Shown here piece by piece: positions 1 to 64,000 of a stretch of DNA of 64,000 bases. A program made the position numbers and the translations under genes. The stretch is from contig NZ_KB895390.1 in NCBI RefSeq assembly GCF_000374825.1, forward strand, positions 1 to 64,000. Direction: 5' to 3'. The notes below the pieces were generated by a model, which saw nothing but the letters and a program-made list of their open reading frames with translations, did no database searches and had not been told where the DNA came from. Position 1 is the stretch's first letter; every line of letters starts with the position of its first letter. Origin of the DNA: Paenibacillus sanguinis 2301083 = DSM 16941 (GTDB lineage: Bacteria; Bacillota; Bacilli; Paenibacillales; Paenibacillaceae).

Positions 1-87
1 CCTTGAAGACGACGAGGTTGATAGGCCTGAGGTGGAAGTACAGCAATGTATGGAGCTGACAGGTACTAATCGGTCGAGGGCTTATCC
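1..87 (+). rRNA. rrl: 23S ribosomal RNA, 3' end (partial)
   Basis: The first ~87 bases match the conserved 3' terminus of bacterial 23S rRNA, including the GACGACGAGGTTGATAGG block and the final AATCGGTCGAGGGCTTATCC stretch. The gene enters from outside the window on the + strand. No 5S rRNA is recognisable between this end and the first tRNA, which is unusual for a 16S-23S-5S operon. The exact 3' end is placed by analogy with other Bacillales. Confidence 0.93.
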
Positions 88-176
88 AAAAAATCACTCG
101 GAAGAGTGGCGTCAGGCTGAGCAAGCCGTGAAGAGCACTCCAAGAGAACTAACACGCAAATTTCGTTTCGTATCCA

Positions 177-204
177 GTTTTCAAGCGATTAAACGCTTGA
201 AAAC
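177..204 (+). other. Perfect 11-bp inverted repeat (hairpin) between 23S and tRNA-Asn
   Basis: Positions 177-187 and 194-204 are perfectly complementary around a 6-nt ATTAAA loop. The hairpin is followed by cttcata rather than a T-run, so it is more likely a processing or anti-termination structure of the rRNA-tRNA transcript than a terminator. The role is inferred. Confidence 0.5.
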
Positions 205-214
205 TTCATAATGG

Positions 215-287
215 TCCCTGATAGCTCAGTTGGTAGAGCACTCGACTGTTAATCGAGTTGTCACAGGTTCGAGTCCTGTTCGGGGAG
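215..287 (+). tRNA. tRNA-Asn(GTT)
   Basis: Cloverleaf with a 7-bp acceptor stem (215-221 with 280-286), anticodon GTT at 248-250 in loop CTGTTAA, and a TTCGA T-loop. The CCA tail is not encoded (gtca follows). Confidence 0.95.
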
Positions 288-353
288 TCAAGTTCCCAGG
301 AAGTAGGTTATACTTCCGAGATATACTTCATTACTTCCTGGGATCTTATATCT

Positions 354-445
354 GGAGAGGTGTCCGAGTTGGCCGAAGGAGCACGATTGGAAATCGTGTA
401 GGCGTCACAAGCGTCTCGAGGGTTCGAATCCCTCTCTCTCCGCCA
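354..445 (+). tRNA. tRNA-Ser(GGA)
   Basis: Class II tRNA with a long variable arm. The anticodon stem is 382-386/394-398 and the anticodon GGA is at 389-391. CCA is encoded at 443-445. Confidence 0.95.
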
Positions 446-454
446 TAATATTTA

Positions 455-529
455 GGCCCGTTGGTCAAGGGGTTAAGACACCTCCCTTTCACGGAGGTAA
501 CAGGGGTTCGAATCCCCTACGGGTCACCA
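455..529 (+). tRNA. tRNA-Glu(TTC)
   Basis: Acceptor stem GGCCCGT pairs with ACGGGTC. Anticodon TTC at 488-490 in loop CTTTCAC. CCA is encoded. Confidence 0.95.
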
Positions 530-597
530 TTTCTTTAAAATCATGACTTGATTTACTCTGTTATGATCTGGTACAATAGAACTTGTCTTTTCCCATT

Positions 598-673
598 GGA
601 GGCTTAGCTCAGCTGGGAGAGCATCTGCCTTACAAGCAGAGGGTCGGGGGTTCGAGCCCCTCAGCCTCCACCA
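598..673 (+). tRNA. tRNA-Val(TAC)
   Basis: Complete cloverleaf with anticodon TAC at 631-633 in loop CTTACAA. CCA is encoded at 671-673. Confidence 0.95.
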
Positions 674-687
674 TAGATATTTACTGA

Positions 688-761
<74 letters not shown>

Positions 762-838
762 CTTATCCTCTAAAAGTGAAGAATGGCTTTGTAGCATATT
801 CCGATTACTTTTCGGGGACCCCAGAAATAACCTAGTGT

Positions 839-915
839 GGAGCCGTGGTGTAGAGGCCTAACATGCCTGCCTGTCACGCAGGAGACCGCGGGTTCGAATC
901 CCGTCGGCTCCGCCA
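839..915 (+). tRNA. tRNA-Asp(GTC)
   Basis: Cloverleaf with anticodon GTC at 873-875 in loop CTGTCAC. CCA is encoded at 913-915. Confidence 0.95.
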
Positions 916-934
916 TTTAACTTATTTTGTGTAA

Positions 935-1010
<76 letters not shown>

Positions 1011-1032
1011 TTGTAATATTGACAATTGAAGA

Positions 1033-1108
<76 letters not shown>

Positions 1109-1111
1109 CAT

Positions 1112-1197
1112 GGAGGCTTAGCGAAGTGGCCAAACGCAGCAGACTGTAAATCTGTTCTCTGACGAGTTCGGTGGTTCGAATCCATCAGCCTCCACCA
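1112..1197 (+). tRNA. tRNA-Tyr(GTA)
   Basis: Class II tRNA with an extended variable arm. Anticodon GTA at 1146-1148 in loop CTGTAAA. CCA is encoded. Confidence 0.95.
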
Positions 1198-1210
1198 GTT
1201 TTACCTATTT

Positions 1211-1284
1211 AGGGGCATAGTTTAAAGGTAGAACAAAGGTCTCCAAAACCTTTGGTGTGGGTTCAATTCCTGCTGCCCCTGCCA
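1211..1284 (+). tRNA. tRNA-Trp(CCA)
   Basis: Acceptor AGGGGCA pairs with TGCCCCT. Anticodon CCA at 1253-1255 in loop CTCCAAA. The CCA tail is encoded. Confidence 0.94.
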
Positions 1285-1315
1285 CTTTTTTTCAACAACT
1301 TAATATTTTATTTAT

Positions 1316-1392
1316 GGCGGTCGTGGCGAAGGGGTTAACGCACCGGATTGTGGCTCCGGCATTCGTGGGTTCAAGTCCCATCGATCGCCCCA
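1316..1392 (+). tRNA. tRNA-His(GTG)
   Basis: Anticodon GTG at 1350-1352. The extra 5' G (1316) can pair with the C73 discriminator (1389), the identity element of tRNA-His. CCA is encoded at 1390-1392. Confidence 0.94.
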
Positions 1393-1415
1393 TTTTTATC
1401 TAAATAATTGAATAT

Positions 1416-1487
1416 TGGGGATTAGCCAAGCGGTAAGGCAACGGACTTTGACTCCGTCACTCATAGGTTCGAATCCTATATCCCCAG
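1416..1487 (+). tRNA. tRNA-Gln(TTG)
   Basis: Acceptor TGGGGAT pairs with ATCCCCA. Anticodon TTG at 1448-1450 in loop CTTTGAC. CCA is not encoded. Confidence 0.94.
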
Positions 1488-1497
1488 TCTTTTATAT

Positions 1498-1572
1498 GCG
1501 GACGTGGCTCAGCGGTAGAGCATCGCCTTGCCAAGGCGAGGGTCGCGGGTTCGATTCCCGTCGTCCGCTCCA
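1498..1572 (+). tRNA. tRNA-Gly(GCC)
   Basis: Cloverleaf with anticodon GCC at 1530-1532 in loop TTGCCAA. CCA is encoded. Confidence 0.95.
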
Positions 1573-1584
1573 TTTTTTATATAT

Positions 1585-1658
1585 GGCGCCATAGCCAAGT
1601 GGTAAGGCACAGCTCTGCAAAAGCTTTATCCCCAGTTCGAGTCTGGGTGGCGCCTCCA
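1585..1658 (+). tRNA. tRNA-Cys(GCA)
   Basis: Acceptor GGCGCCA pairs with TGGCGCC. Anticodon GCA at 1617-1619. CCA is encoded at 1656-1658. Confidence 0.94.
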
Positions 1659-1668
1659 TCTTAACTAT

Positions 1669-1754
1669 GCGGGAGTGGCGGAATCGGCAGACGCACAGGA
1701 CTTAAAATCCTGCGGTAGGTGACTACCGTACCAGTTCAAGTCTGGTCTTCCGCA
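1669..1754 (+). tRNA. tRNA-Leu(TAA)
   Basis: Class II tRNA with a long variable arm. Anticodon TAA at 1703-1705 in loop CTTAAAA. CCA is not encoded. Confidence 0.95.
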
Positions 1755-1775
1755 CTTTGAACAACCTTATAATAC

Positions 1776-1857
1776 GCCGGCGTGGCGGAATGGCAGACGC
1801 GCTCGACTCAAAATCGAGTGGGAAACCGTGGAGGTTCGAGTCCTCTCGCCGGTACCA
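1776..1857 (+). tRNA. tRNA-Leu(CAA)
   Basis: Class II tRNA with anticodon CAA at 1809-1811 in loop CTCAAAA. It is the last of 16 tRNA genes in the array. CCA is encoded at 1855-1857. Confidence 0.95.
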
Positions 1858-1861
1858 ACAA

Positions 1862-1911
1862 TGAAATCAAGCTCTTGGGATGAAGATCCTAAGGGCTTTT
1901 ATTTGATTTCA
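1862..1911 (+). terminator. Rho-independent terminator of the rRNA-tRNA operon
   Basis: An 11-bp stem (1871-1881 with 1886-1896, two G-T wobbles, GAAG tetraloop) is followed by TTTTATTT. A 9-bp outer inverted repeat (1862-1870 with 1903-1911) flanks it. It lies directly after the last tRNA, where the operon should end. Confidence 0.85.
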
Positions 1912-1958
1912 GGGATATCCTTCGGAGTATGAAGTATCAGAATAAGGAATGATGAACA

Positions 1959-3878
1959 GTGTCAAAAGAAAAAACTTCCGATTTAAGTATGAATCAGGCG
2001 ATTGACATGATAACGGGAAAGATAAGATCAGCCAGGGAAGTCCACAATCATCCCCATTTAAAAGAGCCCAATCGTTATCTTTGTCTTGGATGCAAAGAGA
2101 CTCCCGAACATTTAATACAGGCATACGAAAAGAAGAAAGAACCAACGATTCTTGAGCATGTTAGTGATGACGAACACCCTTATTTTCGGAGAGGTAAGGG
2201 GCAGCAGCATTATGAACGTTGTCGCTTTCGCAGCCCGGAATCCAAAGTCATTTCGCTGGCGGAAAGTAATGGAATATCTATTGATAATCGGACTAAAGTG
2301 CTTAAAATTTTAACGAGTGCTAAACTGGTCAGGGAAAGCGGCGATTCGCCGGGGTATTCCAGAACAGCATATACAAAGTTCTTTACCCATCAGGCCCACC
2401 AAAGGTTTTATTTTTTCTTAACCAGCTTGCTGGAGGAATATGAGGTTACCACATTTCAAAGTAGAGTCTCTGCATTTTATGTGACAACCGAGTCCGGCAA
2501 ACCCGTCAAGTTTGCTGATATATTTGGATTGCAGGACGATATCATTCATCGAGTTGAAAAAGAAGGATCCAGTTGTTTGGCAGTAGTCGTGGGTACGGTA
2601 AGAAAAGTGATACATAAAGGTTATATTCTCATCGATTTCACCACAAGCAGAGTAGAGAAGCGACGAAATTCGAAACCATTTCGACTTTTTGTACATCACG
2701 AATATGCCAGCAAAGTTGGAGATATCACACTATTGGAAAATCAGAAGATTGCCTGCTACGGATTTGTAGAGAAGAAGATATGGACTCATGGCGCAGTTTA
2801 CCAAATGGAATTGTACTCTATAGAGCATCAAATTTATTTCTTCGATTATCCTACAAATCGAAAACAAATAGGTTCGATTCATGATCCTGACGATTCTGTA
2901 GCGTATGCCCTTGAAGAGTGCATGAGTTTTACAAAGCGATTCTGGGGAACAGAAAGGCTTTCCGATCAAGAAATCATTAATGTATTAACCGTTCATGGGC
3001 AAACAATGTTGGAACAGAGGAAAGTGGATTTAGCAATAGAAGCAGGGAAACAAAATAGCTACGACGCATTCATAGTAAGCTGGAACGATCTTCGGTCACA
3101 AGTCGCAAATGACAAACAACAGCTCGAACAATTACAGATGAATTTGAGAAAGCTCATCTCTGCTTACGAGGTTAAAGCGGCGAAGTTTTCTTCAAAGTTT
3201 GGCTTTAACCGGAGAACATTAAGTACGCTAGAGGAGCAACAAAATCAACTTCAACAGCATGCTCAAGGAATCCAAGGAAACCTTAATGAGAATGAAAGAA
3301 AACTTTACCGATATCATGAGAAAAAGCGTGATTGGGATAAATGGAAGCAGTCTTTGGATAAGCAGAATCAAGAAATTGAGAAAATGGAACGCTGGACAGT
3401 TTTAGAGACAAGGCTGAAGGGGATATTGGCTTCATTTGATTCGCATCTTTTCCGTATCCCGTTTGGCCACCCGAAGTGGGAACTGTTCCTTCGATTTCAA
3501 TGCAACGCAGAGGATGAATCCAGTGTAGTCATTAGAGCCATTATGCAGCTTTATACGGCCTATGGACAAGCATGGCTTCCGGCTGATCACTCCCTTCAAG
3601 AGCAAGTTATGGAGCATCGCTTTACAGTAGATCAACTGAATGAGTCGTCTCGAGAGGCATTGAAAGGGTTGTATTCCAAGTTAGGAAGGTCCATTTTCGA
3701 ATTCCTTCGACTTATGGGGTGGCCTGCTTCAAAAAGTAAATGTCCGAAGTGCGATGGTTCCATGAGGCTACAATATCGAAATCACAAACACATTCTTGAA
3801 TGCTGGGATTTGAAATGTAAAGAGAGTTTGACCTTGAACTGGGAAACCGCTGCAGTGGTGTTGAATAGGCGAAGTTGA
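1959..3878 (+). CDS. Unrecognised protein with zinc-finger ends and a central coiled coil
   Basis: A 639-aa protein whose family I do not recognise. The N-terminal part has a Cys pair (C42, C45) and later H84/C88, which could bind zinc and vaguely resembles the N-terminal zinc motif of CoiA-like competence proteins. Residues ~385-480 are rich in Glu, Gln, Lys and Leu and look like a coiled coil. The C-terminus has CPKC and a second Cys pair in WDLKC, which looks like a zinc ribbon. The start is GTG at 1959, with AAGGA 10 nt upstream. The gene directly follows the tRNA terminator and precedes a nuclease-TPR pseudogene, a position typical of integrated accessory DNA. A nucleic-acid-binding or defence role is possible but unproven. 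Confidence 0.75.
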   Translation: MSKEKTSDLSMNQAIDMITGKIRSAREVHNHPHLKEPNRYLCLGCKETPEHLIQAYEKKKEPTILEHVSDDEHPYFRRGKGQQHYERCRFRSPESKVISLAESNGISIDNRTKVLKILTSAKLVRESGDSPGYSRTAYTKFFTHQAHQRFYFFLTSLLEEYEVTTFQSRVSAFYVTTESGKPVKFADIFGLQDDIIHRVEKEGSSCLAVVVGTVRKVIHKGYILIDFTTSRVEKRRNSKPFRLFVHHEYASKVGDITLLENQKIACYGFVEKKIWTHGAVYQMELYSIEHQIYFFDYPTNRKQIGSIHDPDDSVAYALEECMSFTKRFWGTERLSDQEIINVLTVHGQTMLEQRKVDLAIEAGKQNSYDAFIVSWNDLRSQVANDKQQLEQLQMNLRKLISAYEVKAAKFSSKFGFNRRTLSTLEEQQNQLQQHAQGIQGNLNENERKLYRYHEKKRDWDKWKQSLDKQNQEIEKMERWTVLETRLKGILASFDSHLFRIPFGHPKWELFLRFQCNAEDESSVVIRAIMQLYTAYGQAWLPADHSLQEQVMEHRFTVDQLNESSREALKGLYSKLGRSIFEFLRLMGWPASKSKCPKCDGSMRLQYRNHKHILECWDLKCKESLTLNWETAAVVLNRRS

Positions 3879-3943
3879 AGTTATTGAATAGTGCGAAAAA
3901 ATAGCTAGAACAGCGTCGATCCATAAATCTGTAAATGTAAGGG

Positions 3944-5960
3944 ATGAGTTGCATGTTTAATGCTGTGCTCTGGTCTTTGGACCATATGGATGGAAGCAAT
4001 TTTGAAAAGTTATGTACAGATCTGATGAGTCGGTCGGGATATCCCGATATTATTCCTGTTGGAGGTATGCATGATCGGGGACGTGATGCAGAGGTCATTC
4101 GCTACACGAGTGGTGGGGAAAAGCAAGTCATTTTTATTTCAATTTAGTTTGAACAAATCTTGGAACAAAAAGCTATCGGATGAAATAAAAAAAATTCGAG
4201 ATTACAATCGGCAAGTTACGACTTTCGTGTTTGTGACAAGCCAAACTGTAACTGGAGCAGCGCGAGACAAATTTGAACTTCTGGCGAATGAATACGGTTG
4301 GAACCTTCAAATTTATGACCGTACATGGTTAAGACTACAGCTCGAAGAACGTCATCCTGATATGGCGAAAAAATATTTGGCTATTCCTGATATATTGTTA
4401 AGCTATCGGCAGCAGGACACGATTTTCCCCTTTTCTTCGTGTGAAAATTCTGATACAGCTAGTTGGCATCTTTATAAAAACAAAAACTATGAAGAAGCGG
4501 CCCTCGGGTTTAAAAAATGGCTGATCCAATACCCCAAGGATATTTTGGCTTGGCAAGGGTTGGCTTCATGCCAGTATCACGTGTACCAATACAAAGAAGC
4601 GTTGTTCAGCATTAACGAAGCGCTAAGAATCGATCATTCTAATCGAGTAAGCAAGTCAATAAAAGCCTCAATTTTGACTGAAGATGGGATTGCATGTTCA
4701 AACCGCGCGAATCTACTTACTGCTAAAGAGTTATTTAAGGATATTTCGATGGAAAGTGATCATTGGTTTGACTACTATAATTATGGAAATGTGCTGAGCG
4801 CATTAGATGAGCCAGAAGAGGCTTTAACCCAATATCTGAAGGCAATAAGTTGGATAGTCATCAACCTGAATTGTGGAAAAACATGGGGAGTGTATACAAT
4901 ACGCTTGGTCAACACGATGAGGAACTTAGATGCTTGGACAAGGTGTTGGAGCTAGATGAAAATCTCGCAGAAGCTTACATCAGTAAAGGGGTAACTTTTT
5001 TGCAGATTTTCAACAAAGCAATTCTCGGCATACAATTCATTGAACAGGGTTTGAATTCGAATCCGCAGATAGGTATGCGTTGGCCACATGTTTGGTATTG
5101 GCTTACTTTGGGATATCTGCGCCGAAATAAAAAAGTCGAAGCACTAAATAAAGTAGAGACAGGCCTTACTTATGCTTCGTCCATCAGGGTCTACTAGAAT
5201 TAAAAGCCTCGATTCTGTCCGAGTTATGGAGAAAGGATAAAAAGTATGTTTCTCTTGCTTATAGGTATTTTCAATTCTGCTTGAATACACCTCCGGTGCT
5301 TCTCAAATTGTTCATGAACTAATCGAATTAAGTCTGGTTATGAACAAAGAAGAACAGGGTTGGAAGTACATCGAACAATTTTATCATGATCATAAAGTAT
5401 CTGACATATTGAAAGGATACGGCTATTCACTTTCTACTGCAAAGAATGCAGTAAAGTACTATTATATATACCGGTCATTTCGGAGAATGAAGCCTATCGA
5501 TCAATACGACAGGGAATTCGGCTCAAACATAATATTTCAGCAACCATCGGTAATTAGTTCAATGGATATTCTTTTTAACGTGATTTTTGGTATGGGGTGT
5601 ACTGTCCTGGAAAGAAGAAAGATAGAGGCGCATCATATTAAAAAAATGGTTGTACATATCAGAAGTGAATTATCGAAAAAAATTCCATATTTGTGTAGGA
5701 CTATAGAAATCAAAAGTGAAGATCAAGAGTTGAAAATCGAACTGATTACGCAAGTGTGTGTTCACTTTCCATTGTTAGGATTATTGGAATCAAGTAGACA
5801 AACCGGATATATTAGCGGTTATTACGGAATCTCAAATGAGGATCTAGATCATTATATCGCTGGTGATGAAATAACGACTTTGCAATCCAATATTGTGAGT
5901 CAAAGCTTATTGGAGATGAACAGACGCTTACGCTTATTTCCAGAAGAAACAGAAACCTAA
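3944..5960 (+). pseudogene. Broken restriction-endonuclease-like / TPR-repeat protein
   Basis: Pieces of one protein of ~670 aa run through frames 2, 0, 2, 1 and 0, so at least four frameshifts are needed. The first piece (3944 to ~4140) reads FEKLC..L, then RGRDAE, then KQVIF. This looks like the Mrr/PD-(D/E)XK restriction-endonuclease-like fold, in which an Asp and a Q/ExK pair form the active site. The second (to ~4850) and third (to ~5180) pieces carry degenerate TPR helices such as ALFSINEALRID and AEAYISKGV. A fourth runs ~5180-5310, and the last (5340-5960) is helical and unrecognised. Neighbouring large genes are intact, which favours real decay over sequencing error, although the shift near 4140 sits in T-rich sequence. 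The intact ancestor was probably a defence nuclease (inference). Confidence 0.7.
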
Positions 5961-6281
5961 CAAAAAGTTGAGAAGAAGTACAAAAAGCTAGTTTAACACA
6001 AAAAGAGTTCTAACCCCTTGTCCCGTAAGGATTTTTCCCGTTCCACTACTTCGCTTTCATTTCTTTGTCTTCGCATAACTTTAATCTTCTCAGCCAAGAT
6101 ATACGAACCAGGCCCCAGTGGGTTATACGCAGAAAATGATATTCGCACCTAATTTTTACGTGATATACGAGGCTGACAATATAGTCAAGTTTGTATTGGC
6201 AACCTCAAAAGAGATCACACGTTCGTATAATATGGTATAATATTACTATCTTTTGATCTCTAAATAAGTGAGGATATAACT
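5961..6281. other. Intergenic region with promoter-like -10 elements
   Basis: An AT-rich gap without a credible gene. Two overlapping TATAAT hexamers (6226-6231 and 6236-6241) lie ~45 nt before the YobI-type gene. I cannot see a convincing -35 box at 17 bp for either, so promoter assignment is tentative. Confidence 0.4.
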
Positions 6282-9200
6282 ATGGAATCAAGCAAATATA
6301 TTTTTAGAAAGCTCACGCCTATTAAAGATGCCGATTTGAAAATATACGAAGATGCCCTTAATTTTGTTTTTCAAGAAGAAGACTTGAAGAATGTAGCAAT
6401 AACCGGTCCATATAGTGCTGGGAAGAGTAGTGTTTTGGAGACATATAAAGCCAAGCAACCAGATAAAAGGTTTTTAAATATTTCTCTCGCTCATTTTGAT
6501 TCAGACAGTCATGATTTAGATAGTCAAGAGGATAGAGGTAATCATAAGACTGTTAAAGGGACACAAAATAATGATGCAGTATTGGAAGGGAAAATACTAA
6601 ATCAACTAATTCATCAAATAAATCCTGATGATATTCCCCAGACTCATTTTAAAGTGAAAAAGAAATTGTCTAAGTTCAAAATGTTCTTAGCTACGCTTTT
6701 ATTAACTTTTGCTATTATTCTATTACTGTACATGATTAGATTTACTGACTGGCGTCATTTTGTATTGAATTCATCTGATACGTGGTTGAAAGATCTTTTG
6801 ACATTTACGACGCAAGATACCACAACTGTTATCGGGGGGAGTATTTTCGGTTTTATCTCTATGTATCTTATATTCGTGACAATTCAGATGATTCGATATA
6901 ACAAATTTTTGTTCAAAAAGCTGAAGATACAGGGAAATGAGATTGAAATATTTGAAGAAGCGAATGAATCTTACTTTGATAAATATCTTAATGAGGTATT
7001 ATATCTTTTTGAAAATGCTAATGCGGAAGTTATCGTATTCGAAGATATGGACCGATTTGAAAATAATCAAATCTTTCAGAAGTTACGAGAGATAAACTGG
7101 CTAATAAATAAGAAGTCGAACCAAGTTATACGTTTCTTTTACCTGCTTCGTGATGATACATTTTCTTCTAAAGATCGAACCAAGTTTTTCGATTTTATTA
7201 TTCCCATTGTACCAGTTGTTGACGGTTCAAACTCGTATGATCAATTTATCGATCATTTCAAGGTAGGCGGAATATTGGAAAAATTTGATCGCCAGTTTTT
7301 GCAAGGACTGTCGTTGTATATTGATGATATGCGCATTCTAAAAAATATTTACAATGAGTATCTTATATATCACGACCGCATCCAGACTACAGATTTAAAC
7401 AACGATAGGCTACTTGCCATTGTTGCATATAAGAATATTTTCCCAAGAGACTTTAGTGAATTACAGCTTGGTGCAGGATTTGTTCACAATCTTTTTTCTA
7501 ACAAATCAACTTTTATAAGTTCTGAAGTACAAAAACTTGAGCTGGAAATACTAGAGAAAAAGACTAGTGTAATTAATGCAGAAAATGAACTGTGTAATGA
7601 TATTGATGAATTGGATGCGATTTATTTTACATATCCAAACCCTTTAATAGTAGATAGTAAAAGAGAAAACCAATTCAAGTCTAAAGCAGCTTTTATTAGA
7701 GCAATGAAGAATAATTCGGGAGATATATACTATATAGAAAGTAGTTACCGTTATCAATTCAATTTTGAAGAAGGGTACGGAAGGTTATCACAAAATCCTG
7801 AATACCTTCATAGAAAATCATATATTGAAAATAAAAATCCAACCGTAATTGAAGAATTAAAAAACGAGATTAGCCAATTAATAGATAGAAAGTACAAACT
7901 GGAAAGTTGCAAGTTACAAGAAATAATCAACAAAGAAAACATTAATGAAATTTTCAGTGTGTCTTTCACAAATGAAGTTGGAGAAAAATTCTTGTTTAAA
8001 GATGTGAAATCAAGTCCTTATTTCCCATTAATTAAGTTCTTAATTAGAAATGGGTATATTGACGAAACCTATTCGGATTATATGACCTATTTCTATGAAC
8101 ATAGTCTGAGTAGAGTGGATAAGATATTTCTTCGCAGTGTAACTGATGAGGTCGCCAAAGAATTTTCATATAAATTAAAGGATCATGCTCTAGTCGTTTC
8201 ACGATTAAGGGAAGTTGACTATGATCACGAGGAAGTACTGAATTTTGACTTATTGAGCTATTTGTTAAAAACTCAAGACCCTCATCTAACTAGAATACTA
8301 ACTCAACTTAAAAAGAAAAAACGACTAGATTTTATCTCCCAATTTTGGATTGAAGGTGAAGAGAAACGCTCATTTGTAGCTGTGTTGAATAAAACTTGGC
8401 CAAGTGTTTTCAAGGAAGTTTTAAATAGTGATTACTTCTCTGAATATCAGAAACAACAGTACACACTAGACACCTTACATTTTTCCTCAATGGAAATTAT
8501 AGAGAAATTGAATATTGAGGAGTGTATGACGGAGTATATATCGAATAATAAAGAGTTTCTTAATGTTCCGGTACCTGAAATAGATAAATTAATTTTAAGT
8601 CTACAGCTTCTTAATGTTAAATTTAAGCAGATTGATTTTTCAAAAGCAAATCCATCATTATTTATGGCGGTGTATAAAGCGGATCTATATGAATTAAACA
8701 TCTTTATGATCTCGCTAATTCTAAATAAAGTGTATATGCTTCAGGAAAATGATGACTACATATACAAAAATTATACTCTCTTGGTATCAAAACCACAGGA
8801 AAGCATTGTGAAATACGTGCAATCCAATATTAATTCTTATTTGGAGTTGATTCTAGAAAACTGTAATTCAAAAATGACAGATGAACTTTTTGCAGCACTT
8901 GAAATTATTAATCACTCAGAGATTAATATAGACCATCGCATCATGTACATTAAGTATCTCCAAACAGAAATAGAAAAGCTTGATAGTATAAATGATGAGG
9001 ACTTATGGCAAACGCTATTGCAATTTGGACACCTTAAATACTCGGAGTTCAATGTTCTTCAATACTATTTTCAATCAGGTAATGGGTTAGATGATATCTT
9101 AATCGATTTCATCAATTCTAATCCATCTGATTTGCGCATTAATTATGAGATCTTGTGTGAGAACTTTGGAGAAGATAAGGCCTATGCTTTTATGGATGAT

Positions 9201-10028
9201 ATTATACAATGTGACAACTTAACAAATGAGAAGTATGAGTCGTTGGTCAAAGAATTTGGCACATATTATAAATCATTCACATTTACAAGTATTCCTGATA
9301 ACATGATCAGGCTTTTAATAAAGCATGGAGTAATCATGATGAATGAAATAAATTTACAATTTTTCAGAGAGAACTATACTGGTTCACAGGTTGAATACTT
9401 TATACTTACCAATATTGAAACGTATACAAATGAAGTAATCAATCGAGATAATTTTATAACAACTGAAATAATTAGTCTGATAGACAGAGAACTTGCTGAT
9501 TCATATAAGATTAAATTACTTGAATTAATATCTGATCCGATCTCAGTAAGAGGGAAACGGTATTCAGAAGTAGTTAAGTCACATATTTTAAAACATAATT
9601 TTGATATCAATGATCTTAGTGACTTGATAGTGAATTACGATTTAAGCAATTCTAACTTAAAAAGATTAGTAATTTCTATTTGCAAAGATCATATTGGTTA
9701 CACCATATCAAACGGATTAGAGGTTTCATTTAATCTTTTGAAAGAGCTTCTTCGAATGGACGAGATATCTCGAGAGGACAAATCCGAATTATTTATTTCC
9801 CTTCTTAGTAAGCTCAATGAGAGACAAGTTCATGTCTGTTTAGAAATTTTGGAAAGAGAAGACTTTCTTGGGTTGTTTTTTGGTAAGAGACCTAAACTAG
9901 AACAAACTAAGGAGAACAATAAGATACTAACGATATTCCAAAATAAAAAGTGGATATCAGGTTTTGATGTTGACAAGAATGATCCGAACTATTACCGAGC
10001 TATTGGTCGGAGAACTATTAATAGATAA
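6282..10028 (+). CDS. YobI-type P-loop ATPase with two membrane segments
   Basis: A 1248-aa protein with an N-terminal P-loop NTPase. The Walker A motif is GPYSAGKS at residues 42-49, and a Walker B-like VIVFEDMDRF lies near 250. Two hydrophobic segments (about 133-152 and 185-205) are inserted between the Walker motifs, the arrangement seen in KAP/YobI-type membrane-associated NTPases. About 800 residues of helical, AT-rich, low-similarity sequence follow. The start at 6282 has GAGGA nine bases upstream. Family members such as Bacillus subtilis YobI are poorly characterised, and large STAND/KAP-like ATPases of this size often occur in phage-defence islands. The neighbouring nuclease-TPR pseudogene and EVE/nuclease-like operon fit that setting. 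Low GC compared with the biosynthetic cluster suggests transfer. The ATPase call is firm; the defence role is inferred. Confidence 0.75.
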   Translation: MESSKYIFRKLTPIKDADLKIYEDALNFVFQEEDLKNVAITGPYSAGKSSVLETYKAKQPDKRFLNISLAHFDSDSHDLDSQEDRGNHKTVKGTQNNDAVLEGKILNQLIHQINPDDIPQTHFKVKKKLSKFKMFLATLLLTFAIILLLYMIRFTDWRHFVLNSSDTWLKDLLTFTTQDTTTVIGGSIFGFISMYLIFVTIQMIRYNKFLFKKLKIQGNEIEIFEEANESYFDKYLNEVLYLFENANAEVIVFEDMDRFENNQIFQKLREINWLINKKSNQVIRFFYLLRDDTFSSKDRTKFFDFIIPIVPVVDGSNSYDQFIDHFKVGGILEKFDRQFLQGLSLYIDDMRILKNIYNEYLIYHDRIQTTDLNNDRLLAIVAYKNIFPRDFSELQLGAGFVHNLFSNKSTFISSEVQKLELEILEKKTSVINAENELCNDIDELDAIYFTYPNPLIVDSKRENQFKSKAAFIRAMKNNSGDIYYIESSYRYQFNFEEGYGRLSQNPEYLHRKSYIENKNPTVIEELKNEISQLIDRKYKLESCKLQEIINKENINEIFSVSFTNEVGEKFLFKDVKSSPYFPLIKFLIRNGYIDETYSDYMTYFYEHSLSRVDKIFLRSVTDEVAKEFSYKLKDHALVVSRLREVDYDHEEVLNFDLLSYLLKTQDPHLTRILTQLKKKKRLDFISQFWIEGEEKRSFVAVLNKTWPSVFKEVLNSDYFSEYQKQQYTLDTLHFSSMEIIEKLNIEECMTEYISNNKEFLNVPVPEIDKLILSLQLLNVKFKQIDFSKANPSLFMAVYKADLYELNIFMISLILNKVYMLQENDDYIYKNYTLLVSKPQESIVKYVQSNINSYLELILENCNSKMTDELFAALEIINHSEINIDHRIMYIKYLQTEIEKLDSINDEDLWQTLLQFGHLKYSEFNVLQYYFQSGNGLDDILIDFINSNPSDLRINYEILCENFGEDKAYAFMDDIIQCDNLTNEKYESLVKEFGTYYKSFTFTSIPDNMIRLLIKHGVIMMNEINLQFFRENYTGSQVEYFILTNIETYTNEVINRDNFITTEIISLIDRELADSYKIKLLELISDPISVRGKRYSEVVKSHILKHNFDINDLSDLIVNYDLSNSNLKRLVISICKDHIGYTISNGLEVSFNLLKELLRMDEISREDKSELFISLLSKLNERQVHVCLEILEREDFLGLFFGKRPKLEQTKENNKILTIFQNKKWISGFDVDKNDPNYYRAIGRRTINR

Positions 10029-10403
10029 TGTGCTTGGTCATCTCCATATCTTCAATAAAAGTGCAAAGTGGAAGAATAATAAGACTCTAGGGAATCAGCC
10101 GCATAACCGTGAAATAAATCAAAACGTCTTCAAGAAAATGCCTCTATGTCGTAAGTTATAGATGACGATTTGGAGATGTTTTTGCGTCGGAAACTAGAGT
10201 ATAAGTTATCCCGTCAAAGTAAAGATGAAGGCGATTGAGATGAGATTAGCAGGTGCCCCTGTAAGGAGATCATAGCGCAGTTGAACAAGCGAGATCGGAA
10301 CTTGGATGAATGATCGGAAAAATCGACTTGAGCAGCCCGGTGGGAAACAATACAGCTGCTTTTAATGTTCATAATAAGTTAATGTTGAAGCCGAGTATTA
10401 TGG
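10029..10403. other. Region without a recognisable gene
   Basis: I see only short open frames. One (~10155-10235) reads as an Asp/Glu/Arg-rich peptide ending at a stop, possibly a scrap of a lost gene, but it matches nothing I recognise. The right part borders the terminator of the minus-strand operon. Confidence 0.4.
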
Positions 10404-10447
10404 TCAAAAACAAAGCAAGCGAACCTAGAGATAGTCCGCTTGCTTTG
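10404..10447 (-). terminator. Rho-independent terminator of the minus-strand operon
   Basis: A perfect 11-bp inverted repeat (10411-10421 with 10437-10447) is followed on the minus strand by TTTTTGA. It lies 13 nt after the stop of the 609-aa gene, so it should end the 14022-10461 transcription unit. Confidence 0.88.
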
Positions 10448-10460
10448 CTCTTCCTGCCCT

Positions 10461-12290
10461 TCACCACCATTTGTAGCCGTTACGCTCCAGCTTCTTCTGA
10501 TCCGAGTTCTTTTCATGATCGCGTTTTCCGAAAAATTCGTCTTCTCTCGCGATCGTTGGGTCATACCAGTCCGCTTTGTCTTTCGCCCATTCCACCCACT
10601 TCATCGACTTGGGATCGAGGTTTCCGGATGCCTCCACTGCGGCAATATAACGCCTTATTTTGCAGGCGGTATCGTAGTCCTCCGAAAGATTTTCCAAAGC
10701 GAGCGTTTGCTCCACTTCCGCATTAAAGCGTTGTCTGCGCTCCTCTTTTTGCCGCTCTTCTTCCTGGCGTTTACGTTCAGCTTCCTCGCGGGCCTCGCGC
10801 TCTTGATGGCGAATATCAGAAGCTTCGTAAAACGCGATCATGATATCGCCAAGGCGATCTTCGATGACGTATGATTTGCAATCGCGAAAGTTTCTTGCGG
10901 CATACACCGAAAAGCTGATTCGACCATTGTAAACATAGTCATACTTTCTGATTTTTGGCTTTGACGCCCATGAACTGCGGCGCTTGTCTTCCTCATATTT
11001 CAGAAGCAGCATATTTTCTTCTTTCGTGGGAATATGCTTGATCTCGTCTTGCGCTTCTGAAACCGATATAGAGACAGTTTCCCCATTGACTATAAATTTA
11101 AGATCGCTGGTAAGCGAACATCCTAACGGCTCCATGGCTTTGATAAGCGCATCAATGATATGTAATACCCGAGGTAATGTTTCTTCGGACACCGTGTCGG
11201 CAAGAAAGAGAGGAGAATCCATGGCACGCCGATTGAAGCCTATTGCTTCTTGTTGTTTGCGTTTTTTCTTCCATTCCATGACTGCTTTGCGATGAGTAAC
11301 AATTGTTGGGTGCATCTTCGCGTTTTCGTTAGGTATCCTGATTTGTGTTGCAATGGAAAGCACGACTGTTCTCTCTTCCTCATTCAGAAATGCGAGCGTC
11401 TCTTTTTCAATCTGAGGTGCATACTCAGTTCCGGTTCTTACGCCTGATTTCTTAGCGGGCTTGCTACTTATCGGGAGCGGTATTGGGTTAACCGGTTTAC
11501 CCGCACGAAGCTTGGCCCAGTATCCGACCGGAGGCGTGGGAATATCAAGGGACTGGCAGACTTTACGGATCGCAACATCCGAGACACCATATCTTTTCGC
11601 TACTTCGGTTACCGGCACCATCCATACTTCTTTGTACAAGGTTTCTCTGTCATAAATATTGTAGGGTTGTCCATATTGCTCGTACGTTTCAGGTTGTCCG
11701 ACCGTTTGAGCAGCTTCGCTGGCATCGTCTTTCTTAGGTACTGAAACGGACGGCGTCTGTTCCTCGACCAGTAACACAGAAGATTCAAGCGTTGGTGTAG
11801 ATTCGCCGACAGCTGTTTCCATCTCCGATCTACCGGAATCCTTTTCAGAAATCGCTCGATGTTTCTTTTTACGGGCGGCCGGTACGGTTCTGTAAATGAA
11901 AATCCTCTCATCCGCCGGTTCCGGTAGTTCCAGTTTGGTTACAGGCTTGTTGAAATTGAGCTTGGTCCAGTATCCGGACGGAGGAATCGGAATGCCAGCT
12001 TCCTTAATCTGTTTCATTAGATGAGCATAGGGAAGATTATATTTTTTGGCTACACCGGTGACAGACATTTCCCAGATTTCATCGTATAATTGCTTACGTG
12101 TCATTACGATCTCCGAATGCTCTGGCACAGCTTTCACCTCCTTCCCTTCCTCGGATAAGCTCTTTACAACAGTAGAAATGCGAGCCTTTGGCTCAGACGT
12201 GACCTCCTGTTCTATTTGCATGGCTTGTTGATTTTCTTCTTCCGCATCAGCAGTACCCGCTGCAGCACTTTCTTTTAGCGGTTTATTCAC
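10461..12290 (-). CDS. Protein with two HTH-like repeats and an acidic coiled coil
   Basis: Up to 609 aa. Two homologous ~60-residue units occur near residues 63 and 215. Each has the pattern LY.E.W..PVT.VA.+Y.....A + ...I..A.IP.PP.GYW.K, a helix-turn-helix-like element found at the N-terminus of many uncharacterised bacterial proteins. Here it is duplicated. A charged coiled coil lies near residue 510, and the C-terminus is basic and aromatic. The frame opens at a GTG (12290) without a clear ribosome site. A much better signal, AAGGAGGTG 6-8 nt before a GTG at 12128, would give a protein starting at residue 55, just before the first repeat. It is the last gene of a three-gene operon with 12332-12658 and 12748-14022. 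DNA binding is likely; the target is unknown. Confidence 0.7.
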   Translation of the reverse strand: MNKPLKESAAAGTADAEEENQQAMQIEQEVTSEPKARISTVVKSLSEEGKEVKAVPEHSEIVMTRKQLYDEIWEMSVTGVAKKYNLPYAHLMKQIKEAGIPIPPSGYWTKLNFNKPVTKLELPEPADERIFIYRTVPAARKKKHRAISEKDSGRSEMETAVGESTPTLESSVLLVEEQTPSVSVPKKDDASEAAQTVGQPETYEQYGQPYNIYDRETLYKEVWMVPVTEVAKRYGVSDVAIRKVCQSLDIPTPPVGYWAKLRAGKPVNPIPLPISSKPAKKSGVRTGTEYAPQIEKETLAFLNEEERTVVLSIATQIRIPNENAKMHPTIVTHRKAVMEWKKKRKQQEAIGFNRRAMDSPLFLADTVSEETLPRVLHIIDALIKAMEPLGCSLTSDLKFIVNGETVSISVSEAQDEIKHIPTKEENMLLLKYEEDKRRSSWASKPKIRKYDYVYNGRISFSVYAARNFRDCKSYVIEDRLGDIMIAFYEASDIRHQEREAREEAERKRQEEERQKEERRQRFNAEVEQTLALENLSEDYDTACKIRRYIAAVEASGNLDPKSMKWVEWAKDKADWYDPTIAREDEFFGKRDHEKNSDQKKLERNGYKWW

Positions 12291-12331
12291 TGTCTGTGGT
12301 GCGAGAATAGCGTCAAATTGTCTGATTCCCC

Positions 12332-12658
12332 CTATCCCTCGTTTTCGCTTAATAGAAAAACCAGGTCCCGTTTCATTTCCTCGAATTGATTAATAATCGT
12401 ATTCAAATTTTTCTCGATATTCTCGACCTGGACAGCATTGATTTTTCCGTGGTTATAAGCAATGAGACGTTCCGGTATGATGGTATAGGACCAACTTTCT
12501 CTGTAGCGGTCTTCGTTACGGACCGCAAAACCGATGGGCAACAAGTCGTTGCGCATGCCGAGTGTCAGCATGCTCGGGGATATACCCAAATAATCTGCAG
12601 CGATTTTTATTGTGATTTTGGGGATATTTCTGATCTCTTCATCCGAATACTTCGCCAT
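12332..12658 (-). CDS. Small excisionase-like DNA-binding protein
   Basis: A 108-aa protein with an N-terminal segment KITIKIAADYLGISPSML that resembles the helix-turn-helix of MerR/excisionase-like small proteins of Firmicute mobile elements. The second half is a basic region with a short amphipathic helix. The ATG at 12658 is chosen because AAGGAGGTG lies eight bases upstream; the longer frame to 12667 would start at a GTG inside that ribosome site. It sits between the 609-aa and 427-aa genes on the same strand, probably as one operon. It may regulate the operon or act in DNA mobility (inference). Confidence 0.65.
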   Translation of the reverse strand: MAKYSDEEIRNIPKITIKIAADYLGISPSMLTLGMRNDLLPIGFAVRNEDRYRESWSYTIIPERLIAYNHGKINAVQVENIEKNLNTIINQFEEMKRDLVFLLSENEG

Positions 12659-12747
12659 ACGTTTCACCTCCTTGATCCGGTTCCGACGTCACAATCAGGC
12701 TAAAGATATTGTTCTTCGGTATAAAAAACGATCTCAGCTACTTCCAG

Positions 12748-14022
12748 TCACTTTTGCAGCGAAAGAGTGTATTCTTCCGTATTGTTGAGCAAATCGATTT
12801 TTTGCTGCAGTTTGACTACGAAGCTCAAGAAGTCGGTGTTTTTTTTATTTTCCAATTTGAATGAGTTGATGATATTTTTGATGGTTTCGTTTTGTTCGGA
12901 GGTTAATTCATCTATAATCAGAATGATTCTCAAATTGGAGCGGAAAGCCCTGTCCAGCAAGCCGTGAAGCTTATATGAAATGGTCTGTTCTTTGATTTCA
13001 GGATCCAGTTCATGCATCCACGTGGCTGCTTTGGACATGATTGAATCATCCTCGTTGATGTACTTAATGATTTTCTCGGACCATTTATGGATCGTATCTT
13101 CTCTGATTTTCGTGTCTGTAGCAATGCTAAAGGTAGATGCAAACCGCATCAACTGAGGGATAATGTGCCCATTTAGATGCTCGAATTTTTCCAAACGTGT
13201 TTTTTTGTATCGTCCATAACATTCGTATTCAATTAAGTTAATTTGGATGGGCATCGTTTTATCGTCGGGAAAGAAGCGGACGAGCAGTGCATCAGGATAT
13301 CCGCTGATCCCAGCGATCATTTTGTTATTAGTATCTTTTTTAGGGGCAGTCATGAACATCCTGTTTTGTGGAATTAGCACGGATCGATACTCGGAAAAAT
13401 CATCGAATAAATGATAAAAGTTTGCATTGACCAGCGGCTCCAATCCTTTGAGCTTGTCTGTTTCATTCTCGAATTTGACGGTGACATAAGTGCTCGTGAT
13501 GTTGATTTTAACATCGGGAACAGTATTCAAGACTTCTTGGTAATTTTCTTCGGTCACCGCATCCGTAGACCACTCTTCAGCGTCAGAAGGGTTACCGTTG
13601 CCGTTAATCGTAAAAGGATGTTCGAATTGAAGCAGCTCATTGGTTCGATTCTGCTCGAAACCAGTTTGAAGCAACAGCAGAGCCGTCTCATCGGTTATGG
13701 TTTTTGCGGATTGCACATATTTTAGGCTCCAATACTTTCCACCAGCTTGCTCCAGAATGCTGATGTCAAACGGTTGGCAGTATTCGATTTCGCAAAGTGA
13801 AAAACATTGCGGATATTGATCGCTGTCTTTCCAAGGCCGAAAATCGGTAGGTTCTTTTAATTTACCGCGAGCTCCGCATAGTGATTTATTTCCTACTTTC
13901 ACTACAATATAGACCCGGTCATTCACGTTAGCGACTCTTTTCGTAAAGCCGGCTACTTGTTGATTGATGCATGTATAATAATTTTCCAAAGAAGTTCCAC
14001 AATGTAAGATACGCTCTCCCAT
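12748..14022 (-). CDS. Putative EVE/PUA-like domain fused to a PD-(D/E)XK-like nuclease domain
   Basis: About 424 aa. The first ~110 residues have alternating strands with RVYIVVKVGN and CSLCEIEYCQPFDI-type patterns reminiscent of EVE/PUA-fold domains, which read modified bases in some restriction systems. Residues ~235-270 contain GYPDALLV followed by INLIEYECYG. The spaced PD and E.E residues fit a PD-(D/E)XK nuclease core, although the final Lys is not evident, so the match is weak. Three ATGs (14031, 14028, 14022) are possible. The last is best spaced from AAGG and is used here. It is the first gene of the minus-strand operon and lies near other defence-like genes. The nuclease and defence roles are inferences. 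Confidence 0.5.
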   Translation of the reverse strand: MGERILHCGTSLENYYTCINQQVAGFTKRVANVNDRVYIVVKVGNKSLCGARGKLKEPTDFRPWKDSDQYPQCFSLCEIEYCQPFDISILEQAGGKYWSLKYVQSAKTITDETALLLLQTGFEQNRTNELLQFEHPFTINGNGNPSDAEEWSTDAVTEENYQEVLNTVPDVKINITSTYVTVKFENETDKLKGLEPLVNANFYHLFDDFSEYRSVLIPQNRMFMTAPKKDTNNKMIAGISGYPDALLVRFFPDDKTMPIQINLIEYECYGRYKKTRLEKFEHLNGHIIPQLMRFASTFSIATDTKIREDTIHKWSEKIIKYINEDDSIMSKAATWMHELDPEIKEQTISYKLHGLLDRAFRSNLRIILIIDELTSEQNETIKNIINSFKLENKKNTDFLSFVVKLQQKIDLLNNTEEYTLSLQK

Positions 14023-14121
14023 GTCCATCATCCTTGCCTTATGATTAAATTACCAATTTCGACATGGTTAGTAAAAATCCTTTCTGGTGTAGTAACTGAA
14101 AGAGAGAAAGGTTTGTTTGTT

Positions 14122-14163
14122 ATGCATAGAAATATACCTATTGAAGTTTTAGAAAAATATTAA
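14122..14163 (+). other. Short peptide frame before the acetyltransferase
   Basis: ATG at 14122 opens a 13-codon frame ending in TAA, 16 nt before the acetyltransferase start. It could be a leader peptide or the tail of a lost gene. No Shine-Dalgarno is obvious. Confidence 0.25.
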
Positions 14164-14179
14164 GAAAGAGGATGATACA

Positions 14180-14632
14180 ATGCTAAAATCATTTGATATA
14201 CCAGATACTGATTTTGATGGTTTACGTTTTTTGTTAGAACAGTTGACCTCTGATAAGGTCGAAGTACAAAATTATTTAGGTGGAAGGTCGCTAAGAAAAG
14301 TTGAAATCAATTCTGCCGAAGGAAAAGTTAGACTAGACTTACGTTCAGAGCTTTATTTCCATGAAGGTGTCTATTATCAAAGCCTGATTATTGGTGTTAT
14401 TGCATTGGTCCCTGAGCGGATGGGGATTGGGACAATAGTGATCGAATGGTTAAAAAATTATGCCAGAAGCAAAGGTTTTGAACGAATTTGTATCGAAAAT
14501 GCCAACACGGAGGCGAGTATTGGATTGGCAAGGAAAATGGGTTTCATTAATGTCCCTAGTAGTCCAATTATTCAAGAGGTTCTCAAAATAGAAGCGTCGC
14601 CTGATTATCATTTACTGCTAGTAAGATCATAA
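14180..14632 (+). CDS. GNAT-family N-acetyltransferase
   Basis: A 150-aa protein of normal GNAT length. The segment VPERMGIGTIVIEWL matches the acetyl-CoA pyrophosphate-binding motif A (R/Q-x-x-G-x-G/A). A downstream strand-helix reads ICIENAN...GLARKMGFI, with the typical KMGF end of motif B. The family transfers an acetyl group from acetyl-CoA to an amine; the substrate cannot be told. The start ATG has GAGGAT upstream at good spacing. The gene stands alone between a minus-strand operon and a long non-coding zone. Confidence 0.8.
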   Translation: MLKSFDIPDTDFDGLRFLLEQLTSDKVEVQNYLGGRSLRKVEINSAEGKVRLDLRSELYFHEGVYYQSLIIGVIALVPERMGIGTIVIEWLKNYARSKGFERICIENANTEASIGLARKMGFINVPSSPIIQEVLKIEASPDYHLLLVRS

Positions 14633-15439
14633 TTACTTTTTATAGTTTATTTTAGATCTAAAAAGTACCTCCAACTTCGAGAGAGTTGGGGGAGTTAATG
14701 CTTACTTTGATCATTTCTGTAATATTCCGATACTCGTAACAAATTATTGGCCAACTTAGAACTTGGTTTCGGTTGATCACTCTCATTTCGAATTGACTTA
14801 CAACATCATTCTATGGTTAGATACCTAGTCCGTATCCGGCGAATGCCTATAGTTAAGCGCCCCTTTTTACCCCAGATTGACTGACACCTGCAGGTTCGGC
14901 GAATCAACCTAGATAATGGAATTCTTCGAAAATTGCGTACGGATAGCCTGTTACAGAAAAACAATGAAGAACCCCAAGCGGAAAGGGCAAGGGGGTGGAA
15001 TGCAGGAGATTCTAATTTATTAACGCACGCTTGCACATGTTACGAAAAACAAAAAGACGCCGTAGTTCGAAATCTTTATTTCCAATTCGGATATTAAGAT
15101 TTTGAGATGAAAATAAATAAGGGAAGTTTTGTAACTCTAATCTCGCAAAAGTTGGAATCTTCTAGTATAATATATCTATAAAGCGAGGATTAGACAGGGA
15201 TTTGGACTATATTTTCTGGGTTGGTTATTAGGACAAAGGTCCATTTTTTGGTCGAAACTGTGCTTCTTGTGCTTTTCCTAAAGAAAGATTGGAAAAGAGG
15301 GAGGGATTTGATGTCGAACCTATGTAGGTAGTAGCACCTGAAGGCTGTTAAATGACATTATGAGGTCAGGTGAGGGATTCGATCATCGCCATGGACGAAT
15401 GGGTTATGAAGTAATCTCCGATTGGTTGTCCAAATAAAT
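14633..15439. other. Long non-coding stretch before the riboswitch
   Basis: No supported gene in ~800 bases. A 14-bp perfect palindrome (14650-14663) and a short CCAACT/AGTTGG hairpin near 14675 follow the acetyltransferase, but neither has a T-run in the right place. Several short frames exist on both strands without ribosome sites or recognisable motifs. The region may hold gene debris. Confidence 0.4.
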
Positions 15440-15444
15440 ATGAG

Positions 15445-15548
15445 CTGAAGGAAAAATGGCAAACCCGCTCGAAAGACGGGGACGCAAAGCCACGGGTCTG
15501 CGGCCGTAAGGCTATGATCGCCGGGTTACCCTAAAAGGCAGGCTTCCA
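15445..15548 (+). promoter_or_regulatory. Cyclic di-GMP-I (GEMM-I) riboswitch
   Basis: The conserved core is present in order: GGCAAACC, a GAAA tetraloop, GGGGACGCAAAGCC, CACGGG and GCCGGGTTACC. This matches the class I cyclic-di-GMP aptamer. The closing stem can form between GGAA (15450) and TTCC (15544). A terminator hairpin follows at once, so this is a transcription-control switch. The downstream gene is a damaged sensor kinase (15640) with its response regulator. Confidence 0.9.
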
Positions 15549-15554
15549 GAGAAA

Positions 15555-15581
15555 AGGCACGTTAGGGTACGTGTCTTTTTT
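15555..15581 (+). terminator. Riboswitch expression-platform terminator
   Basis: An 8-bp stem (15555-15562 with 15569-15576) is followed by five T residues, immediately after the c-di-GMP aptamer. It is the expected off-state terminator. The first downstream ribosome site, GAGGGAGGG, is near 15623. Confidence 0.85.
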
Positions 15582-15639
15582 GTCGTCTATGTCCGATTCC
15601 GAATAAGCCGAGGAACCTCATCGAGGGAGGGAACCGAAA

Positions 15640-16475
15640 GTGGTGCTTGTATTGTCATTATTGTTGATGACTGCCATTCTGCTATTCGCCCATCCGAGAA
15701 GCGAGCCAAATCGTTGGCCAGTTCAGTCGCTTTTTTCTCTGTACTCGGAGAGTTGACCATCGCCATAGATGTGAATTTAATTCCCGGAATTGTCCCTTTG
15801 GCTAACGATCCAATTATAGCCGGACTGGAGTGGGTAAAAGAGTCACGGCCAAACTTATATTTTATCTTGCCCAACGAAACAAGCAACAGGAGTTGTTTCG
15901 GGATACATCTCATTTGATCGATGCTACCGAGCGGATAATAGCAATAGCTTTCCGTTTTCGTCATTCATCACAACAGTTGGTATTATACGAGCAGTCATGT
16001 ATTATAAATGAACTCGTTGATCAACTATTGAATAGCTTGGCGGGAGAATTTTGCAGCAAGAATCTTAAAGTCCGAAAAAAATTGGATGAATCGCTTGTTT
16101 TGTATTGTGATTCCGTTCACGTGCAACAAGTCATGAAGAACCTCTTCTATAACGCGATTGAAGCGATGTCCGAAGGAGGGTGTCTGACAATAACGTCGAA
16201 TCTCTCGCAAGAAACGATGGATATTACCGTTCGTGATTCCGGTTGCGGCATCGCACCGGAAGCCATGCCATATATTTTTGAACCTCACTTTACAACCAAA
16301 TCAAACGAAGGGAATGATGGATTTGGGTTATTCTACAGTCATGAAGTCATGCGTCACCATCAAGGATCCATCGAGGTACAAAGTCTAATCGGAATCGGTA
16401 CGTCATTTACGCTTCATTTTCCCATCCAAAGAGTCATTCGTCATTCACCGCCATTGAACCGATGGGAGGGAGATC
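15640..16475 (+). pseudogene. Damaged sensor histidine kinase
   Basis: A GTG start at 15640 with GAGGGAGGG upstream begins a hydrophobic N-terminus (LVLSLLLMTAILLFA). The coding sense then jumps to another frame near 15710-15735 and to a third near 15830. The last piece ends in a good HATPase_c domain: N-box NLFYNAIEAM, G1-box DSGCGIA and G2-like GFGLFYS. The DHp region has no recognisable H-box (HExRNPL), so both frameshifts and an internal deletion are likely. The final frame also runs past the expected stop into the regulator gene. It was presumably the partner of the response regulator at 16476 and was controlled by the c-di-GMP riboswitch. Confidence 0.75.
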
Positions 16476-17096
16476 ATGAGCAAGATCAAAGTACTATTGG
16501 TGGAAGACGATCCGGTGTGGAACGAATATATATCCGAAACGGTGAATCGGGAACCGGATTTGTTTTTGGTCGGAACGGCTCAGACGAAAGTCAATGCAAT
16601 TCGCATTGTCAGTATGTTAGACATTGATGTGGTGCTGGATGGGAAAAAGGCAGACGGGCTTGACGCGGCGCTCGAGATTGTCAGCATGAGTAATGCGAAA
16701 GTCATCATGCTTACAGTATTAGATCAGGCAGAGATCGTTTCTGAGGCGTTCGGCAACGGTGCTTTCAATTATATTCTCAAGACGGCGCTTGAAGATATTC
16801 CGGAGGCTATTCGAGCCGCATATGCGGGCCTATCCTCCATTCATGCTTCTGCCGCAGGCGTGCTTCGATCCGAGTTTATACGAATGAAGCAACAAAAAAT
16901 GCGCCAAAAATTAACGCGAACCGAAGTTGAAATCCTCCGTTTTATTCACAATGGTCATACCCGTTCCGCAATTGGGGAACATTTGCATATAACGGAAAGT
17001 ACGGTCAAAAAGCATGTAAACCGAGTGATTCGAAAATTAATGGTCCATACCGGCAGAGAAGCTGCCAAAAAAGCAAAATTGAAAGGAATATTATAA
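16476..17096 (+). CDS. NarL/LuxR-type response regulator with altered receiver
   Basis: A 206-aa protein with an N-terminal receiver (KVLLVEDDPVW acidic pair, conserved Lys in YILKT) and a C-terminal LuxR-type helix-turn-helix (LTRTEVEILRFI ... ESTVKKHVNRVIRKL). In this family the phosphoacceptor Asp is usually followed by a loop such as DxNL before a DG turn. Here the loop reads VVLDGKKADGLDAAL, apparently about five residues short, so phosphorylation may be lost. GGGAGG lies ten bases before the ATG. The partner kinase upstream is broken. An IS remnant begins only 14 bp after the stop. Confidence 0.8.
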   Translation: MSKIKVLLVEDDPVWNEYISETVNREPDLFLVGTAQTKVNAIRIVSMLDIDVVLDGKKADGLDAALEIVSMSNAKVIMLTVLDQAEIVSEAFGNGAFNYILKTALEDIPEAIRAAYAGLSSIHASAAGVLRSEFIRMKQQKMRQKLTRTEVEILRFIHNGHTRSAIGEHLHITESTVKKHVNRVIRKLMVHTGREAAKKAKLKGIL

Positions 17097-17109
17097 GGTC
17101 CATGTATAT

Positions 17110-18546
17110 TGAGCATTTTGCATAATCCAATTTGGACGTAAAGACAACAAGAATCCATCGGGATCAATGCTTAATTGTGCCTTAAGCCTAAATATGGGCA
17201 GACCTGCAAAATTTTTTGCCTTTTCTTGTTTTTAAATGGCTATTTCGTTCTTCATAAAAGTTGCAGAAAGTGCGGAGACGAGCAATACAATGGCATTAAG
17301 ATACTGCTGAGTTCACTTTCTAAATCCCCCAGACATGTAGGCTGTCTGCGGTTAGATAAGTTTTCATTCTGGAGTTGCACCTTTCCACGCTGGTACGTTC
17401 GTTGTAAAGTTCCTTCCAGCGCTTCGTATCCGGTGTGGGCTGCTGAATCGCCGCAGGTCGTCCTTTGTATCTACTTTAATTACCATGCCGTAGTAGAGGA
17501 TGAACAAGCCGCCGTACCTAACGGACAATCGACTTTATCGGTGACGTAAGGGCAGCGAAATTTCAAAAAATCGCCGTCAGCGCCCCAATAGGTCATCGCA
17601 AATCCCATTGAGCAACATGGTGTTCCGTTTGTTGTCATCCCGGCAGGTGGCTCTTTTGCTCCTCGAGGATTGAGAGGAACAATAGCTTGTACCTTTACGT
17701 TTCGGGCGGTTTCATAAACCTTTATTTGGTCGTAGCCTGCATTAAGTATAAAGAATTTAACGCTGGTTTCGGTAGCGACCTCCTTCATCAGGCTTGGAGC
17801 CATCTCCCCGTCGTTGACATGCGCTGGCGTGACTTCCAGTACCAATGGAAGTTCACTTTTCGTATCCACGGCGAGGCGAAGTTTGTAACCGAACCAAGTG
17901 ATCTTGTTGCCAAAGGAGTCGAATTTGGTTCCCAATTGCCATTGTCAGTTTGTTTGCTCTTCTTCTTGGGCTGCTTCATTTCGTAAGCATGAATAGCGGC
18001 GCTATCGATCGCAACGTGGCTGCCGTCGATGATGCCGTCTTTGCCTACAGCGTTTTACCAAATCATCGAAACTGCTTAGCTAAGTCTTTCTTCGTCAGCT
18101 CAGCAAGACTCGGCTTAATGTAGCGCTGGACGGAGCTTCGCGACCGAGGGGAAGTCCACATTAATAGCGAAATCGAAGATCGGTGTCCAAGCGATGATGT
18201 AGGCCGGTAAATGTTTGAATGTGCTCAAGATGAGCAGCTAAAAGTGCACGTAAAGTGCCTTCTCTACAGTGGCCGTAAGCCACTCGGGGCGAACGACTTC
18301 GCAGTTCTTTGGCATAAGGCCGAAGATCCAAAGCACTAAAAAAGATAGGCAATCGATCTTTTGATTGCATTTTTAGCAGATCTTCAAAGGAAAATAGACT
18401 TTCTTGGAGAATATACAAGGTGACTTCCTCCATTCTTGAGATTTTTGGTTTGGTCAACGAAAAACTTCTCCAAGTTGGGGTGAAGTCCCTTTTTTATGTC
18501 CGGAATTCCTTACGTATCAAGGGCTTAGGTTAATGCAAAATGCTCA
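17110..18546 (-). mobile_element. Degenerate insertion sequence (IS4/IS1182-like)
   Basis: Matching terminal inverted repeats mark the ends: TGAGCATTTTGCAT at 17110-17123 and its exact complement at 18533-18546, with partial similarity beyond. The ~1.44-kb interior encodes a minus-strand DDE transposase in broken frames. No target-site duplication is visible. The element lies directly after the response regulator gene. Confidence 0.8.
17300..18457 (-). pseudogene. Remnant DDE transposase (IS4/IS1182-like)
   Basis: N-terminal piece 18457-18161 (RMEEVTLYILQ..., then a dense Arg/Leu segment), middle pieces in two frames around 17980-17480 (GYKLRLAVDTKSELPLVLEV, FFILNAGYDQ) and a C-terminal piece near 17450-17310 (RWKELYNERTSVERCNSRMK) together outline a DDE transposase. 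Frames change at least twice, and the last catalytic region ends in a premature stop. In the GYD block an Asn stands where the second catalytic Asp is usually found. The enzyme is certainly inactive. Confidence 0.75.
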
Positions 18547-18689
18547 TTTTAATATTGAAAGATGCGAACAGCGCCTTAAAACCCAAGGGAGGTGCTATTC
18601 TTTTTGTTTGGCATCATAGAATCGAATTTATTGCTGGGAACCTAGCAGTAACCCTTGTCTTATTTAATGAGGCAAGGGTTGTTTATGGT

Positions 18690-18975
18690 TTGCGGCATTT
18701 TGCTCCGCATGACTAACCGCTTGACCCGTAGGCTTATCCCGGAACATCCGGACAAAGCGATAGAGCAAGAATACGGCTCGAATCAGAAGATCCGAGGCGA
18801 TGGACAGCCAGACACCAGCGACTCCCAACCCCTGTATATATAAAGCGTATAGACACCAACGCCCCAGTACCAGCCATATGCCGATGGCCGTACTATAATC
18901 GGGCTTTTCGTATCGCAAGCTCTTTGCAGAGCACCCGCCACAACCAACGCGACGGCCAAAAAAGGTGCGCAAACG
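18690..18975 (-). pseudogene. Fragment of a MATE-family multidrug efflux pump
   Basis: On the minus strand, one frame gives FLAVALVVAGALQRACDTKS, and after a frameshift another gives GIWLVLGRW...GLGVAGVWLSIASDLLIRA. These are the characteristic C-terminal helices of MATE transporters. The N-terminal two thirds are absent. A hairpin (18650-18680) overlaps the 3' end. It is a clear relic next to the IS and the biosynthetic cluster. Confidence 0.7.
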
Positions 18976-19259
18976 AGTTGATTCGCAGTCGATGTCGGTC
19001 ACGTTCGATTGATGCTTCAAGATGACGAGCGGTACAAACTCGCCTTCACCGTCCCTCTGTACGGCACTCTTCTGTTCGCCGTTCTCGCTGGTAATCGTCT
19101 GCATTCTCTTCCCGCTATGGCTGTTGTTTGTTCGCTTGTTTTGTATTATGTCATGTTTTTCGTAGTTCAGATGCATGTCCAGCTTTGCCCTGGGCATTTC
19201 TGCAACGATTTAGCGAACAGGTTTTCAAAGTATTCTGCATATCCTAAGCGGTGACCGGG

Positions 19260-19655
19260 TTATTTCCTTAATGAATGCTCGAAGCTGCAACAGACCTTCG
19301 AAATTTGAGGCAACCACCTAAGAAAAAAAGAACTATCCTGAATGATATCTAATATGGACATGAAAATAGAACTAATTTTTATATGATTTATAAACAGTTT
19401 ATTATGGTAATATTAGGTATATGAAAAATATGGAATGTAAGCGTTATAATTAATAACGATTGTACCAAGGGAGACTGTGAATACCAATTTTTATAAGTAT
19501 GTAAATAATGGAAATTAATACTTGTATGAAAAATATAATATTTAATAAAATTGAAAACGTTATCCAAATCTTGTTCGATTAAATTTTAAAATAGTCTTTC
19601 TCTAATAGTGAATTGATAGCGTTTTTGGTTAGAATTTTCGTTTGAGGAGCACATT
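19260..19655. other. AT-rich upstream region of the biosynthetic cluster
   Basis: No gene. This is very AT-rich sequence just before the first gene of the cluster, the likely place of its promoter. TATAAT hexamers occur at 19445 and 19534, but I see no convincing -35 partner for either. A cre-like site is listed separately. Confidence 0.45.
19552..19565 (+). promoter_or_regulatory. Possible CcpA binding site (cre)
   Basis: The 14-mer TGAAAACGTTATCC matches the consensus TGWAANCGNTNWCA at 13 of 14 positions. It lies ~90 bp before the thioesterase start, in the presumed cluster promoter region. Catabolite control of the cluster is an inference. Confidence 0.4.
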
Positions 19656-20360
19656 ATGAAATCTATTAATTTATTTTGCTTTCCATTTGCGGGAGGGTCT
19701 TCATTCGCATATCTTCCTTGGAAACGCTTTTTGCATCCGACTATTAAGCTTCAGCCTATCGAATTGGCTGGTCGCGGAACACGATGTAAATTGCCATTTT
19801 ATACTGATTTTAAAGAGGCAATTGACGATACATATGAGCAGGTTTACCCCTGTTTAAATGAAGGGCAATATGTGATGTTTGGCCACAGTATGGGAGCGTT
19901 ACTCGTCTATGCTTTGATCGAGCGGATACGAAATAAAGGAGGGCCTCCTCCTGAACATCTGTTTTTTTCTGGAAGATGGCCGCCTCACATTCATAAGGAG
20001 GGCCTAAAAGCATGCCAGTCGAATGACGAACTTATCCAAAGAATTTTAAGGTTTGGTGGGACGCCAAAGGAAATATTTGAAGTACCAGAGTTGGCAGAAA
20101 TGTACTTGGAAATTTTCAAAGCTGATTTTCATCTTATAGATACCTATATTCATAACGATCATTCAAAATATGATTTTGATATTTCAATCTTAGCTGGCCA
20201 AGAAGATCCTGATGTTACACAAGAGGATATAGAATCATGGAAATGCTACACATCTCATTCATGTCATTTGGTTACGTTTAAAGGTGGTCATTTTTATTTG
20301 AAGGATATGATTCAAGATGTAGTAGGTTATATTAACAAGGTCCTGGTGGAAGTCTGTTAA
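19656..20360 (+). CDS. Type II thioesterase (NRPS/PKS editing enzyme)
   Basis: A 234-aa alpha/beta-hydrolase of the external thioesterase family (GrsT/SrfD type). It frees mis-primed or stalled carrier proteins in NRPS/PKS lines by hydrolysing wrong acyl groups. Nucleophile Ser78 sits in GHSMG; Asp184 (GQEDPD) and His212 (KGGHFYL) complete the triad. The N-terminus FCFPFAGGSS is typical of the family. The ATG at 19656 has GAGGAG six bases upstream. It is the first gene of the cluster, and its presence fits the many carrier domains downstream. No integrated thioesterase domain is seen in this window. Confidence 0.92.
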   Translation: MKSINLFCFPFAGGSSFAYLPWKRFLHPTIKLQPIELAGRGTRCKLPFYTDFKEAIDDTYEQVYPCLNEGQYVMFGHSMGALLVYALIERIRNKGGPPPEHLFFSGRWPPHIHKEGLKACQSNDELIQRILRFGGTPKEIFEVPELAEMYLEIFKADFHLIDTYIHNDHSKYDFDISILAGQEDPDVTQEDIESWKCYTSHSCHLVTFKGGHFYLKDMIQDVVGYINKVLVEVC

Positions 20361-20696
20361 CACATGTGAGATGATGAAGAATCACGATATAACAGTTGAA
20401 AGCCATATTAGCGATAATTTCAAAATGTGCATGAGTTAAATTAGGAAATAGTTGACATCGATAATGCTTTTGATACTGATCTAATGAAGAAGGCTTTGAT
20501 AGTAGTGTCAGTATTGAGTCACAAAGGATTGACACAAGTGGATAAATTGGGCTGTATATTTGGAAAGGTACACTTGCTAATTGCAGTGAAGTATTAAGTA
20601 ATCAATCCAATTCTTTATCCTAGGTAGCGGTACATGTAACGTTGTAACGTGGAAATTGAATATAGAACGATACTGTTAGTCGAGGAGGGTCAGAGA
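20361..20696. other. Intergenic region, nothing recognised
   Basis: About 340 bases with no supported gene, hairpin terminator or promoter motif. Its right part belongs to the longer open frame of the next gene (GTG at 20649), whose better start is 20697. Confidence 0.4.
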
Positions 20697-22004
20697 GTGC
20701 CAAGAGTACTTGAACCGGCTCGATCAATTAATGATAAAGAGCAGGAAATACTGTTCACTGATGCGGCAAGGATGGAGCTAACAAGTTATAAGTATAATCA
20801 AAAACAGCATTACATTGCGATAGAGAATATGGGGAACGAAACCGTTTTTTTTATGATAGAATCCGGTATAGAGTATCCAGTACAACCAATGTCAGTGTTA
20901 GACATGAAAGTCAGGTTTAATACTTTTAGTATAAGATCATCAAAAGAGCATCAAAAATTCAAAGCAATCACAAGGCAGATGATTGAGCAAAAGAAACAGC
21001 AGAAGAAGAAAATTCTGAGAGTAAATGAAAATCCTATAATAAATACATACAACTGCTATGCAAGCACATTTTCAATAGTTGAATTAAATAAAGTGACTTT
21101 GCCTTGGTTTCATAGCAACTTTATTCAAATATGTTACGACTCTAAAAGTAATTGGTTTTTTTTTGAAAACCATAATGTGCTAGATACTTGCTTATGGTTA
21201 GAAAATTGCAAGTTAACTCGTGATACTATCCAACGAAGATATAGTAATGTAACTGAGTTTGTTATCGAATCTATCGATTCCGATTTTTATGCTTACTTTT
21301 TGGTCAATCCATATTGTATATCTGCATTTAATTCCGACGAACAGGGTATTCATGAAATACTTATCTTCGGTTATGACTTGGAAAATGAATGGGTTTACAT
21401 AGCAAACAACTTTGAGAACGGAAAATATATTAAAAGTAAGTGCACCTTTCAAGAGTTAGAAAACTCTTTTCACCATGTAGCCTTCGATTGGGTGGGAATT
21501 CGTCTATATAGAAAAAATGATCCAGAAATGAAAGTGAAATTTAATGAAGAATACGTCTTACGGTCCTTAAAGGCATATCTTGACGGTACACCTAGCCTGA
21601 TGCAACCATCCCCGCCATCATGGTGGACGTATGATTGCACATATGGAATAGAAGTCTACAATAAATTAGCTAGTCAGATAATAGCAGGGATTGAACAGGA
21701 ATCATTTGATATCGATATAAGGGCATTCCATCTTTTTTGGGAACATAAGAAGTGTATGGTGTTACGCATTCAATATATGCTCGAGGAGCATGGAAAGGTG
21801 CTACTAAGAAGTTTATTGAAGCAATATATAGAACTCCAAGAAAGAACATTTGTATTGAGAAATGTGGCAATAAAATACAACATTATGAAAAATAAAAGTA
21901 TCATTCAGACCCTTATTAGTGGACTTCAAGAAATTATGGAAAAGGAAAAGAGAATAATCCGGGATTTTATTTTAGTTCTTGAAGAGCAAACCCTCTCAGT
22001 TTGA
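20697..22004 (+). CDS. BtrH/C39-peptidase-like protein of NRPS clusters
   Basis: About 435 aa. I place it near the BtrH-type, papain/C39-like proteins that occur in aminoglycoside and NRPS loci; BtrH passes an acyl group from a carrier protein to an amine. The core has NCYASTF with a candidate nucleophilic Cys and, ~120 residues later, GIHEILIFGYD with a candidate His. The flanking strand pattern YFLVNPYCIS and WVYIANN fits that fold. The rest is helical and unrecognised. The start chosen is GTG at 20697, preceded by GAGGAGGG at ideal spacing; the frame opens earlier at a GTG (20649) with no ribosome site. A role in acyl transfer or off-loading of the product is an inference. Confidence 0.55.
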   Translation: MPRVLEPARSINDKEQEILFTDAARMELTSYKYNQKQHYIAIENMGNETVFFMIESGIEYPVQPMSVLDMKVRFNTFSIRSSKEHQKFKAITRQMIEQKKQQKKKILRVNENPIINTYNCYASTFSIVELNKVTLPWFHSNFIQICYDSKSNWFFFENHNVLDTCLWLENCKLTRDTIQRRYSNVTEFVIESIDSDFYAYFLVNPYCISAFNSDEQGIHEILIFGYDLENEWVYIANNFENGKYIKSKCTFQELENSFHHVAFDWVGIRLYRKNDPEMKVKFNEEYVLRSLKAYLDGTPSLMQPSPPSWWTYDCTYGIEVYNKLASQIIAGIEQESFDIDIRAFHLFWEHKKCMVLRIQYMLEEHGKVLLRSLLKQYIELQERTFVLRNVAIKYNIMKNKSIIQTLISGLQEIMEKEKRIIRDFILVLEEQTLSV

Positions 22005-22221
22005 GTACCAGTTCGAATGGTAATGGTATGAACGTGATAACCTGATAATCTTGTTTGCTAAAAATGAAAAACATCGTTCTTATGAAACATGGAAAGCCCA
22101 AAATAAGATCGCATTGCACTGCTGACTCGGTATTAGAGGCAGATAACTGTGGAGATGAGAATCGTTATCCAATGTAATACTGGAGAAATCTATATGAAAT
22201 GATTGTTGGAGGGTTAACGGT

Positions 22222-23082
22222 ATGCTACGAACATTCGGAGTTATCGGAGCAGGAGTTATGGGTACAGACATTGCACTTGATCTAGCAGGTTATGGATATA
22301 AAGTGCTCTTGAAGGATCTTCATGAAGATATAATTCTTCGAGCGAAGGAAAAGATCCGTAAAGAATTTCGGGTGTATCAGATGACGCAGAAGCACTTGAA
22401 GGCTTTGACCGTAGATGATCTGTTATCTCGCATTGTCTTCACAACCACTTATGAAGGATTTGAAGAGGTTGATTATATCATCGAAAATGTGACGGAACAT
22501 TGGGATACGAAGAAGCATGTATATTCCGAATTACGTGATGTATGTCGTAAGAATGTCTATTATGCGGTCAATACGTCCTGCATTTCAATTACGAAGGTGG
22601 CAGCACTGTTACCACATCCAGAACTTGTCATAGGGATGCATTTTATGAATCCGGTACCATTGAAAGAGATGGTTGAAGTCATCCGCGGGATGCATACATC
22701 CGATGAAACGGTGGCGGTGGCTGAGGAATTTCTGCAATCTTGCAGAAAAACACCTGTCGTTGTAAATGATTTCCCAGGCTTTGTTACTAACCGTGTTCTA
22801 ATGTTGACGATCAATGAGTGCATCTGGACGGTTCAAGACGGAGTAGCTAACCCACAAGATGTTGATAGGATATTTCGTATGGGCTTTGGGCATAAAATGG
22901 GGCCATTAGCAACGGGTGATCTGATTGGTCTGGATACGATTCTGAATTCTCTGTACACCCTGTATGAACAGTTCAACGATCCGAAATTTCGCCCGGCTCC
23001 ACTACTGGTCAAGATGGTTGACGCAGGTTTGTTGGGTCGCAAGTCGGGTAGGGGATTCTTTGAATATACACGGAAGGGGTGA
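22222..23082 (+). CDS. 3-Hydroxyacyl-ACP/CoA dehydrogenase of hydroxymalonyl-ACP synthesis
   Basis: A 286-aa member of the 3-hydroxybutyryl-CoA dehydrogenase family. The N-terminal Rossmann motif GVIGAGVMG (residues 6-14) binds NAD. GMHFMNPVPL contains the catalytic His region, and NDFPGFVTNRVL is the conserved linker to the dimerisation domain. In the FK520, zwittermicin and oxazolomycin pathways this enzyme oxidises glyceryl-ACP at C3 to 2-hydroxy-3-oxopropionyl-ACP. GGAGGG stands nine bases before the ATG. Its stop overlaps the start region of the next gene, FkbH, as expected for a tight operon. Assignment to this step rests on the complete neighbouring cassette. Confidence 0.9.
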   Translation: MLRTFGVIGAGVMGTDIALDLAGYGYKVLLKDLHEDIILRAKEKIRKEFRVYQMTQKHLKALTVDDLLSRIVFTTTYEGFEEVDYIIENVTEHWDTKKHVYSELRDVCRKNVYYAVNTSCISITKVAALLPHPELVIGMHFMNPVPLKEMVEVIRGMHTSDETVAVAEEFLQSCRKTPVVVNDFPGFVTNRVLMLTINECIWTVQDGVANPQDVDRIFRMGFGHKMGPLATGDLIGLDTILNSLYTLYEQFNDPKFRPAPLLVKMVDAGLLGRKSGRGFFEYTRKG

Positions 23083-23087
23083 ATCTA

Positions 23088-24191
23088 GTGAGTTCGAAAG
23101 GAAAAGAAATTAAGTGTGTAGTCTGGGATCTGGATAATACGATTTGGGATGGCGTTTTGTTGGAGTCGGAAGACGTAAGGTTGAAGGAAGGTATTGTGGA
23201 AATTCTCGAATTGCTTGACTCTCGAGGCATCCTGCAATCCATTGCTAGCAAAAACAATTATGACGATGCGATGAGTAAGTTGAAGGAGTTTGGCATCGAC
23301 CGCTATTTTCTCTACCCACAGATTCATTGGAACGCGAAGTCACAATCGCTTGCGATCATTCGTGAGAAGTTGAACATTGGAATTGACACGTTCGTTTTTG
23401 TGGACGATCAAAGCTTTGAGCGAGATGAAGTGGCAAGTGTGTACTCGGAGGTGTTCTGCGTTGACGCTCTGGAGTATGCGGAACTCCCTGCTCATCCACG
23501 TCTGATTCCGAAGTTCATTACGGAAGATTCGAAACGTCGTCGCCTTATGTATCTCGAAGATATTCGGCGTAATCAAGAGGAAGAGGAGTATGAAGGACCT
23601 AAGGAGTCGTTTCTGTCATCCCTGCAGATGGCGTTCACTATCTCGGATTGCCAAGAGGAAGACCTGAAACGCGCTGAGGAGTTGACCCAACGTACTAATC
23701 AACTAAATTCAACAGGGCGGACGTTCGACTATGACGAACTGAACGCGTTTCGTAAGTCGAATCGCCACCGATTGTTGGTTTGTGAATTGACAGACCGTTA
23801 TGGTTCCTATGGGAAGATTGGTCTTGCATTGGTTGAACTGACGGAAACGCACTGGCATCTCCAATTGATGTTGATGTCCTGCCGTGTGATGTCTCGAGGT
23901 GTTGGAACGGTTTTGATGTCACACATTATGCAGCAAGCAAAGCAGTACAACAAAAAATTGCTCGCTGACTTTAAACAGACTGATCGCAACCGCATGATGT
24001 ACGTGACCTATCGTTTTGCCAATTTCAAAGAAATCGAAAACGACGGGCAAGGCAACATTTTGTTTGAGAACGACATGAGCACCATTCAGCCGTTCCCACC
24101 TTATATCGAAGTCAATGTCTGTGAACAAAATACATCGACTAAGGAGCGTTTTACAGATGGAACTCAATCAAAAAATTCGTTCGTTTATTGA
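23088..24191 (+). CDS. FkbH-like glyceryl-ACP synthase (HAD-IIIC)
   Basis: About 367 aa, the short form of FkbH. The HAD nucleophile motif VVWDLDNTIWDG is near the N-terminus, with VFVDDQSFERDE as the second acidic motif and a C-terminal GNAT-like half (LTQRTNQLNSTGR). FkbH dephosphorylates 1,3-bisphosphoglycerate and loads the glyceryl group onto an ACP. The GTG at 23088 is preferred because GGAAGGGG ends eight bases upstream; a GTG at 23079 overlaps the previous stop. The partner ACP gene begins inside its 3' end. A second, long-form FkbH domain is fused into NRPS1, so two glycerate-loading activities exist in the cluster. Confidence 0.92.
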   Translation: MSSKGKEIKCVVWDLDNTIWDGVLLESEDVRLKEGIVEILELLDSRGILQSIASKNNYDDAMSKLKEFGIDRYFLYPQIHWNAKSQSLAIIREKLNIGIDTFVFVDDQSFERDEVASVYSEVFCVDALEYAELPAHPRLIPKFITEDSKRRRLMYLEDIRRNQEEEEYEGPKESFLSSLQMAFTISDCQEEDLKRAEELTQRTNQLNSTGRTFDYDELNAFRKSNRHRLLVCELTDRYGSYGKIGLALVELTETHWHLQLMLMSCRVMSRGVGTVLMSHIMQQAKQYNKKLLADFKQTDRNRMMYVTYRFANFKEIENDGQGNILFENDMSTIQPFPPYIEVNVCEQNTSTKERFTDGTQSKNSFVY

Positions 24192-24402
24192 ATCCAAACT
24201 GGTTGTATTTGAAGATGAAGCGAAATTTGAGGACGACGACAACATTTTCGAAATGGGGTTTGTGAACTCGTTGTTTGCGATGCAATTGTTGGAATACATC
24301 GAGACGGAGTTCAGTATTACCGTTGATAACGACGACCTTGACATTAAAAACTTTTCCACCGTCAACAACATCGCCGCACTGGTCAGCAGAAAGGTTGGAT
24401 AA
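24157..24402 (+). CDS. Discrete acyl carrier protein for hydroxymalonyl
   Basis: An 81-aa ACP. Ser38 in the motif EMGFVNSLFAMQLL is the phosphopantetheine site; the GFVNS form is typical of the stand-alone ACPs of methoxymalonyl and hydroxymalonyl pathways (FkbJ, ZmaD). AAGGAG lies ten bases before the ATG. The gene overlaps the 3' end of fkbH by 35 nt in another frame, and is four bases from the acyl-CoA dehydrogenase start. The loaded unit is then oxidised twice on this ACP and handed to a PKS acyltransferase. Confidence 0.9.
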   Translation: MELNQKIRSFIESKLVVFEDEAKFEDDDNIFEMGFVNSLFAMQLLEYIETEFSITVDNDDLDIKNFSTVNNIAALVSRKVG

Positions 24403-24406
24403 GCCA

Positions 24407-25588
24407 ATGAGTCACGTTCTCGGCCTAATGATGCAAGAGGAACGCCAGTCACAGCTCGTCGCAGAAGCGGAACGGTTTGCAGAAGAAAAGATCGGTCCAC
24501 GTGCACGTGAGTTTGATGAAGCTGAGGTGCTAGCAGACGATTTGATTCAAGAAATGGCGACTCGCGGATACTTAACCGCCAATCTCCCGAGAGAGTACGG
24601 CGGACTCGGCCTAGACCCGGTGCATTACGGCTTGTTCCAGCAGGCAATCGGCAAGGCGGACTGCGCAACCCGTACATTGATCACTGTTCACTCGGCCTTG
24701 TGTGGTGAGAGCTTGCTCCGCTGGGGCAATGAGGAGCAAAAGGAATTGTGGTTGCCGCGTATGGCAAAAGGTGAAACGCTGGCCGCATTTGCTTTGTCCG
24801 AACCGAACGTAGGGACGGATGCAAAGTCTGTAGAGACGCGCTATCGCAAGGTAGGCGATACTTATGTCTTAAACGGTAACAAAAAATGGATTTCCTTTGG
24901 GGACAAGGCGGATTTGTTTGTGGTGATTGCGGGCAATGATCAGGGGCAGAAGGGGCAGATTTCAGCATTTCTCGTTCAGCGCGATTTCCCTGGTGTTACT
25001 ACTAAACCGCTGAAGGGCATGCTCGCTGGACGTGCAACGCACATTGCGATGATTGAGTTCAACAATGTGGAAGTGCCAGCCGCAAATTTGATCGGCAAGG
25101 AAGGTGGTGGCTTTACATACGTTGTTTCGACGGCGCTTGATCACGGACGTTACAGTATCGCGTGGGCAGGTGTATCGATTGCTCAAGAGGCGGTCGAGCA
25201 GATGGTTTCATACGCTCGTGAGCGCAAGCAATTTGGTAAGCGTTTGGTGGAATTCCAGTTGATTAAAGGTCTAATCGCCGACGCAACCACCGAGACGCAC
25301 GCAGCTCGAGCCCTATGCCTGAAAGCGGGCGAAATGCGCATGAACAAAGCACAGGACGCGGTCATAGAGACGACAATGGCGAAGTACTTCGCCTCGAAAG
25401 TGGCCATGAAGGTGGCGACCGACTGCGTGCAGGTACATGGAGGCAACGGATGCTTCTCGGATTACCCAGCGGAGCGATTGTTCCGCGAGGCAAAGATGCT
25501 CGAGATTATCGAAGGTACCTCGCAGATTCAGCAGGAGATCATCTCTGGATTTGCACTACGGAAATACAACAAAGCTTGTAAGCGATAA
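24407..25588 (+). CDS. Acyl-CoA dehydrogenase-like enzyme of hydroxymalonyl-ACP synthesis
   Basis: A 393-aa flavoenzyme of the acyl-CoA dehydrogenase family. It has the N-terminal helical domain, FALSEPNVGTDA for FAD binding, RKQFGKRLVEFQ, and the C-terminal QVHGGNG and EIIEGTSQIQQ motifs. In the methoxymalonyl/hydroxymalonyl pathways (FkbI, ZmaE) this enzyme takes 2-hydroxy-3-oxopropionyl-ACP to hydroxymalonyl-ACP. The start at 24407 gives the normal family length; the frame is open further upstream inside the ACP gene. No O-methyltransferase (FkbG-type) is seen in the window, so the unit probably stays as hydroxymalonyl, as in zwittermicin. Confidence 0.9.
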   Translation: MSHVLGLMMQEERQSQLVAEAERFAEEKIGPRAREFDEAEVLADDLIQEMATRGYLTANLPREYGGLGLDPVHYGLFQQAIGKADCATRTLITVHSALCGESLLRWGNEEQKELWLPRMAKGETLAAFALSEPNVGTDAKSVETRYRKVGDTYVLNGNKKWISFGDKADLFVVIAGNDQGQKGQISAFLVQRDFPGVTTKPLKGMLAGRATHIAMIEFNNVEVPAANLIGKEGGGFTYVVSTALDHGRYSIAWAGVSIAQEAVEQMVSYARERKQFGKRLVEFQLIKGLIADATTETHAARALCLKAGEMRMNKAQDAVIETTMAKYFASKVAMKVATDCVQVHGGNGCFSDYPAERLFREAKMLEIIEGTSQIQQEIISGFALRKYNKACKR

Positions 25589-25606
25589 CAAGAGGAGAAC
25601 GTGCCA

Positions 25607-28600
25607 ATGACGATGTCTCAAAAGTTAGATCGTAAAAACGTCCAAGACATCATCGCCCTGACACCTATGCAAGAAGGTATGCTCTTCCACTATCTTGAGA
25701 ATCCGCAATCGGATCGCTACTTTGAACAACTCTGTCTTCATCTCGCAGGCGGAGTGAATGAAGAATGGGTAAATTCAGCGTGGAACGAGGTAGTCAGAGT
25801 CAATGAGATGTTGAGGACGACGTTTCGTTGGGAGAAAGTTGAGCAACCGATTCAGATTATTCTTAAAGATCGAAAATTTGAAGTAACAGTCGTAGAATCG
25901 GATGACCTTGAAGCAGTCAAGCACTTAGATCGTAAGCACAAGTTCGATTTGAACGAGATACCATTTCGAGTAATGCTGGTTAGGTTGCCGGATGAAAAGT
26001 ACGCTCTGCTGATCAGTAACCATCACATTTTGTTTGATGGTTGGTCTACAGGGATTTTAATACGAGAATTTCTGGATGCGTATTACCGTCTGAGTAATGG
26101 TTTCACGTTGCAGCTACCTCAAAAAATGTCCTTTAAGTCGTTCATTCAATACCTGCAGAAGCAGAATAAGGAAAAACAAAAAGCGTTCTGGTCGCGTTAT
26201 TTCGAAGAGTTTCAAGCCCCAGCGATATTCAAGGTTACGAACCACAGCATGACTGCGGATATAGGTATCAAAACAGTGGAGTTGACTATACCCGCTGGGC
26301 AATTTGCACGGATGGAAGCGTTCTGTGTCGAGCAGAACATCACATTGGCTTCTCTGTTTTACACTGCGTGGGGTCTACTGTTGCAGCGCTATACTAACAG
26401 CCATGATGTTGTGTTCGGTACGACAGTGTCTGGGCGTGAAGCAAGGGTGGACGGTATTGAAGAGATGGTCGGGTTGTTCATGAACACGTTGCCATTACGT
26501 CTGAAATCCACGGGAGTCACTTCAGTTCAGACGATACTCGCCCAAGTTGCACACGACCTACAAGAGCGTGGGGAATTCTTATCCTCGTCTCTTGCTGAAA
26601 TTAAATCGTACAGTGGCGCTAAACATCATGAGAGCATGTTCAACTCGATTGTTGTATTGGAGAACTATCCACTCGACAAGTTGTTGACCGAAGGCAAAGA
26701 GGGCCTGCACGTCGAGTCGTATTCCATGTTTGAGCAAACGAATTTCGACCTGACCCTGAACCTCGTGGCTGATGAGTGTCTGCACGCGGTTTTGTCTTTT
26801 GCAAGTGAGTTGTATACGGAAGAATTCGCGGGGACAACGCTTCAGCATTTAGCCAAAATTCTCACCCAGATTGTCGATTCAGATGGAAAGGTGAACATAA
26901 AGGAATTGGTCTTGGTTGGTGATGTAGAATTACAGAGATTGGCTTCTTTTAACGATACAAACGCACCGTATGATATAGAAAAGACGTTACCACAGATCCT
27001 TGAGGGGACCGTGGATCGTTATAGGGATCTGGAAGCGGTCGTGTCCGAAAGTGGATATCTCACATTTGCCCAGTTAAATGAAAAAGCAAACCAACTGGCT
27101 CGTGTTCTTCGTGCCAAAGGTGTGACTCGTGACAGTATCGTAGGTCTGATGGTAGAGCGTTCTCTAGAGATGATTGTCGGCATTTGGGCGATCGTGAAGG
27201 CAGGAGGCGCTTATCTACCACTCGATCACAAGTTCCCTGATGATCGTCTTCGCTACATGTTAGAAGACAGTCAATGTTCATTACTTCTGACACAAGAACA
27301 CTTGCTCAAACGACTGTCTTTTGACGGTGAGATTTTGAATCTTGATGAAGATGGACTATACATAGGGGATGATTCGAACCTGGAAGTAATCAACCAACCG
27401 AACGATCTGGCTTATGTCATTTACACGTCCGGCTCTACCGGGTTGCCAAAGGGTACGTTGATCGAACAACATTCGTTAATCAATCGCCTGCAGTGGATGC
27501 AGAGTCATGCAGCGATCGGGACAGGAGATACTCTTTTACAAAAGACATCCTACACGTTTGATGTCTCGGTGTGGGAGTTATTCTGGTGGGCTTTCCAAGG
27601 TGCACGCATCGCGATGTTGGCACCGGGCGCAGAGAAAGATCCATCGGCATTGTTACAAGCGATTGAGACCTATAGTGTAACTACGATGCACTTTGTACCG
27701 TCAATGTTGCAAGGATTCCTTGATTATATTAGCAGCAAAGACCAAGCAAGTAAATTATCGGGGTTACGTCAAGTTTACACTTCTGGTGAGGCTCTTGGAG
27801 CACATCAAGTCAAGCGTTGGTACGAATTGATGCGAAAAAATGGGCTGGATACAACGATTCGTCTAATCAACTTGTACGGACCAACAGAGGCAACCATCGA
27901 CGTCTCGTACTTCGATTGCACACCGGATCTTAATGCGGAGCGACCCCCAATTGGTAAACCAATACACAATACACAGTTGTTGGTTTTGAGCCATGATGGT
28001 CAATTGCAACCGATTGGCGTCCCAGGTGAGCTGTACATTGCTGGCGTTCAATTGGCTCGTGGCTATCTCAACCGTCCCGAACTGACAGCGGATCAATTTG
28101 TCGCTCATCCATTTATAGAAGGAGAGCGTGCATATCGCACAGGAGATTTGGTGCGTTGGTTGCCAGATGGGAATCTCGACTTCTTGGGGAGGATCGACCA
28201 TCAAGTCAAGGTACGAGGTTACCGTATTGAATTGGGTGAGATCGAAGCAGCATTGTCCGTTCATGGAGATATTCGCGAGGCGGTGACGTTAACGAAGCAG
28301 GAGGAAGACGGGTCGAACCTAATCTATGCATTCTATGTAGCAAACCGTGATTTGACTTACGCCGAGCTGCGTTCGCACCTTTCCTTACGCCTGCCTGAAT
28401 ACATGATACCATCTGCGTTTACCCGTGTTGGTAGTATACCACTCACTTCGAGTGGCAAAACCGACCGCAAGGCTTTGCTCAAGTTGGAGACGTTCGTGGA
28501 GGATGAATTCTACGTTGAACCACGCACAGAACTGGAAATGAACGTGGCCGCACAGTTTGCCCGCATCTTAGGCGTCGCTCAGATTAGTATCCATGCCAAC

Positions 28601-31600
28601 TTTTTTAACAGTGGAGGCGATTCTTTACGAGCGATCCGTCTGGTCAGTGCCCTAAACGGAAAACTGGGAGCAAACTTATCGCTTTCAGATCTCTACGAGT
28701 ACGACACGGTCGAAAAAATGGCGGCTAAACTCATGGCTCCCGAGGCCGGAGAGGTTCCAGCGTTGCATGCACAAGTTGCAGAAGAGTTGGATAATTTAAA
28801 AGGCAGATTGCTCCAAAACTTCCGCCCACAAGGAGAGATTGAGGATATTTATCCACTGTCAGCGATTGAAAACGGCATGGTCTTTTATTATTTAAAGGAC
28901 ACAGAAAAGTCAGTTTACTATGAACAGTTCGTGTTTCGTATTCGCTATCATTCCTTTGATATCGGTCGCTTGAACCGTGCTTGGGCTTTGCTAGTCGAAA
29001 AGCATGATATTCTACGTACCGTCTTTCTTATGGAAGATTTCGAGCGTCCGATGGCGGTTGTTTATCGGGAACTGGAAAACGATCTGAAACACTTCGATCT
29101 CTCCGCTTTGAACTTAGAGCAGCAGTCGGCTTATATTCGTGAGTATATTGCCGAAGATCGTCGTCATCCATTCGATTTTTCGGAGTATCGTCCGTTGTGG
29201 AAGTTGCGCACGTTCCAATTAGATGAAGGAAATGTGACGTTCCTATTCATTTGCCACCACGCTCTGCTTGATGGCTGGAGTATCAATCAATTGGTCATTG
29301 AGTTTCATGAGATCTATAAGGCACTTGAGAACAATGAAACGTTCGTTCCTAAGAAATTGGGGATTACGTACAAAGACAGCGTTATAGACGAGTTGGTCGA
29401 GATTCGAAACGAAGAGAATATCCGTTACTGGCAGGAAGAACTTGAGGGTTACCACCGACTGGACTTTTCGGTAAAGACAGGGCCGGACAAGCCTGATCGC
29501 GTGAAACGGGTAACAAAAGTGTATGACCTCGATCGTGATCTACTGGTAAAACTGAAAGAGGTGGCAAAGGCGTACAACACGAGTCTGAAAAACATCTGCT
29601 TTGCCGGATATCTCTATTTGCTGAATCTGATCTCTTACGAGAAAGAACTGGTTGTGGGTTATCTAACGAACAATCGTCCTGTTCACGAAGAGGGTGACCG
29701 TTTACTTGGCTGTTTTCTGAACACGGTACCTGTGCGAATGGAGGTTCCGCGTGGCAGGCGTTGGAGTGAGTTCTTGAAACAGGTGGATGCGAAATTATTG
29801 CAGGTAAAGCGTCATGAACGCATGCCACTCTTTGAGATTGCCAACGTCATAGGTGAAAAGAGTGGTGACAGGAACCCGATCTTTGATACGCTGTTCAACT
29901 TCATGGATTTCCACATACTGAATGATTTTTCCGAGGAGATTGTCAATGAATCTCTAGAAGTCAGCGGACATCAAGACACGAATACGCTGTTTGACTTCAT
30001 GTTGGACACTACGATGGGTCAGATGAAACTGACCCTGCGATATACTTCCACCGTGTTTGGTGAAGGTGTGGATGATAAGCTCTGCGCATACTTTGTTCGA
30101 TTCCTGCAATGCGTGATTGAAAACCCAGAGTCGAAAATGGATGGTAATTCTATTTTGTTGCCAGAAGAACGTGAACAGGTGTTGTTTGGCTTTAACGATA
30201 CTCAAGTTCCATATGCTTCGGAAACCTTGATCCACCAATTGTTCGAACAGCGTGCATTCGAAACCCCAGATACGCTGGCTGTTGATGATGGAAGAGTCAA
30301 GTTGACGTACGCAGAACTGAACGCGCGGGCGAATCAGATGGCATACGTATTACGTCAACAAGGCATTAAACCGAACCAATTCATCGGGATCTATTTGACC
30401 CGCTCTGTGGAGATGATCGTAAGTGTCCTCGCCGTGTTGAAGGCAGGTGGTGCCTATGTGCCGTTACAGTTGACGTTGCCACAGGAGCGCTTGCTTCACA
30501 TCTTGCGTGTATTACAGGTCGGGTCATTGATTACCGATCAGTCTGTTGAGAGGCTGCAAGCTGAATTGTCCGATTTGAATCACGTGTTGGTGCCACAGAA
30601 GATAGATCGTACGATACCGACCGACAATCTCACGATTGTGAACAATTCGAACGATGTCGCCTATACGATTTTTACATCTGGTTCGACAGGTCTGCCAAAG
30701 GGCGTTGTCGTGAAACATCGTCCTGTGATCAACTTAATCGAGTGGGTAAATGGAAAGTTCCAAGTCAGTCAGGGCGACAAACTGCTGTTTGTCACCTCGT
30801 TGAGCTTTGATCTTTCCGTATATGACATCTTTGGAATTCTTGCTGCGGGCGCAACAGTGCGCTTGTCAAACGAGGAGGAGATCGGTGAGCCAGAGCGATT
30901 GCTTGACATCATCCGTACGGAGGGCATTACGTTCTGGGATTCGGCGCCGCAAGCATTGATGCAACTCGTACCATTCTTTGAGGGTGTGGCTGCTAATTCG
31001 AAATTACGCCTCGTCTTCCTATCGGGTGACTGGATTCCTGTAAAATTGCCAGGTCAACTTCAGGCACATTTCCCTGGGATTCAGGTGGTTGGGCTCGGAG
31101 GGGCAACAGAGGCCACGGTCTGGTCTAACTATTTCCCAGTGGAGCAAGTTGGCCCTAGTTGGAATTCAATTCCGTATGGTAAGCCAATCCAAAACGCGAA
31201 GTACTACGTACTGGATGCAGACCTCAAACCATGCCCAGTTGGCGTGCCTGGTAATCTCTACATCGGTGGGGAAGTGTTGGCTGCACGATACACTGATCCC
31301 GAATTGACGGCACAGAAGTTCCTACCATCTCCGTTTACCGCAGGTGAGTTCATATACAAGACGGGTGACAGTGCGCGCTGGTTTGCAGACGGCAACTTGG
31401 AGTTCCTTGGCCGTCATGATGATCAAGTGAAGATCCGTGGCTTCCGAATCGAACTCGGGGAAATTGAGAGCCATCTTGTGAAGTACGATCTGATTACAGA
31501 AGCGATTGTGATTGCACGTGGTGAGCGTGAGGACAAATACCTGGTTGGCTACGTGGTCGCTAACGAACAGCTAGACATGCAGGAAGTGCGTGTGTTCCTT

Positions 31601-34600
31601 GCCCAAACACTCCCGTCTTATATGATCCCAACTTCCCTTGTCCAACTTGATCGCATCCCGGTTAGTCCGAACGGAAAAGTGGACAAAAAAGCATTGCCTG
31701 AGGTTGATGAATTCCTCTTGAGCCCGCAGGAGGTCATGGCACCACGTAATGAGATAGAAGGAAAGCTCGCTACCATTTGGGAGGATGTGCTCGCACCCCA
31801 TGAACCATTCGGCGTGTATACCAACTACTTCGAAATTGGTGGTAATTCACTCAATGCTGCGACGGTAGTTTCTAAGATTCGTAAGGAGTTCCAGACGGAA
31901 CTCTCACTTCAGGAATTTTTTCGTTCGCCAACTATTGCGGAACTAGCGCAACTGCTTGTGGGAAAGGTGCCAGGAGCGAACGTAGACGATGTATCGGTTC
32001 TCCTGCCATTGGTGCCAGTTGCTGAATCGAGTTACTATCCGTTGTCATCGGCACAGACCCGAATTTACATCTTGAATCAGTTTGATCCAGAGAGCACGTA
32101 CTATAACGCTACCATCGTTATGCAAATGAATGGTTGGTTTGTTGATCCATTGCGCTGTGAATCGGTATTCCGTCAGTTGGTGAAACGCCATGAATCGCTG
32201 CGTACCCGCTATTTGTTCGTTAATGGACAGCCTGTACAACAAGTGATCCGTGCGAGTGAGGTTCCAGTGCAAGTAGAAGTAATAGAGGCGCTCGGAGCGG
32301 ATGATGTCCGCTTGAACGCAGAGATCGAGCGATTCGTGCGCCCGTTTGACCTGACCCGAGCACCTCTGTTCCGCATCGGGTTGATCCGCCGAGAAACAGA
32401 TAGATATTTGTTCATGATTGATATGCATCATATCATCTCGGATGGAGCTTCGATGGCTGTACTCGTCCGCGAATTTCTCGCGGTGTATGAAGGACGGATA
32501 CTGTCTGATCTACGATTACAGTACAAAGACTATGCAGATTGGCAGAACCGCTTGCTCGAAACGGACGAACTGAAACGCCAAGAACAGTATTGGCTTCAAA
32601 AGTTTGAGATGGGCGTTCCTGTCTTGTACTTGCCAACAGACGAACAGCGTCCAGATTTAAAAACGGTTGAGGGACGACGTCTCTCTTTTAAGGCAGGCGA
32701 AGAACTGACATCGAAACTCTTAGGATTGGCGAAAGAGACGAACGCTTCGCTGTTCATAGTGTTGCTAGCGGCATACAATGTGTTTCTACACAAGCTGACG
32801 GGTCAGGAAGAGATCGTTGTAGGCACAGCGATTGCCAACCGAAACCATGAGGATCTGCAAAATCAGATCGGAGTATTTGTTAACACACTTGCTCTATATA
32901 ACCGTCCACGTAGAGAGTTGTCGTTCCTCGACTTCCTCGCGGAGACTTCAAAACATACGTTTGAAGCGTTTGAGAATCAAGACTATCCATTTGACCTACT
33001 TGTAGAGCGTATGGAACTGGAACGCGACCCATCACGCAGCCCGCTGTTCGACACGTTGTTCATTTTGCAAAACGCCTATAACACAGATGTTCAAACGGAT
33101 GTTTTCACGTTTACGCCTTATGAGTATCAGACCAAGACAGCGAAGTTTGACCTCTTCTTGGAAGCATGGGAACGAAACGGGGATATTGAGTTTAATCTGG
33201 AATATGCGACTCGTCTATTCAAGGCAGAGACAGTCGAAAAGATGACCCATCAATTCCTCCACTTATTAGAAGAAATCAGTCTTGCTCCATCAAAAAAGTT
33301 GGTGGAATTATCGCTGGAGGCTAAACCTCAGCGCCAGATCATCTCGTTTACGGAGCAAGATATTCTGTCCTTTGCGGAGCTTTCCCACGATATCAACCCG
33401 CTTCATGTGGATGCTGAGTATGCACGCAAAACGCCATATGGTGGTTGTCTTGTCCATGGTGTACTCGGTATGCTGACCGTATTGCAACAACATTTAAATC
33501 CGGGTATTCAGGAATCGTTGTATTTGCACTCCTTAAAAGTTCGTTTTAACGGACCGTTGAAAGTCGGGAATGTGTACGAGTCGGAGCTATGTTCGACGGA
33601 CGGTTCACAGGCGAAACTCGCGATTTTTGAACATGGAGATACTTTGTTTGAAATTGACGTGCGTTACGAACGGGTGCCTCGACAACGGTACAATCTCAAC
33701 TACACAACGGCATCGGTTTCGTTGGATATTTCCGAACTGGAAAAGGATGAAATAGCAACACTCTCGAATGGTGGTCAATACAGTTTGAACGCTTCCGCTT
33801 TGGTCGAGACGTTTCTGTTACAATCCCAACTGACTTCAATCATCTGGACAAGCTATTGTGTTGGGATGCTGGCACCAGGGCGCCAAGCGTTATTCACAGG
33901 TTTCGAATTGGATTTCTTGCCACATTTGCCTGAAAAAGCACAGCGAGCAACGACGATCTCTTATATGGTCAACACAGATCAGTTTGATGCACAACTCGGT
34001 TCGCTGTCTGTAACGGGTTCGATTTACGCAAGTGGTACCTTGCTTGGCAAAGTTCGACTGGAGAGCTTTGTACGCCCTCGCTTACAACAATACGGGCTAG
34101 AAGAGTTCGCGGCCCACGGTCGTATTCCGTCTGGACGAGCTTTTGATGGACAGGTTGTGGTTGTAACGGGTGCTAGCCGAGGCTTGGGTGCGAATCTGGC
34201 TAAGTTATTTGCTATTCAAGGGGCCAAGGTCGTGCTCAACTATCGAAGCAGCATCTTCGAAGCCCAGACCATGCAAGATGAATTGGTTGCGGCGGGTGCA
34301 GAAGTGATAATCGTTCAAGGGAATATTATCCGTCAAGAAGACTGCCAATGTCTGCTTAAGGAAACGCTCCAACGCTTTGGACGAGTAGATCTCGTTGTCA
34401 ACAACGCATTCGAATTCATCGTCAAACGCGGTTGGGATACGATTTCATTTGATGAGCTCCAAGTGTCTGTCTCTAATGCTCTACGAATGGTTTTCCAGAT
34501 GGCGAAGACCTTCTTGCCGGAATTGGAACGGACAGCAGGTACGATGTTAACGATCTCTTCCAGATACGTGGATATACCAGAGGAAGGCTTTGTAGAGTAT

Positions 34601-37600
34601 GTGACTGCTAAGTCAGCTATCGAGGGATTGATGAAATCGTTGTCTCGTGAGTTCCGTCACGTAAAACAGGCTGTGATTCGTCCACAAAAGTTCCTCTCGG
34701 ATCAGACGATCACCAACATCAGTGCTCAATATCTCCCATCGCCAATGGATGTGGTGGCTGATGTTTATAATTTTGTGACAGAGATTCGTAAGGCGCAGGG
34801 TTCGTATTTCCTGTACGAACTTAGTCAAAAGTCATACGCACAGGTGGAAACAACCGAGGAATCGTACATAACTGATTCTGCCTCCACGGTTCTTGCTATC
34901 GCAGCTACGTTTACAGCGGATACGATCCACCCCCATGTGGCATGGTGGGGAACGCAGTTCGGGCTCAATCTCGACGTGCAATTTGCACCTTACAATCAAG
35001 TCTTCCAAGAACTGCTTGATGATCAGAGTCTGCTCTCGACGAATAAGGGAGTGAATGTCCTCCTCATACGTTTTGAAGATTGGATTCGCGATAATGTATC
35101 CTCCGATACCGAGCGTTACAACAACCTGGAGGCTAACTATGCACAACTTACGAGGATAATGAAGCAAAAGACGTTCCAAGCACCATTGCTCGTTGCACTT
35201 TTCCCAGTGTCGACACACCTAGGGTTTAGCAAGGAGATATTGGCCAAGTTAAATCAGTTGAATGATCGTTGGAAAACGTTCATTCAAGAACACGAATCCG
35301 CAACTCTCATTGACTGCACAACATTGGTTGATGAGTATCAGATCAAGGAAATGTTCAATTCGAAAACTGACCGTGAAGGCCATGTACCATTCACAAACGA
35401 GTTTTCCGCAACGATTGCTACAGCGATCGCACGTAAGATCATAGCTTTGAAACAGCCAATTTTCAAAGTAATCGCACTTGATTGTGACAACACGCTCTGG
35501 CGTGGTATCTGTGGTGAGGAGGGAGCATTAGGTGTGCAGGTTGATGCACCATACCAGTACCTGCATCAATTTCTGCTGGAGAAGCACAACGAAGGCATGA
35601 TCCTGACGCTGGTTTCGAAAAACAACGAAGGCGACGTGTTGGAAGTTTTCGAGAAAAATCCACAGATGATCCTTAAGAAGGAACATATCGCAGCATGGCG
35701 GATCAATTGGAAAGCAAAGTCTGAAAACGTCCGTGAGCTCGCTCGCGAGCTGAACGTAGGCGTCGACAGCTTCGTACTCGTTGATGACAGCGTGGTTGAA
35801 ACCCATGAGGTGATGCAGAATCTACCGGAAGTCCTTGCTCTGCAGTTACCAGAAGACCCAGAAAACATTCCTGCATTTCTCCGCCACGTCTGGGCGTTCG
35901 ACCGAGCAAAAGTAACAGAGGAAGACCGTAAGCGCAGCGCTATGTACGTAACAGAGCGCAAACGTAAAGAACTACAAGCGAACGTTTTGTCGCTTGACCG
36001 CTTTTTGGAGAGCCTGCAGTTAAAAGTGAGTTTTCAACCAATTGAAGCAAACCACATCTCACGTGCGTCACAATTGACATTCCGTACGAATCAGTTCAAC
36101 TTGAGTACCATCCGTCGTACCGAGGAAGAGTTGATTGAGTGGTTGAAAGCGTCTGATACGAATGGATGGATCGTCGAGGTAGCTGATCGTTTTGGCGATT
36201 ACGGGTTAGTCGGTGTAATCCTCGCCAAAGAAGTAAATGAATCATTGGTCATTGACACGTTCTTACTCAGTTGCCGTGTGCTGGGGCGCAAAGTTGAACA
36301 GGCGATCTTGGTGGCTCTTTGCAAGTTCTGTCTTCAAAAAGGATTGAAGTCTCTGAAAGCCGATTACTATCCAACTGCGAAGAATCAACCATTCCTCGAA
36401 TTCCTGCAAAAAGGACCGTGGAAAGAAAACCATCATTCCGAAGCGTGTACAACCTATCTGGCACACGTGTCGGATGTGAGTGAAATGACGCTTCCAGTAA
36501 TTGAAATTTACGATGGGAAGATGCCCTTAGTCGAGGACAAGCAGGAAAAGAAGAGTCAGATTGTACTCGCGTTCGATCATATTGGCGTAGCCGTGGCAGA
36601 TATGGACGAGGCCATCAGTAGGTACCAAGCTCTTGGTTACCAATGTGGCCCCGTCTTCGAGGAAGAGACACAACGCTCGAAACTGGTGATGTGTATAAAA
36701 GCTGACTCTGCCAATATCGAGTTGGTCGCGCCGATGGATGAAACTTCGCCGACACTTGGTATCCTCGTGAAAAACGGTGATAATTCGCCGTATCATCTCT
36801 GCTACCGTGTGCAAGATGCAAAGGCATTTTTGTCCAGTTGGACAGTAGAGTACCAAGTGGTTAGCGATCTGCTACCTGTCAAAATTTTTGGTGAAAAATC
36901 AGTCATGTTCATTTATGTCAAAGATGTCGGGTTAATCGAACTGATTGAAGATCATGAGTTCACAAAGGCACCAGCAGTGTCCGAAGTCGCTGTGATTAAG
37001 ACGGTTACCCGAATGGCAGTCGCCGATTTGAGTTCGCCAAGGGCTTTTTTCCAAGCCCTTGGCTACGGTCAAACGAATGATGTGCAAGCTGCAGATCACC
37101 GGGTTCGCCTGAATAGATCCGGTTCTGGTGTGTTGGAACTGTTTATTCCTACGACTCCAGCAGAGCGCGAACATTTCGAAGTAAATGGTCCGCATCTTTA
37201 CGAAGTGCTTCAAGGAGAGGTGGAGTCTGTCCCTGGATCCGTAATTCCAAGCAACCATGAATGGTGTGTGACGTTGCTAAACGAAGACCTTTTGTTGCAC
37301 CGTTCATACTGGCTACCACTCCAACATGCAACGGGTCAGAAGTTAGCTTCGTTGCCGGTATATCTAACGGCAGTACCTTCAAATATGGAGAAGCCAGCAA
37401 CCGTTGCTTATGAGTCACCGAAAAACGATATGGAGAAGCGCTTGTTGGAACTTTGGGAGAACACTTTACACTTAAGTGAGAAGGGCATTACCGTGGGTAC
37501 GAAAGACAACTTTTTTAAAGTTGGCGGCAGTTCGCTCGCTCTGATCCAAGTGAATGGCAAGCTACAAGAAGAATTTGGGCTGGATATTCCAGTAGTTAAG

Positions 37601-37771
37601 ATGTTCCAGTATCCGACGATCCAAGCCTTAGCAGGATTTCTGACCGAGCAGATAGATGGAGGCCCTCAAATTGCTGCTGCACAATTAGAGGCAGAGCGCA
37701 CAGAGACGTTGAATAAGGGCAAAAAGACCATGAAACAAACCCTGCAAAAGCTCAACAGGAGGCCAAAATGA
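25607..37771 (+). CDS. NRPS1: C-A(Ser)-T-C-A-T-C-MaoC-SDR-FkbH-VOC-VOC-T
   Basis: A ~4054-aa synthetase. Module 1: C (HHILFDG near 139), A with pocket code DVWHYSLIDK, close to the known Ser code DVWHLSLIDK, and T (Ser1006). Module 2: C (HHALLDG near 1217), A with code DLYDFSLVWK, 7/10 to the Cys code DLYNLSLIWK but unsure, and T (GGNS, Ser2081). Module 3: C (HHIISDG near 2274), then a MaoC-like double-hotdog dehydratase (~2580-2840, DINPLH), a FabG-like SDR reductase (~2850-3080; Ser2985, Tyr2998, Lys3002), a long-form FkbH with SGNH-like front part (~3150-3630, DCDNTLW at 3292), two glyoxalase/VOC-like domains (~3655-3930) and T (GGSS, Ser3976). No KS, AT or Cy domain is present. ATG 25607 is best spaced from GAGGAG. 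The stop overlaps PKS1 (ATGA). Confidence 0.93.
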   Translation: MTMSQKLDRKNVQDIIALTPMQEGMLFHYLENPQSDRYFEQLCLHLAGGVNEEWVNSAWNEVVRVNEMLRTTFRWEKVEQPIQIILKDRKFEVTVVESDDLEAVKHLDRKHKFDLNEIPFRVMLVRLPDEKYALLISNHHILFDGWSTGILIREFLDAYYRLSNGFTLQLPQKMSFKSFIQYLQKQNKEKQKAFWSRYFEEFQAPAIFKVTNHSMTADIGIKTVELTIPAGQFARMEAFCVEQNITLASLFYTAWGLLLQRYTNSHDVVFGTTVSGREARVDGIEEMVGLFMNTLPLRLKSTGVTSVQTILAQVAHDLQERGEFLSSSLAEIKSYSGAKHHESMFNSIVVLENYPLDKLLTEGKEGLHVESYSMFEQTNFDLTLNLVADECLHAVLSFASELYTEEFAGTTLQHLAKILTQIVDSDGKVNIKELVLVGDVELQRLASFNDTNAPYDIEKTLPQILEGTVDRYRDLEAVVSESGYLTFAQLNEKANQLARVLRAKGVTRDSIVGLMVERSLEMIVGIWAIVKAGGAYLPLDHKFPDDRLRYMLEDSQCSLLLTQEHLLKRLSFDGEILNLDEDGLYIGDDSNLEVINQPNDLAYVIYTSGSTGLPKGTLIEQHSLINRLQWMQSHAAIGTGDTLLQKTSYTFDVSVWELFWWAFQGARIAMLAPGAEKDPSALLQAIETYSVTTMHFVPSMLQGFLDYISSKDQASKLSGLRQVYTSGEALGAHQVKRWYELMRKNGLDTTIRLINLYGPTEATIDVSYFDCTPDLNAERPPIGKPIHNTQLLVLSHDGQLQPIGVPGELYIAGVQLARGYLNRPELTADQFVAHPFIEGERAYRTGDLVRWLPDGNLDFLGRIDHQVKVRGYRIELGEIEAALSVHGDIREAVTLTKQEEDGSNLIYAFYVANRDLTYAELRSHLSLRLPEYMIPSAFTRVGSIPLTSSGKTDRKALLKLETFVEDEFYVEPRTELEMNVAAQFARILGVAQISIHANFFNSGGDSLRAIRLVSALNGKLGANLSLSDLYEYDTVEKMAAKLMAPEAGEVPALHAQVAEELDNLKGRLLQNFRPQGEIEDIYPLSAIENGMVFYYLKDTEKSVYYEQFVFRIRYHSFDIGRLNRAWALLVEKHDILRTVFLMEDFERPMAVVYRELENDLKHFDLSALNLEQQSAYIREYIAEDRRHPFDFSEYRPLWKLRTFQLDEGNVTFLFICHHALLDGWSINQLVIEFHEIYKALENNETFVPKKLGITYKDSVIDELVEIRNEENIRYWQEELEGYHRLDFSVKTGPDKPDRVKRVTKVYDLDRDLLVKLKEVAKAYNTSLKNICFAGYLYLLNLISYEKELVVGYLTNNRPVHEEGDRLLGCFLNTVPVRMEVPRGRRWSEFLKQVDAKLLQVKRHERMPLFEIANVIGEKSGDRNPIFDTLFNFMDFHILNDFSEEIVNESLEVSGHQDTNTLFDFMLDTTMGQMKLTLRYTSTVFGEGVDDKLCAYFVRFLQCVIENPESKMDGNSILLPEEREQVLFGFNDTQVPYASETLIHQLFEQRAFETPDTLAVDDGRVKLTYAELNARANQMAYVLRQQGIKPNQFIGIYLTRSVEMIVSVLAVLKAGGAYVPLQLTLPQERLLHILRVLQVGSLITDQSVERLQAELSDLNHVLVPQKIDRTIPTDNLTIVNNSNDVAYTIFTSGSTGLPKGVVVKHRPVINLIEWVNGKFQVSQGDKLLFVTSLSFDLSVYDIFGILAAGATVRLSNEEEIGEPERLLDIIRTEGITFWDSAPQALMQLVPFFEGVAANSKLRLVFLSGDWIPVKLPGQLQAHFPGIQVVGLGGATEATVWSNYFPVEQVGPSWNSIPYGKPIQNAKYYVLDADLKPCPVGVPGNLYIGGEVLAARYTDPELTAQKFLPSPFTAGEFIYKTGDSARWFADGNLEFLGRHDDQVKIRGFRIELGEIESHLVKYDLITEAIVIARGEREDKYLVGYVVANEQLDMQEVRVFLAQTLPSYMIPTSLVQLDRIPVSPNGKVDKKALPEVDEFLLSPQEVMAPRNEIEGKLATIWEDVLAPHEPFGVYTNYFEIGGNSLNAATVVSKIRKEFQTELSLQEFFRSPTIAELAQLLVGKVPGANVDDVSVLLPLVPVAESSYYPLSSAQTRIYILNQFDPESTYYNATIVMQMNGWFVDPLRCESVFRQLVKRHESLRTRYLFVNGQPVQQVIRASEVPVQVEVIEALGADDVRLNAEIERFVRPFDLTRAPLFRIGLIRRETDRYLFMIDMHHIISDGASMAVLVREFLAVYEGRILSDLRLQYKDYADWQNRLLETDELKRQEQYWLQKFEMGVPVLYLPTDEQRPDLKTVEGRRLSFKAGEELTSKLLGLAKETNASLFIVLLAAYNVFLHKLTGQEEIVVGTAIANRNHEDLQNQIGVFVNTLALYNRPRRELSFLDFLAETSKHTFEAFENQDYPFDLLVERMELERDPSRSPLFDTLFILQNAYNTDVQTDVFTFTPYEYQTKTAKFDLFLEAWERNGDIEFNLEYATRLFKAETVEKMTHQFLHLLEEISLAPSKKLVELSLEAKPQRQIISFTEQDILSFAELSHDINPLHVDAEYARKTPYGGCLVHGVLGMLTVLQQHLNPGIQESLYLHSLKVRFNGPLKVGNVYESELCSTDGSQAKLAIFEHGDTLFEIDVRYERVPRQRYNLNYTTASVSLDISELEKDEIATLSNGGQYSLNASALVETFLLQSQLTSIIWTSYCVGMLAPGRQALFTGFELDFLPHLPEKAQRATTISYMVNTDQFDAQLGSLSVTGSIYASGTLLGKVRLESFVRPRLQQYGLEEFAAHGRIPSGRAFDGQVVVVTGASRGLGANLAKLFAIQGAKVVLNYRSSIFEAQTMQDELVAAGAEVIIVQGNIIRQEDCQCLLKETLQRFGRVDLVVNNAFEFIVKRGWDTISFDELQVSVSNALRMVFQMAKTFLPELERTAGTMLTISSRYVDIPEEGFVEYVTAKSAIEGLMKSLSREFRHVKQAVIRPQKFLSDQTITNISAQYLPSPMDVVADVYNFVTEIRKAQGSYFLYELSQKSYAQVETTEESYITDSASTVLAIAATFTADTIHPHVAWWGTQFGLNLDVQFAPYNQVFQELLDDQSLLSTNKGVNVLLIRFEDWIRDNVSSDTERYNNLEANYAQLTRIMKQKTFQAPLLVALFPVSTHLGFSKEILAKLNQLNDRWKTFIQEHESATLIDCTTLVDEYQIKEMFNSKTDREGHVPFTNEFSATIATAIARKIIALKQPIFKVIALDCDNTLWRGICGEEGALGVQVDAPYQYLHQFLLEKHNEGMILTLVSKNNEGDVLEVFEKNPQMILKKEHIAAWRINWKAKSENVRELARELNVGVDSFVLVDDSVVETHEVMQNLPEVLALQLPEDPENIPAFLRHVWAFDRAKVTEEDRKRSAMYVTERKRKELQANVLSLDRFLESLQLKVSFQPIEANHISRASQLTFRTNQFNLSTIRRTEEELIEWLKASDTNGWIVEVADRFGDYGLVGVILAKEVNESLVIDTFLLSCRVLGRKVEQAILVALCKFCLQKGLKSLKADYYPTAKNQPFLEFLQKGPWKENHHSEACTTYLAHVSDVSEMTLPVIEIYDGKMPLVEDKQEKKSQIVLAFDHIGVAVADMDEAISRYQALGYQCGPVFEEETQRSKLVMCIKADSANIELVAPMDETSPTLGILVKNGDNSPYHLCYRVQDAKAFLSSWTVEYQVVSDLLPVKIFGEKSVMFIYVKDVGLIELIEDHEFTKAPAVSEVAVIKTVTRMAVADLSSPRAFFQALGYGQTNDVQAADHRVRLNRSGSGVLELFIPTTPAEREHFEVNGPHLYEVLQGEVESVPGSVIPSNHEWCVTLLNEDLLLHRSYWLPLQHATGQKLASLPVYLTAVPSNMEKPATVAYESPKNDMEKRLLELWENTLHLSEKGITVGTKDNFFKVGGSSLALIQVNGKLQEEFGLDIPVVKMFQYPTIQALAGFLTEQIDGGPQIAAAQLEAERTETLNKGKKTMKQTLQKLNRRPK
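33340..37350 (+). other. Embedded MaoC-SDR-FkbH-VOC-VOC block inside NRPS1
   Basis: These ~1340 residues sit between condensation domain 3 and the last carrier domain of NRPS1. The order is hotdog dehydratase, SDR ketoreductase, FkbH and two VOC folds; the first VOC resembles methylmalonyl-CoA epimerase. FkbH should load glycerate on the adjacent carrier protein. The reductase and dehydratase could convert it towards a lactyl-type unit, as proposed for the bryostatin loading module. The preceding C domain would then esterify its hydroxyl with the peptide (inference). Confidence 0.75.
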
Positions 37772-40700
37772 CGGACACGTTAAACCGAGTTGACAATGGA
37801 ACGGATCGCACCGGATTTGAGATTGCCGTCATCGGAATGGCAGCGCGCTTCCCAGGAGCAGACAACGTATCGATATACTGGGAAAATCTGAAAAACGGTG
37901 TGGAGAGCATTACACACTTCACCGATGAGGAATTGGAACAGGCCGGGGTAGACCTCGACCTTATCCGCTCCTCACGGTATGTCAAAGCCAAAGGATACTT
38001 AGAAAAAATTGAATGGTTTGACGCTTCGTTTTTCGGTTACACGCCACGCGAGGCTGAATTAATGGACCCGCAGATTCGCCTCTATCATGAGGTCGCTTAT
38101 GAAGCTTTGGAGAATGCTGGATACGCTAGTGAATCGTACAACGGTTTGATCGGGAACTACACAGGTGCTGCTGTGAACCACTTTTGGCACCAATTGTCTG
38201 TGCTCTCCGATGACGCTCAAGCCAACCACACGGCTTGGCTCTTGAACGACAAGGACTTTCTGGCTACACGTGTCTCGTTCAATCTGAATTTAACGGGACC
38301 GAGTTATACCGTCGACACGGCTTGTTCAACATCCCTCGTGTTGATCGATCTCGCTTGCAAAGGCTTGTTGACAGGGGGGTGTGATATCGCGCTCGCTGGC
38401 GGTATCTCGCTTTCCCTGCCACAAAAAAAGGGGTATCTATATACTGAAGGCATGATCAACTCTCCAGATGGTCACTGCCGCCCGTTTGATGCCGATGCCC
38501 AAGGGACGTTGGAAGGGGATGGCGTTGGAATCGTCGTATTAAAGCGTCTTGAAGACGCCATTGTCGATGGTGACACGATTCATGCTGTGATTAAGGGATC
38601 GGCTACGAACAACGACGGTGCACGTAAAGTGGACTATACGGCTCCGTCCGTAGAAGGGCAAGCTGAAGTGATTAAAGCCGCTCATTATATGGCGGAAGTG
38701 GAGCCGGAAAGCATCGGCTATATTGAAGCGCATGGTACAGGTACAGCGATCGGTGACCCAATCGAAATTGAAGGATTAAAAGTTGCATTTGACACGAAAC
38801 AGATAGGATTCTGCCGTATTGGTTCGGTCAAATCGAACTTGGGGCATTTGAACACTGCTGCTGGTGTTGCTGGCTTCATCAAGACGGTGTTGACCGTCCG
38901 TGATGGATTGATTCCACCAACGCTGCACTATAAAGTGCCAAATCCGAAAATCGATTTCGCCAGTTCGCCATTCGTGGTAAATACCGTACTCACTCCGTGG
39001 ACGGGAGCAAGACCTCGTCGGGCGGGGGTTAGTTCCTTTGGCATTGGCGGTACAAATGCCCACGTAGTTCTGGAAGAAGCACAACAAGACATTTCTTCCT
39101 CACCAGCGGGAGCGGCTCAACTGTTCCTGCTTAGTGCGAAGACCGCGACTGCACTCGAAGCAATGAGCACCAATCTCGCCACGTATCTCCGAGAGAATCC
39201 GACACTGAACTTAGCTGATGTTGCCTATACGTTGCAAGTGGGTCGCCGTACGTTTGCACACAAGCGAATAGTCGTTGCTTCAAACGTGTTGGACATGGCA
39301 GATGCGTTGACAGACCCATCGAAATCGCAAACGTTCCACACCAAGGAATCGGGCGAATCGCCAGTGGTGTTCCTGTTCTCTGGACAGGGATCACAGTATG
39401 TAAACATGGCGTGTGGGCTCTACGAAAAAGAGCCTATATTCCGTGATGCACTGGACTCTTGTTTCAAACTAGTTCGTCCTTATGTGGACTTTGATTTAAA
39501 AGAGTGTTTCTATCCGTCTATCCCTTCTGAACAAGATGCTCTGCGCATTAACCAAACCGAAGTTGCACAAGTTGCAATTTTTGCAGTAGAATACGCGCTT
39601 GCTCAGTTCCTGCTGAGCTTAGGAATCCGCCCGCAAGTGATGATCGGCCACAGCATCGGCGAGTTTACAGCCGCCTGTCTCTCGGGAGTCATGTCGCTTG
39701 AAGATTCGTTAAAACTGGTGGCATGGCGTGGCAAACTCATGCAACGTATGGCACCGGGTGCGATGACAGCCGTTCAGCTTTCGGAAGAGAAAATTCGTCC
39801 GCTACTTAGCGCTGATCTCGCATTAGCAGCTGTTAACGGTCCAGGTATGTGTGTGGTATCTGGCTCCTTCGACGCGGTGGATTCGTTCGAGTATACATTG
39901 CAAGCATCTGGACATTCTTTCTCACGGTTGCACACGTCGCACGCATTCCACTCTCCGATGATGGAACCGATGCTGGCGCAGTTTGAGCAAAAAGTTCAGG
40001 AAATCACCTTCCATGCACCTCAGATTCCATATCTCTCGAACGTGACTGGGGGAGAGATTACGGAAGAGGATGTGAAGGATAGTCGCTACTGGATACACCA
40101 TCTGCGTGAAACTGTGCGTTTTAGTGATGGGATCGGACGTTTACTGAAGATGGAAAAAGCAGTGTTCATCGAACTCGGTGCGGGCAACACCCTCGTAACT
40201 TTGTTGCGAAAACATCCAGCCAGACGTTCCGAACACATCATCTTGAACATGATCCGTCATCCGCAGGAAGCTGTATCCGACCGCGAGCATTTGCTCTCGA
40301 AAATTGGAATTCTGTATGCTGCGGGCCTGCGTTTAGAGTGGTCGCATCTCTACGGAGAACAAAAACGCCGCCGAATCCCGCTCCCAACGTATCCTTTCGA
40401 ACGCCAATATTTTTGGAAGCACGCAGAAGAGCTTCTAGATATGAAAAGAAATGGACAAATAATCCGGCTTCCTAGCGGCACGCCGAAGCGTAAAAAACTG
40501 GCCGATTGGTTTTATCTCCCAACATGGCAACAGAATCCGTTAGTAAAGGAGACATCGGAAGAACCAAAAACATGGTTGCTTCTGGTCGATCGGAGTGGAT
40601 TAGTAACACGATTGGCAATGGAACTAAAGTTGAGAGGTCACGAGGTGTTTACTGCGTTTTCACTCGATGAACTCATCACTCATTTACAAACCGTAAAACC

Positions 40701-42255
40701 ACAAATAATCGTTCATGCGTGGACACTAGATTCATTGCCAAATGTACAAGAGGCGCAAGAGCGAGGGTTCTATAGCCTCCTGTACCTAGTAAAAGCGCTC
40801 GATTCCTCACCGCTCGACATCTATGTGCTTTCTTCTGGATTGCACGATATAACTGGCGAAACATCGGTGGAAGCAGGGAAAGCAACGTTGCTTGGCTTGC
40901 TAAAAGTTGTTGGACAGGAGTATCCATTCCTAAAAGTCCGTTCTATCGATGTAGCCGTACCAACGGTAGGAGGCTGGCAAGAACGCCAACTATTCGACCA
41001 GTTGATCACGGAGTTCACAAGCAAGACCTTCGATCCGGTCGTTGCTTATCGTGGAGGGCAACGTCTCTTGCAGTCCTTCTCCCCACTGAGATTGGAAGGT
41101 CAGAAGAACCTGTCTTTGCGTGCAAATGGTGTCTACCTTTTCACGGGAGGTTTTGGCGGAATAGGTCTGACTCTCACTGAATATATCGTAAAAGTTGTAG
41201 GCAAAGACGTGAAGTTCGCCTTGCTCGGTCGTTCATCACCAAGTGACGAACAACTAGAGCGCATCAAACAGTTGCAAGAATATGGAGTCGAGATCTTGTG
41301 TCTGCAAGCGGATGTAACGAACGGAGCAGAGCTCGTTGCGGCAATTGATCAAACGAAAGGGCACTTCGGGGCATTGCACGGCGTGATTCACGCTGCAGGT
41401 ATTACCAAGGGTACTTCTATCACGGCAATCAAATCCATTACGGAAGCAGAGGTGGAGACTCAATTTGCACCGAAAGTCTACGGCACGCTCGTGCTGGAAC
41501 AGGCGCTCCGTGGTCATAAATTGGATTTCGTCGTGCTGACATCGTCCTTGTCTTCGATCCTTGGCGGTCTCGGGTACGCGGGATATGCTGCTGCAAATGC
41601 ATTTCTTGATACGTTTGCCAAGCAACAATCGAAACTCACTCCGACCCGTTGGATCAGTGTGGCATGGGATGGCTGGCGAATCCATGCCAAACCGCAACGC
41701 GAAGTGTTCACGAGTAACGATCAGATAATGATCGATCCAGACGAGGGCGGTGACGCACTAGGACGTATCCTGATTCAACAGGGATTGACACAGGTTCTGG
41801 TTTCTACCGAGGAATTGCAACCTCGCTTCAACCGTTGGGTTACGTTTAGCGATAAGGAAAAGAAGCAAGATGCTGGTGTCGTGTTTGCCCGTCCAGAATT
41901 GACCACATCGTATCTTGCACCAACTAATCAAATCGAGCAGAAACTCTGTGAGATCTGGCAGAACTTCCTTGGTTTAGAGCAGGTAGGTGTGCATGACAAC
42001 TTTTTTGAACTTGGAGTGTCTTCAATCGACATGGTACAGATTACAAAGCAATTGCAATCAGTCTTGGGGCAAGAAGTCCCAGTGCTGACACTGTTCACGT
42101 ATCCTACGATACGTGCGTTGGTCAATCACTTGGTTACACAAAATGGCACAGAGACCGTATCCGAAGAAGAAAACGATTGGCTCGACGAGCAGAAAAAAGG
42201 TCGCGAAAACCGAAAACGAAGAAGACAGGCACGCGAGGTGGAATTTAGTGAGTGA
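37768..42255 (+). CDS. PKS1: KS-AT(malonyl)-KR-ACP
   Basis: A 1495-aa cis-AT polyketide synthase module. KS catalytic residues are Cys186 (DTACSTS), His322 (HGTGT) and His360 (NLGH). The AT has GHSIGE (Ser629) and HAFH (725-728), the usual malonyl-CoA signature. A ketoreductase with FTGGFGGIG NADPH motif and a Ser/Tyr active site (SSLSSILGG...GYAAAN) covers ~1120-1330. The ACP carries Ser1419 in ELGVSSID. It should extend the NRPS1 product by a beta-hydroxy two-carbon unit. ATG at 37768 overlaps the NRPS1 stop, with AGGAGG just upstream. No DH, ER, MT or docking helix is clear. Confidence 0.94.
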   Translation: MTDTLNRVDNGTDRTGFEIAVIGMAARFPGADNVSIYWENLKNGVESITHFTDEELEQAGVDLDLIRSSRYVKAKGYLEKIEWFDASFFGYTPREAELMDPQIRLYHEVAYEALENAGYASESYNGLIGNYTGAAVNHFWHQLSVLSDDAQANHTAWLLNDKDFLATRVSFNLNLTGPSYTVDTACSTSLVLIDLACKGLLTGGCDIALAGGISLSLPQKKGYLYTEGMINSPDGHCRPFDADAQGTLEGDGVGIVVLKRLEDAIVDGDTIHAVIKGSATNNDGARKVDYTAPSVEGQAEVIKAAHYMAEVEPESIGYIEAHGTGTAIGDPIEIEGLKVAFDTKQIGFCRIGSVKSNLGHLNTAAGVAGFIKTVLTVRDGLIPPTLHYKVPNPKIDFASSPFVVNTVLTPWTGARPRRAGVSSFGIGGTNAHVVLEEAQQDISSSPAGAAQLFLLSAKTATALEAMSTNLATYLRENPTLNLADVAYTLQVGRRTFAHKRIVVASNVLDMADALTDPSKSQTFHTKESGESPVVFLFSGQGSQYVNMACGLYEKEPIFRDALDSCFKLVRPYVDFDLKECFYPSIPSEQDALRINQTEVAQVAIFAVEYALAQFLLSLGIRPQVMIGHSIGEFTAACLSGVMSLEDSLKLVAWRGKLMQRMAPGAMTAVQLSEEKIRPLLSADLALAAVNGPGMCVVSGSFDAVDSFEYTLQASGHSFSRLHTSHAFHSPMMEPMLAQFEQKVQEITFHAPQIPYLSNVTGGEITEEDVKDSRYWIHHLRETVRFSDGIGRLLKMEKAVFIELGAGNTLVTLLRKHPARRSEHIILNMIRHPQEAVSDREHLLSKIGILYAAGLRLEWSHLYGEQKRRRIPLPTYPFERQYFWKHAEELLDMKRNGQIIRLPSGTPKRKKLADWFYLPTWQQNPLVKETSEEPKTWLLLVDRSGLVTRLAMELKLRGHEVFTAFSLDELITHLQTVKPQIIVHAWTLDSLPNVQEAQERGFYSLLYLVKALDSSPLDIYVLSSGLHDITGETSVEAGKATLLGLLKVVGQEYPFLKVRSIDVAVPTVGGWQERQLFDQLITEFTSKTFDPVVAYRGGQRLLQSFSPLRLEGQKNLSLRANGVYLFTGGFGGIGLTLTEYIVKVVGKDVKFALLGRSSPSDEQLERIKQLQEYGVEILCLQADVTNGAELVAAIDQTKGHFGALHGVIHAAGITKGTSITAIKSITEAEVETQFAPKVYGTLVLEQALRGHKLDFVVLTSSLSSILGGLGYAGYAAANAFLDTFAKQQSKLTPTRWISVAWDGWRIHAKPQREVFTSNDQIMIDPDEGGDALGRILIQQGLTQVLVSTEELQPRFNRWVTFSDKEKKQDAGVVFARPELTTSYLAPTNQIEQKLCEIWQNFLGLEQVGVHDNFFELGVSSIDMVQITKQLQSVLGQEVPVLTLFTYPTIRALVNHLVTQNGTETVSEEENDWLDEQKKGRENRKRRRQAREVEFSE

Positions 42256-45200
42256 TGAGAGAACCGGCTTAGAAATTGCCGTCATCGGTATGTCTGGACG
42301 TTTTCCTAAAGCGAAGAACATTCAGGAGTTTTGGGAAAATCTACGGAGGGGTGTAGACGCCCTATCGACATTTACCGATGAGGAGTTGCTGGAGTTCGGG
42401 GTTGATCCCAAACTCCTCAACCACCCCGACTACGTGAAGAAAAAGGGCAGCCTCGATGCTATCGAAGAGTTTGACGCTTCATTTTTTGGCTACACCCCAA
42501 AGGAAGCGAGTTACATGGACCCGCAGTTCAGACTCTTCCATGAGATTAGCTACGAAGCGCTTGAAGACGCGGGCTATGCCAACGAGACATATAAAGGCAG
42601 AATCGGTCTCTACGCCGGAAATACCCAGAACCTTTTCTGGATGGGGCACCTGCTTCCTCATATGCAGTCACCGAACGACCAATTTGAGATCGTCAGCCTC
42701 AACGACAGTAACACGTTCAGTACACGTGTGGCATATAAGTTGAACTTGAGAGGTCCAGCGTTGACCGTGCAGACAGCTTGTTCAACCTCGCTGGTTGCGA
42801 TCCACCTAGCCAGCCAAGCGCTGATCGCAGGTGAGTGCAACATGGCACTGGCAGGTGGGGCTTCTATCGTGGTTCCACTTAAAAATGGTTACTTGTACGA
42901 AGAGGGAATGCTGTTGTCAAAGAGTGGAGCTTGCCGCGCATTTGATGAAAAGGCAGACGGACTTGTGTTTGGTGATGGGGCAGGGTGTGTCCTATTGAAG
43001 ATGCTCGACGACGCGATTCGAGACGGTGACCACATTTATGCGGTGATCAAAGGAACTGCGATTAACAACGATGGCAACCTCAAGGCGGGCTACACTGCAC
43101 CATCACCAAAAGGGCAGATGATTGCCATTCGTTCCGCCCATCATGTTGCCGAAATTAATCCTGAAACGATCACGTACGTCGAGACACACGGAGCGGGATC
43201 AACCCTCGGTGACCCAATTGAGTTTGAAGGTCTGAAACTCGCTTTCAATTCCGTCAAAAAGGGATTTTGCGCTTTGGGATCAGTTAAGACCAATACAGGT
43301 CACCTCAACCAAGCTGCAGGCGTCACCGGATTCATCAAGACGGTGCTCTCTTTGTATCACAAAGAACTGGTACCGGCTCTTCATTTTAAGAAGGCGAATT
43401 CAAAAATTGACTTTGAGAATAGCCCATTTTACGTAAACACCGAACTTAAACGGTGGGAAAGAACGGGGAACACGCCATTACGTGCGGGTGTGAGTGCCTT
43501 TGGAATCGGCGGAACAAATGCGCACGTCGTACTTGAAGAAGCCCCGTCACGTCAGCCATCGGGACAAGGCAGAGGAGCCCATCTTATAACGCTTTCTGCT
43601 CAATCGGATGTATCACTTCAGTTCATGACATCCGAGTTGGCCGATTTCTTGGAATTGAAGGCGGACGTGAATCTAGCGGACGTTGCGTATACGCTTCAAA
43701 CGGGGCGCAACTTGTTCAACTATCGTCGTCATCTAGTGGTTACGAACGTGCAGGAAGCGGTAGAGGCTTTACGTTCAGAGACATCGGACAAGCGTAAGGT
43801 ACATACCCATTTTTCCCGCGAAAAGAACCGTCCAGTCGTCTTCCTGTTCCCTGGTCAAGGGTCGCAGTACGTCAACATGGGCCGAGACTTGTATAAGCAA
43901 GAGGTTGTATTTCGCACTGAACTCGACCGCTGTTTCGCGATTCTCAATCATTTAGGATGTTCACACCTGCAAAATGTGTTATATCCAACTGGAGATGTTG
44001 CGGCCGCAGAGGAAGAGATATGTAAGACGGAGAATGCTCAACCGCTAATTTTTGCATTTGAATACGCACTCGCCAAACTGTTGCTGAATATAGGAATTCA
44101 ACCTCACGCTATGATCGGGTATAGCTTTGGTGAGTACGTGGCAGCCTGCCTCGCAGACGTGTTTACATTAGAAGACGCGTTAAAGTTAATCGTTGCTCGT
44201 GGTAAATTGATGCAACGTGTTACAGAGGGAGCGATGCTTTCGATTCCGCTGTCCGAATCAAAAGTACTGCCTTATCTGCCCCCTGATGTATCTCTTGCAG
44301 TCGACAACGGAACGTCCTGTATTGTAGCAGGGACCATCGACTCAATTGATGCGTTTGAACGTCGCATGAAGGAAGAACATGTGCTCTGCATGCGTGTGAA
44401 AACTTCACTCGCAGGGCACTCCCTTTTGATGGACGAAATTTTGGAACCTTTTGAACAGTTGGTGCGAAGTGTTGGGCTTCGCAAGCCACAACGTCCTTAT
44501 ATTTCCGACCTCACCGGACGCTGGATCACCGATCAGGAAGCGACTGATCCGATGTATTGGATTCGCCATTTGCGCGAGACGGTACGCTTCGCAGCGGGGG
44601 TAGAAGAACTGGCGAAGACTTCGAATCTCGTCTTCTTGGAAGTAGGACCAGGCCGGAACCTGTCCAATCTTATTGGGCGTTTCGTGGACGAAAAGAAAGG
44701 TCAAAACATCGTCGATCTCATCCGTAATGCACAACGTCAAGTAGCCGACAGCGAACACCTTTTGTCAAAGCTCGGTTGGCTATGGGCATATGGGGTGACG
44801 ATAGATTGGAATTCCTTTTATAAAGGTTCAGTCCGACATCGACTCAATTTGCCAACGTATGCGTTTGACCGCAAACGTTACTGGGTCGACGGCTCTGCTG
44901 CTGAATCGTCAAGGGTATTGCGTTCTCACTCAAATATTGGGAAAAGTAAAGACACGACAAGCTGGGGGTATATCCCGACGTGGAAACGCACAGCTGACCT
45001 GCAAGAAGAGGCGAATAATGAACGAGTAAGCTGGCTGTTTCTTACGAGTCAGGAAAGTATAGGCCAATCCCTTGCCGAACACTTCGTTAAGCGGGGAGAA
45101 ACGGTCGTGACGGTTGAGTTAGGGACGTGGTTTTCTGTGCACAACGATCAGAGAATCGTGTTGAATCCAGCAAATGCACAAGACTATGATGCGGTTTTAA

Positions 45201-48142
45201 AACATCTGAACCAGTCTGAAAAGCGACTCTACAAAATTGTCCATGCGTGGAGCCTGTCGGAAGAGACTAGAACCATGACTCCAGAAGTCGTACATGATGC
45301 ACAGACTCTTGGTTTTTACAGTCTATTGTATCTAGCTCAAGCGATGAATCGTGTCCGTACAAAGCATGACTACGAAATCACCATCCTCACCGACAACCTC
45401 TATGTGGTTAACGGAGATGAGGTGATTCAGGCGGAGAAAGCGACACTGCTCGGCGGCGTCACGGTCATCCCGCAAGAGTATCCAGCCATTCGTTGCCGCA
45501 GCATAGACATCGACCATGTCAACCGATCTGAATGGCAAGAGAAAAAGCTCCTCGATCAACTGGTAAGAGAGCTGTCTTCACCTGTACGAGACCTGTTGGT
45601 TGCGTATCGCAGAGGAGCACGATTGGTGCGGTCGTTGGAGCCTATAACACTCCATTACCCACAAGAAAAAGCTTTGCAGCTGCGCGAAGGGGGTGTCTAT
45701 TTAATCACCGGCGGTCTTGGTGCGATTGGTCTCTTGTTTGCGGAGTATCTGATCACCCACTGGCATGCAAAACTCATAATCACAGGCCGTACCCCATTCC
45801 CTACCAAACAGGAGTGGGATGATTATCTGGTGACTCATTCAACAGAAGATGCGACCTCCCAAAAAATTCGACGTCTGCAAGCGATGTTAGAAAATGGCGG
45901 AGACGTACTCGTTATGGAAGCGAATGTCGCCGATGAAGAACGGATGCGAATCGTGGTACAGGAGGCAGAAGAACACTTTGGGACTCTGAATGGCGTGATC
46001 CATGCGGCTGGCATCGCCGGAAAAAACTCGTTCATCTCGATTCAAGAAACAATACCTTCCCATGTTGAGGAGCAATTCCAAGCGAAAGTGTACGGGACTC
46101 TCTCGCTGGAAAACGTGTTGCGTGGTAAAGAGCTCGACTTCTGTATGCTGATGTCCTCTTTGACTTCCGTATTAGGTGGTCTGGGGCACATCGTCTACTC
46201 CGCGGCCAATTTGTTCGTCGATCATTACGTTCATCGTCATAATTCAGAAGGAGTCGTACGCTGGATCAGCGTGAATTGGGATTTCTGGCTTTTTGAAAAG
46301 GACGAAACGAAGCAAGGCGCGTACTTTGGCAAAAGTGCAACAGAGTTTGCGATGACACCAGAGGAGGGACTAACAGTTCTGGAAGCTCTGCTCAACGGTT
46401 GTGAAGACAGTCAAATTCTGATATCGACAGCTGATCTGGAAGCACGACTCGATCAATGGATTCAGGTGGAACCCCGCGATGCCGAGATTGCATACATACC
46501 GCATACGGTAGGCCACGCTCGTCCATCGCTTTCGAACCCATATGTCGAGGCGCGTGACGAACTTGAACAACAGATTGCGTCGATTTGGGAAAATGTTCTC
46601 GGCTTTCAGAAGATCGGGATCAAAGATGATTTTCTTGAGCTGGGAGGTGACTCTGTCAAGGTTGTCTCTGTGATTTCAGCGATCCACAAAAAAGTTAATG
46701 CTGATATCCCACTCCATGAGTTTTTTGAATGTTCGACGATTGAAAAGCTGGCAGATTTCATACGCCAAAACCGTAAGGCTGAGTTATACGAAGAGATCCA
46801 ACCGATAGCCAAGAAGGAGTTTTACCCGCTGTCTTCTGCTCAACGTCGCCTGTTTATCCTGAACCAATTCGACAGCACCAGTACGAATTACAACACACCG
46901 CTGGCGATGCGTCTAGAAGGGAATTTTGACCGTTCACGAATGGAGGCAGCCTTTGCAAAATTGATCCAACGTCATGAAGCACTCCGTACCTCTTTTGAAA
47001 TTTTTGAGGGCCAACCTGTTCAGAGGGTGTATGACAAAGTTAATTTTGAGATCATGACGTCCACAGCCGATGAGGCGGAAATAGATGACGTCATCGCAGC
47101 TTTCATCCGTCCATTTGATCTGGGAGTAGCTCCGTTGCTACGAGCTCAGTTGGTACAGACGGGGGTAGATGTACACTTTTTACTGGTCGATTTACATCAT
47201 CTCTGCTCAGACGGCGTGACCATCGAAATTGTCAAGCGCGAGATCGCTGAATTGTATCAAGGCCTCGAGTTGCCGCCATTGCGATTGCAATATCGCGATT
47301 TTGCTGCATGGCAAACGGAGCAACTGAAGAGCGACAAGATCAAAAAGCAGGAGCAGTATTGGTTGAAACGTTTCGCGGGAGAGGTGCCGATGCTGAACCT
47401 GCCGACTGATTTCCCACGCCCGCTGGTTCAATCCTATACGGGGGAACGCTTGAAATTTGAACTCGATGCCTCAACTGTCCTCGGTCTGAAAGAGGTGGCG
47501 CAACGTCAGGGTGCGACGCTGTATATGTCTCTGCTTGGCATTTATAACATCCTTCTCGCAAAATACTCGATGCAGGAAGATGTAATCATCGGATCACCAA
47601 TCGCGGGGCGAACGCGCCCCGACCTGCAAAGGATCGCTGGTATTTTTGTGAACATGCTCGCGATCTGGAATCGTCCGACAGCCGATAAGACATTTACCGA
47701 ACTACTCGGAGAAGTGAAGAAACACGCACTTGATGCTTACGAAAATCAAGAGTATCCATTCGAAGATCTCGTGGCACGTTTGCAACTCGAGCGTGTGACG
47801 AACCGCAACCCACTGTTCGAAACGGTGTTGGTTATGCAAAATATGGAAGAGGGCAAGGTCGAACTCGAAGGTTTGCGTCTCACACCTTATGACATATCCA
47901 TGAAGACCTCAATCTTCGATCTTTACCTGCAAGCGGTGGAAAGCGGAGAGACCGTCACGCTTTGGCTTGATTTCAAAACTGCACTGTTCAAGCGCCAGAC
48001 CGTTGAAAAAATGATACAACGCTTCGTCGAAATCGCAGCTCAAGTCGCAGAAAATCCAAACCGACGTATCGGAGACATCTCGTTTATTCACGATCTAGTA
48101 GATGCAAAGAGTTCCGTTCCGTCGATCGAGTTTGATTTTTAA
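42248..48142 (+). CDS. PKS2: KS-AT-KR-ACP-C
   Basis: About 1964 aa. KS has Cys178 (QTACSTS), His314 in HGAGST (in place of HGTGT) and the third His in TNTGH. The AT has GYSFGE (Ser626) and LAGH (721-724) where malonyl-specific ATs have GHSxGE and HAFH, so a different extender is likely, plausibly hydroxymalonyl-ACP. KR follows (TGGLGAIG; SSLTSVLGG...YSAAN), then ACP (LGGDS, Ser1469) and a C-terminal condensation domain with intact LHHLCSDG (His1650/1651). The chosen GTG at 42248 overlaps the PKS1 stop and has GAGGTGG upstream; the frame opens 135 bp earlier inside PKS1. The C domain should link the polyketide to the amino acid of the next protein. Confidence 0.93.
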   Translation: MSDERTGLEIAVIGMSGRFPKAKNIQEFWENLRRGVDALSTFTDEELLEFGVDPKLLNHPDYVKKKGSLDAIEEFDASFFGYTPKEASYMDPQFRLFHEISYEALEDAGYANETYKGRIGLYAGNTQNLFWMGHLLPHMQSPNDQFEIVSLNDSNTFSTRVAYKLNLRGPALTVQTACSTSLVAIHLASQALIAGECNMALAGGASIVVPLKNGYLYEEGMLLSKSGACRAFDEKADGLVFGDGAGCVLLKMLDDAIRDGDHIYAVIKGTAINNDGNLKAGYTAPSPKGQMIAIRSAHHVAEINPETITYVETHGAGSTLGDPIEFEGLKLAFNSVKKGFCALGSVKTNTGHLNQAAGVTGFIKTVLSLYHKELVPALHFKKANSKIDFENSPFYVNTELKRWERTGNTPLRAGVSAFGIGGTNAHVVLEEAPSRQPSGQGRGAHLITLSAQSDVSLQFMTSELADFLELKADVNLADVAYTLQTGRNLFNYRRHLVVTNVQEAVEALRSETSDKRKVHTHFSREKNRPVVFLFPGQGSQYVNMGRDLYKQEVVFRTELDRCFAILNHLGCSHLQNVLYPTGDVAAAEEEICKTENAQPLIFAFEYALAKLLLNIGIQPHAMIGYSFGEYVAACLADVFTLEDALKLIVARGKLMQRVTEGAMLSIPLSESKVLPYLPPDVSLAVDNGTSCIVAGTIDSIDAFERRMKEEHVLCMRVKTSLAGHSLLMDEILEPFEQLVRSVGLRKPQRPYISDLTGRWITDQEATDPMYWIRHLRETVRFAAGVEELAKTSNLVFLEVGPGRNLSNLIGRFVDEKKGQNIVDLIRNAQRQVADSEHLLSKLGWLWAYGVTIDWNSFYKGSVRHRLNLPTYAFDRKRYWVDGSAAESSRVLRSHSNIGKSKDTTSWGYIPTWKRTADLQEEANNERVSWLFLTSQESIGQSLAEHFVKRGETVVTVELGTWFSVHNDQRIVLNPANAQDYDAVLKHLNQSEKRLYKIVHAWSLSEETRTMTPEVVHDAQTLGFYSLLYLAQAMNRVRTKHDYEITILTDNLYVVNGDEVIQAEKATLLGGVTVIPQEYPAIRCRSIDIDHVNRSEWQEKKLLDQLVRELSSPVRDLLVAYRRGARLVRSLEPITLHYPQEKALQLREGGVYLITGGLGAIGLLFAEYLITHWHAKLIITGRTPFPTKQEWDDYLVTHSTEDATSQKIRRLQAMLENGGDVLVMEANVADEERMRIVVQEAEEHFGTLNGVIHAAGIAGKNSFISIQETIPSHVEEQFQAKVYGTLSLENVLRGKELDFCMLMSSLTSVLGGLGHIVYSAANLFVDHYVHRHNSEGVVRWISVNWDFWLFEKDETKQGAYFGKSATEFAMTPEEGLTVLEALLNGCEDSQILISTADLEARLDQWIQVEPRDAEIAYIPHTVGHARPSLSNPYVEARDELEQQIASIWENVLGFQKIGIKDDFLELGGDSVKVVSVISAIHKKVNADIPLHEFFECSTIEKLADFIRQNRKAELYEEIQPIAKKEFYPLSSAQRRLFILNQFDSTSTNYNTPLAMRLEGNFDRSRMEAAFAKLIQRHEALRTSFEIFEGQPVQRVYDKVNFEIMTSTADEAEIDDVIAAFIRPFDLGVAPLLRAQLVQTGVDVHFLLVDLHHLCSDGVTIEIVKREIAELYQGLELPPLRLQYRDFAAWQTEQLKSDKIKKQEQYWLKRFAGEVPMLNLPTDFPRPLVQSYTGERLKFELDASTVLGLKEVAQRQGATLYMSLLGIYNILLAKYSMQEDVIIGSPIAGRTRPDLQRIAGIFVNMLAIWNRPTADKTFTELLGEVKKHALDAYENQEYPFEDLVARLQLERVTNRNPLFETVLVMQNMEEGKVELEGLRLTPYDISMKTSIFDLYLQAVESGETVTLWLDFKTALFKRQTVEKMIQRFVEIAAQVAENPNRRIGDISFIHDLVDAKSSVPSIEFDF

Positions 48143-48155
48143 GGAGGAAAAGCAC

Positions 48156-51100
48156 ATGTCCGACCATGTTTTGTCCGGTGAACTTGTATTGGCTGCCAAC
48201 CAACACACTCGTGAAGAAGTGTATTGGATCGAAAAATTATCGGGGGAAGTCGCAGCTGCGGCTTTCCCAACCGACCATAACGCTTTCCAGAACGGAGATC
48301 AAACTAGATGTCTGCGTTTTGAGTTGACCGGATCGCTGTACGAAAAGGTCTCTGTGCTTTCCAAAGGGTCTGATCACACTTTGCATATCATTTTGGCCGC
48401 AGCTTTGAATTTGTTGCTAGCGAAGTACACCGGCGAGCGGGACCTTGTTGTCGGTACTCCAATTTACCGTCCTGAGACGGACGGTCAGTTCCTGAACACG
48501 GCCTTGCCACTTCGAACACGAATCGATACGGGGAATTCGTTCCGCGATCTGCTCCTGCAGGTGCGCTCAACGATGCTCGAAGCCGTCGAGCATCAGGAAT
48601 ATCCGATGGAAGTCCTGCTCACAAAATTGAATTGCCCGCATTTGTATGAGGTCTCACTGGTGATGGAAAACATCCAATTGCCACAACATCTTGATCGTTT
48701 GCCGGCAGTGCTGAATTTCGTGTTTATACATCGTAACGGTGTTGTAGAGGCGACGGTGGAGTACAATAACAGCCGCTATCAAGAGGAAAGTATCGAGCGT
48801 ATCATTAGCCACTTCATCACGTTGCTGGAAAAAGTGCTTGGCGATATGAACGCAGACCTCGCCACTATTTCGTTGTTAAGTCAAGCGGAAGAGGAGGCTC
48901 TGGTAGTTGCTTACAACGCGAAAACAACCGAGTATCCTGCAGACAAGACTGTTGCTCAACTCTTTGAGCAACAAGTGGAAAATAATTATGAAAATCTAGC
49001 AGTAGTGGCGGGTGATGTCTCGCTGACCTACCGAGAATTGAATGCCAATGCCAACCGTCTTGCTCGCGTGTTGCAAAGTCGCGGTGTCAGTGCGGACTCG
49101 CTTGTCGCACTGATCGTTGAGAACTCTGCAGATACCATTGTGGGCATGCTGGCTGTATTAAAAGCAGGCGGTGCTTATGTGCCTATTGATCCAGACAACC
49201 CAATTGAACGAAAAAAATTCTTGCTCGAAGATAGCCAAGCGGTCGTTATCTTAACACAACAGCATTTGCTGACAACTCAAGCAGAACTGTTTGAAGGTGT
49301 CGAATCGGAGCGTGTGTTGCTGATTGATGACCTCGATGTGTATGCGGAGCAAGACGAGACCAACCTTGCACCTGTCGCAGGACCATCGAACCTTGCGTAC
49401 GTTATTTATACTTCGGGCACCACAGGTAAACCAAAAGGGGTGTTGATCGAGAATAAGGGAGCAGTCAACTACGTAATGTTTGCTGCGAAACATTACGTTC
49501 AAGGGGAAAAGGTTGATTTTCCACTGTTCACATCCATCGCCTTTGATCTCACTGTTACTTCCATCTTCACTCCGCTCCTGACCGGCAATGCTGTTATTGT
49601 CTACCAAGATGAACACAAAGAACGACTCTTGGAGCGAGTCTTGGAAGATAATCGTGTAGGTGTTGTGAAAGCAACACCTTCTCATTTGAAGTTAATTAAG
49701 CACCGTGATTGGTCGAACTCCTCCGTAAAGAGACTGGTTGTGGGCGGAGAAGACCTCAAAGCTGACCTCGCCCGCGAAGTGATCGTGGCTTTTGGCGGGA
49801 ACATTAAAATCTATAACGAGTACGGTCCTACCGAGACGGTCGTCGGTTGTATGATTCACCGCTTTGACGAGTCATCGGATACACGTGATTCCGTGCCGAT
49901 CGGTGTTCCTGCTGACAACACGGACATTTTTCTGCTCGATGCGGATCGAAATCCCGTGCCAGTGGGTGTAGTTGGCGAGATATTCATCGGTGGTGATGGC
50001 GTGGCGCGTGGCTACCGCAACCGTCCTGAATTGACGGCAGAACGGTTTGTTACTCTACCTCAAGGACGCGTCTACAGGTCGGGCGATCTCGCCAGGTTCT
50101 TGCCGTCTGGGCAACTAGAATATTTGGGCCGAGCAGACAACCAAGTTAAAATTAACGGTTACCGTATTGAACTCGGTGAAATTGAGACTCAGCTTCTACA
50201 TCTGCATGAAAGGTACATACCTAAAGACTCAGTTTTTCACGATATTACGCAATACGCACAACCGGAAGGGGTGACCTATTGCACACGTTGCGTGTTGCCC
50301 TCTAACTATCCAAAGATTACGTTTGACGACCATGGTGTCTGCTCCGCTTGCCGAGACTATGAAACGTATCAACCACATACGGAAAAGTATTTCAAGACGA
50401 TGGACGACTTCCGCGAACTCGTCGATGCAAATAAAGGTACCGATTATGATGTTCTGTTGCTCTTCTCGGGTGGCAAGGATTCCACCTATGTCCTATACCG
50501 CTTGGTGAACATGGGATATAAGGTGCTCACGTTTACCTTCGACAACGGTTTTATTTCCGAAGGTGCCTTTACCAACATCAAAAACATCACGAAGCGACTC
50601 GGTGTCGATCACCGCGTCCTAACGGCGGGCCAGATGAAATCAGTCTTCGTGAAGTCGCTGAAGACGTTTAGCAACGTTTGTAACGGCTGTTGGAATGCGA
50701 TCAACGGACTTGGGGCTCAACTTGCTGAAGAAACCGGATGCAAAGTTATCATCTCCGGCTTATCGCGTGGTCAAATTTTTGACATGCGTCTATGGGGACT
50801 ATTCCAACTCGGCATCTTTGACGAGCAGGAGATCGAAGAGAAACTGCTGTTGTTTCGCAAGGGCTTCCATACCCGGGACAACATCTTCTCTAAGACACTC
50901 AATGTGGAATTAGATGGAAATTTTGTGGAATCGTTGTACTTCGTGGACTTCTTTCGTTATGACAATACACCGACTCACCAGATTCGTGAGTATCTGTATG
51001 AACAAGGTTGGGTGCCGCCGAAGGACACAGGATTTTGCTCGTCCAACTGTCGTATCAATGATATCGGCATATATGTCCATCTGATGAATGAGGGTTATCA

Positions 51101-51812
51101 CAACTACGCAGCCCCATCGTCTTGGGATATCCGATTTGGCATCATTACCCGAGAAGAAGGTTTGCAGGAAATCACTTACAAAGGTGAAGCCAACCATGTT
51201 GAGCGTGTACTAAAGGATATCGGCTACTTCCAAGCACCGAAGATCGAAGACGTCGTTGTGGTGCCAATCCGTGAAGGCAGTGGGCAGGAAAAACTCTGTG
51301 CTTACATTGTCGCTAAAGATGAACTCGAAGCGGATTGGCTTCGCGTGACGTTAGCATTAGAGTTGCCATCGTATATGGTGCCAACCTACTTTGTGCAACT
51401 GCCCAGCCTACCACTGACAGCCAATGGTAAAGTAGACATCAAAGCACTACCAATCCCAGTCGTGACAGGTACAGCAAAGGTCGAGTATGTCACACCTTCC
51501 AACGATGTAGAAGTCGAAATCCGGAAGATCTGGGCCACCGTACTTAGCATAGATGAGGAGAAAATCGGAGTAAACGATCGCTTTTTCGACTTGGGTGGCG
51601 ATTCATACAACATGGTTCAAGTGAACATCCGAGTCAATGAGATGTTCTCCAAAGCAATTCCTGTCCTAACGATGTACAATTACCCGACGATTCATTCGCT
51701 TGCGGAGTATCTACGTTTGGAAGAAGGGATTAAGGTACGGGAACTGTCGGATGAACAGTTGGATATGTTGGACGTTTCATTAAGTTTGTTTGGGGAGGTA
51801 CACCATGACTAA
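48156..51812 (+). CDS. NRPS2: half C - A(Asn) interrupted by PP-loop amidotransferase-like domain - T
   Basis: About 1218 aa. The first ~245 residues match only the C-terminal half of a condensation domain (LNLLLAKYTGERDLVVGTPI) and lack the HHxxxDG half. The A domain has YTSGTTGKPKG near 418 and FDLTVTSIF near 463. Pocket code DLTKVGEVGK is nearly the known Asn code DLTKLGEVGK. Between core motifs a8 (NGYRIELGEIE, ~667) and a9 (LPSYMVP, ~1070), ~320 foreign residues are inserted. The insert has CTRC (C709, C712), CSAC and the ATP pyrophosphatase P-loop SGGKDS (771-776), as in N-acetyl sugar amidotransferases. The a10 Lys (NGKVDIKALP) and T domain (GGDS, Ser1150) follow. AAGGAGG precedes the ATG by eight bases. 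Confidence 0.92.
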   Translation: MSDHVLSGELVLAANQHTREEVYWIEKLSGEVAAAAFPTDHNAFQNGDQTRCLRFELTGSLYEKVSVLSKGSDHTLHIILAAALNLLLAKYTGERDLVVGTPIYRPETDGQFLNTALPLRTRIDTGNSFRDLLLQVRSTMLEAVEHQEYPMEVLLTKLNCPHLYEVSLVMENIQLPQHLDRLPAVLNFVFIHRNGVVEATVEYNNSRYQEESIERIISHFITLLEKVLGDMNADLATISLLSQAEEEALVVAYNAKTTEYPADKTVAQLFEQQVENNYENLAVVAGDVSLTYRELNANANRLARVLQSRGVSADSLVALIVENSADTIVGMLAVLKAGGAYVPIDPDNPIERKKFLLEDSQAVVILTQQHLLTTQAELFEGVESERVLLIDDLDVYAEQDETNLAPVAGPSNLAYVIYTSGTTGKPKGVLIENKGAVNYVMFAAKHYVQGEKVDFPLFTSIAFDLTVTSIFTPLLTGNAVIVYQDEHKERLLERVLEDNRVGVVKATPSHLKLIKHRDWSNSSVKRLVVGGEDLKADLAREVIVAFGGNIKIYNEYGPTETVVGCMIHRFDESSDTRDSVPIGVPADNTDIFLLDADRNPVPVGVVGEIFIGGDGVARGYRNRPELTAERFVTLPQGRVYRSGDLARFLPSGQLEYLGRADNQVKINGYRIELGEIETQLLHLHERYIPKDSVFHDITQYAQPEGVTYCTRCVLPSNYPKITFDDHGVCSACRDYETYQPHTEKYFKTMDDFRELVDANKGTDYDVLLLFSGGKDSTYVLYRLVNMGYKVLTFTFDNGFISEGAFTNIKNITKRLGVDHRVLTAGQMKSVFVKSLKTFSNVCNGCWNAINGLGAQLAEETGCKVIISGLSRGQIFDMRLWGLFQLGIFDEQEIEEKLLLFRKGFHTRDNIFSKTLNVELDGNFVESLYFVDFFRYDNTPTHQIREYLYEQGWVPPKDTGFCSSNCRINDIGIYVHLMNEGYHNYAAPSSWDIRFGIITREEGLQEITYKGEANHVERVLKDIGYFQAPKIEDVVVVPIREGSGQEKLCAYIVAKDELEADWLRVTLALELPSYMVPTYFVQLPSLPLTANGKVDIKALPIPVVTGTAKVEYVTPSNDVEVEIRKIWATVLSIDEEKIGVNDRFFDLGGDSYNMVQVNIRVNEMFSKAIPVLTMYNYPTIHSLAEYLRLEEGIKVRELSDEQLDMLDVSLSLFGEVHHD
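50220..51185 (+). other. PP-loop ATPase / amidotransferase-like domain inserted in the A domain
   Basis: The insert begins shortly before CTRCVLPSNYPKITFDDHGV, the typical opening of N-acetyl sugar amidotransferases (WbpG-type). It goes on with CSAC, SGGKDS, FTFDNGF, CNGC and FCSSNC. Such enzymes adenylate an amide or acid and attack it with ammonia. Two pairs of Cys could hold zinc. It lies between a8 and a9, the place where methyltransferases and oxidases are known to interrupt A domains. Confidence 0.85.
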
Positions 51813-54800
51813 GAAGGTTGAACCCGCTCGTACTGGTCTTGAGATCGCCGTTATCGGTATGGCTTGCCGTTTTCCGGGTGCTTCTGACTTGGCAGGGTTT
51901 TGGAACAACTTAAAAAACGGAGTTGAATCGATCACATTTTTCTCTGAAGAAGAATTGCTCGCGGCGGGCGTAGACGAGTCGTTGGTCAAACACCCCGATT
52001 ACGTCCCCGCCAAGGGAGTTCTCGAACGCGCGGATTGGTTCGACAACCAATTTTTCGAATACTCACCACGCGAGGCTGCCCTTTTGGATCCACAGATTCG
52101 CATTTTTCATGAAGTCGCTTGGGAAGCGATTGAACATGCTGGATATAACCCAGACTTGGAGGGAGCGATCGGCCTCTACTCGGGAGCTTCCCCGAATGTC
52201 TTTTGGCAAATAACGGCATCAATGAACGGCATGGAGTCAAGCACCGAGCAGTTTGCGGTTGGACAGTTGGCCAACCGCGACTATCTGAATACGCGGGTCT
52301 CCTACAAACTCAATTTGCAGGGGCCTAGTGTTTCTGTGAATACGGCTTGTTCGACATCGCTTGCGGCCATTCACATGGCATCCCGGGCGCTGCTTACAGG
52401 GGAATGCCGTATCGCTTTGGCTGGTGGGGTTTCCATTAGCACGCCGCAGAAGGATGGATATCTATACACGGAAGGCATGATTTTGTCTCCAGATGGACAT
52501 TGCCGCCCGTTTGATGCAGCGGCTCAAGGGTCGGTCCCTGGTGAGGGGGTAGGCGTTGTCATGCTGAAGCCATTGAAGGCTGCTTTGGCTGATGGAGATA
52601 CGATCTATGCGGTTATCAAAGGGTCGGCTTCAAACAATGACGGTGTTCGCAAGGTTGGGTATACGGCCCCAAGTATTGAGGGACAGGCAGAAGTCATCCG
52701 TGCTTCGCACCGGATTGCTCGCGTTGAACCTGAAACGATCTCCTACATTGAAGCACATGGTACGGGGACTGTGATGGGTGATCCGATCGAATTGGAGGCG
52801 TTAAAAGTTGCATTTGGGACGAAAGCACGACCTGGTATTAAAATTGGTTCGGTTAAATCGAACATCGGGCATCTAGATGCGGCTGCAGGGGTGGCAGGTT
52901 TTATTAAAACGGTCCTATCATTGCAACATGGTTATCTGCCGCCGAGCCTACATTTTGAAAAACAGAATCCACGTACAGACCTGGCGAAAGGTACGTTTGT
53001 TGTAAACGCTCGGTTGAACGAGTGGAAAGAGGAGAGTGAACCGCTTCGGGCTGGGGTCAGTTCGTTTGGTATCGGCGGGACGAACGTGCATGTAATCTTA
53101 GAACAAGCACCACAAGTCGAGAGCGCCCCTTCTCAACGTTCTCAGCAGATCCTGATACTGTCCGCGATGACACCTAGGGCGTTGGAGAAGCAAACGGAGA
53201 ACCTACTGAACTTTTTCAAACACAACTCGCAGGTATCACTTGCGGATATCGCCTACACGCTGAAAGTTGGGCGTCGGGAGATGAAGCATCGTCGTAGCTT
53301 GGTTGTATCGTCTGTAGAAGAAGCCGTGCGCGAGTTGGAATCGCTGGTCAATCCAAGTAAACAAAGCGCCCGTGCTCATTTGGCAGTTTCTCAAGATCGG
53401 CGTCCCTTGTACTTCTTGTTCCCAGGTCAAGGATCTCAGTACATACAAATGGGACGCGAACTTTACGAACAGGAACCTATTTTCCGAGATCATCTAAATG
53501 AGTGTTTAGATAAGTTACAAGTGCTGACGGGTGAAACCTTCGCCTGCATTCTCTATCCAGTGAAAGAGGAGACGGAAGTTTCAAAAAGCCTGCTTAGCCA
53601 GACGCAGTATGCACAACCGTTGATTTTTGCCTTCGAATACAGCCTCGCCAAGTTGCTAATGTACTGGGGATTGCAGCCATCGGCGATGATAGGATATAGC
53701 TTAGGGGAATATGCGGCAGCTTGTCTCGCAGGCGTCTTTTCCCTGGACGACGCGCTCAAACTGATCATTACGCGTGGGAAACTGATGCAATCTGTGCCAT
53801 CGGGTTCGATGTTAAGCGTGCCAATGAGGGAGCAGGAACTGCAACCGTTGTTGACCCCGGATGTGTCTCTGGCGGTGGACAACGGAAATTCGTGTATTGT
53901 TGCAGGTTCTATACAGGCAATCGAGGCATTCGAAACGAAAATGAGAGACCGTCGCTTGCTGTGCATGCGGGTCAATTCCCCACTAGCTGGACATTCTCTA
54001 TTGATGGATGGCATTTTGGGAGAATTCGAAAAAGTCGTGCGTAGCGTGACTTTCCACAAACCGCAATTACCTTATATCTCGGACATCAGCAGCGGGTGGA
54101 TCACGGTTGAAGAAGCGACGTCGGTTGAGTATTGGGTACGTCATATTCGCGACACGGTACGGTTTGCCGATGGTGTAGAGGAATTGTTGAAACAGCCAAA
54201 CGCGCTGTTTATCGAGGTAGGTCCAGGTCGAGATCTATCCGTGTTGACTCGTCGTTTCCTCAAGCCAGATTCAACGCAACAAGTTTTCGATCTTATACGG
54301 ATTCCAGCGCGAGAGGTGTCGGATCACTTCTACTTTTTGTACAAAGTTGCGGGTCTCTGGGCGCATGGCGTCAAATTAAATTGGAAGGCGTTCTACAATG
54401 GCGAAAGACGGATTCGGATCGCACTTCCAACCTACCCATTTGAACAACGACATTTTCCAGCAAACGTTCCTCACCCAACCCAAGTACTGCAAGCCACACG
54501 CATGGGTCTGAACGGAGAGGATGCAACGGCAGTGGAGACAGGCAAAAAGCCAGTCCGCTATCATATCCCATCTTGGAAACGCTCCCTACAGGGTGCAGTT
54601 GATATAACGCCGGCTACATGGTGGTTCTTTGAAGATGATTTGGGATTCGGGGATCGCCTAATCACAGCTTTGAGAGCGGAAGGTCATCATGTCGTACGTA
54701 TTCGATCTGGAGTAACGTTTCAACGTGAATCCAATACGTTCACCCTCAACCCAGAGCAAAGTGTTCAGTATGAGCAGTTGGTGGCGGACTTGAAAGCAGA

Positions 54801-57720
54801 CGGTCTGCTTCCGAATCGTATTGTACACCTCTGGAACTATGATCGACCGGATGAAATCGAACCGAGTGTCAGGCGAATGGAAAGTCTGCTGGCCCGTGGT
54901 TTTTACAGTTTGCTCTACTTGACACAAGCGCTTGGCAAGTATCGCGTGGAAACGCCAATCACTCTGTCGGTAATCAGCAGCTTCATGCAAGACGTGCAAG
55001 GCGGTGATCTCTGCGATCCGGAAAAGGCAACTTTGCTGGGTCCAGTCAAGGTAATTCCACTTGAATACTCGAATATAAACTGTATATCCATCGATCTCCG
55101 TGTCCCAGAAACCCAAGAACAGGAAGCGAAGCAAATTCATCAAATTCTCGACGAAGTGAGGTCTGAAGGTACGGACCAAATCGTCGCCTATCGCGGGGGG
55201 TACCGTCTGGTACAGACTTTTGAAGAGGTACACGTGGGAAAAGGCTCAACTTCTTTACCACCTGTACGAGAAAATGGTGTCTACCTAATTACCGGCGGAT
55301 TGGGTGACATGGGTTTAGCTTTTGCGGAGGTACTGGCGAGCGCTGCTCCCGTTAAGCTCATCTTGATCGGGCGTTCAGCTCCAAGTGTTGAAAAACAAGA
55401 ATCCCTGCGACAATTGGAGTCGAAGGGGAGTGAGGTGCTCGTTCTGCAAGCCGATTTAACGGATAAAGCACAACTACAAACGGCGATCGAACAAGTACGA
55501 GCCCGTTTCACGACCCTGCATGGTGTTATTCATGCAGCCGGTCTTGCCGATGGTGCGATGATCCAGCGAAGGACCGTTGAAAATACCGAAAACATTCTCG
55601 CTCCGAAAATTCGTGGGACCTTGTTGCTGAATGAAGTGTTGAGTGGAATGGAACCGGACTTTTTCCTGCTGTGCTCCTCGATGGCTTCTGTCCAAGGTGG
55701 GTTCGGACAAGTAGCCTATACTGGTGCCAACGCTTTCCTCGACGCATTTGCACATTATAAGACTGCTCGTGAGAATGGCGTGACACTCTCCGTAAACTGG
55801 GATCGTTGGCGTAGTATCGGGATTGCACGAAACGTTGAAGAGTTGCATCGCCGATTAACAGGTGAAGTACTCGAGGGAGGCATTACCCGTGTAGAAGGTC
55901 AGAAGGCGTTCGCTAAGTTGCTTGAAACCACGGTCGCTCAGATTGCTGTAGCCATTGAAAGACCACAGCTTCAAGTGCCCAAGGGAGAACTCTCGGACGA
56001 TATCTTGCAAGCAGGTGTGACAATTGCAGCAGATATTCACGCCCGCCCAGACTTGAGCACAGAGTACGTGGCACCTGCTGATGAAGTCGAGCAACGATTG
56101 TCTTGTCTTTGGCAGCAATTCTTCGGCTTGGATCGTATCGGAAGACTGGATGATTTTCTAGAACTTGGCGGTGATTCGCTTAAAGCAATCATTGTAATCT
56201 CAAAAATCCAAAAAGAGTTTGGTGTGCGACTACCGATTGCAGGCTTTTTTGAATCCTCATCTCTGGCTGGGGTCTCAGAGCGCATTAAGGAATCGATAGA
56301 ATATCAACAGGTGGGTCATACGAATGAAACGACCAAGGAGTCTGTGTGTGCGGGCAACGAGCTCGACACATCGCTGATCACATTTGAGGAAAGTACGATA
56401 GAACGTTTGGTTAGCGGAGATACCAACATTCGAGGGATTTATCCTTTGACTCCGATGCAACAAGTGATTTTGACGCATAATCTGTTCTCAGCAGGTACCG
56501 GTTTGGACACGGGCATGTTCGCTTGCCGAGTAGTTGGAGAACTACACATCGACCAGTTCCGTGAGGCATGGCAATGGGCAATGAACCGTCATTCCATTTT
56601 GCGTACCACGTTCCGTTGGCGTCGTCTTGAATACCCTGTTCAATTGGTATATGAAAATGCGGAACTACCGTGGACAGAATATGATTGGACGGAGCTAACT
56701 AGAGAAGAACAAACCTCGGCTTATAAGGAGTTTGTAGACTCCGAATGTAAGAGAGGATTTAAAGTGAGTAATTTCCCGTTAATGCGAATTCATATGATCA
56801 AGGTTGACAGTGCTTATCACTTCGTATGGAGTTTCCAAAACTCACTTATTGACGGGTGGGCTATTTCTTTAGTCTTTAAAGAAGTGCTTAGCTATTACCA
56901 ATCAAAGGTAAGGGCTGATAGTAGGGAGGGAAATATCTCCTTGCCTCCTGCACCACCTTTCTCCTCATATATCCGTTGGCTTCATGAGCAAGATTCGGAG
57001 CTCGCGAGCGACTACTGGAAAAGATGTTTCAGTGGATACACACCGACTCTCAAGGAACTTGGTACGGCAGAGCAGCAGACACAGCAAACCGTCTCTCCGG
57101 CAAAGCGTGAACTCCTGCTCACAGAAGAGGAGACTAACCAACTGAACATTCGAGCGAAAGAACTTGGTCTGACCCTTAGCACGATTGCCATCGGAGCTTG
57201 GGCGCTCTGCCAAGCCGAGCAATCCGACACTGACGATGTGCTAGTCAGTCTGATTACTTCAGGACGTACGGCGAATCTCGAAGGACTCGACGTGATGGTT
57301 GGATTATTCACGAATTCCTTGCCTGTTCGTATCCAAGTCAGAGGCGAAAGGGACCTGAATCAGCAGTTCAAGTGCCTACAGGACCAACTGGTAGAAATGA
57401 TGAAATACGAGCATGTAAGTCCACATCAGATTGCCAAATGGACAGGTGTACCTTACAACGTGCTACAACAAGCGGTCTATGAACGAACGCTTGTATATCT
57501 AAACTACCCCGTGGACATCTCGCAGGAGTTATCGGGTGGAGATCTCACCTTTTCTGACCTGCTGTCCATAGGTCAATTGAACGTACCATTAAGAATGTAT
57601 GCTCAGCCAGGTGAGCGTTTTATTTTGACGCTTACTTACGATAAAGCAAGATACGAAGTGCAACAAATTCAAATCTTGCTTGAACGGATGCGACACTTCC
57701 TAGTCAACTCGATCGTCTAA
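51805..57720 (+). CDS. PKS3: KS-AT-KR-ACP-C (C lacks HH motif)
   Basis: About 1971 aa. KS has Cys182 (NTACSTS), HGTGT and NIGH. AT has GYSLGE (Ser632) and LAGH ending at His730, the same unusual pair as PKS2, so it should use the same non-malonyl unit. KR (TGGLGDMG; SSMASVQGG...YTGANAF) and ACP (LGGDS, Ser1458) follow. The C-terminal condensation domain has QNSLIDG at 1678-1684 where HHxxxDG is normal; both His are replaced, including the catalytic one. The domain is otherwise full length and keeps the Asp-Gly. ATG at 51805 has GGGGAGGT upstream and overlaps the NRPS2 stop by eight bases. It is followed by 31 bp and the exporter genes. Confidence 0.93.
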   Translation: MTKKVEPARTGLEIAVIGMACRFPGASDLAGFWNNLKNGVESITFFSEEELLAAGVDESLVKHPDYVPAKGVLERADWFDNQFFEYSPREAALLDPQIRIFHEVAWEAIEHAGYNPDLEGAIGLYSGASPNVFWQITASMNGMESSTEQFAVGQLANRDYLNTRVSYKLNLQGPSVSVNTACSTSLAAIHMASRALLTGECRIALAGGVSISTPQKDGYLYTEGMILSPDGHCRPFDAAAQGSVPGEGVGVVMLKPLKAALADGDTIYAVIKGSASNNDGVRKVGYTAPSIEGQAEVIRASHRIARVEPETISYIEAHGTGTVMGDPIELEALKVAFGTKARPGIKIGSVKSNIGHLDAAAGVAGFIKTVLSLQHGYLPPSLHFEKQNPRTDLAKGTFVVNARLNEWKEESEPLRAGVSSFGIGGTNVHVILEQAPQVESAPSQRSQQILILSAMTPRALEKQTENLLNFFKHNSQVSLADIAYTLKVGRREMKHRRSLVVSSVEEAVRELESLVNPSKQSARAHLAVSQDRRPLYFLFPGQGSQYIQMGRELYEQEPIFRDHLNECLDKLQVLTGETFACILYPVKEETEVSKSLLSQTQYAQPLIFAFEYSLAKLLMYWGLQPSAMIGYSLGEYAAACLAGVFSLDDALKLIITRGKLMQSVPSGSMLSVPMREQELQPLLTPDVSLAVDNGNSCIVAGSIQAIEAFETKMRDRRLLCMRVNSPLAGHSLLMDGILGEFEKVVRSVTFHKPQLPYISDISSGWITVEEATSVEYWVRHIRDTVRFADGVEELLKQPNALFIEVGPGRDLSVLTRRFLKPDSTQQVFDLIRIPAREVSDHFYFLYKVAGLWAHGVKLNWKAFYNGERRIRIALPTYPFEQRHFPANVPHPTQVLQATRMGLNGEDATAVETGKKPVRYHIPSWKRSLQGAVDITPATWWFFEDDLGFGDRLITALRAEGHHVVRIRSGVTFQRESNTFTLNPEQSVQYEQLVADLKADGLLPNRIVHLWNYDRPDEIEPSVRRMESLLARGFYSLLYLTQALGKYRVETPITLSVISSFMQDVQGGDLCDPEKATLLGPVKVIPLEYSNINCISIDLRVPETQEQEAKQIHQILDEVRSEGTDQIVAYRGGYRLVQTFEEVHVGKGSTSLPPVRENGVYLITGGLGDMGLAFAEVLASAAPVKLILIGRSAPSVEKQESLRQLESKGSEVLVLQADLTDKAQLQTAIEQVRARFTTLHGVIHAAGLADGAMIQRRTVENTENILAPKIRGTLLLNEVLSGMEPDFFLLCSSMASVQGGFGQVAYTGANAFLDAFAHYKTARENGVTLSVNWDRWRSIGIARNVEELHRRLTGEVLEGGITRVEGQKAFAKLLETTVAQIAVAIERPQLQVPKGELSDDILQAGVTIAADIHARPDLSTEYVAPADEVEQRLSCLWQQFFGLDRIGRLDDFLELGGDSLKAIIVISKIQKEFGVRLPIAGFFESSSLAGVSERIKESIEYQQVGHTNETTKESVCAGNELDTSLITFEESTIERLVSGDTNIRGIYPLTPMQQVILTHNLFSAGTGLDTGMFACRVVGELHIDQFREAWQWAMNRHSILRTTFRWRRLEYPVQLVYENAELPWTEYDWTELTREEQTSAYKEFVDSECKRGFKVSNFPLMRIHMIKVDSAYHFVWSFQNSLIDGWAISLVFKEVLSYYQSKVRADSREGNISLPPAPPFSSYIRWLHEQDSELASDYWKRCFSGYTPTLKELGTAEQQTQQTVSPAKRELLLTEEETNQLNIRAKELGLTLSTIAIGAWALCQAEQSDTDDVLVSLITSGRTANLEGLDVMVGLFTNSLPVRIQVRGERDLNQQFKCLQDQLVEMMKYEHVSPHQIAKWTGVPYNVLQQAVYERTLVYLNYPVDISQELSGGDLTFSDLLSIGQLNVPLRMYAQPGERFILTLTYDKARYEVQQIQILLERMRHFLVNSIV

Positions 57721-57751
57721 CACCTATTTTGAAAGGAGTCGATCCGAATTC

Positions 57752-59527
57752 ATGACTCAAAACAATAAGAGTTCTACATTACGAAAAACGATCAGTGGCA
57801 TATACCAATTCATCCACCCCTATAAGGGATGGGTGATCGCGGCCTTTACCGCCTCCGTTATTGCTGCGATGTGTGATCTTGCTGGTGTCTACCTGATCAA
57901 GCAAATGATTGATAATGCTCTAGCAAGTGAAACACAGCGACTTTCTATAATCGTTGTTCTCGTTGTGATCATGGTATTGGCAGGATTTGGTGCTAACTAT
58001 ATTCTTACATATGCTACTGGTCGATTTGGGACAAAAGCGGTGGGGGATATGCGTAATGCCCTCGCTGCACGATTGGGCGAACTTCCAGTGTCTGATGTCG
58101 AAAGCGAACGCTCAGGTGACCTTGTTTCACGCGTTACCAATGACGCTAGCGCTATTCAATCGTTTATCTCCCAGCGCTTTACCAATCTCATTTATGCACC
58201 GATCATCGTTGTGATCGCCCTCATTTATTTGGGAAGCTTGAACTGGAAATTGACCTTGGTTAGCTTTGCAGCTACACCAATCATGATGTATATCGCCAAC
58301 CTGATCTCGAAGCCGATTCAAGAGCAGTCTTCGAACTACTACGGGGCGCTTGCAGAAGCGAATTCTGTAGCGCAAGAAGCTATTGCGGGCAATTCCGTCA
58401 CGAAGGCATATAATTTGCAAAAACCGATGTATGCAAAGGTGGAAGGTTTCTATTACAAAGCGATGCGCAATGGCTTCAAGATTGCCAAGCAAGAATCACT
58501 GATGCGTCCGTCAGTCGTTATGATGTATGAATTGCCAATTGTGCTTTGTACGATCTATGGCGGTTATCTGGCTGTTAGCGAGTTGTTAGGGGCTGGAGCA
58601 TTGGTAGCCTTCTTGCAAATGTTGCGTATGCTTGTCAATCAAACAATTCAGATTCCTGATCTGTTAGCCAACACTCGTTCGGTCGCCGGTGCTGTTGCAC
58701 GGATCACTGACATTCTGGAAGCACCGACTGAGCGTACAGATGGTCGTGTCTTTCCCCCAGTAGAAAAAAATCTGGTGCTGGTTGAGGATGTTAGTTTCGG
58801 TTACGAAAAGGACAAGAACATCATCTCTGGAGTCTCTTTTACATTGACCAAAGGCAAAACAGTTGCCCTAGTTGGTTCTTCCGGTAGTGGCAAATCCACC
58901 ATCTTGAACTTATTGCTCAGTTTCCATGAGCCACAAAAGGGGACGATTCGTGTTCACGGTCACGATTTAAAGGAGTGGAATTTGAAAGCCTTGCGTGATC
59001 AGTTTGCTGTCGTTACACAGGACACGTTCTTGTTCCCAGGTACAATTGAGGACAACATCCGTTTGGGTAACCCCAATGCGGATTTTAATCAAATTGTGGA
59101 GGCTTCGAAAATTGCAGGAGCCTACTCTTTTATTCAAGATCTCCCAGAAGGGTTTCAAACTCAAGTTGGTGAGCGCGGTACTGTTCTGTCGGGTGGTCAG
59201 AAACAGCGTATTTCCATTGCGCGAGTTGCGTTGAAAAAAGCCAGCATTCTTTTGCTCGATGAAGCAACTTCTGCACTTGATAACGAATCCGAAGCCCAAG
59301 TCCAGCAAGCGCTTGAGGTGTTTTCGAAGGATCATGCAACGCTGGTCATCGCCCACCGCCTCTCCACAATTAAGATGGCAGACGAGATTCTCATGCTTGA
59401 CCATGGGCGAATTGCTGAGCGTGGTACACATCAAGAATTGATGGAGCAAGACGGACTCTACCGCCAGTACTACCTGAGACAATCGAATGATATTCTGGCG
59501 AATGAGGAGGATTTGAAGTATGTTTAA
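57752..59527 (+). CDS. ABC exporter half-subunit 1
   Basis: A 591-aa fused membrane-ATPase protein of the MsbA/LmrA type. Six transmembrane helices fill the first ~320 residues. The nucleotide-binding domain has Walker A LVGSSGSGKST, signature LSGGQKQRISIAR, Walker B LLLDEATSALD and the H-loop AHRLST. It overlaps the next ABC gene by eight bases, so the two probably form a heterodimer. Placement inside the cluster, between PKS3 and NRPS3, points to export of the product or self-resistance. GGAG lies 13 bases before the ATG. Confidence 0.92.
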   Translation: MTQNNKSSTLRKTISGIYQFIHPYKGWVIAAFTASVIAAMCDLAGVYLIKQMIDNALASETQRLSIIVVLVVIMVLAGFGANYILTYATGRFGTKAVGDMRNALAARLGELPVSDVESERSGDLVSRVTNDASAIQSFISQRFTNLIYAPIIVVIALIYLGSLNWKLTLVSFAATPIMMYIANLISKPIQEQSSNYYGALAEANSVAQEAIAGNSVTKAYNLQKPMYAKVEGFYYKAMRNGFKIAKQESLMRPSVVMMYELPIVLCTIYGGYLAVSELLGAGALVAFLQMLRMLVNQTIQIPDLLANTRSVAGAVARITDILEAPTERTDGRVFPPVEKNLVLVEDVSFGYEKDKNIISGVSFTLTKGKTVALVGSSGSGKSTILNLLLSFHEPQKGTIRVHGHDLKEWNLKALRDQFAVVTQDTFLFPGTIEDNIRLGNPNADFNQIVEASKIAGAYSFIQDLPEGFQTQVGERGTVLSGGQKQRISIARVALKKASILLLDEATSALDNESEAQVQQALEVFSKDHATLVIAHRLSTIKMADEILMLDHGRIAERGTHQELMEQDGLYRQYYLRQSNDILANEEDLKYV

Positions 59528-61265
59528 AAATTGGAACTTCCCAGAATTCTTCCGTATGATGTCACTGATGCAACGTCAACTCTGGACTTATTTAATCACT
59601 TTGTTTCTGATTGCGGGAATCTACTCGGCACACATGATTCTCTTAGCCTTCATCAATGAACGATTATTAAATGGTGCAATTAGCGGTGACGAAAAATTGC
59701 TAACTTCGGCCATTGTGCTTACTATTATCGTCTTGATGCTCGCTTGTATTACCAGTCCGATCGCCATGTACCTGTTTGACTTAGCCGTTCATCGTGCTCT
59801 GACTCATCTAAAACTTCGTCTGTTTAAAAAAATTCAAGAACTTCCAGTTTCGTACTTGGAGAAGCGTCACAGTGGAGACCTCATGTCTACGGTTACCAAC
59901 GACGTAAACAGCGTAGAACAAGCTTATCGTTATTACCTGTATCTTCTAGTTGAAGCATTCTTATATGGGACGGGTTCGACCATCGCGATGTTCATACTCG
60001 ATTGGAGACTATCGATGCTGATGGTTATACTGGGTATTGCCTCGGCTTATGTCACCACAAAATACGCAGGACCACTTCGTGAAATCGGCGACAAAGTGCA
60101 GGCATCGATGTCTGATATGACTGTGCAATGGGTGGACATGTTAGGTGGATTCCGTCTATTGAAATTGTTTAAAATCTCTGGTTTTGTGCTGGAACGCTTT
60201 GGGCAAAAGAACGAAGCGATCGTAGCACATAATATTGAGAAAATTCGATTGGACAGTCAACTTAAGGGTATCAACTACCTGCTTAGTATCTTTAGCTTGA
60301 TCGGTGTCTTCGTCGTCGGGTCGTTCATGGCTACGAGTGGACAGATCGACTTCGGGACGGTTATGGGTATCGTTACGTTGCAAAATGGCGTTGCGTTTCT
60401 CTTTTTGAACTTCGGTAACTTCTTCACCAACTTGCAAGGATCACTGGCTGGTTCTAAGCGCATCTATGACATCCTCGATGCCGAATCAGAACCAGAACGT
60501 TACAACGTTCCTGGTACTGGTGACGGAGACGAAATGATTGCTTTGAGAGGACTCAACTTCTCATACGACGGTCACAAAAAGGTTTTGGAAGGGCTCATAT
60601 TTGACGTCCGACCAGGTCAAGTGGCGGCTCTCGTTGGTCCATCTGGCAGTGGTAAATCGACATTGATCAAGCTGTTACTAGGCTTCTATAAACCAACAGT
60701 TGGAAACCTGTCAATTAATGGACGACCACTCTCTGACTATACGTTGGAAGAGTTGCGCGAACAGATCGCATACGTACAACAGGAGGCATTCCTGTTTGAA
60801 GGTACGATCAAAGAAAATATTGCCCACGGGCGTCCAGGTGCCACACATGACGACGTTGTTCGTGCAGCGAAACTTGCGAATGCTCACGAATTTATCTCGG
60901 GTATGTCTGACGGATATGAAACCCGTGTGGGGGAGCGCGGTATTCGTCTCTCAGGTGGACAACGCCAGCGTATCGCCATCGCCCGCGCCATTTTGCGCGA
61001 CGCCCCGATTTTATTGCTTGACGAGGCTACCTCCGCCCTTGATACAGCTTCGGAACAACTCGTCCAAGAAGCGCTTCAGACCCTGATGAAGGGACGCACC
61101 ACCGTAGCCATTGCTCACCGTCTAAAGACGATTGAACACGCCGACGTCATCTTTGTTGTCGAGAAGGGCAAGATCGTAGAAAAAGGTACCCACCAAGAGT
61201 TGTTGAAGCAACAAGGTGTCTACAACCGTTTACACAACATGCAGTTCGCTGAATCTTTGAAGTAA
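59520..61265 (+). CDS. ABC exporter half-subunit 2
   Basis: A 581-aa half-transporter with six membrane helices (e.g. YLITLFLIAGIYSAHMILLA near the N-terminus). Its complete ATPase domain has LVGPSGSGKST, LSGGQRQRIAIARAIL, LLLDEATSALD and AHRLKT. Both ATP sites look canonical in both subunits. GAGGAGG sits eight bases before the ATG, inside the end of subunit 1. Likely partner of subunit 1 in an exporter for the peptide-polyketide. Confidence 0.92.
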   Translation: MFKNWNFPEFFRMMSLMQRQLWTYLITLFLIAGIYSAHMILLAFINERLLNGAISGDEKLLTSAIVLTIIVLMLACITSPIAMYLFDLAVHRALTHLKLRLFKKIQELPVSYLEKRHSGDLMSTVTNDVNSVEQAYRYYLYLLVEAFLYGTGSTIAMFILDWRLSMLMVILGIASAYVTTKYAGPLREIGDKVQASMSDMTVQWVDMLGGFRLLKLFKISGFVLERFGQKNEAIVAHNIEKIRLDSQLKGINYLLSIFSLIGVFVVGSFMATSGQIDFGTVMGIVTLQNGVAFLFLNFGNFFTNLQGSLAGSKRIYDILDAESEPERYNVPGTGDGDEMIALRGLNFSYDGHKKVLEGLIFDVRPGQVAALVGPSGSGKSTLIKLLLGFYKPTVGNLSINGRPLSDYTLEELREQIAYVQQEAFLFEGTIKENIAHGRPGATHDDVVRAAKLANAHEFISGMSDGYETRVGERGIRLSGGQRQRIAIARAILRDAPILLLDEATSALDTASEQLVQEALQTLMKGRTTVAIAHRLKTIEHADVIFVVEKGKIVEKGTHQELLKQQGVYNRLHNMQFAESLK

Positions 61266-61293
61266 CGATAACCGAAGGGAGAGACATGCCCTT

Positions 61294-64000
61294 ATGATAC
61301 TCACCGCACAGACCTATTACCCACTGACTCATGCCCAGAAGCGCATTTGGTACATCGAAAACCTGTATCCGGACACTTCTCTAAACATTATCGGCGGACT
61401 AATTCGCATCAACGGAAATGTAAATCTGGACTTGTTGGAGGAGGCTATCCAACGCTTCATTGAGAACAATGAAGGAATAAGACTCCAGTTACATCAAGAG
61501 GGGAACGAAGTACAGCAGTATGTGCAACTTTATGTAAAAAAATCGTTGAGACGCTTCGATTTTTCTGATGCATCCGACCCACACTTCGCGGCAGATGTTT
61601 GGGTGCAGGAGGAACTTCAAAAGCCTTTCCCCCTCTATGAACATCCATTATTCGATTTCGCGTTGATAACTGTTCATGAAACGGAACACGCTTATTATTT
61701 GAAGTTTCATCATCTGATCGCTGACGGTTGGTCGATATATTTACTTAGCGAACAGGTCGCGAACATCTATAGTCGACTTTCTGCCGGAGAGTCAGTCGAT
61801 GTAGAAGAGAAGCCTAGCTATCTCGATTACGTCGCCAAAGAACAACAGTATTTGCAATCCAATCGTTTTGAGAAAGACCGCCTGTTCTGGTATGAAGCAT
61901 TTACAGACCTTCCGGAAACTTCATTTAAAAAAAATTCGTCTTTTCCTACGGGGCGCCGAAAACGATTTCACCTAAGCAGGGAGATGGCTGAACGGGTACG
62001 GAACTGGGCAGAAGAGCACAAATTTTCGCTCAATACGTTTTTTGTCTCCTTACTGTTCCTCCATTTGCACAAGAGCACACAACAGGATGATCTGATCCTT
62101 GGAACACCGGTTGTGAATCGATCCGGTGTCAGAGAAAAGAATATCTTCGGCATGTTTACTAGCACCATGCCGATCCGATTACAAGTCGATCCAGATGAGA
62201 GCCTTCGGGCTATGATGAAGCGAGTGGGGGCTGTACTCACTCGTTCCTATTTTCATCAACGCTATCCTTATGATTTGCTTGTTCAAGACTTGGAGTTGTC
62301 AAAGAAGGGGTCTCATGGGTTATTTCAGCTTTCGGTTAATTACTACAACACGCTTATGGATCATGAGTTTTCGGAAGGGAAGCTTATGCATGATGAGTTC
62401 TATAGCGGTAATCAGTACTATCCGTTGCAAGTCGTAATCAAGGAATGGCATGGAGAACTAGAATTACAGTTTGACTACAAAACAGACGAGCATACCGAAG
62501 AAGACATTGAGATGCTCTATGACCGTCTGTGTCATTTGATTAAAGTGATCACGGACAATGGCGACGCTCGAATTAAAAATTTGTCTCTTCTCACGGATAG
62601 GGAGTACTTTCGTGAAATATATGAACGCAACGATACGAGCATTGATTATCCGAAGCGCCCAGTTCATCAGCTCATCGAAGAGCAAGTAGCCCGAACACCA
62701 AACAAAAAGGCGGTTTCCTTTGATGATCATGCGCTGACCTACGCTGAACTTAATGTGAAGGCGAATCGTCTTGCACACTATCTGCGAAAACAAGGCGTGA
62801 CACGAAATAGTTTGGTTGGTGTCCATCTCGGGCATTCTCTTGAGATGATTATCGCGCTTCTAGGGATTCTCAAAACGGGCGGGACCTATGTCCCGATTGA
62901 CCCAAGCTACCCAGCCAACCGAATCCAGCATATTTTGGATGACAGCGGAGTACATGTAGTTCTTACGGATCGTACTTTTTCACCGGGAGTTTCCTACACG
63001 GGGCAACTTCTTGAACTTAGTGTATCTCTTGCGGAGGAGACGACCAATCCGGAACTGGTGAACGAACTTTCTGATGCGGCCTATGTTATTTATACCTCCG
63101 GATCAACTGGTCTCCCTAAGGGAGCAGTTATCGAGCATCGTGGACTTGTAAACTACGTCTGGTGGGCGCAAGCAACGTATCTGCCAGACGAAGATGATGT
63201 GATCGCCTTGTACTCGTCCCTATCGTTTGATTTGACCGTAACGTCGATCTTTCCACCACTAGTTGCAGGTCGCGAAGTGGTGATTTATGCAGAAAACGGC
63301 AGGGAATTCATTCTTGATCGTATTTTGAAAGAGCGGCGGGTTACCGTGGTCAAAGCTACACCTGCGCATCTCGCTTTGCTCCGATGGCGGGACTCCCTCA
63401 AAGGCTCGGTTCGCCGTTGGATTATTGGTGGGGAAAACCTGAAAACGGAGGTAGCTCGCGAGATTATTGAGAACTCTGGAGGAAATGTTACGCTCTTCAA
63501 CGAATACGGTCCGACAGAAACAGTTGTTGGTTGCATGATTCATCGTTACGACGCAACTCTGGACACAGGGGCTTCGGTCCCAATCGGATACCCAATCTCC
63601 AACACGCAGATCTATTTGTTAGATAACGATGGACAGCCAGTTCCGATTGGAACAGCTGGAGAGTTATACATTTCGGGCGACGGTGTGGCACGCGGTTATC
63701 TGAACCAACCGGAACTGACAGCTGAGCGTTTTCTACCAAATCCATTTTTACCAGAACGTCGTTTATACAAGACGGGGGACCTCGCGATTCGTATGAAATC
63801 TGGTCAGGTCACCTATTTGGGGCGACTGGACTATCAAGTGAAAATTCGTGGTTACCGAATTGAACTGGGTGAGGTCGAGCACCGTTTGCTACAACATAGA
63901 TCTGTTTCGGATGCCGTTGTTTTGGATTACACGGATGCAAATGGAACAAAGCATCTCGTCGCCTATTTGGTTGCGTTCGAGGAGGTTTTGAGTGCATTTG
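61294..64000 (+). CDS. NRPS3 (partial): C - A(Asn), continues past window
   Basis: An open frame of 902 codons runs off the right edge. The condensation domain (1 to ~430) has FHHLIADG (His139/140). Its opening YYPLTHAQKRIWYIENLYP resembles starter C domains that N-acylate the first amino acid. The A domain has YTSGSTGLPKG, FDLTVTSIF, VVKATPAH, WIIGGENL and NEYGPTETVVG, giving code DLTKIGEVG(K), i.e. Asn (DLTKLGEVGK). The a8 motif is present; a9, a10 and T lie outside. A starter C plus Asn module would fit an N-acyl-Asn prodrug start as in zwittermicin-like pathways. The ATG at 61294 is 13 bases after AGGGAGAG. A three-codon ATG frame at 61286 overlaps it. Confidence 0.88.
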   Translation, partial: MILTAQTYYPLTHAQKRIWYIENLYPDTSLNIIGGLIRINGNVNLDLLEEAIQRFIENNEGIRLQLHQEGNEVQQYVQLYVKKSLRRFDFSDASDPHFAADVWVQEELQKPFPLYEHPLFDFALITVHETEHAYYLKFHHLIADGWSIYLLSEQVANIYSRLSAGESVDVEEKPSYLDYVAKEQQYLQSNRFEKDRLFWYEAFTDLPETSFKKNSSFPTGRRKRFHLSREMAERVRNWAEEHKFSLNTFFVSLLFLHLHKSTQQDDLILGTPVVNRSGVREKNIFGMFTSTMPIRLQVDPDESLRAMMKRVGAVLTRSYFHQRYPYDLLVQDLELSKKGSHGLFQLSVNYYNTLMDHEFSEGKLMHDEFYSGNQYYPLQVVIKEWHGELELQFDYKTDEHTEEDIEMLYDRLCHLIKVITDNGDARIKNLSLLTDREYFREIYERNDTSIDYPKRPVHQLIEEQVARTPNKKAVSFDDHALTYAELNVKANRLAHYLRKQGVTRNSLVGVHLGHSLEMIIALLGILKTGGTYVPIDPSYPANRIQHILDDSGVHVVLTDRTFSPGVSYTGQLLELSVSLAEETTNPELVNELSDAAYVIYTSGSTGLPKGAVIEHRGLVNYVWWAQATYLPDEDDVIALYSSLSFDLTVTSIFPPLVAGREVVIYAENGREFILDRILKERRVTVVKATPAHLALLRWRDSLKGSVRRWIIGGENLKTEVAREIIENSGGNVTLFNEYGPTETVVGCMIHRYDATLDTGASVPIGYPISNTQIYLLDNDGQPVPIGTAGELYISGDGVARGYLNQPELTAERFLPNPFLPERRLYKTGDLAIRMKSGQVTYLGRLDYQVKIRGYRIELGEVEHRLLQHRSVSDAVVLDYTDANGTKHLVAYLVAFEEVLSAF

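Follow-up and report, generated by a model that had tools for sequence, protein, structure and literature searches.

What does a PP-loop domain do when it is lodged inside the adenylation (A) domain of a peptide synthetase? The question is raised by one module of a PKS-NRPS cluster in the window, by which we mean the whole 64,000-nucleotide stretch of Paenibacillus sanguinis DNA analyzed here. A sequence-only reading had described an Asn-type A domain split by such an insert, and had suggested that the insert converts the side-chain amide of Asn to an amidine or a nitrile, or makes Asn from Asp, on the synthetase.

Module architecture and gene context

The module is encoded by a single open frame of 1236 codons (48102-51812, + strand), and the residue numbers given here are counted from 48102, not from the ATG at 48156. 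That ATG, which the sequence-only reading had used, is the likely start, as a strong ribosome-binding site, TAAGGAGGAAAAGCAC, precedes it. The condensation (C) domain expected at the N terminus is present as its C-terminal lobe only, and lacks the HHxxxDG motif. The A-domain core motifs, said to be intact, were located at residues 436 (a3), 481 (a4), 572 (a5), 658 (a7), 676-695 (a8) and 1108 (a10), while a9 (LPSYMVP) was seen in the A-domain alignment. Aligned with an uninterrupted Asn-type A domain from the same cluster, the A domain stops after GEIETQLLHLH and restarts at QAPKIEDVVVV, which confirms the insertion between a8 and a9 and gives the insert about 341 residues instead of the ~320 first estimated. 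The binding pocket reads DLTKVGEVGK in the alignment, as had been reported, and we take this to be an Asn-type pocket by the specificity code.

The complete C domain that ends the preceding PKS protein probably acylates the residue of this module, and the next protein (KS-AT-KR-T-C), whose own C domain lacks HHxxxDG, would extend from the modified residue. The following NRPS protein contains an uninterrupted Asn-type A domain with the pocket DLTKIGEVGK. Coordinates are collected in Table 1.

Table 1. Features of the interrupted module and its surroundings in the window
Feature	Positions	Strand	Remarks
Rest of cluster in window	19656..61265	+	thioesterase, 3-hydroxyacyl-CoA DH, FkbH-like HAD protein, ACP, acyl-CoA DH, 4056-aa NRPS, two further PKS proteins, two ABC exporters
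Complete C domain, end of preceding PKS protein	46814..48094	+	HHLCSDG
Partial C - A(AMDH) - T module gene	48156..51812	+	1218 aa counted from ATG
C domain, C-terminal lobe only	48156..48905	+	profile positions 174-456 of 456
A domain through and beyond a8	48963..50207	+	pocket DLTKVGEVGK
AMDH insert, PP-loop amide-dehydratase-type domain	50208..51230	+	residues ~703-1043
Tetra-Cys site C727 C730 C747 C750	50280..50351	+	CTRC 727, CSAC 747
PP-loop SGGKDS	50466..50483	+	residues 789-794
CNGC, C860 and C863	50679..50690	+	Cys in 81/81; aligned with LarE CxxC
C983, third invariant Cys	51048..51050	+	Cys in 81/81
A domain resumption (AMP-binding_C)	51231..51431	+	includes a9 and a10
T domain	51516..51713	+	LGGDS at 1164, Ser1168
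Next protein, KS-AT-KR-T-C	51790..57720	+	
Next NRPS protein	61294..64000	+	two condensation-type domains, A, T; continues past window

Two other genomes carry the same gene within a syntenic cluster, with full-length identities of 91% and 88%, and the module is therefore not an assembly fusion of two genes, an objection that the sequence-only reading had raised against itself. Genome G033 holds a 92% identical module, and G359, of a different family, a 93% identical insert. With its PP-loop and family-invariant residues retained and the whole gene found in synteny elsewhere, it is hard to credit that the insert is inactive or an artifact of fusion, and nothing found speaks for either.

Family and distribution of the inserted domain

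The motifs CTRC, CSAC, SGGKDS and CNGC were found as described earlier (residues 727, 747, 789 and 860), and the insert contains the pattern CXXCXn[GN]XCXXC plus SGGXDS of the N-acetyl sugar amidotransferases (NASATs). The PP-loop and sugar amidotransferase kinship that the sequence-only reading had proposed, with a profile search as the check, is borne out: the best curated family is TIGR03573, which matches the insert at 133.2 bits (E 1.4e-38; 132.5 bits in a further run) and the whole protein at 128.8 bits (E 3.1e-37), and all three scores lie under the curated cut-off of 203.2 bits. QueC is the best Pfam family. A profile comparison with 10 stand-alone relatives spans the whole insert (E 1.6e-43), and these profiles together support a PP-loop fold.

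The claim that no A domain with such a fold had been described is mistaken. The aminomutase/amide dehydratase (AMDH) domains of albicidin AlbIV and cystobactamid CysH have been reported (PMC7966384, PMC8949500), along with numerous homologues in Asn-type A domains (PMC7966384). Our insert is 45% identical over residues 1-303 (42% in the multiple alignment) to the domain of locus L050, a stand-alone Asn-type A-T module of Xanthomonas albilineans that we take to be AlbIV from its organism, architecture and neighboring genes; these figures refer to L050. The window domain does not group with L050 in a tree made with FastTree only, in which the NASATs (10 rows, all Bacillota) form long branches.

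A scan yielded at least 374 confirmed relatives of the domain, not all of them AMDH. Among the best 80, the domain shares an open reading frame with a preceding A domain in 70, and a C domain, whole or partial, lies ahead in 60; pocket codes were obtained for 65 of these loci, and with the window's own, 65 of 66 aligned A domains have Asn-like pockets. The number of relatives and their gene arrangement suggest that the family is common and mostly in line. Of 81 family members, TIGR03573 matches 81 and QueC 76. Locus L024 was dropped (no usable ORF), L161 is listed but was omitted from the NASAT alignment, and conservation counts are from an 81-row alignment, an earlier one having included P. 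caui twice (L013, L045). Among 82 pattern matches in a scan of viral contigs there was no relative.

Proposed function and its alternatives

CysH dehydrates carrier-bound L-Asn to beta-cyano-L-alanine in vitro, seen as a loss of 18 Da from T-bound Asn that is absent without the AMDH domain (PMC7966384). Since the insert is akin to the AMDH domains of AlbIV and CysH, and CysH yields a nitrile, the nitrile is the best of the options offered by the sequence-only reading. By this analogy, we think it probable that the A domain loads L-Asn and that the insert, as an AMDH domain, dehydrates it to beta-cyano-L-alanine on the T domain.

Judging from its pocket, the A domain would adenylate L-Asn and load it onto T, after which the Asn thioester would visit the insert. 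If PP-loop chemistry is a guide, ATP bound at SGGKDS would activate the oxygen of the side-chain amide, an O-adenylyl imidate being the most likely activated form, and loss of AMP would leave beta-cyano-L-alanine on T; dehydration itself has been demonstrated for CysH only, and the AMDH literature consulted contains no experimental work on the ATP step. Gene order suggests that the upstream PKS protein would then use its complete C domain to join the chain to this residue and that the downstream KS would extend it. A nitrile-bearing residue is thus predicted in the product of an uncharacterized PKS-NRPS cluster.

No match was found in the genome to the TauD family, of which the hydroxylase CysJ is a member; because no TauD-type hydroxylase was found, the nitrile is expected over isoasparagine. 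WbpG works with HisH2/HisF2, an ammonia partner of the HisH/HisF type, and the genome has no spare HisF, only two His_biosynth proteins exceeding the cut-off, which are adjacent. Both absences favor plain dehydration.

The CysH domain also makes isoasparagine in vivo, weakly even without CysJ, so that aminomutation of T-bound L-Asn to L-isoasparagine must be weighed here too, but isoasparagine prevails with CysJ, deletion of CysJ gave more nitrile product, and no albicidin containing isoasparagine was known to the authors (PMC7966384). With a genome devoid of TauD-family matches, we regard an aminomutase as unlikely. An amidotransferase like WbpG or WbuX, using ammonia supplied by a partner to convert the side-chain amide to an amidine, would agree with TIGR03573 being the best curated family and with the alignment of stand-alone relatives over the whole insert, yet the score under the cut-off, the lack of a spare HisF and the nitrile product of the characterized AMDH make this very unlikely. 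Formation of Asn from Asp on the synthetase is likewise the less likely course, as the pocket is Asn-type and CysH did not load Asp (PMC7966384).

A candidate cofactor site

All 81 aligned AMDH domains have, besides the tetra-Cys site, a CxxC...C pattern, and this family-wide pattern is a new observation. The CSSNC singled out in the sequence-only reading is present at residue 979, but only its second cysteine, C983, is conserved (81/81, against 14/81 for C979). The CxxC lies 70-73 residues after the GG in 81 of 81 AMDH domains and 68-70 residues after it in 30 of 30 LarE sequences, and the two CxxC columns coincide in hhalign. When the profiles of AMDH and LarE were compared over their C-terminal halves, the local alignment was near chance (probability 2%, E 0.025) and ended before the third cysteine, and a global run gave no alignment. 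Structure 8cnz, presumably a [4Fe-4S] LarE, is the first PDB match of the family profile, and comes second (6.8e-6) to LpNASAT 8wex (2e-8) with a single-sequence query. Because NASATs align better with LarE (E 4.2e-15) than AMDH domains do (E 6.5e-12), the kinship to LarE is not peculiar to AMDH; the cysteines alone are.

The cysteine pattern supplies the AMDH family with a concrete candidate cofactor site. CysH protein was described as dark brown, and no Fe-S motif was recognized in it; the mechanism and metal of AMDH were left open in 2021 (PMC7966384). We put forward, as an evenly balanced proposal based on sequence, that AMDH domains are [4Fe-4S] PP-loop enzymes in which C860, C863 and C983 would hold the cluster and, as in LarE and TtuA, leave one iron free near the ATP site, with that iron serving as a Lewis acid in amide dehydration or rearrangement and not in sulfur transfer. 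If true, this would explain the brown color of CysH and give its dual chemistry a cofactor. The same CxxC...C, its alignment with LarE and the 8cnz match could instead point to a sulfur inserter like LarE or TtuA that makes a thioamide of Asn, but with the CysH domain, a member of this family, the mass change was -18 Da and not +16 (PMC7966384), and we consider such a function highly improbable.

Comparison with known systems

[4Fe-4S] LarE (TIGR00268) resembles the insert in its PP-loop, in a CxxC some 70 residues beyond it and in a further distant cysteine, which profile alignment did not place, its CXXC-C holding the cluster; the insert differs in substrate, in a tetra-Cys stretch with no aligned counterpart, and in scoring 28 bits against a cut-off of 150. 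The NASATs (TIGR03573; WbuX, WbpG, LpNASAT 8wex) share the tetra-Cys site, whose equivalent is a zinc site in LpNASAT, the PP-loop and whole-domain homology, whereas the insert falls under their curated cut-off and is not beside sugar genes, and a CxxC after the PP-loop is found in 4 of 11 NASAT family members examined and absent in 7. QueC/ToyM, ArtA/NitB, CalN and PesC are similar in driving amide-to-nitrile conversion with ATP, and to our knowledge none of them is built into an A domain. Of these enzymes, PesC resembles asparagine synthetase, and CalN is apparently kinase-derived (PMC13060819). Between a8 and a9 is the usual site for methyltransferase, oxidase and ketoreductase insertions in A domains (PMC11355689), which differ from this insert in both chemistry and fold.

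AlbIV and CysH are like the window module in that their domain interrupts an Asn-type A domain followed by T, with an SGGKD PP-loop and homology throughout. In those two systems the A-T module stands alone and supplies its residue for use elsewhere (CysB shuttles it in cystobactamid; PMC7966384), while the window module forms part of a PKS-NRPS line, bears a C lobe and comes from a genome without a TauD match. By sequence, the insert belongs with the AMDH domains, as a real but additional member of an already described group.

Identity of the interrupted module

The gene most likely starts at 48156, with TAAGGAGG in front, and its frame of 1236 codons is open throughout; residues are numbered in this frame, counted from 48102. 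An alignment of the cluster's four A domains places the insert at residues ~703-1043, between motifs a8 and a9, where the sequence-only reading had put it. The whole protein matches TIGR03573, the N-acetyl sugar amidotransferase (NASAT) model of NCBIfam, with E 3.1e-37 and 128.8 bits, below the curated cut-off of 203.2. Pocket residues, taken at positions equivalent to those of GrsA, read DLTKVGEVGK, the Asn code. In the next NRPS protein, whose A domain carries no insert, the pocket is DLTKIGEVGK; the 4056-aa protein has two A domains, with pockets DVWHYSLIDK and DLYDFSLVWK.

Domains of the module and other features discussed in the text
Feature	Location	Basis
Frame of the window gene	48102-51812 (+)	
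C domain, C-terminal lobe	residues 18-268	Pfam
AMP-binding	residues 288-638	Pfam
TIGR03573 match	residues 725-1025	NCBIfam
QueC	residues 784-854	Pfam, E 5.7e-7
AMP-binding_C	residues 1044-1110	Pfam
T domain	residues 1139-1204	Pfam
Border ahead of AMDH module	window 46814-48905	
Border ahead of next NRPS module	window 51790-64000	
451-aa cluster protein	window 20649-22004	no Pfam match
ABC-F-like protein, L007	7144-8961 (contig 67144-68961)	two ABC_tran, ABC_tran_Xtn
Stand-alone insert relative, L038	17378-18445 (-)	
AMDH in A domain of DARHLALMVK pocket, L101	3325-7500	
Formyltransferase-A(AMDH)-T protein, L094	33-4817	

The earlier statement that no A domain with such a fold had been described was wrong, as both AlbIV and CysH have been. 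AlbIV of albicidin, as described in PMC8949500, is a stand-alone A-T protein with a 342-residue SGGKD extension and a preference for Asn. The name AMDH (aminomutase/amide dehydratase) comes from PMC7966384. There CysH of cystobactamid is shown to load Asn, which then loses 18 Da, a loss not seen once the AMDH domain is removed; CysH also accepts Gln, beta-cyano-Ala and isoAsn, but neither Asp nor Glu. Within the cystobactamid cluster, deletion of this domain abolishes both the nitrile and the isoAsn forms, and deletion of the hydroxylase CysJ raises the nitrile form (PMC7966384). PMC8837603 mentions LapB, from lapcin, as another related gene that stands alone.

Relatives were gathered by an insert-alignment scan of genome contigs (at least 588 pattern matches, at least 374 confirmed), and the best 80 of these at least 374 were used; Paenibacillus caui aside, their identity to the window insert in the multiple alignment is 38-53%. 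The Xanthomonas albilineans locus (L050; 45% in the scan, 42% in the multiple alignment) encodes a stand-alone A-insert-T protein of 941 aa that adjoins a methyltransferase-like ORF and a large NRPS, the last A domain of which appears degenerate by eye; this locus fits the description of AlbIV. Judged by its sequence, the window module is a real, in-line, new member of the AMDH family, of a kind already known.

The cluster in other genomes

The insert was matched (E up to 0.001) in five of 59 genomes, its own included, strongly only in its own and in G033 (95%), which we take as P. caui. Among 398 genomes of the class, again including its own, there were 29 matches, strong only in its own and in G359, a member of another family (93%); the next best match is to a stand-alone protein of G352, at 31%. 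Over its full length the gene is 91% identical to the G033 copy and 88% to that of G359, and gene order is kept, with 18 of the 24 cluster genes tried matching in each. Among these 24, the thioesterase gene is absent from the G359 stretch, and the PPTase gene from the G033 contig; neither genome matches the radical-SAM gene or any of the four genes upstream. An origin of the gene as a fusion artefact is ruled out by the full-length gene in same-order clusters of both genomes.

At two borders a PKS protein ending in C is followed by a protein that itself begins with a C domain or a lobe of one: a complete C followed by a C-terminal lobe only ahead of the AMDH module, and a C without HHxxxDG followed by a complete C ahead of the next NRPS module. 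The half C of the AMDH module is present in G033 and G359 too. The 451-aa protein is ~30% identical to the proteins in the same place there, though its neighbours are 85-94% identical. At the cluster end, in all three genomes, sits an ABC-F-like protein without a membrane domain. If this protein gives ABC-F self-protection, the product may be directed at the ribosome.

Distribution of the AMDH domain

Survey profiles, built from the window domains and the AMDH alignment, were applied to the best 80 of the at least 374 relatives. A and AMDH share one ORF in 70 of these 80 loci and a C domain, at least partial, precedes AMDH in 60; two are cut by a contig end and eight have an ORF without an A domain. 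A KS domain occurs in the fetched DNA of five loci (L046, L048, L056, L094, L119) in addition to the window cluster and the two related clusters. Pockets are Asn-like in 65 of 66 aligned A domains (window plus 65 loci). TIGR03573 matches all 81 AMDH members, Pfam QueC 76 and the LarE model TIGR00268 74 (E up to 0.01). In the FastTree tree a branch with support 90 divides AMDH from the 10 stand-alone NASATs included; the window AMDH clusters with L045 (P. caui), L041, L046 and L047, and L050 pairs, apart from it, with a myxobacterial stand-alone module (support 100). Flavobacteriaceae account for eighteen rows, most of which are C-A(AMDH)-T proteins ~1390 aa long. We infer that these are probably the "massive multi-domain" Flavobacteria subcluster that adjoins WbpG in the QueC family in PMC13329287, a text from which the word "nonribosomal" is absent. 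The single L094 protein has a formyltransferase domain ahead of its A(AMDH)-T.

According to PMC7966384, all BLAST homologues of AMDH lie within Asn-type A domains, none tied to a known product. Eight loci without an A core (L059, L060, L069, L079, L096, L097, L099, L107; seven actinomycetes and one Pseudomonas) appear to run counter to the first statement. By eye, each ORF opens with an A-subdomain-like stretch, followed by AMDH; a weak partial C match lies behind AMDH in six, and directly upstream in all eight is an A-T ORF with a pocket of DARH type, not Asn type. From this arrangement, AMDH looks here to act in trans on another amino acid. The Paenibacillus plantarum locus L101, whose AMDH lies within an A domain of pocket DARHLALMVK, against 65 Asn-like ones, may connect the in-cis kind with the in-trans one. 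L038, a stand-alone relative of the insert (31-33% identity), lies inside an NRPS cluster. Judged from their sequences, other proteins encoded there are asparagine-synthetase-like, a KamA-like radical SAM protein, an AMP ligase and an acyl-CoA dehydrogenase. The 599-aa protein of L161 (G696) has a ~240-residue N-terminal extension before a NASAT-like domain.

Predicted reaction

Amidine formation would, following WbpG, need a HisH/HisF pair. The His_biosynth proteins over the cut-off in this genome number just two, and they are adjacent. No TauD match turned up in the whole genome (of 14 control genomes run alongside, only E. coli was positive), and in PMC7966384 isoAsn arises from CysH mainly after CysJ has hydroxylated Asn. 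For these two reasons our first guess is that the window AMDH would catalyze plain dehydration of Asn to beta-cyano-L-alanine, and the module is thus predicted to make a nitrile. The activation step could follow either of two precedents: adenylylation, to which ATP analogues point for PesC, an asparagine-synthetase-like nitrile former (PMC13060819), or phosphorylation, proposed by the albicidin authors as told in PMC7966384.

Conserved cysteines and a candidate cofactor site

C750, C860, C863 and C983 are kept in all 81 aligned AMDH domains, a set built on the best 80 of at least 374 relatives, and C727, C730 and C747 in 80. The window insert has two more cysteines, which are not conserved (C880 in 2 of 81, C979 in 14). 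The tetra-Cys stretch corresponds to the zinc-binding motif of LpNASAT (PMC10607449), and C860, C863 and C983 form a CxxC...C pattern. Against the PDB, the family profile finds the presumed LarE entry 8cnz first (E 1.6e-11), its CYNC aligned onto CNGC of the window insert, and LpNASAT 8wex after it (6e-10); with a single-sequence query 8wex ranks first.

T. maritima LarE, purified in air, is brownish and binds a [4Fe-4S] cluster through its CXXC-C residues, and CysH is dark brown, its authors having sought CxxCxxxC, not found it, and left the metal open (PMC9283937, PMC7966384). Taken together, the cysteine pattern, the LarE cluster and this colour make it plausible that AMDH holds a tri-Cys cluster like that of LarE. 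Three points speak against such a cluster: CysH was active after a purification that seems ordinary (PMC7966384), its colour could come from another metal, and the third ligand is left unplaced by the AMDH-LarE alignment. Our literature searches, which were of wider aim and covered mostly papers outside subscription, found no statement on an Fe-S site in AMDH; the only paper listed under the name of the domain was PMC7966384.

All 30 LarE sequences sampled (Bacillota, from the top of the search) have CxxC 68-70 residues past the PP-loop GG and a third Cys at 148-150; the AMDH CxxC lies at 70-73 in the 81 domains. By hhalign AMDH and LarE match with probability 97.5 and E 6.5e-12, CxxC over CxxC, stopping short of the third Cys. 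The C-terminal halves alone give a near-chance local match (probability 2%, E 0.025), which ends in a W..P stretch found ahead of the third Cys in either family, and no match in global alignment. An alignment of LarE with stand-alone NASATs also succeeds (E 4.2e-15), so this kinship is a general one and what tells is the cysteines: of 11 NASAT-family proteins examined, four have a CxxC past the PP-loop and seven do not. The putative tri-Cys cluster, comparable to that of LarE, would be a new and testable candidate cofactor site for the whole AMDH family.
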